Source: a virus. From it: a DNA stretch of 29,330 nucleotides. Both the position numbers and the translations under genes were made by a program. The stretch spans positions 1-29,330 of IMG/VR virus record IMGVR_UViG_3300018063_000036; one strand, 5' to 3'. Positions 1-29,330 of the stretch are shown in pieces (positions within the stretch are counted from its first letter, which is position 1; every line of letters starts with the position of its first letter). Below the pieces are notes generated by a model that worked only from the letters and a program-made list of their open reading frames with translations, did not search any database and was not told where the DNA came from.

Positions 1-78
1 TTCGATAAGCATACCCAGGGGGCTATCGGCAACATTGAGCTAAACCGTCCCCGGAGGCTCGTTGTGAATGGGAGTTAA
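1..78 (+). CDS. 3' end of a truncated gene, unknown product
   Basis: An open frame enters from the left edge and reads 25 codons to a TAA at 76-78. The visible C-terminus contains GNIELNRPRR and ends VVNGS. The sequence is too short to identify a family, and coding status is inferred only from the open frame and the plus-strand gene that follows. It could be a chance reading. Confidence 0.35.
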   Translation, partial: FDKHTQGAIGNIELNRPRRLVVNGS

Positions 79-96
79 GGCTGTGGCCTGTGTGAC

Positions 97-122
97 CCTA
101 CCAGTTGAAAAATACTGGCAGG
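97..122. other. Stem-loop between the truncated gene and the next ORF
   Basis: CCTACCAGT (97-105) pairs with ACTGGCAGG (114-122) with one A-C mismatch around an 8-base loop. A run of six T follows about 14 bases later (136-141), too far for a textbook intrinsic terminator. It may be an RNA processing site or a weak terminator for the gene entering from the left. Confidence 0.4.
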
Positions 123-168
123 TGGGAATGGAGGGTTTTTTGTTCAGTTCAGAAGGGTTGCTACGAAA

Positions 169-471
169 ATGACGGGGTTACAAAAATTTGATACTTGGAT
201 AACAAGTACAGAAAAAGACAAATTTGGAACAACATTTGCGAAAGTGAAAGAAATAGCGCTTGAATCTGGATTTACAGAAAAAGATATAGATATCGCTCGT
301 CAACAGATGAGAGTCTGGTTAGTAGCTAATGAGGGTTGCAAAAAAGCGCAGAAGTCTCGTTGGGGTAGATTCTTTCTCAATTGGTTAAGACATATTCCGT
401 ATAATTCACAGAGTAAAAGCCGGAGACCTGTTCCTTCAAAGTTTACTGGCGAAACCCGAATCAAAGAATGA
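169..471 (+). CDS. Small protein with replication-protein-like C-terminal motif
   Basis: This 100-residue basic protein starts with ATG at 169, with a GAAGGG about 11 bases upstream as a modest ribosome binding site. Its TGA overlaps the ATG of the DnaC-like gene (ATGA), so translation of the two is probably coupled. The N-terminal half is a charged helical region. Residues about 64-75 (RWGRFFLNWLRH) resemble the conserved W-x-x-F-x-N-W-[LI]-R stretch found near the C-terminus of many phage and DnaD/DnaT-like replication proteins. Together with the helicase-loader neighbour this suggests a primosome accessory role. That is inference from one motif and context; no complete domain was recognised. 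The tail after residue 78 is rich in K, R, S and P and is probably disordered. Confidence 0.75.
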   Translation: MTGLQKFDTWITSTEKDKFGTTFAKVKEIALESGFTEKDIDIARQQMRVWLVANEGCKKAQKSRWGRFFLNWLRHIPYNSQSKSRRPVPSKFTGETRIKE

Positions 472-1181
472 TTAACTTCCAGCAACTAAGTGATTCAGAC
501 CGGGAGCGATTGGCCAGACAGGCGATAGCGGGAATCGGTTTCCGCTCGGAACACTTGGATAAGTCATACCCGAAGCAATTCGATAACTACAAAGGCCAGA
601 ATTTCAATGCCATCATGCGCCAGATAGCTCAAGCGGCGCCGGTTCAACGGCCTAACTCGATTCTGTTAGTGGGGGTTGTCGGTGCCGGCAAGAGTTCCCT
701 TTTGGCAGCATTCGCCAAGACGTACTTTGAGGCTTTCGGATTTAAGCGACCCAGCACAAAACCCAAGTTTCTGCCGGCTTGCTTTCAGGACCAAGCGGCT
801 TATTGTACACATACGGAACTATCGAAACTTTGGGAGCACGAATTTGATGATGACCAATCCTTTGTCAACCCAGAGTATTTTACCCACGTGCCAGCGTTAT
901 TTCTTGACGATATCGGGACCGCGCCGGTAAATCAGTCTGGTCGGAACATAGCCAAATTGGAGGAATTGCTTGATTACCGATGGGGAAGTCACTTAAAAAC
1001 TTTTGCGGCTTCGAATGTCACATTGGCTGACCTTTTGAAACCGCCATTGAGAAACGACTGGATTCGGATAGTCAGAAGGCTTTCGGAGAAAGAATGGATG
1101 TTCTACCACCTGATGCCGGAGCCGTATCATATTGCAAACAAACAAAAAGGAGAGAAAAGTGAAATTAAAACCGCTTCATAA
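468..1181 (+). CDS. DnaC/IstB-like AAA+ ATPase, probable helicase loader
   Basis: A 237-residue cytoplasmic P-loop ATPase. Visible motifs are Walker A GVVGAGKSS (residues 69-77), Walker B LFLDDIG (144-150), a sensor-1-like FAASNVT (179-185) and an arginine cluster IRIVRRLSE (199-207) where the AAA+ arginine finger lies in DnaC-type proteins. Order and length fit the DnaC/phage helicase-loader branch, which delivers the replicative DnaB-type helicase to origin DNA. It begins inside the stop codon of the preceding small gene, and its 3' end overlaps the GroES-like gene. The loader family is clear from motifs. The pairing with the O-like initiator at 6545 is inferred from the lambda O/P logic. 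IstB transposition ATPases share the fold, but there is no transposase here. Confidence 0.88.
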   Translation: MINFQQLSDSDRERLARQAIAGIGFRSEHLDKSYPKQFDNYKGQNFNAIMRQIAQAAPVQRPNSILLVGVVGAGKSSLLAAFAKTYFEAFGFKRPSTKPKFLPACFQDQAAYCTHTELSKLWEHEFDDDQSFVNPEYFTHVPALFLDDIGTAPVNQSGRNIAKLEELLDYRWGSHLKTFAASNVTLADLLKPPLRNDWIRIVRRLSEKEWMFYHLMPEPYHIANKQKGEKSEIKTAS

Positions 1182-1509
1182 TCAAGTTTTAGTTCAGGAG
1201 ATTTTAACGGCGGACATAGTTATCGGCAGCGGGGGGTTGCATATTAAAAACAAGGGTCGGGTTCTTGAGGTTGGCCCGGATGTTAAAACCGTGAAAGTCG
1301 ATGATGTGGTAATAATTGATTCGACTGTATTTTTGGGGATTCCCACCCATGGCTTGTTGGACAACAAGAAAATCCTCATAGTTGAGGACTCACAGATTCT
1401 CGCCGTGATTGAGGACTATCAAGAGCCATCCAGTCTTATTCCCGTGGTCGGCAATCTGACCGAACTTGACAAACATATCAGGAGAGCCGATGGGTCAGAT
1501 CAAAAGTAG
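1159..1509 (+). CDS. GroES-like co-chaperonin (Cpn10 family)
   Basis: The 116-residue product begins KLKPLHNQVLVQEI after the start, matching the first strand of Cpn10 (K[IL][RK]PL.[DN][RQ]V). GGLHIKNKGRVLEVGP matches the segment after the mobile loop, VKVDDVVII the next strand pair, and the core ends with DSQILAVIE like GroES (EDDILAVI). The mobile loop (about residues 17-27, containing DIVIG) is shorter than in bacterial GroES, and a C-terminal extension of roughly 25 residues is added. GTG at 1159 is chosen because AAGGAG lies at 1147-1152, 6 bases upstream; an in-frame ATG at 1132 has no good site and would add nine basic residues. T4 gp31 shows that phages use such proteins with host GroEL for capsid folding; that role here is inferred. 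Confidence 0.85.
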   Translation: MKLKPLHNQVLVQEILTADIVIGSGGLHIKNKGRVLEVGPDVKTVKVDDVVIIDSTVFLGIPTHGLLDNKKILIVEDSQILAVIEDYQEPSSLIPVVGNLTELDKHIRRADGSDQK

Positions 1510-1813
1510 GGTAGTCCGGCGGGTGGTTTTAGAGGAAGATGCCATGTCGGAGGCCGCCTTCGAAGCCAGGGCAAAGGAATTGATTGATGGTGGCAATGCT
1601 GTTCCCGGGGCGCTCCCGATTCATTTCCCGGCTTGGTTGTTGATTTCGGCGTTAGACAAGGGGCATATTCATCTGAACCACGTCAGCGAGGAGCAAAAGC
1701 GGGACATTCTGGCAGCGTTTGGGGCTATGGAGCATGAAATTAACCTCCATTACCGGTCAGACTCCGGTCAACAGGTGGACGATGCTTTGAAGGTCGCCTA
1801 CCTCAAAGGATAA
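1490..1813 (+). CDS. Small hypothetical protein
   Basis: A 107-residue acidic protein with no family recognised. ATG at 1490 is preferred because AGGAG lies at 1480-1484, five bases upstream; an upstream in-frame start at 1466 lacks a site. It overlaps the end of the GroES-like gene by 20 bases, so the two are likely co-translated. The sequence is mainly helical, with a hydrophobic segment around PAWLLISALDKG and a charged SEEQKRDIL stretch. It is the last gene of the left plus-strand cluster: an intrinsic terminator starts 7 bases after its stop codon. Confidence 0.75.
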   Translation: MGQIKSRVVRRVVLEEDAMSEAAFEARAKELIDGGNAVPGALPIHFPAWLLISALDKGHIHLNHVSEEQKRDILAAFGAMEHEINLHYRSDSGQQVDDALKVAYLKG

Positions 1814-1949
1814 ATCCTCGCTCCGCAATGGAGCATTTTTCCCCCGCAATAAACCTTGGCCTGACTAACCAGGGTTTATTAAGGGTGGTCTCCCATTTCA
1901 ATTTAGGAGAACGGAAACAGGCCGTGGCTGCATTTGGAGCGTGGGGCAT
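1803..1949 (-). CDS. Tiny ORF (48 aa), strong ribosome binding site, uncertain
   Basis: On the minus strand an AGGAGG (complement of 1959-1964) sits 9 bases before ATG at 1949, opening a 48-codon frame that begins MPHAPNAATACFRS and ends ERGFIL. It is basic with no recognised family. The frame runs through the plus-strand terminator and the 1848-1880 stem-loop and overlaps the last codons of the convergent gene at 1813. Those overlaps argue against a conserved protein; the perfect Shine-Dalgarno argues for translation. It follows an 18-codon frame with an equally strong site. Confidence 0.3.
   Translation of the reverse strand: MPHAPNAATACFRSPKLKWETTLNKPWLVRPRFIAGEKCSIAERGFIL
1820..1840 (+). 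terminator. Intrinsic terminator of the replication/GroES operon
   Basis: GCTCC (1820-1824), loop GCAAT, GGAGC (1830-1834), then ATTTTT. It lies directly after the stop codon at 1813. The stem is short but the T-run follows immediately. Confidence 0.75.
1848..1880. other. Long stem-loop, possible second or bidirectional terminator
   Basis: AATAAACCTTGG (1848-1859) pairs with CCAGGGTTTATT (1869-1880), 12 base pairs including one T-G wobble, around a 9-base loop. The A/T-rich outer arms mean either strand reads GGTTTATT after the GC core, as bidirectional terminators do. It follows the terminator at 1820-1840 by 8 bases and may be a back-up. Confidence 0.5.
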
Positions 1950-1970
1950 AGGGGATTTCCTCCTAATCGC

Positions 1971-2027
1971 TCAAAGAGCGCCAAGACTGCCTTCCGTTCG
2001 AAAAGCCGCCTTGGTGTTTATGGTCAT
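1971..2027 (-). CDS. Possible 18-aa leader peptide
   Basis: On the minus strand AAAGGAGG (complement of 2033-2040) precedes ATG at 2027 by 5 bases and opens an 18-codon frame, MTINTKAAFRTEGSLGAL, then TGA. The stop codon lies in a small hairpin (CGCTC-TTT-GAGCG, complement of 1968-1980). The next frame starts 21 bases further with its own AGGAGG. The arrangement looks like a leader peptide before a small gene. No clear promoter was found between here and the minus-strand terminator at 2195. Confidence 0.35.
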   Translation of the reverse strand: MTINTKAAFRTEGSLGAL

Positions 2028-2086
2028 AAAATCCTCCTTTTGTTGCTTATGGTATCGGCAAGCCGGAACTGTCTTTTAATGCAGAA

Positions 2087-2177
2087 TTTGAGCAATTTCG
2101 AGGGTTTGAGCAGCGAAAAGTAGCTGGCGGAGTTTTGTAATAGCTAATCACTGTTTGAGTAAAGTGACACTTTTGAG
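2087..2177. repeat. Two pairs of TTTGAG repeats spaced 18 bases
   Basis: TTTGAG occurs at 2087-2092, 2105-2110, 2154-2159 and 2172-2177, three of the four followed by C. Within each pair the start-to-start distance is exactly 18 bases. They lie in the gene-free stretch between the convergent transcription units. They could be protein-binding sites; the motif is short and chance cannot be excluded. The rest of 1881-2194 shows nothing beyond the two tiny minus-strand frames. Confidence 0.3.
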
Positions 2178-2194
2178 CCAACTCATTGATAAGC

Positions 2195-2227
2195 AAAAAG
2201 GAACCGGCAGAAGCGCAAGCCGATTCC
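2195..2227 (-). terminator. Intrinsic terminator of the minus-strand operon
   Basis: Read on the minus strand: GGAATCGGC (complement of 2219-2227), a 10-base loop, GCCGGTTCC (complement of 2200-2208), then TTTTT (complement of 2195-2199). The nine-pair stem has one wobble. It lies about 50 bases after the last minus-strand gene and faces the plus-strand terminators, closing the convergent junction. A second hairpin, GATTCTT/AAGAATC with inner GC pairs (2234-2260), sits just before it. Confidence 0.85.
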
Positions 2228-2273
2228 CTTTCGGATTCTTAGCCGATTAAGCCAAGAATCAATGGCGGAAAAA

Positions 2274-2420
2274 TCAAACCTTGATTATTAGCACAATAAA
2301 GGCCACTATTAGCCATATCAGAATAGCTAAAGCAATGTAGCCAATGCGTTTATATTTTCTGCGACGTCTCAATTCGGTTTGTAGCGTCATTCCGTACCTA
2401 AAAGTTGGCTTAAAATTCAT
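2274..2420 (-). CDS. Small single-pass membrane protein (48 aa)
   Basis: The ATG at 2420 overlaps the stop codon of the upstream gene (ATGA), and the frame reads 48 codons to TGA at 2274-2276. Residues 18-25 are strongly basic (RRRRKYKR). They precede one continuous hydrophobic segment of about 20 residues (YIALAILIWLIVAFIVLII) and a KV end. The positive-inside rule predicts a cytoplasmic N-terminus with the helix at the extreme C-terminus. A second in-frame ATG at 2390 would give a 38-residue form. It is the last gene of the minus-strand operon. Function is unknown; small phage membrane proteins are often exclusion or lysis-modulating factors, but nothing here distinguishes these. Confidence 0.7.
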   Translation of the reverse strand: MNFKPTFRYGMTLQTELRRRRKYKRIGYIALAILIWLIVAFIVLIIKV

Positions 2421-2644
2421 TCCGGTATTGCCTCGATTTCTCCCTGCAAAGTTTGAATTGCTTCCAATACCTTGTCATCCCGGGACCGGAAATGATTCAC
2501 CGAGATCAAGAATTTCGGTCTTTCGGGAATGGCTTTGATTTTGGCCTGGGTGTAAGGATGATAAACCTCATCGTAAAAGCCACGGAGAATCTTTACGGCT
2601 TGGACAGCCCGGACTTTCTTTGAATGCACCGATTCTTCGCTCAT
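2417..2644 (-). CDS. Small hypothetical protein
   Basis: A 75-residue protein starting at ATG 2644, with AAGGGGG about 9-10 bases upstream. Composition is mixed-charge and mostly helical, with an IPERPKFLISVNHF segment in the middle and an acidic C-terminus (LQGEIEAIPE). The family was not recognised. Its stop overlaps the start of the 48-residue membrane protein, so the two are coupled. It belongs to the nine-gene minus-strand operon. Confidence 0.7.
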   Translation of the reverse strand: MSEESVHSKKVRAVQAVKILRGFYDEVYHPYTQAKIKAIPERPKFLISVNHFRSRDDKVLEAIQTLQGEIEAIPE

Positions 2645-2674
2645 ACTTAAAACCCCCTTGTTAATTGTTTGCGC

Positions 2675-2869
2675 TTAGTGCCGCTCTGTTTGGGGGCTAA
2701 CGCCCAGTTGTATATAATTCTCATGGGCTATTTGCAATCTGTCTGTCAACTGATATAATTTTGTAAGAGTTGCAGTTGGCACATTACTTCTGGCGATGGT
2801 TACAATCAATTCATCAAAGGATTGTCGCCACTCTTTGAGTATCTTATCCTTCGCACGTTTCGTGCCCAT
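2675..2869 (-). CDS. Small helical hypothetical protein
   Basis: A 64-residue protein from ATG 2869 with AAGGAG 7 bases upstream. The leader contains CCTTATCCTTTTGTGG on the plus strand (2879-2894), the same element as upstream of the gene at 4021. The product is predicted all-helical, with a basic N-terminus (MGTKRAKDKILKEWRQSF) and a leucine-spaced TLTKLYQLTDRLQIA stretch that could form a coiled coil. No family was recognised. Confidence 0.7.
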   Translation of the reverse strand: MGTKRAKDKILKEWRQSFDELIVTIARSNVPTATLTKLYQLTDRLQIAHENYIQLGVSPQTERH

Positions 2870-2899
2870 CGTATTTCTCCTTATCCTTTTGTGGGGCCG

Positions 2900-3103
2900 T
2901 CAAGAGACGGATGCTCCGATATTGAACGCTTCATTCATTCCATCTTGCACCGTTTGCGCTAATTGCTCTAATTGTTCTTGCGATAGTTTTCTTGAGTCAA
3001 TCAAGTTGTGTATTCTATCAAGCAGTAACCCAGACTCTTCTTCGAGTTGTTCCATTTGCTTCCTATTGTTTTGCAGCTCTTGCCCGCCCATCTGTTTAGT
3101 CAT
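2900..3103 (-). CDS. Small coiled-coil protein
   Basis: A 67-residue protein from ATG 3103, with a GAGAGGACAAA leader shared with the gene at 3504. Residues about 9-55 are rich in Q, E, L and K with heptad-like leucines (KQMEQLEEESGLLLDRI, then LSQEQLEQLAQTVQDG), so a coiled coil is likely. There are no catalytic motifs. It sits in the middle of the minus-strand operon, 30 bases after the neighbouring gene upstream of 2869 and 17 bases before the end of the 3121-3504 gene. Confidence 0.7.
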   Translation of the reverse strand: MTKQMGGQELQNNRKQMEQLEEESGLLLDRIHNLIDSRKLSQEQLEQLAQTVQDGMNEAFNIGASVS

Positions 3104-3120
3104 TTTGTCCTCTCTTATAA

Positions 3121-3504
3121 TTAAGCGTATTGCTTCAATTCCGGGTGTAATTCCAAATAAACAGCCACCTCCATCACCCTGCTATCCGGCTGGTCATCGG
3201 CAATTGCGCCGCACTTGGAGCAATTTATTTCTATTTTGGGATGGATGAAGTCAATATCACATTCGCAGTCCCAAAACTTTTCGGTAGTTTCAACCGTGTG
3301 GCTTACAGCCGGTTTAATCTCTTGAATATCCCAATGTTCGGGGTCGTAGGCTTCGTCTCGCTCTAATGCCTTGACTTTTGGATTGTTAGCAATGTCGTGT
3401 AATAAAACACCATCGACTTCGTCAATGGCGTCTTCTTCGCTTTCGGCTCGCACCTCAACTGTCAAATAGTATTTGATTGGTACGGCCACTCTGTAAGTTT
3501 TCAT
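3121..3504 (-). CDS. Small phage protein with C-terminal zinc-ribbon-like cysteines
   Basis: The 127-residue product begins MKTYRVAVPIKYYLTVEV, a beta-strand-rich start followed by RAESEEDAIDEV, typical of small phage proteins that open with paired strands and an acidic helix. The C-terminal third has CEC and, 17 residues later, CSKC, a plausible four-cysteine zinc site. ATG at 3504 is chosen because a GAGAGGACAAA leader precedes it, as for the gene at 3103; an upstream ATG at 3561 adds 19 unstructured residues and overlaps the previous gene. Function is unknown. Confidence 0.75.
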   Translation of the reverse strand: MKTYRVAVPIKYYLTVEVRAESEEDAIDEVDGVLLHDIANNPKVKALERDEAYDPEHWDIQEIKPAVSHTVETTEKFWDCECDIDFIHPKIEINCSKCGAIADDQPDSRVMEVAVYLELHPELKQYA

Positions 3505-3547
3505 TGCTTTGTCCTCTCTTGTTGGGGTCAAACTGGAGTTTGCCCGG

Positions 3548-4021
3548 TTAGTTATTGGCAAAATAGAATTGGCGACAATATGTTAAAACCTTTTCTTGTT
3601 GTTCGCTTGTCAGTGGCATATCTTCCCAAGCGGTGAACCAATCTTGATACTCAATTCGTGCCGATTCCGGCTCTTGATGTTCGTTTAATTCGCCAATAAT
3701 GCGGACGGCTGGGCCGCCAGTACAAAGCAGAATTGTAAATTCCAAGCTCTCGTTATTCTCGCCCGGTGTGTGCCACTCAGACCGCACTTGAACCGAAAGC
3801 GGGTCTTCACTTATGACCTGTTCAGCGTTGTCTTGATTGTGGTATTCGTCTCGGTTTTCCCAGAAATCCCCGCCACTTGCCCCTCGTTGACAATCGGGGT
3901 TTTCGCACTCTTGAGTGTGTTCAAGCCAATTTACTAACTCAATAATTGACTCAAGCTGTAATTGGGCTTGTTCTTTTGCCCGATTCTCTTCTTTTGTTTT
4001 TGTCTGTGCCATTTGTTTCAT
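3548..4021 (-). CDS. Conserved phage protein of unknown function
   Basis: A 157-residue acidic protein. After a Q/E/K-rich helical N-terminus (residues 1-30) come a cysteine pair (ECENPDC), a VRSEWHTPGE segment, FTILLCTGGPAVRIIGEL, EYQDWFTAW and a terminal LTYCRQFYF. The LLCTGGPAVRI...GEL...EYQDW...CRQFYF pattern is familiar from uncharacterised proteins in many phages and prophages, but I know of no activity for it. ATG 4021 and a second ATG at 4012 both have AAGGA-type sites in the leader AAAGGATAAGG; 4021 is kept. It is the largest gene of the minus-strand operon. Confidence 0.8.
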   Translation of the reverse strand: MKQMAQTKTKEENRAKEQAQLQLESIIELVNWLEHTQECENPDCQRGASGGDFWENRDEYHNQDNAEQVISEDPLSVQVRSEWHTPGENNESLEFTILLCTGGPAVRIIGELNEHQEPESARIEYQDWFTAWEDMPLTSEQQEKVLTYCRQFYFANN

Positions 4022-4048
4022 CCTTATCCTTTTGTGGCCTGTTGGCCG

Positions 4049-4249
4049 TTAGTTTTCTTCGTATTCTGCTTTGCGGCTCAACCTGCCCGGCTCGTGTGTG
4101 GCGTTCCACTGTTTGCAAATTCTTCGGGATTCTTCTTCGGTCTCAATCCGTTTGTGAAGTGTGTGCCTACGGCCAGCCCCCGGCTCAAGACCATTCGGCC
4201 AACTTGGATTATTTTTCCACCAAGTCCTTGTAAAGATTTTGTAGCTCAT
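4049..4249 (-). CDS. Conserved small phage protein (WWKxNPxWPNG type)
   Basis: The 66-residue basic product begins MSYKIFTRTWWKNNPSW, continues PNGLEPGAGRRHTL and ends NATHEPGRLSRKAEYEEN. The TWWK.NP.WPNGLEP and ATH.PGRLSRKAE.E blocks are recognisable from short uncharacterised proteins widespread in phage genomes; no function is known to me. Its leader is identical over 21 bases with that of the gene at 4477. It lies in the minus-strand operon. Confidence 0.8.
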   Translation of the reverse strand: MSYKIFTRTWWKNNPSWPNGLEPGAGRRHTLHKRIETEEESRRICKQWNATHEPGRLSRKAEYEEN

Positions 4250-4267
4250 TCTGTCCTTCCTTTGTTA
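4247..4267 (-). repeat. Repeated translation-initiation leader, copy 1 (copy 2 at 4475-4495)
   Basis: Twenty-one bases including the start codon are identical at 4247-4267 and 4475-4495. The minus strand contains ACAAAGGAAGGACAG followed by AATG. Both copies supply the Shine-Dalgarno for a small gene. Two other leader types are also doubled in this operon: CCACAAAAGGATAAGG (before the 4021 and 2869 genes) and AGAGGACAAA (before the 3504 and 3103 genes). Each leader carries one or two GGA triplets. Confidence 0.85.
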
Positions 4268-4276
4268 TAAGTTATG

Positions 4277-4477
4277 TTATCTAATCCTGTCGGCGAATAT
4301 GCGGTAATAACGATAATGTCCGACTATTTCTAGATGGAAGTCTCCGGTCATCAACTCGGCTTCGGACTGACTTACTTGTTGCACGCCAATTAAGCGTGAG
4401 GCTCTGCTCCCCTCTGGATAATCCCGATAATCCAGATATTCTTCATAGGTTTGTAAAAAGCATATGGGTTGTTTCAT
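4277..4477 (-). CDS. Small hypothetical protein
   Basis: A 66-residue protein beginning MKQPICFLQTYEEYLDYR and ending GHYRYYRIFADRIR; it is tyrosine-rich and has no recognised family. ATG 4477 is preceded by AAGGAAGG within the repeated leader, which here also includes the TAA of the upstream gene (4493-4495). It is the second gene of the minus-strand operon. Confidence 0.7.
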   Translation of the reverse strand: MKQPICFLQTYEEYLDYRDYPEGSRASRLIGVQQVSQSEAELMTGDFHLEIVGHYRYYRIFADRIR

Positions 4478-4492
4478 TCTGTCCTTCCTTTG

Positions 4493-4723
4493 TTACAGGT
4501 TTAAGTCTGTCTGTTCTGCTTTATTGGCTATCGTGTTCCGCCGGTATGATTCTAAAGTATCCGACAGCGCAACCGACAGCTTGGCGTGTCCCAGCTTCCC
4601 CATTTCTTCGCAGTGTCCGGCGTGGTAACGGCGAACCGGAACTGCAATCGAACTCCATAACGGCCCGCGACAATACTCGCATTCGCTAACCGTAATCTCA
4701 AGCCCCGTGTGTTTATCAATCAT
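4493..4723 (-). CDS. Small protein with cysteine/histidine metal-site pattern
   Basis: The 76-residue product begins MIDKHTGLEITVSE, followed by CEYC, then YHAGHCEE, giving a C-x2-C...H-x3-H-C-like pattern that could bind zinc. The C-terminus is helical (LSVALSDTLESYRRN). ATG 4723 is chosen because AGGGGGC lies 4 bases upstream and a strong hairpin occupies the region just before that. An upstream in-frame ATG at 4774 would place 17 extra residues across the hairpin. It is the first well-supported gene after the minus-strand promoter. Confidence 0.7.
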   Translation of the reverse strand: MIDKHTGLEITVSECEYCRGPLWSSIAVPVRRYHAGHCEEMGKLGHAKLSVALSDTLESYRRNTIANKAEQTDLNL

Positions 4724-4737
4724 ATAGCCCCCTGGTT

Positions 4738-4766
4738 GTGGCACGCCCGCTGTTGGCGGGAGCCAC
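4738..4766 (-). promoter_or_regulatory. Hairpin in the operon 5' leader, next to the first ribosome binding site
   Basis: GTGGC (4738-4742) pairs with GCCAC (4762-4766), and CCCGC (4746-4750) with GCGGG (4756-4760), around a TGTTG loop. On the minus transcript it ends four bases before the AGGGGGC ribosome binding site of the 4723 gene. Further upstream in the same roughly 215-base leader is GGGCG-TTG-CGCCC (4850-4862). The leader (4724-4938) holds no convincing gene, so it may be a structured regulatory 5' UTR. Confidence 0.45.
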
Positions 4767-4944
4767 GAAAACATCCATCAACAAAGCCGAGACAACCACG
4801 TTTAACAATTTGAAACACTTGGAAGAAGAGGCGCATCCGTCCCATTGTTGGGCGTTGCGCCCTGTGGTAACTTGAGGGTGGCGAATGCCTTGTGGTGTTT
4901 TTGCAGTGGTCAGGTGCGCTCCTAATCCTAATGAACTTATCGGT

Positions 4945-4973
4945 AATATACCAACTCAACCCTAACTTGTCAA
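4945..4973 (-). promoter_or_regulatory. Near-consensus sigma70-type promoter for the minus-strand operon
   Basis: On the minus strand, -35 TTGACA (complement of 4968-4973), a 17-base spacer, then -10 TATATT (complement of 4945-4950). The start should be near 4938. The -10 lies within the inverted repeat GGTA-ATA-TACC (4942-4952), a possible operator; GGTAATATA there also matches the TGTAACATA motif of the divergent promoter at 7 of 9 positions. Confidence 0.85.
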
Positions 4974-5198
4974 GAACTATTTGTGCTTATGCCTAACTTT
5001 CTTTTGGTGGTGTTAATCCATCCAGGCACGGACCGACACACAACCAGGCGTCCTACCCAGATGGGCACTGCCCAGATGTGCCCTATGCTATTGCGCCATA
5101 ATCACTTTCCCCAAAGCCCACCGCCCAGAAACGAGTCGCCCCCAAAAGACTTGGGGGATAGACATGGGTGCTATTGGGGAAAAAATAATAATTTCTTT
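4974..5198. other. Divergent intergenic control region, no gene seen
   Basis: This stretch separates the minus-strand promoter from the plus-strand operator. Frames here have poor composition and no ribosome binding site. It contains a stem-loop CCCCCAA (5139-5145), loop AAGAC, TTGGGGG (5151-5157), and a near-repeat CCCAGATGGGC/CCCAGATGTGC at about 5058-5083. Nothing else is recognised. Confidence 0.5.
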
Positions 5199-5270
5199 TG
5201 TGACATAGTCCATTTATGTAACATATTTTTCTTGGCATGTTACGCTTTGTAACATATAGTATGTAACATA
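5199..5270. promoter_or_regulatory. Five-copy TGTAACATA operator array
   Basis: Direct copies are TGTGACATA (5199-5207), TGTAACATA (5217-5225), TGTAACATA (5248-5256) and TGTAACATA (5262-5270). An inverted copy, CATGTTACG, lies at 5236-5244. The inverted copy and the next direct copy form a perfect dyad ATGTTAC-N5-GTAACAT (5237-5255). The array covers the -35, the -10 and the start codon of the following gene, as expected for repressor sites. The regulator is not identified; no classical HTH repressor is encoded in this window. Confidence 0.8.
5232..5260 (+). promoter_or_regulatory. Plus-strand promoter inside the operator array
   Basis: TTGGCA (5232-5237), 17-base spacer, TATAGT (5255-5260), each box 5 of 6 to consensus. 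Transcription should start near 5267, only about three bases before ATG 5270, so the first gene may be translated from a leaderless mRNA. Confidence 0.7.
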
Positions 5271-5587
5271 TGGGATTTAGGCGAAGGTGTAGTAGGTGTG
5301 GTAAGGCGAATACAGATACTGAATCAACGGTTTGCTTTGTGTGCCAGAGGAAAGAATACGAGGGTGGGCAATCTGGAGTTGTAAGGGTGCCGGTGGTGCA
5401 GGGAGTGGTTGAGCCGAGTGCTGTGATATTGGCAGAGCCGGGGGAATCCATTGAGGTTAAGTTATGTTCGCGGGGATGCGGGAGGCCGCGGGCGCTGGGA
5501 AGTTTTAGTTATTGCAAAGAATGCAATACAGAACGGATTCGGGACTGGCGGAAGTCAAAGGGGGAGCGAAAGGCGGAAGGCGGGTGA
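5270..5587 (+). CDS. Zinc-ribbon protein, possibly translated leaderless
   Basis: A 105-residue basic protein with two cysteine clusters: CSRCG with CFVCQ near the N-terminus (about residues 7-25), and CSRGCGRPR with YCKEC near the C-terminus (about 67-84), then ERIRDWRKSKGERK. The C-terminal C...YC.EC..ER.R.WR..K pattern is common in small phage zinc-ribbon proteins thought to bind nucleic acid. No Shine-Dalgarno precedes ATG 5270 and the predicted transcript starts about three bases upstream. The last TGTAACATA operator copy overlaps the start codon. It is the first gene of the right-hand plus-strand unit. It could be an early regulator; direct evidence is lacking. Confidence 0.75.
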   Translation: MGFRRRCSRCGKANTDTESTVCFVCQRKEYEGGQSGVVRVPVVQGVVEPSAVILAEPGESIEVKLCSRGCGRPRALGSFSYCKECNTERIRDWRKSKGERKAEGG

Positions 5588-5630
5588 TGCTTATAGGGGA
5601 TTAAATTGGGCCTTCATAATCCTATTTCAG

Positions 5631-5671
5631 TCCGCCGGTTCGGAAACGATTTGGTCTTGTGAGCCGGCGGA
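5631..5671 (+). terminator. GC-rich hairpin closing the zinc-ribbon gene, module 1
   Basis: TCCGCCGGTTC (5631-5641) pairs with GAGCCGGCGGA (5661-5671), eleven pairs with one wobble, followed by TTATTCTT. It lies 44 bases after the stop codon. The downstream T-stretch is interrupted, so termination may be partial. A TTGACA promoter element begins 7 bases later. Confidence 0.55.
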
Positions 5672-5677
5672 TTATTC

Positions 5678-5705
5678 TTGACAGCCTTCTTTTTGGGACT
5701 ATATT
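5678..5705 (+). promoter_or_regulatory. Promoter for candidate small RNA 1
   Basis: TTGACA (5678-5683), 16-base spacer, TATATT (5700-5705); start expected near 5712. It follows hairpin module 1 directly and precedes an intrinsic terminator by about 40 bases, with no gene between. Confidence 0.7.
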
Positions 5706-5711
5706 GCAGCC

Positions 5712-5779
5712 GTATTTTAGTAGCTCTGTGCTTTAATTCATTCAGGTCTCCGGTTCGCTCGCGTGAGCCGGAGATTTTT
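5712..5779 (+). ncRNA. Candidate small RNA 1 (about 68 nt)
   Basis: Between a strong promoter and an intrinsic terminator there are about 68 bases with no open frame and no ribosome binding site. The terminator is TCTCCGGTTC (5747-5756), loop GCTCGCGT, GAGCCGGAGA (5765-5774), then TTTTT (5775-5779). A discrete transcript is predicted; its targets are unknown. Confidence 0.5.
5747..5779 (+). terminator. Intrinsic terminator, module 2
   Basis: A ten-pair stem with one wobble (5747-5756 with 5765-5774) followed by five T. It shares CCGGTTCG...GTGAGCCGG and the following TTGAC with module 1, so the two modules look like diverged copies. Confidence 0.8.
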
Positions 5780-5782
5780 AAT

Positions 5783-5812
5783 TTGACTTTGAGTTTTTAC
5801 TGCTGCTATCAT
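5783..5812 (+). promoter_or_regulatory. Promoter for candidate small RNA 2 and downstream genes
   Basis: TTGACT (5783-5788), 18-base spacer, TATCAT (5807-5812), start near 5819. It is weaker than the previous promoter but in the same position relative to its hairpin module. Confidence 0.5.
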
Positions 5813-5818
5813 AAAATC

Positions 5819-5890
5819 CTGAGGCTGACGAAGCCTCCCTGGTTGTAGCTTTGGTAATGCCGGTCGGTCTGACATAGCCGGCCGGTTATT
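5819..5890 (+). ncRNA. Candidate small RNA 2 or structured leader of the next gene
   Basis: The predicted transcript opens with GAGGCT-GACGA-AGCCTC (5821-5837) and reaches CCGGTCGG (5860-5867) paired with CCGGCCGG (5878-5885), followed by TTATTT. The ribosome binding site GAGGAGG of the 5906 gene comes directly after. It may be a terminated RNA of about 70 nt or an attenuating 5' leader. Confidence 0.35.
5860..5890 (+). terminator. GC-rich hairpin, module 3, possible weak terminator or attenuator
   Basis: CCGGTCGG (5860-5867), loop TCTGACATAG, CCGGCCGG (5878-5885), then TTATTT. Hairpin modules 1, 2 and 3 start at 5631, 5747 and 5860, about 115 bases apart. The broken T-run suggests partial termination. 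Confidence 0.45.
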
Positions 5891-5905
5891 TAAGAGGAGG
5901 GTGAC

Positions 5906-6112
5906 TTGACGGAACTGATAATTAAGGATGAAATTTGGAGAATTGATCCTAACTACGTACCGCTGACGGGGCATTATTTGTATCAAAGTTTTTGGCAAAA
6001 GCTCAAGGGCTATCTCCGGACCGGCGGGTGGCCAAAGCCGATTTATGTCCCCGGACTTTGGGAGAGGTTTCCGAGGGCGGGGAAACATTCACATATTTGG
6101 GTAAATCAATGA
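5906..6112 (+). CDS. Small hypothetical protein, TTG start
   Basis: The 68-residue product begins TELIIKDEIWRIDPNYV after the start and is rich in aromatic residues (LYQSFWQKLKGYL, GGWPKPIYVPGLWERF). TTG 5906 is selected by GAGGAGG six bases upstream. The TGA overlaps the ATG of the membrane protein that follows (ATGA), indicating coupled translation. No family was recognised. Confidence 0.7.
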   Translation: MTELIIKDEIWRIDPNYVPLTGHYLYQSFWQKLKGYLRTGGWPKPIYVPGLWERFPRAGKHSHIWVNQ

Positions 6113-6342
6113 GTGGCTTTATTGGGGTCATAGCCGGCGTCCTTGTCATCGGGGCAATTATCTGGTTGATTCTCCGAAAGATGCCCTTCGTCGGCGGCAA
6201 GTTGAAATCCTACGAACGGGACGTGAAGGACAAGGTGGTCCCGGGGTACGACAAAGACTTGGATGCGGATCTGCCTGGCCGGAAGTCCCGAAATCGGTAT
6301 AGTATCTTTAGCCGATTCAAGAAGAAAAAACTTGACACTTAG
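6109..6342 (+). CDS. Small membrane protein with basic C-terminus
   Basis: A 77-residue protein from ATG 6109, coupled to the preceding gene by ATGA. Residues 3-22 form one hydrophobic helix (FIGVIAGVLVIGAIIWLIL), followed by RKMPFVGGKLK and a charged, poorly ordered tail ending RFKKKKLDT. A single-pass protein with a cytoplasmic C-terminus is predicted. A longer frame from 5992 overlaps the previous gene and lacks a ribosome binding site. Function is unknown; it is not clearly a holin. Confidence 0.72.
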   Translation: MSGFIGVIAGVLVIGAIIWLILRKMPFVGGKLKSYERDVKDKVVPGYDKDLDADLPGRKSRNRYSIFSRFKKKKLDT

Positions 6343-6371
6343 TTTTTAACTCAATAATTTTACCGCTCAAA

Positions 6372-6381
6372 ACAAGGAGGT
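6372..6381 (+). promoter_or_regulatory. CsrA-site-like sequence over the csrA ribosome binding site
   Basis: ACAAGGAGGT matches the published CsrA consensus core (ACARGGAUGU) at 9 of 10 positions and contains the AAGGAGG Shine-Dalgarno of the csrA-like gene 4 bases upstream of its AUU start. Autorepression by CsrA is the natural prediction. Confidence 0.55.
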
Positions 6382-6384
6382 TTT

Positions 6385-6570
6385 ATTTTAATACTCACTC
6401 GGAAATTCGGACAATCAATAAAAATTGGCGACGATATCACGGTGACTATCGTCAATAAGCAATATCAGGCGACTGGTCATCAAGTAAAAGTAGGTATTAG
6501 CGCGCCGGAAAACCTAAAAATCATCAGAACGGAATTGGACACGGATGTCAAAAGAGAAGCCAGAACTTAA
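6385..6570 (+). CDS. csrA: CsrA/RsmA family RNA-binding regulator with ATT start codon
   Basis: The frame reads LILTRKFGQSIKIGDDITV after the start, then HQVKVGISAPENLKIIRTEL: the CsrA fold with its LTR motif, the G-x-x-I-x-I-G-D turn, and Arg48, equivalent to RNA-binding Arg44 of E. coli CsrA. Length is 61 residues with a four-residue longer loop before the third strand. The first codon, exactly where family members have Met, is ATT (6385-6387), 4 bases after AAGGAGG. There is no in-frame ATG, GTG or TTG between the upstream TAA (6355) and the conserved core. The 3' end overlaps the O-like gene by 26 bases. CsrA dimers bind GGA motifs over ribosome binding sites to control translation or mRNA stability. 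An ATG-to-ATT error or mutation would be the alternative. Confidence 0.85.
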   Translation: MLILTRKFGQSIKIGDDITVTIVNKQYQATGHQVKVGISAPENLKIIRTELDTDVKREART

Positions 6571-7027
6571 CGAGGATGGCTACACACGGATTGCTCACCC
6601 GATTTTAGAGGCCATCGCCAAAATTACAATTCCCACAGAGGCCAGGCGGGTGCTTGATGTTATTATTCGCCTAACCTATGGATGGCAAGAATCACAAGCC
6701 CCCATATCACAAACTGAGTTTTCGAAAAGGACTGGCATTGATAGGCGCAATATCAGTAGGGCGATCAAGAAACTTCGGGAAATGAATCTGATTATTTGCC
6801 GGATGGCGCCGGGGTCCGACACCCTTAGTTATGGCGTCAACAAATACCACGAAACTTGGCGAGGTGTCGTCGGCACAGACGATAGGGGTGTCGTCTCTGT
6901 TGACGACAGGGGTGCATCCGTATTGACGACAGGGGTGTCGTCAGCACAGACGACAGCAAACTCCGGTAACGGCTACAGCGACAAGGAATTGCTGATACCT
7001 AAAGATATTCTTAAAGATACTTCTTAA
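6545..7027 (+). CDS. Phage replication initiator, lambda O N-terminal domain family
   Basis: Residues about 9-88 form the winged-helix origin-binding domain of the phage O family: DGYTRIAHPILEAI, ARRVLDVIIRLTYGWQ, ISQTEFSKRTGI, RRNISRAIKKLREMNLI. The remaining 70 residues hold a linker, encoded partly by four DNA repeats, and a short KELLIPKDILKDT end. Lambda O is about 299 residues; this protein is 160 and lacks a sizeable C-terminal loader-contact domain. The gene overlaps csrA, with ATG at 6545. The product should bind the repeats in its own gene and recruit the DnaC-like loader encoded at 468. Family assignment is strong; the mechanism is by analogy with lambda. Confidence 0.88.
   Translation: MSKEKPELNEDGYTRIAHPILEAIAKITIPTEARRVLDVIIRLTYGWQESQAPISQTEFSKRTGIDRRNISRAIKKLREMNLIICRMAPGSDTLSYGVNKYHETWRGVVGTDDRGVVSVDDRGASVLTTGVSSAQTTANSGNGYSDKELLIPKDILKDTS
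6862..6956. repeat. Four 23-24 bp iterons inside the O-like gene, predicted replication origin
   Basis: Copies lie at 6862-6885, 6886-6909, 6910-6932 and 6933-6956, back to back. The consensus is GGGTGTCGTC, about six variable bases, then GACGACAG, so each unit is itself an interrupted palindrome (TGTCGTC/GACGACA). Copy 3 is one base short and degenerate in its left half. That length change shifts the reading phase, so the copies encode different peptides; the conservation is at the DNA level. Lambda carries four palindromic iterons inside O at its origin. Confidence 0.85.
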
Positions 7028-7105
7028 AGAAAGAAGAATAGATATGCACGTTAGACAAGCTAACGTGCTCTGTTTATGAATATATAAACTCTTAAATCTT
7101 AAAGA
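7010..7105. other. A/T-rich segment with CTTAAAGA repeats, candidate unwinding element
   Basis: CTTAAAGA occurs at 7010-7017, 7023-7030 and 7098-7105, with a partial CTTAAA at 7091-7096. The first two are 13 bases apart. The stretch is markedly A/T-rich and lies just past the iterons, where lambda and other iteron origins have their unwinding region. Confidence 0.55.
7046..7068. other. Perfect stem-loop after the O-like gene
   Basis: GCACGTTAG (7046-7054), loop ACAAG, CTAACGTGC (7060-7068): nine perfect pairs. TCTGTTTA follows, not a clean T-run. It may be a weak terminator, an origin-associated hairpin or an RNA processing site. Confidence 0.55.
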
Positions 7106-7116
7106 AAGGAACTGAA

Positions 7117-7428
7117 ATGCTACAAAGTGAAATACCGGAATACCATGGGAAATTAACTGAAAATCCCCTGCCGCCGATTTGGCCATCAACAATTTGGCTT
7201 ATAATCTCATTCTTTCTCCTACTACTTTGGTTGATGTGGCTGGTTCCCGGCTGCGACGATTCCCGCCGGACAACCATAATCAACCCGGCGCCGATCTCGA
7301 ATTGCGATTCACTCCAAGAGATTCTCGATTGTTACGAGAATTGGTTTGCGGAATACGAGAAACATCACCGACAGGGACATTGCCCGGAAGCGCCAGAATG
7401 TTTTGTCAACCCGGATAGTTGCGAATGA
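7117..7428 (+). CDS. Membrane-anchored small protein
   Basis: A 103-residue protein from ATG 7117, with AAAGGAACTGAA directly upstream. Residues 1-20 are hydrophilic and proline-rich. Residues about 22-44 are one hydrophobic helix (IWLIISFFLLLLWLMWLV), followed by PGCDD and an acidic soluble domain with five further cysteines (NCDSL, DCYEN, HCPEAPECF, SCE). Topology and cysteines suggest a periplasmic C-terminal domain with disulfides, but the orientation is uncertain. PGC is not a good lipobox. Its stop overlaps the start of the next gene. Function is unknown. Confidence 0.72.
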   Translation: MLQSEIPEYHGKLTENPLPPIWPSTIWLIISFFLLLLWLMWLVPGCDDSRRTTIINPAPISNCDSLQEILDCYENWFAEYEKHHRQGHCPEAPECFVNPDSCE

Positions 7429-7787
7429 CCAGTCGAGAACGTAAATTCCCGATGGTCTGCTCGAATCCGGAGTGCAAGAAAACTTATATGGCGGCCCGCC
7501 GGGCAAAACACCCGGGTTGTTCGCCATACTGCCGGCTGAAAATGTGGTTCCGGCGAAAATCTGAAGCACAAGCGGAATTAAGGGCACAGACATTGGCGAC
7601 AATGCCGGCGGCTTCGAGTAGCCAGATATTTTCGGCCAACGAGCGAGCGGAAACGGCGGAACGAGCGAGGCGGGAAACGGGGGTCAAGTTGGAGAGGGCG
7701 CGGCAACTTTACGCCGAAAGGCCAACACCTGGACTGGCGAACAATATTTTTTTATTGTCAAAGCGCTTATCGGAGATTAGTAATTAA
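7425..7787 (+). CDS. Zinc-finger-like basic protein
   Basis: A 120-residue protein. ATG 7425 overlaps the previous stop (ATGA). The N-terminal 40 residues have CSNPECKKTY and HPGCSPYCRLK, a C-x4-C...C-x3-C pattern typical of a small treble-clef or zinc-ribbon fold. The rest is an arginine- and alanine-rich helix (NERAETAERARRETGVK) likely to be a coiled coil, ending LLSKRLSEISN. DNA or RNA binding is plausible. No family was identified. Confidence 0.72.
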   Translation: MTSRERKFPMVCSNPECKKTYMAARRAKHPGCSPYCRLKMWFRRKSEAQAELRAQTLATMPAASSSQIFSANERAETAERARRETGVKLERARQLYAERPTPGLANNIFLLSKRLSEISN

Positions 7788-7826
7788 GAAGGAAATAACA
7801 AATAACTCAAAAGCAAAGGAACTTAA

Positions 7827-8156
7827 ATGGGACAAGCACCCGAACATTACCGCACCATTCAGATTGACCAAAATCTACACTCGGTGCCGCAGCACATCGT
7901 CGCGGACATTCATCAATTAGTGAAGCCCTACGATGAATTCAAGGCGACCATAGTTGCCAACCTAGAAACGGCAACACCGGAAGGAAAGGCTCTCACCGGC
8001 AAAGACAAGAAAGCACTCGAGGCCGCTGTTGCCAGAGTAGCGGAATTGGAGAGCCAGACGGCGGAATCAAATGCCGAAATTACAAAACTCACCGCTAAGG
8101 TTGTTCAACTTAGAGCTGGCGGCGATTCCGGTGATGGGCCAACGGACGACAACTAA
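7827..8156 (+). CDS. Hypothetical protein with C-terminal coiled coil
   Basis: A 109-residue protein from ATG 7827, preceded by AAAGGAACTTAA. Residues about 60-95 (KKALEAAVARVAELESQ, then ITKLTAKVVQL) show a clear heptad pattern; the end GGDSGDGPTDDN is acidic and flexible. The N-terminal half contains HYRTIQIDQNLHSVPQ. No family was recognised. Its stop TAA overlaps the next ATG (TAATG). Confidence 0.7.
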   Translation: MGQAPEHYRTIQIDQNLHSVPQHIVADIHQLVKPYDEFKATIVANLETATPEGKALTGKDKKALEAAVARVAELESQTAESNAEITKLTAKVVQLRAGGDSGDGPTDDN

Positions 8157-8554
8157 TGCCCGTTGGGACACACTACTCTCGGAAAGCAAGGGCTTCGGTT
8201 TATCCGATTAAGGCCGGGAATGTTTTGTCACCGCTTGAATCACTGAAAATTCGCAATGACAGAATCGGCGGGAAATCTGAGCATAAATTGTTTATTTGGG
8301 TACTCAGGGAGAGCGTTAAGCGCGATGAAACCCGATGGCCGAAGCGCCGAGGGGTTTCGGTTATCTTTTTGTGGCAGCCAGTGGAATCGAGACTGAGGCG
8401 ACTCTATATTTTAGAGCCGATCAAAAAGATTCAGTTTGAATCGGTAGTGCTGTATCTGCGGGCGGGTTATCGGGTGGTCGCAACCGGAGTGAGTTGGCAT
8501 CACAAACGGCAGATGGATGCTAAGAGATTTTATAAAGCCATCGGAATAATATGA
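8156..8554 (+). CDS. Basic hypothetical protein
   Basis: A 132-residue, strongly basic protein from ATG 8156, coupled to the preceding gene through TAATG. It mixes strands and helices, with IFLWQPVESRLRRLYIL and VVLYLRAGYRVVATGVSWHH as the most ordered segments. No motif was recognised. A nucleic-acid contact would fit the charge but is speculative. The next gene starts within its stop codon. Confidence 0.68.
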   Translation: MPVGTHYSRKARASVYPIKAGNVLSPLESLKIRNDRIGGKSEHKLFIWVLRESVKRDETRWPKRRGVSVIFLWQPVESRLRRLYILEPIKKIQFESVVLYLRAGYRVVATGVSWHHKRQMDAKRFYKAIGII

Positions 8555-8886
8555 GACGCCAGAAAATTAAATCACTGTATCGGCTGATTGCTTTTAACAT
8601 CGCCCGAGTGGACTCCTGTTGCGGCATCAAAAAATGGGATAAGCTATGCGAGAACTGCAACATCAAAAAGAACATCATCGATTGGGCGCTCTTTCGAATG
8701 GCGACCAAAATTAAGAAACTCGACTCCAGCCATAGCTTCGCCTGGATAAAAACCGAATATAGTCCGGACAAGTCATTCTGTTTTGTCGTTGAAGCCCAAA
8801 ACACCAAAGAAATCATCAAGGTGTTGATTGACGGCCCATTTTTCAAGCGGGCTGTTTCGGCTAAGAATTTGAGACGCCTAAAATGA
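8551..8886 (+). CDS. Cysteine-containing hypothetical protein
   Basis: A 111-residue basic protein with ATG 8551 overlapping the previous stop (ATGA). Residues 22-36 hold CCGIKKWDKLCENC, a four-cysteine group that could bind a metal. The C-terminal half alternates strands (CFVVEAQN, IIKVLIDGPFF). No family was recognised. It is the last gene before the terminator-promoter module preceding the packaging genes. Confidence 0.68.
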   Translation: MRRQKIKSLYRLIAFNIARVDSCCGIKKWDKLCENCNIKKNIIDWALFRMATKIKKLDSSHSFAWIKTEYSPDKSFCFVVEAQNTKEIIKVLIDGPFFKRAVSAKNLRRLK

Positions 8887-8889
8887 CAT

Positions 8890-8913
8890 AAATGGCCTAA
8901 ACATATGCCATTT
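8890..8913. other. Stem-loop after the 8886 stop
   Basis: AAATGGC (8890-8896) pairs perfectly with GCCATTT (8907-8913) across a 10-base loop. No immediate T-run follows; TTTTT comes about 18 bases later (8932-8936). Probably a minor structure. Confidence 0.35.
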
Positions 8914-8941
8914 GGGCAGGATTGATATTCCTTTTTAACCT

Positions 8942-8981
8942 ACTGGTTCTCCGCCAAAAAATGCAGAGCCGGTTTAATTTT
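8942..8981 (+). terminator. Intrinsic terminator before the packaging operon, module 4
   Basis: ACTGGTTCT (8942-8950) pairs with AGAGCCGGT (8965-8973), nine pairs with two wobbles, followed by TTTAATTTT (8973-8981). It carries the same YGGTTC...GAGCCGG arms as modules 1 and 2 and is likewise followed at once by TTGACA. Confidence 0.65.
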
Positions 8982-8984
8982 GTC

Positions 8985-9016
8985 TTGACAACAACCCCTT
9001 TTAATTCAATTAGATA
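8985..9016 (+). promoter_or_regulatory. Possible promoter of the packaging/virion operon
   Basis: A perfect TTGACA at 8985-8990 is followed by an A/T-rich stretch. The best -10 candidates (TTAGAT at 9010 or TAGATA at 9011) need a 19-20 base spacer, so the promoter may require an activator, or only the -35 is used. The position, directly after a terminator and before the terminase gene, is right for a late promoter. Confidence 0.4.
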
Positions 9017-9067
9017 TGGCGAACCTTAAAAAAGAAGGAATTGGAAATCCCGAGGGGGGATGCCCAA

Positions 9068-9646
9068 ATGCCTAACAAAACGATTCCGACACCGGAAGAA
9101 ATCGAAACCCTGCTCAAGCAGGAGGACCTATCCCAGCCCGAAAATGCGGCCGTGGTCAATGATATTCTGGCCGGTCTTGACGATAGGCAGAAAAGACGGG
9201 CTCTTTTATCAATCACTCACCCCTTTCTTTCAAAATCAGAAATTGCACGTCGAGCCGGATATATAGCCGGCAGCCATCTCACCCGGAAAATCGAAGGGAA
9301 GATTGGCGAGATTCTGCTTAATATCGGGATTACCGAAGCTGACATCGGGCAGGGACTCAAAGACGGCATGATGGCGAAGAGAGTGTCTTACCACCGAATT
9401 CCAATCGTGGAGAGCGGAAAAGTCGTCGGCTACGAAGTCAAAAAGAATGTCGAGCCAGATTACGCCACCCGCCGGGCCTATCTGGAATTGATAATGAAAT
9501 CACACAGAAAGTATATGCCGGGCGGTCGCCTTACCGTCAAACACGAATTGCCGACTGAGGTCGGCAGAAGTCTCAAGCAACTGCGGGAACGTGACAAACA
9601 ATTAACCCAACAGATTCCAGCGGAGTTTCAAGTTGTCACAAATTGA
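9068..9646 (+). CDS. Terminase small subunit (probable)
   Basis: A 192-residue DNA-binding packaging protein. After an acidic N-terminus comes RALLSITHPFLSKSEIARRAGY, a helix-turn-helix-like segment (residues about 45-66). Then follow ITEADIGQGLKDGMMAKRV and the VEPDYATRRAYLELIMK block typical of small terminase subunits that recognise the genome for packaging. ATG 9068 is preferred because GAGGGGGGA (9052-9060) lies 7 bases upstream; a TTG at 9041 has its site too close. It overlaps the large subunit gene by 14 bases. Identification rests on pattern plus its position next to TerL. Confidence 0.82.
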   Translation: MPNKTIPTPEEIETLLKQEDLSQPENAAVVNDILAGLDDRQKRRALLSITHPFLSKSEIARRAGYIAGSHLTRKIEGKIGEILLNIGITEADIGQGLKDGMMAKRVSYHRIPIVESGKVVGYEVKKNVEPDYATRRAYLELIMKSHRKYMPGGRLTVKHELPTEVGRSLKQLRERDKQLTQQIPAEFQVVTN

Positions 9647-11465
9647 AGAACAGCTTTTAACTGAAGCCGATCTTGATAAGGTCGAAGAATTGGAACTTTG
9701 GGAAAACAGGGCCGAGTTGGCACGAGTTGACAGTTGGGCATTTCTGAAATATTTCGCCCGTACGGCGGATGAACACGACCCGGCGCACGTCTATAAACCA
9801 TTTCCTATTCGGGGCTATTTAAGAATCATCGACCGGGTGTTTGACGAATTACAAATTGCCTACATAGAAAAAACTGGACAGATGAAGCTGACTTGGGTTT
9901 TCGTCGGGAAAACACTTCATAACGCTATGTTTCAAAATTCACGTTTGATTGCTGACCAGTCGGAAAATCAGAAAAAGGCCAATGCTGTTCTGGGCCGACA
10001 AAAACATATGTACCGGGGCTTGGTGGATTTTGCACCGCTCTTTGAGAAAAGCGGCGGACCCCCCATAGCCAAAGAAGTCAACGGGAAGTTCGGTAGCGAT
10101 ACTGAACTGGAGTTTCCGCAGAATAATTCAAAAATTATTGCGATACCACAGGGCAAAGACGCCGTTCAGTCCTATACCTGGTCAATCATTTTTGCTGACG
10201 AATTAAATCTTCAACCAAAGAGCGGTGAGGGTTATGCGGCGGCGGCGCCTTCTATCGGCGGAGGCGGTCGGTGGTTCGGCGTCAGTCGTGCCAACGGTCA
10301 CACGTGGGGCTATTTCATCCGTGAAGGCATTGATTATGAAACGGGCAAGAGAGTCGGGCGCCTGCTTTTGGATTCTCGCTTTGTTGAAACTAAACCGATA
10401 AAACCTCCGGCTCATTTCACCGAAGAACAGCAACGTTGGTATATCGAAAAAGCCTTGCTCGACATGGACGATGAAAAGTTCAAAAACATTCCGCTACTCG
10501 ACTTGATAGCCTGTTGTCCTGGTATGAGAATGTGGCAATATGACAACGGTATGCCCTGTATCCAAGTTCACTACAAAGCCGACCCGTACAAAGACCCGAT
10601 TACGACACTCGGCGCCGAATGGTATAAAGCCGAACGAAAATTGGTTACTACGCAGGCCCATTGGGACCAACACTACGAGATTCAGTATGATGCCTTTGTC
10701 GGACGCAGGGTGATTACAAATTTCTCCATTCCACTTCATGTCAGGAAACCCGAATACGACAGCAACTCGATGCTCTATCTTTCGATGGACTTCGGGGCAA
10801 ATTGCGGTTGCGCCTTCGCTCACTACACAAAGATTCCCGATTATCACGCTGAGCGCTTGAGTATCATCGATGAGATTTATTTGGAAAGTTCGGACACTCA
10901 CCAACTGGCCAAAGAAGTCAGGAAGCGACTGGAGGGACCATACTACCGGTCGTGGCAGAATAATTACATCAGAGCCTTTTGTGATCCGGCCGGTCATATC
11001 GGCGATGCCACCGTTTCAGATAAATCACTCAACACCTCCATTAAAATTTTACAGTCGGTCGGCATTTATCCGTACACCAAGAAATTCGGAGTCCCAGAAA
11101 GTACGGAAGTTTTGGAAATGGTTTTCGGCTTGATATTACCGGACGGAAAGCCGGCGGTTGAACTTCACGAGCGTTGCATTTATCTCATCGGCTGTTGTCA
11201 GAATCTTCACTTCCCTGAAAACGGCCGGCAAGGCTACTACGAAAAAGACGGGAAGTGGGACCACGGCGGAGACATTCTGCGATATTTGATTAAAAATGTT
11301 TTTGATTATATCGATTTAGCGCCGACCGGAATGAAACAGAATCAAGAGCGGGCTTTTGAATATAAGCGCCGGAAATATACCGGTGAGATTATCGGTGTTA
11401 GGCGCTTACATAATTTAAGGCGGATTAGTCCGCAAAGGACATTGCTTGCCAGACGAAGACATTAA
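9633..11465 (+). CDS. Terminase large subunit
   Basis: A 610-residue packaging motor: N-terminal ATPase, C-terminal RNase H-like nuclease. The Walker B-like IIFADEL is at residues 185-191 and a coupling-motif-like GVSRANG at 216-222. The Walker A is degenerate, with only FVGKTLHN (90-97) as a candidate. Nuclease acidic residues appear in LSMDFG (D386), FCDPAG (D451) and HGGDILRY (D547), the expected order. TTG 9633 has GGAG seven bases upstream. The gene overlaps TerS by 14 and the portal by 20 bases. It moves DNA through the portal and cuts the concatemer. Confidence 0.92.
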   Translation: MSQIEEQLLTEADLDKVEELELWENRAELARVDSWAFLKYFARTADEHDPAHVYKPFPIRGYLRIIDRVFDELQIAYIEKTGQMKLTWVFVGKTLHNAMFQNSRLIADQSENQKKANAVLGRQKHMYRGLVDFAPLFEKSGGPPIAKEVNGKFGSDTELEFPQNNSKIIAIPQGKDAVQSYTWSIIFADELNLQPKSGEGYAAAAPSIGGGGRWFGVSRANGHTWGYFIREGIDYETGKRVGRLLLDSRFVETKPIKPPAHFTEEQQRWYIEKALLDMDDEKFKNIPLLDLIACCPGMRMWQYDNGMPCIQVHYKADPYKDPITTLGAEWYKAERKLVTTQAHWDQHYEIQYDAFVGRRVITNFSIPLHVRKPEYDSNSMLYLSMDFGANCGCAFAHYTKIPDYHAERLSIIDEIYLESSDTHQLAKEVRKRLEGPYYRSWQNNYIRAFCDPAGHIGDATVSDKSLNTSIKILQSVGIYPYTKKFGVPESTEVLEMVFGLILPDGKPAVELHERCIYLIGCCQNLHFPENGRQGYYEKDGKWDHGGDILRYLIKNVFDYIDLAPTGMKQNQERAFEYKRRKYTGEIIGVRRLHNLRRISPQRTLLARRRH

Positions 11466-13524
11466 ACGAGCCGACCGGGAAGAACTCAATCCCTACTTAG
11501 AGCGCCAGCCGGTTCATAAGTTGACGGATAAGCAAGCGTTGCTCCGGGTGATGAATGACTATCGCGAAGCGCAGGCGGCTAAAGACAATGCTCTGACCCG
11601 AGCTGTCCGCTACGATGCCATGTATCAGGCGCTTGATGCACCCGATGAAGCCATTGACCAAACCACCGGCTTAATTGAAGATGACGAATCAATGTACTCC
11701 AATACCTATATGCCGATAGGGGCGGCGATTGTCGATTCGGCCATAGCTCAACTGTTCAATCTCATTTTTGCGACAGAAGACTATTTCAAAATTGAAGCGG
11801 ACGACATCGAGGATATGCTGTTTGAAACCGAAGTGACGGCGTTTTTCAAAAAGCGCCATAAAGAAATGGGCTTCAAGCACAAGGTCTATCAGGCACTCTC
11901 TCAAGCTTGCTGCTTTGATTACGCAGTAACCCATACCCGTTGGTTGATGGAGGGTGGCTACGAACCTCGGCCAGTCAGGCGGATTGAGGAAGTAAAATTG
12001 GGCGCCACGATGTTACGAAAGCAGACGGTGCGAGCCGAGACGATGTATGTACCGGACAAAATCGACCGCTCCGATTTACAGGTCTTGAATTTTATGCGCT
12101 GTTATCCCGATCCGTTGGCCACTGACGGATTCAATGACAGCCGCTTCTTTGTAGATGACTTCGATATTGCGCTGGAAGATTTAATTGCGCAATCGGAGAA
12201 TATGGTTCCCTGGGGCAAGTATAAAAATATCGAAAAGATTGTGGCCGAAACCAAAGAGGAACTCGACTCTGGCCAAGTTTACAATGTTGATTATTCGAAA
12301 AGCAGAGACACGGAAATCCGCAAAACGATTCTGCATTCCCGAAAGCGCACGGTCATCCGCTATTGGACAAAACATCATATCATCAAAGTCTGCCAGGGGC
12401 ATATCATCCAGAGACAGAATATCCCGGGCTGGCCGTTGCAAGAGTGGAGCATTTTCCCGAAACCGGTTCCCTCATTCGGCGGGATGGGCTTTCTCCAGAG
12501 AATCGAACGTAATGGTTACGACATCAACGCCAGCTTGAACAGTCGGCGAAATCTCCAGAATTTAATCTCCAATCCCTTTGCAGTGATTGACCAAGAATTG
12601 ATTGGCAGTGAAGAAGGTGAGCCGCGGTTGTGGCCGGGCAAGGTGATGGTTTCCCGGGGCGGCAATGCCAATGACAAGATTTTCGTTTACACTCCCGGCG
12701 CCAATACCAATCAGGATGCCATAGCGGACGTCAATATGCAGATGGAGATGACACAGCGGGTAAGCTCGGTCGATGAAAACGCTTTCGGAATAATCCGCGG
12801 CGACAGAACCACGGCAACGGAAGTCCGACAGGCCGCTGCCGGCAGAATGACTCGATTGGGGGTTACCGCCCAAAGACTCGAAGAGCAATGCCTTGAAAAA
12901 ATCTACATTAACCATTTCCACTTGGAGATGACCTTTTTGACGAAGACGGAGTTTGTCCGGTACTTCGGCGACAAGGGCGAACAAATGTTGGCGGTTGATT
13001 CCGCATCGTTTATGTGGAACAAGATGCCACGCTTTGTGGCAATGGGAACTTTCTCAGTGCTTGAGGATGCCGTAAAGATGCAACAATTCTTTACCGCAGT
13101 GCAGTTGGCGGCGGGAATGCCGCAAGTTCAATTCAACTGGAATAACATTGCTTTACAGGTCTTCCGATATTTGCATCCGAAGGAATACTACAAATTTGTT
13201 AAAGACCCGAACATCCCCAGCGAGAACATTCCGCCGGACATTGAGAATATGCTGATTGCTCAAGGTCGAGTGGTGCGACGCTCACCGGCGAATAACGATG
13301 GCGAACACCTACCCGTCCATGAATCGGTTAAGCTAACAAAAGATTATCAAATTTGGCCGCAGGCCAGAAGACTGTTACTTGACCAACACATCAACGAACA
13401 TAAGGCCGGCCAAGGGGCGGTTGCCAATGCGCCATCCCTACAAAAAATGCTTGGTCGGCAGCAGGACTCGGCTGATTCACTGCGGGGCATCAGGCCGGGC
13501 TTAAATGCACAGGTGGCCGCATAA
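11446..13524 (+). CDS. Portal protein (podovirus-like)
   Basis: A 692-residue protein that forms the ring through which DNA enters and leaves the capsid. The long central core has GMGFLQRIERNGYDINASLN, NLQNLISNPFAVIDQEL, LWPGKVMVSRGG and MTQRVSSVDENAFGIIRG, then TATEVRQAAAGRMTRLGV, the wing/stem pattern seen in large portals of podoviruses. The C-terminus (KAGQGAVANAPSLQ...) is flexible. TTG 11446 is supported by AAAGGA six bases upstream and overlaps the TerL end. The location between TerL and scaffold confirms the call. Confidence 0.9.
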   Translation: MPDEDIKRADREELNPYLERQPVHKLTDKQALLRVMNDYREAQAAKDNALTRAVRYDAMYQALDAPDEAIDQTTGLIEDDESMYSNTYMPIGAAIVDSAIAQLFNLIFATEDYFKIEADDIEDMLFETEVTAFFKKRHKEMGFKHKVYQALSQACCFDYAVTHTRWLMEGGYEPRPVRRIEEVKLGATMLRKQTVRAETMYVPDKIDRSDLQVLNFMRCYPDPLATDGFNDSRFFVDDFDIALEDLIAQSENMVPWGKYKNIEKIVAETKEELDSGQVYNVDYSKSRDTEIRKTILHSRKRTVIRYWTKHHIIKVCQGHIIQRQNIPGWPLQEWSIFPKPVPSFGGMGFLQRIERNGYDINASLNSRRNLQNLISNPFAVIDQELIGSEEGEPRLWPGKVMVSRGGNANDKIFVYTPGANTNQDAIADVNMQMEMTQRVSSVDENAFGIIRGDRTTATEVRQAAAGRMTRLGVTAQRLEEQCLEKIYINHFHLEMTFLTKTEFVRYFGDKGEQMLAVDSASFMWNKMPRFVAMGTFSVLEDAVKMQQFFTAVQLAAGMPQVQFNWNNIALQVFRYLHPKEYYKFVKDPNIPSENIPPDIENMLIAQGRVVRRSPANNDGEHLPVHESVKLTKDYQIWPQARRLLLDQHINEHKAGQGAVANAPSLQKMLGRQQDSADSLRGIRPGLNAQVAA

Positions 13525-13821
13525 ATGCCAGAGCAGAAACCAAAATTTGTAATTTTTACGGAGTTGAGAAGTGACCCAGCTTTTATTGACATTGAAAATT
13601 TTGCGCTCCGGAAAATTAAAGAGCAAAAAGACAAAGCGTTGGCCATGCCGGAGGGGACGGTGGAGCAGGAACACTTGGCCAAGGCGGAACGCCAGAAAGC
13701 GGCTCATTGGGACGAACTTTGGAATTCGATAAAGCTCTATATGTTCAATACGATAGGACAAAAAAGTAAACCAAGTCATAAACCAAAACAATTTCAATTA
13801 AGGAGACAAAATGCTATTTAG
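13525..13821 (+). CDS. Small hypothetical protein between portal and scaffold
   Basis: A 98-residue, highly charged helical protein (RKIKEQKDKALAMPEG, KAERQKAAHWDELW) with ATG 13525 immediately after the portal stop. The last eleven bases overlap the scaffold gene. It has no recognised family. Small proteins in this position can be head-completion or scaffold accessory factors, but that is positional inference only. Confidence 0.7.
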   Translation: MPEQKPKFVIFTELRSDPAFIDIENFALRKIKEQKDKALAMPEGTVEQEHLAKAERQKAAHWDELWNSIKLYMFNTIGQKSKPSHKPKQFQLRRQNAI

Positions 13822-14614
13822 ACGACACATAGGTCTCGACCGCAAATCCGGAGACACGGGTGGCGGTGCGACTGGCGGAACGGAAGATGCGAATGCTGGT
13901 AAAGGCGGCGCAGGTTCCGGCGGAAGTCAGGGTGGAGACACATCGACCTCAGGTGACGCCAAGAACCAAGTAACTCCCGAACAGCAGATTGCCAACATCA
14001 CGAAAGAGCGGGACGAGGCGATTAAGAAACACGACGCCTTAGCCAAGCGCATCGGTGAACAGGGTAACCAGATAGCTACTCTGAAAAAAATCGATACAGG
14101 CTTGAGAAGTGACCCGAAAACTCTTTTGTCGAATCTGGCCAAATCTGCCGGTCTCGAAATCTATTTCGACAAACCCCAAACCGCCAGTGCACAAGGTGGG
14201 CAGGGTGATGGGAAGACAGACATTCAGAAAACCGGACTTGAGATGAAGGACATTACGGCTACTTTTAACCGCAACATCCAGTCTTATCTGAATCCGATGC
14301 AGGAAAGAATGTTTGCAACCCAGCACAAAGATTGGGATGTTTTAGCGGATGAAAGGTCTTCCGTGAAGTTGGATCACGACAGCGGAACCCTTACTGACAG
14401 CGAACTTCTCCACTTCGCCGCGAGGGGCAGAAACCTCGGCGCCATTCTTGCGGATGCCAAACAGGACTGGGAAAAGGAATATATCGAGAATCTTGCGAGA
14501 AAGAATAAGGAGCAACAGGAAACTGGCGGAGCCGGTGGTGGCGATAAAGGCAACACTGGAAAGAAGGCTGCCGCATCGCTTGAACAAGCGGTTGCTGGCG
14601 GAATTTTCAGATAA
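13811..14614 (+). CDS. Capsid scaffold protein (probable)
   Basis: A 267-residue protein with scaffold-like composition: a Gly/Thr/Ser-rich disordered N-terminus (residues 15-48), a coiled-coil block (TKERDEAIKKHDALAKRI, about 62-80), a charged Gln/Glu-rich middle and a Gly/Lys/Ala-rich end. There are no enzymatic motifs. AAGGAGA lies directly upstream of ATG 13811. Its position immediately before the major capsid gene is classic. Scaffolds template procapsid assembly and leave or are degraded; no protease gene is seen nearby. Confidence 0.82.
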   Translation: MLFRRHIGLDRKSGDTGGGATGGTEDANAGKGGAGSGGSQGGDTSTSGDAKNQVTPEQQIANITKERDEAIKKHDALAKRIGEQGNQIATLKKIDTGLRSDPKTLLSNLAKSAGLEIYFDKPQTASAQGGQGDGKTDIQKTGLEMKDITATFNRNIQSYLNPMQERMFATQHKDWDVLADERSSVKLDHDSGTLTDSELLHFAARGRNLGAILADAKQDWEKEYIENLARKNKEQQETGGAGGGDKGNTGKKAAASLEQAVAGGIFR

Positions 14615-14637
14615 CCTTTTTTTAGGAGAACCACTCG

Positions 14638-15825
14638 ATGGCTTTTTATTCAGAAGCGTCGTTTAAGCGTGGGACAAAAGATACCAGTCTCGAAATATCT
14701 CAAGGGAAGCCACTTGAAATAGGCGAGAAAATCTGGATGCTACACCCAAACCGAAATCAGGGTTTGCGGTGGGCGCTACGCACAGGACGGCGCGTCAACA
14801 CACCAAGAGTCACATTCGGACACAATGAAACTGTGCCGAATCCTCAGTGGGTAACTTACAATGGTGCCAACGAGACATCGCAGGGGACAACCGGACTTGT
14901 TTTCAAAACAGGTCACGGCACCCGCCTGACAACCGGATTCCGAATCTTCTTCCCGAGGATAAAGGAAATCATCCGGTTGACGGCAGTGATGTCCACGGAC
15001 ACAACTGGTACAGTTACCCGCAACTTCGGCCTCGGCAATGCGACTACTTCATTGCTGAAAGTCGGAGACAAAGGGCTTCTACTGACGCCAGTATTCGAGG
15101 AAGGTTTCACGATTGGTCTCGGTTTGACCAGCTCTCAAGTCAATCGCTCATTCCCCGTGGAAGAAGTTGATTGGCCAATAGCGCTGTCACACAAAGAGGC
15201 TGCAGAAGCATCATATGCCGGCGACCCGTTTGTTCGGGCCGTTGAGAATTCGATACAGCAATCAAAAGACCAGATGGAAGCGACAATGTATTTTGGCGCC
15301 AAGGCCACTACCACTGTCGGTGGTATTCCCATAACCGCGGCTGAAGGTTGCGCTAACTTCGTTCAAACGAATGTTTATAGTGCAACTTATTTGAGCCGTA
15401 TGGACTTGTGGGACATCATCGGTGAAATTTTGTCGCGTTCACCAGAAGGTTTTTCCATTCATTGCTCGTGGGCCTTCAAGAATTTAATCACCGGGTGGGG
15501 ATTAAATAGTGTCGTTACCACCCCTGACACCACGGTCGATGGTCTCAGCATTACGACTTTGAGAACCCCGAATGGCGATTTCCCACTTCAGGTTATAGAC
15601 CTGTTTGGACAAGAGCCGACCCTGATGGGTACGGTGATGTTCATTCCCTACGGGAAGATTGACTACCGGCCGCTCGTTTACTATGAGGATTGGGACATCC
15701 GTTACTATCCGATCCCGAAAGTCAAGACGATGGCCAAGGAAGGTCACATCTACGGCATCTATGGCTGGGAGTATTTTGAGCAGGAAACCTGGGGTAAACT
15801 CGAAGGTCTGCGGTTCGCCGCATAA
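14638..15825 (+). CDS. Major capsid protein
   Basis: A 395-residue protein with AGGAGA eight bases upstream of ATG 14638. It is strand-rich, with motifs such as FPVEEVDWPIALSHKE, NSIQQSKDQMEATMYFGA, YLSRMDLWDIIGEIL and a C-terminal DYRPLVYYEDWDIRYY / GIYGWEYFEQETWGKL. Size, position after the scaffold and low cysteine count fit an HK97-fold phage capsid protein. It may belong to the group of podovirus capsid proteins that includes SU10, but this is not certain. A structure prediction would settle the fold. Confidence 0.87.
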   Translation: MAFYSEASFKRGTKDTSLEISQGKPLEIGEKIWMLHPNRNQGLRWALRTGRRVNTPRVTFGHNETVPNPQWVTYNGANETSQGTTGLVFKTGHGTRLTTGFRIFFPRIKEIIRLTAVMSTDTTGTVTRNFGLGNATTSLLKVGDKGLLLTPVFEEGFTIGLGLTSSQVNRSFPVEEVDWPIALSHKEAAEASYAGDPFVRAVENSIQQSKDQMEATMYFGAKATTTVGGIPITAAEGCANFVQTNVYSATYLSRMDLWDIIGEILSRSPEGFSIHCSWAFKNLITGWGLNSVVTTPDTTVDGLSITTLRTPNGDFPLQVIDLFGQEPTLMGTVMFIPYGKIDYRPLVYYEDWDIRYYPIPKVKTMAKEGHIYGIYGWEYFEQETWGKLEGLRFAA

Positions 15826-15837
15826 GGAGGATTGACG

Positions 15838-16662
15838 ATGTATTCTTACAATTTTCAACCTCAGGATTGGATACGCAAATCCGTTCTTTCAATAACCGAC
15901 GCTGGTATTCTTATGCGTATCCGGCAGAAGAAAACCTCTGCCTTAGGCGGCCAAGCCGTTGCTCAAATCAGCATAGCCGTGACAACCGGCGATGTTACGT
16001 TTGAGCAGGGAGCCACCGTAGCGGCTGCCAACACGACTACTGGTGACAATCCTCAAGTGGGTGCGACCCCCGGAGTGATTGACCTGTCGGCGTTGGTGCC
16101 CGTGACCTACGCAGCATTCAAGGCGGCCGTTGATGAGACCGATGATTGGGAGTGCATCTTAACAGGCGCACTGCCCGACGACCTTATCGAAGCCGCCGGC
16201 ACCGGAGACCTGCTTACGGCAACCGACACTCTTTGCTCCACCGATGCCGGTGGTGCAGTGCTGAACGACATCAGTCAGTCACTTATGGAAGTGGCCTCGA
16301 TGACGTTCAATGCCGGTAGCAACGTGCCGCATAACCACGACGCTAATGTCCTGCACGAATTGCAGGAAGTGAAGGGGACATTTACCTACACTGGAGCGGC
16401 CACGCTGAAGGTGTTTGAGTGCGATGACGTCGCTAACACCTCACTCGAGATTCTCAATATCGGGGCAGCCGCCACGACGGTTGAGAAGGCTTATCCGGGC
16501 GATGCCGGACGTGGTGAACCGATTATAAGTACAAAGTCGAAGAGATTAGTGGTGAAGGCCGCAGCCGCGACCACGCTCACCGTCTCCAGTCTTTTTATCA
16601 ATGGTCGGTCTTATGCCTATGGCCCCGGAATCAGAAAAGGCAAGTTAGAGTCTTCGCTCTAA
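15838..16662 (+). CDS. Virion structural protein, possible head decoration
   Basis: A 274-residue protein starting at ATG 15838, with AAGGAGG (15824-15830) 7 bases upstream. It is rich in Ala, Thr, Val and Gly with many predicted strands (TFEQGATVAAANTTTGD, TGAATLKVFECDDVANTS, AAATTLTVSSLFINGRSY), typical of phage decoration or fibre-like head proteins. The position directly after the major capsid gene supports a head role. No specific family was recognised. Confidence 0.7.
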   Translation: MYSYNFQPQDWIRKSVLSITDAGILMRIRQKKTSALGGQAVAQISIAVTTGDVTFEQGATVAAANTTTGDNPQVGATPGVIDLSALVPVTYAAFKAAVDETDDWECILTGALPDDLIEAAGTGDLLTATDTLCSTDAGGAVLNDISQSLMEVASMTFNAGSNVPHNHDANVLHELQEVKGTFTYTGAATLKVFECDDVANTSLEILNIGAAATTVEKAYPGDAGRGEPIISTKSKRLVVKAAAATTLTVSSLFINGRSYAYGPGIRKGKLESSL

Positions 16663-16676
16663 CCAACGTAATAGAC

Positions 16677-16708
16677 ACAGTGAGCAGAGTTAATTCTCTG
16701 CTCTCTGT
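16677..16708. other. Strong stem-loop between structural genes
   Basis: ACAG + GAGCAGAG (16677-16689, with one T) pairs with CTCTGCTC + CTGT (16696-16708) around a TTAATT loop: twelve pairs and one T-T mismatch. It fills the only sizeable gap in the virion operon, and no T-run follows. It probably marks an mRNA processing or stability site that separates expression of head genes from later ones. Confidence 0.65.
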
Positions 16709-16722
16709 TAAAGAAAGGATTT

Positions 16723-17154
16723 ATGGAAAACATTCCGAAAAAGTATCAGACGGCGGATATGGAAGTGGCCGCGTCATTTGAGTCCACCTATTTGGGAGAC
16801 TATCAGTTGAAACTCATTCCGGTCGAACACCGACAAGCCCCGAATGGTGATGTCGAAAAAGTGCCCGAGACTGGATTAACTATCCGCTTCGAAGGGGGTA
16901 GGCGGCTCATTGATAACAGCAAGGTCCTAAAGACGGTTATGGAATCGAGCGCCTATGTCAATGGTGACGTTCGGATTGACCCCGAAGACCCGACCGGTTT
17001 CTGGCGCAAGGCGGGAATTTTGAAAACCGAGAAGCGCGAAGTTGTGGTCAGGGGAGAACTCGGACCGGCGCCAAAATTCGAAGACCTGAAGAAGTTGGAC
17101 AATATCAAGTTGGGTGAAGCGCCGGTTGAAACCGTTGTTGTCACTCAAGGATAG
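16723..17154 (+). CDS. Small virion-operon protein, unknown function
   Basis: A 143-residue protein from ATG 16723, with AAAGGATTT upstream. It is acidic and strand/helix mixed (YLGDYQLKLIPVEHRQ, LTIRFEGGRRLIDNS, KFEDLKKLDNIKL). No family was recognised. Its position between the putative head-decoration gene and the head-tail adaptor suggests a small structural or assembly protein. Confidence 0.7.
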   Translation: MENIPKKYQTADMEVAASFESTYLGDYQLKLIPVEHRQAPNGDVEKVPETGLTIRFEGGRRLIDNSKVLKTVMESSAYVNGDVRIDPEDPTGFWRKAGILKTEKREVVVRGELGPAPKFEDLKKLDNIKLGEAPVETVVVTQG

Positions 17155-17156
17155 CG

Positions 17157-17831
17157 ATGGCCACCATTTCTTGGTACGCGACTGAGATGATGGACGAGTT
17201 CAAGTCGTCCGCCACTGATGTTCGTGCTCGAGTAGAACGGGCGGCGCGGGAGGTTGTTTTAGACATTCTGCTTCAAAATGATTCCCGCTTCCGGCGGCTT
17301 GAGAAGAAAACCACCTTGGCTTTTGCCGCTAACGATGATGCCGAGAAATTGCCGGCTGACTTTCGGACTATTAAACGGCCATTGATTGAAGTTGATAGCA
17401 CGGGAAAGCACATCGCCGAAATTGACATTGTGACCGACAGCGAATTCTGGCGGCGCAAAGGCGATGAAAATTACGCTGGCGTTCCCTATACGATGGTCGA
17501 AACCCGACAGACCCCGGTAGCGGCGGAATACTTGGTGTTAAGTGCACTGCCCACGAGCACCCGATATTTTACATTTGGCTATTATCGGAAACCGACTGGT
17601 GATGACGCCGACATGGTTGAAAACGAGGGTTTAGTTAAAAATGGCATTCGCTCCCGCTTCAGGGAATTCATGGGGATGGACGGTGCTGGCGTGGCCTTGC
17701 AGATTTACGAGGGAACGAAAAAGAACGCCATTGAACATCCGGGTGAACGGGCGACTGGGCTATCACTGCGTCCGAGCAAAAAGCAGCAGAGACTCAATCG
17801 GCTCCTCCATAAAATTGGCAGGGGGAACTGA
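17157..17831 (+). CDS. Head-tail adaptor protein (podovirus type)
   Basis: A 224-residue protein. The N-terminal helices (VRARVERAAREVVLDILLQN) are followed by KLPADFRTIKRPLIEV (about residues 64-79), a DSEFWRRKG block and FTFGYYRKPTGD, matching the L-P-x-D-F-x-x-I...V...Y-Y-x-K-P layout of phage adaptor proteins that sit under the portal. AAGGATAGCG precedes ATG 17157. A related but signal-peptide-bearing protein is encoded next, so this may be one of an adaptor pair. It would connect portal to tail in the cytoplasm. Confidence 0.78.
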   Translation: MATISWYATEMMDEFKSSATDVRARVERAAREVVLDILLQNDSRFRRLEKKTTLAFAANDDAEKLPADFRTIKRPLIEVDSTGKHIAEIDIVTDSEFWRRKGDENYAGVPYTMVETRQTPVAAEYLVLSALPTSTRYFTFGYYRKPTGDDADMVENEGLVKNGIRSRFREFMGMDGAGVALQIYEGTKKNAIEHPGERATGLSLRPSKKQQRLNRLLHKIGRGN

Positions 17832-17839
17832 TAACCATT

Positions 17840-18754
17840 ATGGGAAATTTTAGCGGGTCGTCGAAAAAACACCTTGGGATTGCCCTCATGGTTTTTCTAT
17901 TGTGTTCACCTCTCATCCAGGCGGCGACCCTTATTCAACTTGACGCTAAACTCCGGCATCGGGTGAATGAAGTCGATACGATGATTGCTCTTTTTGACAC
18001 GACCAATTCATTCAGCTGGTTCAATCAGGCGCAGGACAAAATAGCGGTCATTGCCGGATATTTCCCCAAGTTTATTGACAGTAGTTTATCGAATGTCGAT
18101 TCGTCGTGGTTTAAGTTGCCTACGGATTTTCGCCAGATTAAGGCGGTGTACGTCATAGCACAAAAGAGATTCTATCCGGTCTTTCCAAATCCGGGATTTC
18201 TCGGACAGGCACAAGGAATGCAATACTCGATAGTTTGGCAGACGGAAGACACTGCTCGACTATTATTAGTTCGAGGGGGAATTCAAGATAAGCAGACGAA
18301 TGTAATTTTTAGCGCCGATTCTACGACCTACCGATTGCCAAGTGATGTGCGGAATGTTGTCGGCTGTATGGTTTGGGCGGGGCAGTGGGAGCCGATAACT
18401 TTGAGTCCGATGTTCACGACCGACGGCACAAGGCTTTACGATCTTCACTTCAAACATCGGGATACAGCGTTATTGTATCTGCGGGGAAACTTTGCGGAGG
18501 GGGATTCTGTCCGGGTATTCTATCAGAAAACAGTGGAGGTCAGCGACAGAATCAGGATTGAGTATTTGAGCATTCCGGTTGATATGGCGCTTTCGACAAC
18601 GAATTGCGAAGTGCCGGACGATTTAGAGGAATACTTGGTCGAGGAGGCTCTGGGCTATTATTTCGACTACAAGGGCGACCATTCAACCGCACAGGGGTTT
18701 TGGCAGAGAGTACGGATAGATTTGGGGGTTTTGAAACCGCAGGGGCAGCAATGA
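17840..18754 (+). CDS. Adaptor-like tail protein with Sec signal peptide
   Basis: A 304-residue protein. Residues 1-13 are polar and basic (GSSKKH), 14-27 hydrophobic (IALMVFLLCSPLIQ), then A-A-T: a Sec-type signal peptide with likely cleavage after A28 or A29. The rest resembles the preceding adaptor: LPTDFRQIKAV at 93-103. The pattern repeats internally as LPSDVRNVVGCMV at 166-178, suggesting a duplicated beta module. Its C-terminus is acidic and helical (DDLEEYLVEEALGYYFDYKG). The site upstream of ATG 17840 is weak (GGGGGA about 14 bases away). Its stop overlaps the next start. An export signal on a phage adaptor is unexpected. Confidence 0.75.
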   Translation: MGNFSGSSKKHLGIALMVFLLCSPLIQAATLIQLDAKLRHRVNEVDTMIALFDTTNSFSWFNQAQDKIAVIAGYFPKFIDSSLSNVDSSWFKLPTDFRQIKAVYVIAQKRFYPVFPNPGFLGQAQGMQYSIVWQTEDTARLLLVRGGIQDKQTNVIFSADSTTYRLPSDVRNVVGCMVWAGQWEPITLSPMFTTDGTRLYDLHFKHRDTALLYLRGNFAEGDSVRVFYQKTVEVSDRIRIEYLSIPVDMALSTTNCEVPDDLEEYLVEEALGYYFDYKGDHSTAQGFWQRVRIDLGVLKPQGQQ

Positions 18755-21543
18755 GATATTTTTTTGTCCTGATATTCATAGCAGCTTCTGTTTTCAGTCA
18801 GCCGATTCAAGAATATAAAGTCCGTGACTTCTCTGGTGGCTTGGTCAATTCGCTGTCCAATGCGCTCATGCAGGATAATCAGTCGTTGGTATTGGAAAAC
18901 TATGACATCATCAACGGCAAACTTCGTCGCCGGCCAGGGCTGACGACTTATCACAATACCGGCTTACTGCGCTACCCAATTCAAGCGCTTTTACCCTATG
19001 TGGCTCCGCAGATAGACAAAGACCTCTTAGTTTTAATGGGTGGCAATTACTTTCCCTTCAATTCGGCGGATTCAAATATCAGCGCGGTGAGGATTTGCAA
19101 CGAGGCTTTATCGATATGTACGACCTTGGTCGTCAGACATCCGGGTTTTTACGGAGATAGGAGAAATCAAAACACTCCCTATAATGTGAATTCGGCGGTG
19201 ATAAATAATCGCCTTATTTTTGCAGTGGCAAATTCTGAAATGCGGATTTGGGATGGTAACAAAATGTCTCCGGCAAGACCACGTAGTGCCGGCCAGCCGT
19301 ATGCAATTCCGCTTGACGGAAGCGGAAAGATGAATGGTATATTTCAATATCGGATTTTACCCCAAAATAATTCTGTTCCGCCGAAGTATGGCGATCTATC
19401 TCCGCCAAGTTGGCCGGTGAGAGTAAAGGATGGTAATGTTTTTGTTGGAGACATGGGACCATTTATTAGCGGTGCACTTCAGGATTCCGCTTGGATTTAT
19501 AGAAGTAAAAATGGTGGGCCGTATCAAAAATTAAAACAATTTGACGACGCTTTTGGAGGAAACGGGGTAATCATCGTTGGTCTCGATGGCTATTATATTG
19601 ATACTACTAAAGAGACTTTGGCAGCAGACAGCCTCCCCTTCCCTTGGGGTTATCACACGAATTGCATTTTTGGCACCTGTGGTCCTGATTCGGTTTTAGC
19701 TTTTGGTGAAATGCGGGCGCTTCAAAAAAGTGGTACAGCGGCGGCTGGCTATGGTGTTACCCGTGGGTTGAAAGGATTAACCGATTCTACCTGTGTTTGC
19801 TTTGTCTATTCTGTTGTTTTCAGAGATTCTTCGGGTCGTCAGAGCTATGCTTCTCCGCCTACTTGTCTTTGTTATTCTGCCGCCATATTACGAGGAGCTG
19901 GTGGGAATGGCATTAAGGACAGCCTTTTGAACATTCCGATTCCAAGAGATAGTGGCATTGTTAATAAACTTCTACTACGGGGATTGTTTGGGTCGATTGT
20001 TTGGAGAGACAGCTCTGCCGAAAAACTTTCACGTCTTCATCCTTGCTATGTGGAGAATAGTTCGATATACCGAGTCGGTGTTGATGGTGGTAGCGTTTCT
20101 TGGATTTCTCCATCGAGCGGCACAACGGGGGCTATGGCCGTTGACAGCATGACATCTAAAATAAACAACAGTGCCTATATGAGTAGCCGCATAAAAGCGG
20201 AGGATTCTGGCAGTTTTATTCATATTCGAAGTGCTGTTCCTGGCCAAACTTGGAAACTTACCGCAGAACGATTTTGTAAGGGCGCATCAGGTTTACCAAG
20301 TTTTGTATATGGTGAGGAACTCAAACAGAACGTTTTCCAGACGGGTGATTATCTTTATAATTTTGTTATTCTTGATACACTCGACGACACCGTAACGACC
20401 TATATTGACAGTATCCCCTATGATTCATTGCTAATTATTCCTTGGTGCAAAGACAGCAGTAACGCTCAACAGCCCGAAAAATTTTGTTATGATGATTCTG
20501 CTATAACTTTCCAACCTTTTGACATTGCTTATCACGGAGACCGATTATTTGCTATCGGCGATTTAGAGGATAAAAACGTCTTTTGGTACTCCGACTTCGG
20601 TAGGCCGACGACTATGCCACCCGACCATTTTATTGCGGTGGAATCGCAGTTAGGTGATTGGTTTGTGCGCCTCTTAAGCGTCGGTGATAATCTGCTTTTG
20701 TTTCGGCAAAATTCCATCTATGGACTTTCCGGCCTGAGTTTTTTCCAGTTCAATTTAGAGAAACTGGTTTCCGGTGTCGGCCTATCGGCACCGCGAACTT
20801 TGACTGTCAATAAGAATCTCATCAATTTCCTGCACGAATCCGGCGCTTACGAAATGAGTATGGCTGGCGGGTTAAGCAATCCGACAATATCGTGGGTTAT
20901 CAAAAACTCCCTTGATTCAATAGGAACGAATCTTCGTCGGTCGGTGGCAAAGCCGGTTGGCGATGACTGGTGGCTGTCAGTTCCGATTGATTCGACAGCG
21001 GTGGACAGCACATCAAACAATCAGACTTATATTTACAGCCGGACTCCGACTCCGCATTGGAAGTCATACAGTTTTGGGATCAAGGACATTGTTCTATTTG
21101 ATAAGGACACTCTCGCCCTGGACTACGCGACTGACAAATTCATTTTCGTAAGCGGGACAGATAGTTTGTTTCAGTGGGGAGACAAAGCGATTGATTTAGA
21201 TAATGGTCAGCGAATTATATCCAAGTATCAGAGCAAATACTTTTTCCATGAAGGCGAAGGCCCGATTCGCCGGGAGAAGATTTTCTATGTTGATTTCTTT
21301 GGGAAACATATTGTAGGTGGCCTTGATGATACGTTGATGGTGACATTTTACGAAGAAAGTAAGGGCGCTGTCGATTCAGTGAAATTTGTGCCAAAGTTTA
21401 GAGATAGAAAAGTTGACCGGGTGACTTTTAATCGAATCAGTGATAATTGCTCCATAGGATGGCGGGCCTATGGTTTGAGCGAATATGAAATAACGGGGTT
21501 TACCATTGGTTTTTTAGCTTGGGATGACGGAATTCGCAGATGA
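18751..21543 (+). CDS. Tail nozzle/tubular-type protein with Sec signal peptide
   Basis: A 930-residue protein from ATG 18751 (ATGA coupling; AGGGGC five bases upstream). Residues 1-16 are MRYFFVLIFIAASVFS then QP: a classic signal peptide with V-x-S cleavage. Next comes VRDFSGGLVNSLSNAL, then ENYDIINGKLRRRPGLT, the N-terminal signature of phage tail nozzle/tubular B-like proteins (FSGG...N.d...g.L..RPG). The remainder is strand-rich and may form beta-propeller blades. About thirteen cysteines, mostly at 19090-20510 in close pairs such as NCIFGTC, TCVC and TCLC, contrast with two in the 395-residue capsid protein. It probably forms the distal tail; the signal and cysteines suggest folding outside the cytoplasm. 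Confidence 0.78.
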   Translation: MRYFFVLIFIAASVFSQPIQEYKVRDFSGGLVNSLSNALMQDNQSLVLENYDIINGKLRRRPGLTTYHNTGLLRYPIQALLPYVAPQIDKDLLVLMGGNYFPFNSADSNISAVRICNEALSICTTLVVRHPGFYGDRRNQNTPYNVNSAVINNRLIFAVANSEMRIWDGNKMSPARPRSAGQPYAIPLDGSGKMNGIFQYRILPQNNSVPPKYGDLSPPSWPVRVKDGNVFVGDMGPFISGALQDSAWIYRSKNGGPYQKLKQFDDAFGGNGVIIVGLDGYYIDTTKETLAADSLPFPWGYHTNCIFGTCGPDSVLAFGEMRALQKSGTAAAGYGVTRGLKGLTDSTCVCFVYSVVFRDSSGRQSYASPPTCLCYSAAILRGAGGNGIKDSLLNIPIPRDSGIVNKLLLRGLFGSIVWRDSSAEKLSRLHPCYVENSSIYRVGVDGGSVSWISPSSGTTGAMAVDSMTSKINNSAYMSSRIKAEDSGSFIHIRSAVPGQTWKLTAERFCKGASGLPSFVYGEELKQNVFQTGDYLYNFVILDTLDDTVTTYIDSIPYDSLLIIPWCKDSSNAQQPEKFCYDDSAITFQPFDIAYHGDRLFAIGDLEDKNVFWYSDFGRPTTMPPDHFIAVESQLGDWFVRLLSVGDNLLLFRQNSIYGLSGLSFFQFNLEKLVSGVGLSAPRTLTVNKNLINFLHESGAYEMSMAGGLSNPTISWVIKNSLDSIGTNLRRSVAKPVGDDWWLSVPIDSTAVDSTSNNQTYIYSRTPTPHWKSYSFGIKDIVLFDKDTLALDYATDKFIFVSGTDSLFQWGDKAIDLDNGQRIISKYQSKYFFHEGEGPIRREKIFYVDFFGKHIVGGLDDTLMVTFYEESKGAVDSVKFVPKFRDRKVDRVTFNRISDNCSIGWRAYGLSEYEITGFTIGFLAWDDGIRR

Positions 21544-21980
21544 AAATTTACATACTGATTACATTTTTCATTTCAGTTCTCTCTGCCTCCGCTGCTGCTG
21601 AAAAGGCCGATACTGCGAAAGCGATAGTTGAGATCAAGGGCGTTGATGAGAAGAAGATTCTCGGCAAGGTCAAGACCATCTACACTATTCAGGGCAGGCC
21701 GACATTTCAGCATCGGGCGGCAAAGGGCTGGCATCAGGTTGCCGATGCGGTAAAACTGGTAGCCGGAAGAGCTACGGTTACTTTGAACACATCCACCGCA
21801 GAGGGCCGACAGGATATCAGCTTTTTTGATAAAACGAGTTATCGGGGGTTGGCCTTCAGTCTGGACACGCTGAATACTTTTACATATTCGGTGATTCCGT
21901 TAAATGGTAAGCAATTTATGATTAAGTCAACAAATGAGACAGACACGGCGACAGTGAATTTCGTTGTGGATGGAGAGTAA
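21540..21980 (+). CDS. Small secreted beta-rich protein of the tail region
   Basis: A 146-residue protein from ATG 21540, overlapping the nozzle stop (ATGA). Residues 1-20 (MKIYILITFFISVLSASAAA) are a Sec signal peptide with A-x-A cleavage before EK. The mature part is strand-rich, with GRATVTLNTSTAEG, GLAFSLDTLNTFTYSVIPLN and IKSTNETDTATVNFVVDGE, similar in style to small beta-sandwich domains attached to phage tail and fibre proteins. There are no cysteines. It is the third consecutive gene with a signal peptide. Function is unknown; a tail or receptor-contact role is inferred. Confidence 0.75.
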   Translation: MKIYILITFFISVLSASAAAEKADTAKAIVEIKGVDEKKILGKVKTIYTIQGRPTFQHRAAKGWHQVADAVKLVAGRATVTLNTSTAEGRQDISFFDKTSYRGLAFSLDTLNTFTYSVIPLNGKQFMIKSTNETDTATVNFVVDGE

Positions 21981-21982
21981 AG

Positions 21983-22537
21983 ATGGCCTTTCCTTTTGTT
22001 CCACTTGCGATTGGTGCTGGCATAGCTGGGCAGATATTAGGAGGTAAAGACCAGCCAGGGCAACTTCCGCCAGAGGTTCTGGCTGAAATTCTGAGAGCAG
22101 TTAAATTAGACCGTTCCAGTATGTACATTCCGGACAGGGATACTTTTATGGCCGGGATTCAAGCGAACATTGATGAAATTTTGTCTGGAATTGCCCCCGG
22201 AGTGGAAGCCTTTAATGCTGACTTAGCGAGCCGGGGAATCTTTCGGTCGGGCGAGGCACCGAAGGAATTATATCGAAATGTTTATGCGCCGATAGCAAGA
22301 GCGGCCACGAGTGCAGCAACTCAAGGAGCCATCGGATATGAGCAGTTGAGAATTCAGGGCGCAAGCGCGGCGCAACAGCAAGCACTTCAAGCCTTGCAGC
22401 TTTTAGTGCAAGGTTCGGTTCCAACTGGCGGACAAACGTCAGCATTTCAGGACACATTATTTAATTTAGGTGATTTAGGCACCACGTTAGGTCTTATGAA
22501 AGCATTCGGATTGATGGGTGGCGGAGCAGCAGCATAA
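21983..22537 (+). CDS. Probable internal virion/ejection protein, small
   Basis: A 184-residue protein from ATG 21983, with GGAG seven bases upstream. It opens with a hydrophobic glycine-rich segment (PLAIGAGIAGQILGG), continues with helices and a long Ala/Gln region (GASAAQQQALQALQLLVQG), and ends with LMKAFGLMGGGAAA. An amphipathic Gly/Ala-rich N-terminus and helical body are typical of the small pilot proteins ejected with DNA by podoviruses. The assignment is by composition and position only. Confidence 0.65.
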   Translation: MAFPFVPLAIGAGIAGQILGGKDQPGQLPPEVLAEILRAVKLDRSSMYIPDRDTFMAGIQANIDEILSGIAPGVEAFNADLASRGIFRSGEAPKELYRNVYAPIARAATSAATQGAIGYEQLRIQGASAAQQQALQALQLLVQGSVPTGGQTSAFQDTLFNLGDLGTTLGLMKAFGLMGGGAAA

Positions 22538-23677
22538 ATGCCGAGACGAGAATCAAGATATGGCGCTACAATTACTCAAGCGCTTTTAGAGCGTGGCGCC
22601 GAACAACGCCGGCGGGCACAAAAAGAGCAGGATGTCAAAGAGGCCGTTAAACTTCAAAAGATTGTTTACGGCACGGGCACGATAGAGGAAAAACGTGAAG
22701 CGGCGACCAGATTGGCGGCATTGGGGTTTTCAGTTCCGGCTGATGCCCTGCGAGAAAAAGTTAATTTAGGTGGACTTTACACCGCACTTAAGGTTCCGGA
22801 AAATCTGCGACCGTTATTCGACAAAGCTATTGAAACGAATCTTTTGACCGCTGGCCAAGCATTGCAGATGGGGGCGACCATTGGAGAGCAAGCCGGAACC
22901 TTGACTGATGAAGAAATTCGTGAGGCTCATAAGTTGGGATATTTCAAACGGGGAGTATTTGCTAATTCACCTCTATCCGAAATGACAGCAGACCAAATTA
23001 TTGCCAACACGAATCTTCTGGGTGGATTAGTCAAAGAATTTGGCTCTAGAATAACAGAGGAAGCATTTTTAGGGGGAGCAAAAACCCAAAAGGCGACCGA
23101 AGCTCAAGCGAGACAGCAGGTTTATATTGAAGCAACGACTGATGCGGAGGGGAACCCGATTCCTCTGAATACCCTAATGAAAGACTCCGCCAGATTAGGA
23201 GCATTGCAAACAGGCGCCGGTATCAACCCGAAACAACTTATGGCACTTTATGGCGCTGATGCTTCTATGTACGACGAGGCCGAGAAGTCAATTATGACGG
23301 AATTGAGTGGGGGGAATCCGATAATGTTTGCGTTTGCAATGGAAGAGTTTGTCACTGGAAAGATGGTAGGAGAAAAAAAGAAAAAATGGGATCAATATTT
23401 AACACCCGATGGTACACTCAAGCCGGAGCTTGTTACCGAAAGGATGACCAAAATCCAGCAGGCCATTATAAATCAGTCCGATTTGGGGCATATTGATATT
23501 GAAAATGTACCTATCGAATTGCGGTCTTTTGTTACTGGCGCTATTGAGGCCGGACTTAAAAGTCGGAAGCAGGTTAAAGCGCAGATTGATTTAGAGAGAA
23601 GTGACCCTACCAGTAAAATGAAAATAACAAAGGAACAGGAATTGCAGATATTGGAGTATTTCCCAGATGCCGACTAA
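22538..23677 (+). CDS. Helical virion-associated protein, unknown
   Basis: A 379-residue, mostly helical, charged protein starting directly after the previous stop. It begins MPRRESRYGATITQALLERG, followed by a coiled-coil-like RRRAQKEQDVKEAVKLQ and regular helices through to LQILEYFPDAD. No family was recognised. Position between the small ejection-like protein and the giant ORF suggests an internal virion or DNA-ejection protein, comparable in place to T7 gp15. It overlaps the giant gene by 11 bases. Confidence 0.68.
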   Translation: MPRRESRYGATITQALLERGAEQRRRAQKEQDVKEAVKLQKIVYGTGTIEEKREAATRLAALGFSVPADALREKVNLGGLYTALKVPENLRPLFDKAIETNLLTAGQALQMGATIGEQAGTLTDEEIREAHKLGYFKRGVFANSPLSEMTADQIIANTNLLGGLVKEFGSRITEEAFLGGAKTQKATEAQARQQVYIEATTDAEGNPIPLNTLMKDSARLGALQTGAGINPKQLMALYGADASMYDEAEKSIMTELSGGNPIMFAFAMEEFVTGKMVGEKKKKWDQYLTPDGTLKPELVTERMTKIQQAIINQSDLGHIDIENVPIELRSFVTGAIEAGLKSRKQVKAQIDLERSDPTSKMKITKEQELQILEYFPDAD

Positions 23678-26600
23678 TCGGATTTTTTCAGAGCCGACTG
23701 ATTCTGCGACTATGTTGCAGGAAGATTTACCGGTAATTGAAAAACGCCTTTTTTCAGAACCACTAAAAATAGTTCGTGGCCTTCCCCCGATTGAGCAACA
23801 GGGGGCGATGACAGTTCGGGGATTGCCGCCAGTTGTTCCAGAATTCCCGAACTTACCCGAAGACGCCAGCTATGTCAATACTCAAGAGTTTCGAGACCTT
23901 TACACTAAAAGCATTGTTGACCCCGAAAGTCTCTCACCATCGGAAAGCAAACAAGTTGAGGCTGCTCTTGAGCATTTTCCGCAGTTGAGGGAACACGCCC
24001 GGCAAGTTGAGTCATTGATTCGGCCACCGCTTGACCCGCGGTTGCCACAATTACAAGAAGTCGGAGATAAGCTGGGTAAGGAATTTGACAAAGAGGCCAT
24101 CCGGTTATTGGTTGAAGACGAGATGCGGAACGAGGGGCCGATTGGAAAGATTTGGAGATCGAGCCTGAAAGGTGCTTCTAAGCGACTTTTGGATGCCGAC
24201 ATTTTGGGTGAAATAATGAGATTTATGCCGGGTGCAGGGGGACATCCTTCTGATGCGACAGGATTTGGCGATATTCTGTCTCCTGGTACGAAACAGATTT
24301 CGATGTCCGAGAGAGCGCACGGGATGTTTAAGGATTTAGGTCTGTTGCCGACACAAGCGGGGGAATTTCACGAGTTAGTAGTTGATAAGGCCGATAGATT
24401 ATATGTCAAAGGCTATGCTGAAGCCGAAAGCGGTCAAGAGCGGAAGACACCGACAGGTAAGACAATCGTGCGGATTCCGAAGACAACCGTGGACAGGATA
24501 TCCGAGAATGCTATTAAGGGAGCATTGCGATTAGCGCCGGAATTGATGGCTGGACTGGTAGAGAATCCCATTTCTTTTGTTACGGGACTGGTTACTTTTG
24601 CTCCTCATGTGGTAAATGTCGCATTAGAGGCCGCGACTGGTCGTAACATTATTCTCGACAAGGATGGCAATGTTATCTCCGCGGTAAGTGAAGAGGGAAA
24701 GCAGGCTGCAATAGAGGAATTGATACAGAATCCGATAGCGCCGGTTATGGCACTTCTGATGATTAAGGGAGTTATCAGCAAGGTCGGATCGGTGCGTGGG
24801 GCCGCGGGTACTGACCGTGCTGGTGGTCGGGTTGGCGGTGATTTTATTACCGCAGAGAGGAAAGTATTCGAAGAGCAAGTCAACGCCCGTCGGCAGGCCG
24901 AGGAGCAAGCACAGACATTTAAGAAGAAATTCGAGCAGGAACAGCAGGCCAGACAGACCGAATCCCAAACCAGTCGAATTAGAAAAAGACAGCGCCGAGA
25001 GTACGAATCGGAAGTAAAGGGACAGTTCTGGGAAGACGAGATATCAAGAATTAAGCGCTTGGGGAATGGTGAAGCGCGGTCAGAATTGTTAGAGATGCAG
25101 GAATTTGCCACCGAGAAGTTTTCGGCTCTTGACATCGCAAAAATGAGCATCAATGAGGTTCGGCATAATTTATCAGGTGAGAGGATACCGCTTGAACCAA
25201 GTGCTGACCAATCCTTCTACCGGGTGGTTTCTCGAGAAGCGCCAGAGGAAGCCGTAGGGGCGAAAGCCGAAGCAAAGGTACCGGAGATAGGGGTTCAGGC
25301 GGATATCGTCACTGACCCGCAGGGAGAGTTACAAATTCGGCCATCCCAGAAAGCGGTTGAGCCGGTTGATGGTTCGCCGGAGCAATTAGCGGCGACATTG
25401 AAAATTAGATATAACGGAGACGTTGGGGAACTTCCCGGGGCTGGCCCACTCCACAGTTTTACGGACCCGAAAACTGGGCAGACTTTCAATGTGCAGGATT
25501 TGTCTAAATTGCCCATGGGGTTACAGCAAGTTAGGATGCGTTACGCTGAACGCCAAATTCAGGAACAAATGGCCGCAGAAGATTTGCGCCGTATCCGCCA
25601 AGAGCGTGAACGGCAAGAGCTTTTGGGTGATGTTTCACGTGAAACCAGCCCCACTTTCAAATTGGCACGAGATAGAGTTGAGGAACTGGATGCCGACATT
25701 AAGAAATTCGATGATTTAATTGCCCAATTCGAAGAAGTTGAGCCCGGACTAAAAGGTGTTCAAAAAGAGAATGCAGAAGGGGCGATTAAGGGTTTTCAGA
25801 AAAACAGGGAAGAGCGAGTCAGGGAAATGGACACGGCGTTGAAGGAATTGCGGGCCGCCCGCGAAGAAACGGGAACCGCACCGGAGCCGATAGAAGCTGA
25901 AATAGCAAGTAAGAGGGTTGACGAAAGGGCAGCGGCAAGCCAAGAAGCCCTATCCGAGGCAGGAAAGGGTGATACTAAAGAGGTTAGGGATGCGAATAAT
26001 GCTAAAGCGATTGAAGCGGTCAAGGCTGAAAGGGAGGCGGAGCGGGTAGCGGAAGAAATTGAGGCAGCGACAGACAGGGCTATCGAGGCCGAGGGTGCGA
26101 TGGTTCGTCAGGCGACCGAATCTAAAGCGACTGGCGAAGCGGTGGGACAAGACATCTTCGCTGGGAAGCAACAATTCAAAATGAAGAAGCGGACCGACAT
26201 CATTCGTGATCCGGCACGTTTTCAGACACGGATTGGAGTGGAGGCCGCACGAGAAACCGTTGATTCTATCAAGGATGATTACATCGCCGGTAAGTTGAGA
26301 ATTGATGAGTTTGATCCTGTTTGGTTTTGGAAAGACCCTAAAAACGGGCAAGAGTATGCCTTGAGTAATAGTAGGCACACGGCTGCGGAAGAATTGGGAA
26401 TTGAAGATATTCCTACTTATGAATTTAAGGGAACCGAACAGGAAGCGATAGCTTTTGCTCATCGGTCAAACAAGAAGGCCACACCTGAAGATTTGCGTTC
26501 TCAGGTGGCATCGTTAAAGTATTTGCGGGGACAAGGAGGTGCGGAAGGTTCCGTGGAGTCCTTAAAGTCAATGTTTCATGATAATTATAGAAGTTTTGAA

Positions 26601-29330
26601 GCATATAGTTATTTGAATCCAGCCGGAAAGATTATGGATGTTATCGCAGATAGGGCTTTTGATGATTACCCGTATTCGGCCACCCACGCACGCACGATTG
26701 GAAGACTTCGGAAGGAATATCCTCAATTAAATAATCGCCATGAGCAACAAATCTGGGATCAACTTTATCCGACGTCTGGCGATAAGGTGCCGCTCTATAA
26801 TAAACTGAATGCTACCGAATTATCAGACATGGTTCACCATCAAGTAACCGATTTTGCCTTTACGGAGAATACGCCAATTAAATTGCGACACGACAAAGAC
26901 CCAATGACCGGTGTGCGGGCACGGGCGGATACTGGCGCAATAGTCGAAAAAGTCAAGGCATTAAAGGCGCTGAAAGAAGACATTATCACCAAGCGGGTGC
27001 ACACAAAAGAAGGGCTTGAGGCGATTGACAAACAAATTAAGACTCTTGAAGATGGTGTCACGGAAATGATGAAAACGCAAACCACAATGGACTTATTTTC
27101 GGGCATACCCGTTCATCAAATACCAGAACTTCTTGAAACTCTATATGGTGGCACAAAAGGGGCGGTTAAACACTTGGAGCGTATGATTGGCGATGCTCAA
27201 ACGCCGCCCGAAATAAAAGCCGGAGTCAAAACTGGCTTGGAAGCGATGACCAATCACGCCCATCTGGTAAAAGAGTCGAAACACTTTGCGGATGCCTTGT
27301 CGAGGCAATTCAATAGATTGATACCCGATGAGGGGCGCCGAGAAATAATCAGAGACGCACTACAAATTAACAACGACAAAGCTTATGCCGCCTTTATGAA
27401 AGAAAAGGGCTTTGATATTAGTCCGGCTCTTGAAGCAATTAAGAGTCTGACACCATTTGAAAAGGGGATCGTTGAATGGTTGCGAATACTTAGGGATAGG
27501 AATACAAAATTCAAAATTGATAATGAATTAGTTAATGTCAGGAAGATGCCGCCAGGCGTCAGTTATTTATTTCAGTGGTGGATGAATCCAGAAACCGGAA
27601 AGCCCTACAATATGAATTACGGCAAATTCTCAAGGTCTTTGCCTCAAGCCAAGGAGCGGACTTATGACACCTACATCGAAGGTGAACTGTACGGAAGCAG
27701 GCCGGCCTATAATAATCTGGGGACACTTATCGGGATGGATTTTCAGACCGCTATGAGAGCACATGCCAGCCGCGAACTATTTAAGACGCTGCATCAAATT
27801 CCTCTGGGTACTGGCGAGAGAGTTGCGGTCAGACCAATAACCAGCCAAGGTCTTAAAGTTGAAGGTATTGAGCCGGCACCGGAACTTATATTAGGAACGC
27901 CGGAGGAGATGGTCGCCAGAGAAGCGGAGGTCAGCGCTGCCCGGAGGGGTGAATCTGAAGCTATGCTGGTAGATAACTGGCGCAGGATTAGTGAATCTCA
28001 TTTGTTTGAAGATTACGAACGACTTGACAACCCATCTCTTTACAGGCCGATTGAATATATCAATTCCAGAGGCCAAAAGGCCGTATTAGAAGGTCCGGCG
28101 GCTGTCCATAAGTCCATATACCCGAAATTAAAAAATTACTTCGACAATCCGACCCTTCAAACTGCCAATAAGGTTATGATGGTGGCGAAGTCGGCGTTTC
28201 TTACTGGTCCGTTTCACATGACGACGACTGGAGTGATTGACCTCTTTATGGGGAGAATCCCCTTTGTGAATGTTGTCAGGGGCGGCCGACTTAAATGGGA
28301 CTTGGATGATCCGGTTACTCGACTATTAGCCAGAAACGGATTAAAAGCCCAGGGATATGAGGACGTCGGTTTGGACCCGATGAATATTTTATTTGAAGGC
28401 AAGATGCCAATCGGCAGGACGGCGGCCAAGGGTGTAAATTGGGCTATTTCTCCGTTTTATTATTCCAACAAATTAACATTTGATGTTTGGGTGAACAACT
28501 TGGCTTGGGCGCAGGCGCATGATTTTTATATCGCCAATCGGGCTAAATGGGCGAAAGACCCGAGGTACAAAGATTTGTCGGTTGAACAGGTGGATGATTT
28601 GGCGGCCAGGGAATCTGTCAAACAGACTACCAACTTCTTAGCTCACGAGGACATTCAGTTGGCCATATTGGAATCCGGTAAATTTATGAATCGTTTTTAT
28701 TACTCTACGACGGCCCGTAATATTTGGAATTTCGCAATGATAGCGCCGAGTTGGGCGCTTCGGCATATTCGTGGGTTTGCGATGGGAGCAAAATCATTCG
28801 TTCCCAATGAGGCGATAGCCGCTATCAATAGGAAGTTTGAGGCCAACAAAATTCTAAGGTCGCTTCATATTGACGAAAACACTCCGCAGTCGAATGTTTA
28901 CCAGCGCTACATTTACGGGATTGGCTTCGCTTATGCCACGGCCAATATACTGAACTATGTTACTACGGAGAAGATGGACGGCGAGGGGAAGTTCATATTT
29001 CAGAATCCTCCGGGGAAGAATGCCTTCCATATTCGGGCGCCGTGGAATGACCCTGACGATCCGAATGGTGAGAGGGGCGCCTGGATTCATCCTATCAAGG
29101 CCCTGTTTGAAGTGCCGGAGATGGCTTATTATGGAGGAAAAGCACTTTTTACTGGTGACCCGGAGGCTTTGCAGAAGTTCACTTCTAAATTAGCGCCATG
29201 GTGGTCGGCGGCTTTTGGGACATTGGTTTTCAATGTTGACGAGTTTGGCAATAAGATTTATCAGAAGCGAACATTGCCAGAAAAAATAGGAGAGTTTGTT
29301 GAAAAATCGGTAGTGCCGATGTCTATACAA
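23667..29330 (+). CDS. Giant polyvalent-type virion protein with ParB-like domain (3' truncated)
   Basis: The frame from ATG 23667 (GGAG ten bases upstream) stays open for 1888 codons to the window edge. Residues 5-10 and 27-32 repeat R[IL]FSEP; 36-41 and 50-55 repeat VRGLPP. Charged coiled-coil regions follow (about 400-450 and 680-820). At about 839-960 lies a ParB/sulfiredoxin-like domain: IIRDPARFQTRIG, FDPVWFWKDPKNGQEYALSN, SRHTAAEELGI and GTEQEAIAFAHRSN, as in large phage polyvalent proteins. The usual GHHR/GER loop reads SNSRH. The last 400 residues are helical with SAFLTGPFHMTTTG, TTARNIWNFAMIAPSWALRH and PPGKNAFHIRAPW, typical of large phage internal or polyvalent proteins. It is probably injected with the genome; this is inference. 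Confidence 0.82.
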   Translation, partial: MPTNRIFSEPTDSATMLQEDLPVIEKRLFSEPLKIVRGLPPIEQQGAMTVRGLPPVVPEFPNLPEDASYVNTQEFRDLYTKSIVDPESLSPSESKQVEAALEHFPQLREHARQVESLIRPPLDPRLPQLQEVGDKLGKEFDKEAIRLLVEDEMRNEGPIGKIWRSSLKGASKRLLDADILGEIMRFMPGAGGHPSDATGFGDILSPGTKQISMSERAHGMFKDLGLLPTQAGEFHELVVDKADRLYVKGYAEAESGQERKTPTGKTIVRIPKTTVDRISENAIKGALRLAPELMAGLVENPISFVTGLVTFAPHVVNVALEAATGRNIILDKDGNVISAVSEEGKQAAIEELIQNPIAPVMALLMIKGVISKVGSVRGAAGTDRAGGRVGGDFITAERKVFEEQVNARRQAEEQAQTFKKKFEQEQQARQTESQTSRIRKRQRREYESEVKGQFWEDEISRIKRLGNGEARSELLEMQEFATEKFSALDIAKMSINEVRHNLSGERIPLEPSADQSFYRVVSREAPEEAVGAKAEAKVPEIGVQADIVTDPQGELQIRPSQKAVEPVDGSPEQLAATLKIRYNGDVGELPGAGPLHSFTDPKTGQTFNVQDLSKLPMGLQQVRMRYAERQIQEQMAAEDLRRIRQERERQELLGDVSRETSPTFKLARDRVEELDADIKKFDDLIAQFEEVEPGLKGVQKENAEGAIKGFQKNREERVREMDTALKELRAAREETGTAPEPIEAEIASKRVDERAAASQEALSEAGKGDTKEVRDANNAKAIEAVKAEREAERVAEEIEAATDRAIEAEGAMVRQATESKATGEAVGQDIFAGKQQFKMKKRTDIIRDPARFQTRIGVEAARETVDSIKDDYIAGKLRIDEFDPVWFWKDPKNGQEYALSNSRHTAAEELGIEDIPTYEFKGTEQEAIAFAHRSNKKATPEDLRSQVASLKYLRGQGGAEGSVESLKSMFHDNYRSFEAYSYLNPAGKIMDVIADRAFDDYPYSATHARTIGRLRKEYPQLNNRHEQQIWDQLYPTSGDKVPLYNKLNATELSDMVHHQVTDFAFTENTPIKLRHDKDPMTGVRARADTGAIVEKVKALKALKEDIITKRVHTKEGLEAIDKQIKTLEDGVTEMMKTQTTMDLFSGIPVHQIPELLETLYGGTKGAVKHLERMIGDAQTPPEIKAGVKTGLEAMTNHAHLVKESKHFADALSRQFNRLIPDEGRREIIRDALQINNDKAYAAFMKEKGFDISPALEAIKSLTPFEKGIVEWLRILRDRNTKFKIDNELVNVRKMPPGVSYLFQWWMNPETGKPYNMNYGKFSRSLPQAKERTYDTYIEGELYGSRPAYNNLGTLIGMDFQTAMRAHASRELFKTLHQIPLGTGERVAVRPITSQGLKVEGIEPAPELILGTPEEMVAREAEVSAARRGESEAMLVDNWRRISESHLFEDYERLDNPSLYRPIEYINSRGQKAVLEGPAAVHKSIYPKLKNYFDNPTLQTANKVMMVAKSAFLTGPFHMTTTGVIDLFMGRIPFVNVVRGGRLKWDLDDPVTRLLARNGLKAQGYEDVGLDPMNILFEGKMPIGRTAAKGVNWAISPFYYSNKLTFDVWVNNLAWAQAHDFYIANRAKWAKDPRYKDLSVEQVDDLAARESVKQTTNFLAHEDIQLAILESGKFMNRFYYSTTARNIWNFAMIAPSWALRHIRGFAMGAKSFVPNEAIAAINRKFEANKILRSLHIDENTPQSNVYQRYIYGIGFAYATANILNYVTTEKMDGEGKFIFQNPPGKNAFHIRAPWNDPDDPNGERGAWIHPIKALFEVPEMAYYGGKALFTGDPEALQKFTSKLAPWWSAAFGTLVFNVDEFGNKIYQKRTLPEKIGEFVEKSVVPMSIQ

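Follow-up and report, generated by a model that had tools for sequence, protein, structure and literature searches.

Sec-type signal peptides are conserved on, and restricted to, the external tail genes of a family of short-tailed phages

Assembly of a tailed phage is assumed to take place wholly in the cytoplasm, and to our knowledge no such phage passes part of its particle through the host secretion machinery. The stretch of viral DNA analyzed here (the window; a complete IMG/VR record of 29,330 bases, the right end of which falls inside a gene) raised the question of why consecutive tail genes of such a phage should start with Sec-type signal peptides (SPs). The right half of the window encodes the structural proteins of a short-tailed phage, and the three Sec-type N-termini pointed out in the initial annotation were all present at their positions, namely on a second adaptor (adaptor2), the putative nozzle and a small beta-rich protein. 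The tail features are as follows.

17157-17831 (+), adaptor1-like head-tail protein, 224 aa; SU10_adaptor 15.8 bits (below the cutoff of 27), phrog_6013 tail protein E 0.005
17840-17923 (+), adaptor2 signal peptide, 28 aa; score 8.5
17924-18754 (+), predicted mature adaptor2, 276 aa; SU10_adaptor 41.8 bits (cutoff 27)
18751-18798 (+), nozzle signal peptide, 16 aa, cut at VFS/Q; score 7.2
18799-21543 (+), predicted mature tail nozzle, 914 aa; phrog_3287 9e-8 and Foldseek matches
21540-21599 (+), small tail protein signal peptide, 20 aa; score 8.9
21600-21980 (+), predicted mature small beta-rich protein, 126 aa; K1-lyase_C 23.8 bits (below the cutoff of 27)

With a slash at the predicted cut, the N-termini read MGNFSGSSKKHLGIALMVFLLCSPLIQA/ATLIQL for adaptor2 (17840), MRYFFVLIFIAASVFS/QPIQEYK for the nozzle (18751) and MKIYILITFFISVLSASAAA/EKADT for the small protein (21540), and the mature parts of the three contained no further membrane-spanning segment. 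The ATGA overlaps thought to join the tail genes occur at 18751 and 21540, but not between adaptor1 and adaptor2, which lie 8 bases apart. The SP score is a simple home-made Sec-signal rule with a call at 7 or more, which in an annotated stretch of E. coli K-12 called 6/6 known Sec proteins and none of the 12 cytoplasmic ones; it also picks membrane anchors, and an SP and an N-terminal anchor are not separable by it.

Judging from its profile match and a predicted structure, the protein encoded from 18751 is very likely a genuine tail nozzle. Its AlphaFold model was of low confidence (pLDDT 48), and the first 22 matches to this model in a Foldseek comparison with the PDB were phage tail hubs or nozzles (best E 3.9e-10), including those of Pa223, P22 gp10, GP4, SU10 (7z4f_G), phiM1 and T7 gp12; sequence searches of the PDB gave no true matches. 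The SU10_adaptor match of adaptor2 was found in 4/6 of the phages described below, and the candidate origin of adaptor2 as a duplicate of adaptor1 could not be shown (25 aligned columns, probability 7%). The small protein, for which the K1-lyase_C match (below cutoff) was seen in two of four members and the structure model (pLDDT 40) was too poor for use, is possibly a stand-alone spike C-terminal domain. Separately, the public 'amidase' label of the phrog_5107 family (L111:12257-13822; HMO-2011 record NC_021864) looks wrong, as these proteins resemble tail nozzles of the phrog_3287 / P22 gp10 type.

The tail genes are flanked by head genes and by genes for internal proteins, arranged as follows.

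9633-16662 (+), head module, terminase to decoration-like protein, all without SP
9633-11465 (+), terminase; phrog_2 4e-14
11446-13524 (+), portal; phrog_332 1e-12
13811-14614 (+), scaffold, without SP
14638-15825 (+), major capsid protein; SU10_MCP PF17236 29.6 bits (cutoff 24.1)
15832-16662 (+), decoration-like protein, without SP
21983-29330 (+), internal or ejection-type proteins (21983-22537, 22538-23677 and 23667 to the record end), no SP, no Cys

In addition, a 143-aa protein is encoded between the decoration-like protein and adaptor1. We infer from position and size that the large Cys-free genes at 21983-29330 encode ejection proteins. As the initial annotation had claimed, none of the portal, scaffold, capsid and adaptor1 has an SP by score. 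Elsewhere in the window, two small early-region ORFs (2796-3248 and 5992-6342) have strongly hydrophobic N-terminal segments and are possible membrane proteins.

Relatives were located with portal, nozzle and terminase profiles, among which those of the portal and terminase opened the family; single-protein searches with the adaptor2, capsid and nozzle of the window found no relatives, and two candidates (L104 and L105) were discarded by eye as flagellar-hook-like false positives. The five phages thus obtained (L002, L005, L006, L023 and L009) share about 35% protein identity with the window, giving six phages in all. An SP was present on adaptor2 in 6/6, on the nozzle in 6/6, on the small protein in all four records holding the gene, and on the one extra tail gene (1/1), which lies between adaptor2 and the nozzle in L023. 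In contrast, no SP was found in any of the 49 terminase, portal, scaffold, capsid, decoration, 143-aa-type, adaptor1 and internal proteins of the six phages: the head-module proteins lack it in all relatives, the internal proteins lack both SP and Cys throughout, and adaptor1, without SP in 6/6, is the last cytoplasmic-type tail gene. The SPs are thus conserved on the external tail genes and restricted to them (17/17 versus 0/49; Fisher p 4e-16, a guide only, as the genes are related). Homologues lacking the hydrophobic N-termini, which the initial annotation had named as the outcome that would speak against its reading, were not seen among the close relatives, every one of which keeps them on every such gene.

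Start codons are predictions, and chance hydrophobic starts or wrongly assigned codons could in principle mimic such a pattern. The score, however, called 0/406 internal Met starts from the window and three relatives and 68/20000 random 45-mers of the same composition, for two of the genes the start is set by an ATGA overlap, and the 17/17 versus 0/49 distribution refutes this explanation to a practical degree; we regard it as hardly credible. Furthermore, the nozzle SPs share 20% pairwise identity versus 58% in the residues directly after the cut, indicating that the property is kept rather than the sequence.

The features expected of substrates of Sec and signal peptidase I (basic n-region, hydrophobic core and small residue at -1) were found by score in 17/17 of these proteins. 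When the cut was placed by alignment in 12 nozzle and adaptor2 sequences, independently of any predictor, every one of the 12 had a small residue, A, G or S, at -1 (p about 1e-8). No lipobox Cys at +1 was found in the nozzles or small proteins, and a lipobox-like VLAC in adaptor2 occurs in L002 only; the Tat motif S/T-R-R-x-F-L-K was absent from the three SPs of the window and was not conserved among the relatives. The placement of the cut relative to the fold was also informative. Nozzles without SP start directly at a conserved 'F..GG' region, as in L022 (VALPIKTYQDFRGG), L110 of the L069/L110 phage (MENIEVLDFSGG) and L115 (MRTFQFFDNAGG), and the same start was found in six SP-less homologues (HMO-2011, CRP-1, MaAM05, RHph_N3_13, ct7ZZ929 and ctLwi270); the SP is missing from the nozzle homologues of isolated phages. 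In the window family this region begins a few residues past the predicted cut (QPIQEYKVRDFSGG), at the start point of the SP-less nozzles, so that removal of the SP would leave an ordinary nozzle. The next Met of the window nozzle after the SP is M40, which lies past the conserved mature start, so that an internal start would damage the nozzle.

These observations bear on the hydrophobic anchors offered as one explanation in the initial annotation, in which the N-termini would stay uncleaved and serve either as an anchor ring inserting into the host envelope for DNA delivery or as a tail holder on the inner membrane during assembly. The blindness of the score to the difference between SP and anchor leaves room for this, and the segment of one spike-position gene (L017:9200-12544) is more like a signal anchor; the small residue conserved at -1 in 12/12, the position of the SP directly before the canonical nozzle N-terminus and the presence of the same kind of N-terminus on the small protein and on unrelated spikes nevertheless make an anchor function unlikely. 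Sec export and cleavage of these tail proteins are, on the features of their N-termini, strongly favored.

The records of four relatives (G001, G002, G003 and G752) extend past the point where the window ends, and in each of them a second cluster of large SP-bearing genes follows the Cys-free internal genes, with four such genes in G001, at least two in G002, three in G003 and three in G752; G003 has one additional gene that is more like a signal anchor.

L014:171-8142 (-), second cluster, large SP-bearing spike- or enzyme-like genes
L015:7001-12558 (+), second cluster, large SP-bearing spike- or enzyme-like genes
L017:9200-17012 (+), second cluster, large SP-bearing spike- or enzyme-like genes
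L112:1-3863 (-), second cluster, large SP-bearing spike- or enzyme-like genes

Among them, L014:4045-8142 is a tailspike by profile (phrog_2234 E 8e-13; Beta_helix 45.9 bits), and the others gave beta-helix-, CBM96- or metallopeptidase-like matches, for instance the M12-like metallopeptidase L112:2074-3030 and the CBM96-like protein L017:12786-13577. These genes presumably encode virion spikes; some may be plain secreted enzymes. NlpC/P60 endolysin-like genes near the cluster have no SP and adjoin small membrane proteins that are candidate holins, an arrangement that fits the holin route for cytoplasmic contents. Since the spike-like genes carry an SP and the nearby endolysin-like genes do not, the export signal appears to label the exterior of the virion rather than to be a general habit of these phages. 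The exported tail module put forward at the outset is thus well supported by SP conservation, and is larger than had been described, since spike-like genes also carry SPs. Near the cluster end, small SP proteins of 160-180 aa (L013:17826-18320 (-), L015:15331-15870 and L017:17707-18195) were also noticed in three relatives, which are possibly outer-membrane barrels excluding other phages.

The resemblance of the downstream SP genes to secreted enzymes and binding modules (metallopeptidase, CBM96, beta-helix), together with the small SP proteins nearby that are possible outer-membrane barrels, could also mean that spikes, nozzle and adaptor2 are displayed or secreted and serve to modify the infected cell rather than to form the particle, through surface change, phage exclusion or polymer breakdown, and that the virion is built from copies escaping export. 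Such a role is improbable: profile, fold and position all identify adaptor2 and the nozzle as core parts of the tail, each occurs once per genome searched with no second, SP-less nozzle found, and an internal start at M40 would damage the nozzle. The SP genes together amount to an external tail without a head, so that secretion of head-less tail particles alongside virions, as decoys or tailocin-like killers, was also considered; no separate set of virion tail genes was found in these phages, and the operon also holds intact ejection and head genes, which renders this very improbable. Export of the outer tail of the virion itself accordingly remains the preferred reading.

The pattern extends beyond the family. 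The contig G565:C111 (L111 and L122) belongs to a phage whose terminase is of another family (phrog_38 6e-52), and its nozzle (phrog_3287, 1e-21) carries an SP, as do genes after the nozzle and fibre-position genes further on; its adaptor-position gene and the internal genes between the SP groups have none. Hydrophobic N-termini are therefore present in a distant phage with another terminase as well. The nozzle of a third, more distant phage (L069/L110) lacks an SP, yet neighbouring genes carry one, a case that counts against the route proposed below. Several further SP proteins were noted in these more distant phages. L069:9849-10346, from another uncultured phage, is a Phage_cement_2-like head decoration protein (24.3 bits, cutoff 24) with a clear SP, so that in some phages head proteins too may bear export signals. 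In the second lineage, L122:3677-4054 (-) encodes a small SP protein with a CPHC motif between the terminase and the portal-position gene. L091:17568-19613, on a more distant phage contig, encodes a 681-aa SP protein with CBM96, Ig-like and polysaccharide-lyase-14-like regions, possibly another exported spike.

As to the host, L009 lies in a contig of a Phycisphaerae MAG, and the MAG that contains the second lineage is of that phylum too; this is a hint only, as the MAG sampling covered that phylum only and contigs may be mis-binned. Gln at +1 was observed in 5/6 nozzles and in few other exported proteins, e.g., the L002 small protein and L015:7001-12019. Although Gln at this position in the nozzles recalls the Bacteroidetes Q-rule (PMC5837995), a Bacteroidota host was unsupported on this ground, the other exported proteins mostly lacking Gln at +1.

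The contrast in Cys content on which the initial annotation had drawn, 13 in the nozzle against 2 in the capsid protein, was correctly counted but says little, because the terminase is equally Cys-rich. Over the relatives, the Cys density was 1.39% in nozzles versus 1.49% in terminases, and that of the decoration protein equaled that of the nozzle; the disulfide argument was demoted accordingly. The window-family nozzles are higher in Cys than SP-less nozzle homologues (26 Cys in 3,137 residues, 0.83%), and the second-lineage nozzle is Cys-poor, with 2 Cys, one of them inside the SP. Oxidative folding may be a benefit of export. As a separate matter, the scaffold (13811-14614), the internal or ejection proteins (21983-29330) and their homologues contain zero Cys over thousands of residues in every relative, which is strong Cys avoidance.

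Taken together, we propose the following route. The host Sec machinery would carry adaptor2, the nozzle, the small protein and, in the relatives with longer records, the spikes across the inner membrane, where signal peptidase I would cut the SP and free the normal N-terminus of each tail protein. The exported proteins would then fold and build the outer tail, either within the periplasm or at the outer surface of the inner membrane. Assembly and filling of the heads would take place in the cytoplasm, the portal and adaptor1 closing them with the ejection proteins inside. The two halves would join via adaptor1 and adaptor2, most simply at lysis, when the inner membrane is breached by the holin; where and when they join is a proposal, and we know of no precedent for a filled head joining a tail located outside the membrane. 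The whole chain, from Sec export, cleavage and folding outside the inner membrane to later joining with cytoplasm-made heads, appears reasonably probable. That these are two-compartment tailed phages, with a Sec-secreted outer tail and a cytoplasmic head, a trait that arose or spread in at least two lineages with different terminases, is a wider claim for which we consider the balance to be even. SPs on the external tail parts and none on the head or injected parts suggest a split assembly route, and the site of phage tail construction becomes a directly testable question. If the route is true, these phages rely on the Sec machinery and signal peptidase of the host, and the secretion state of the host could limit virion output. 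The SP would also be a simple genomic mark for finding similar phages, and a means of telling external from internal virion proteins where genomes lack annotation.

Phage endolysins and filamentous phage coat proteins also use Sec. Unlike endolysins, which as lysis proteins are not part of the virion, the SPs described here sit on the tail of an icosahedral-type tailed phage, and unlike filamentous phages, which are extruded and not tailed, the present phages have tails. With the hubs and nozzles of P22 gp10, T7 gp12 and phrog_3287, the window family shares the nozzle fold and the N-terminal 'F..GG' region, whereas the SP-less homologues of that nozzle type begin at 'F..GG' (six checked). The Escherichia phage SU10 (Kuravirus; portal, adaptor and nozzle; PMC9509320) is similar in its SU10-type capsid (PF17236), SU10_adaptor domain and nozzle fold (7z4f_G); its structure paper (PMC9509320) describes one adaptor protein and does not mention signal peptides. 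Unlike SU10, the uncultured phages of the window family possess a second, SP-bearing adaptor and SPs on the nozzle, small protein and spikes. No description of SPs on the nozzle, an adaptor or the spikes of a phage was found in the full-text literature searched, which contains few subscription papers. Within that literature, the nearest described case is that of the Porphyromonas gingivalis prophages (PMC10367356), in which Q-rule SPs occur on spanins and on genes whose function is not known, and which have capsid proteins with an 'SP' that is probably removed by the prohead protease. The likeness lies in phage proteins fitted to the host Sec machinery; no tail adaptor, nozzle or spike set is among them. 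The window family differs from the usual short-tailed phage tails in bearing SPs on adaptor2, the nozzle and the small protein in all relatives.
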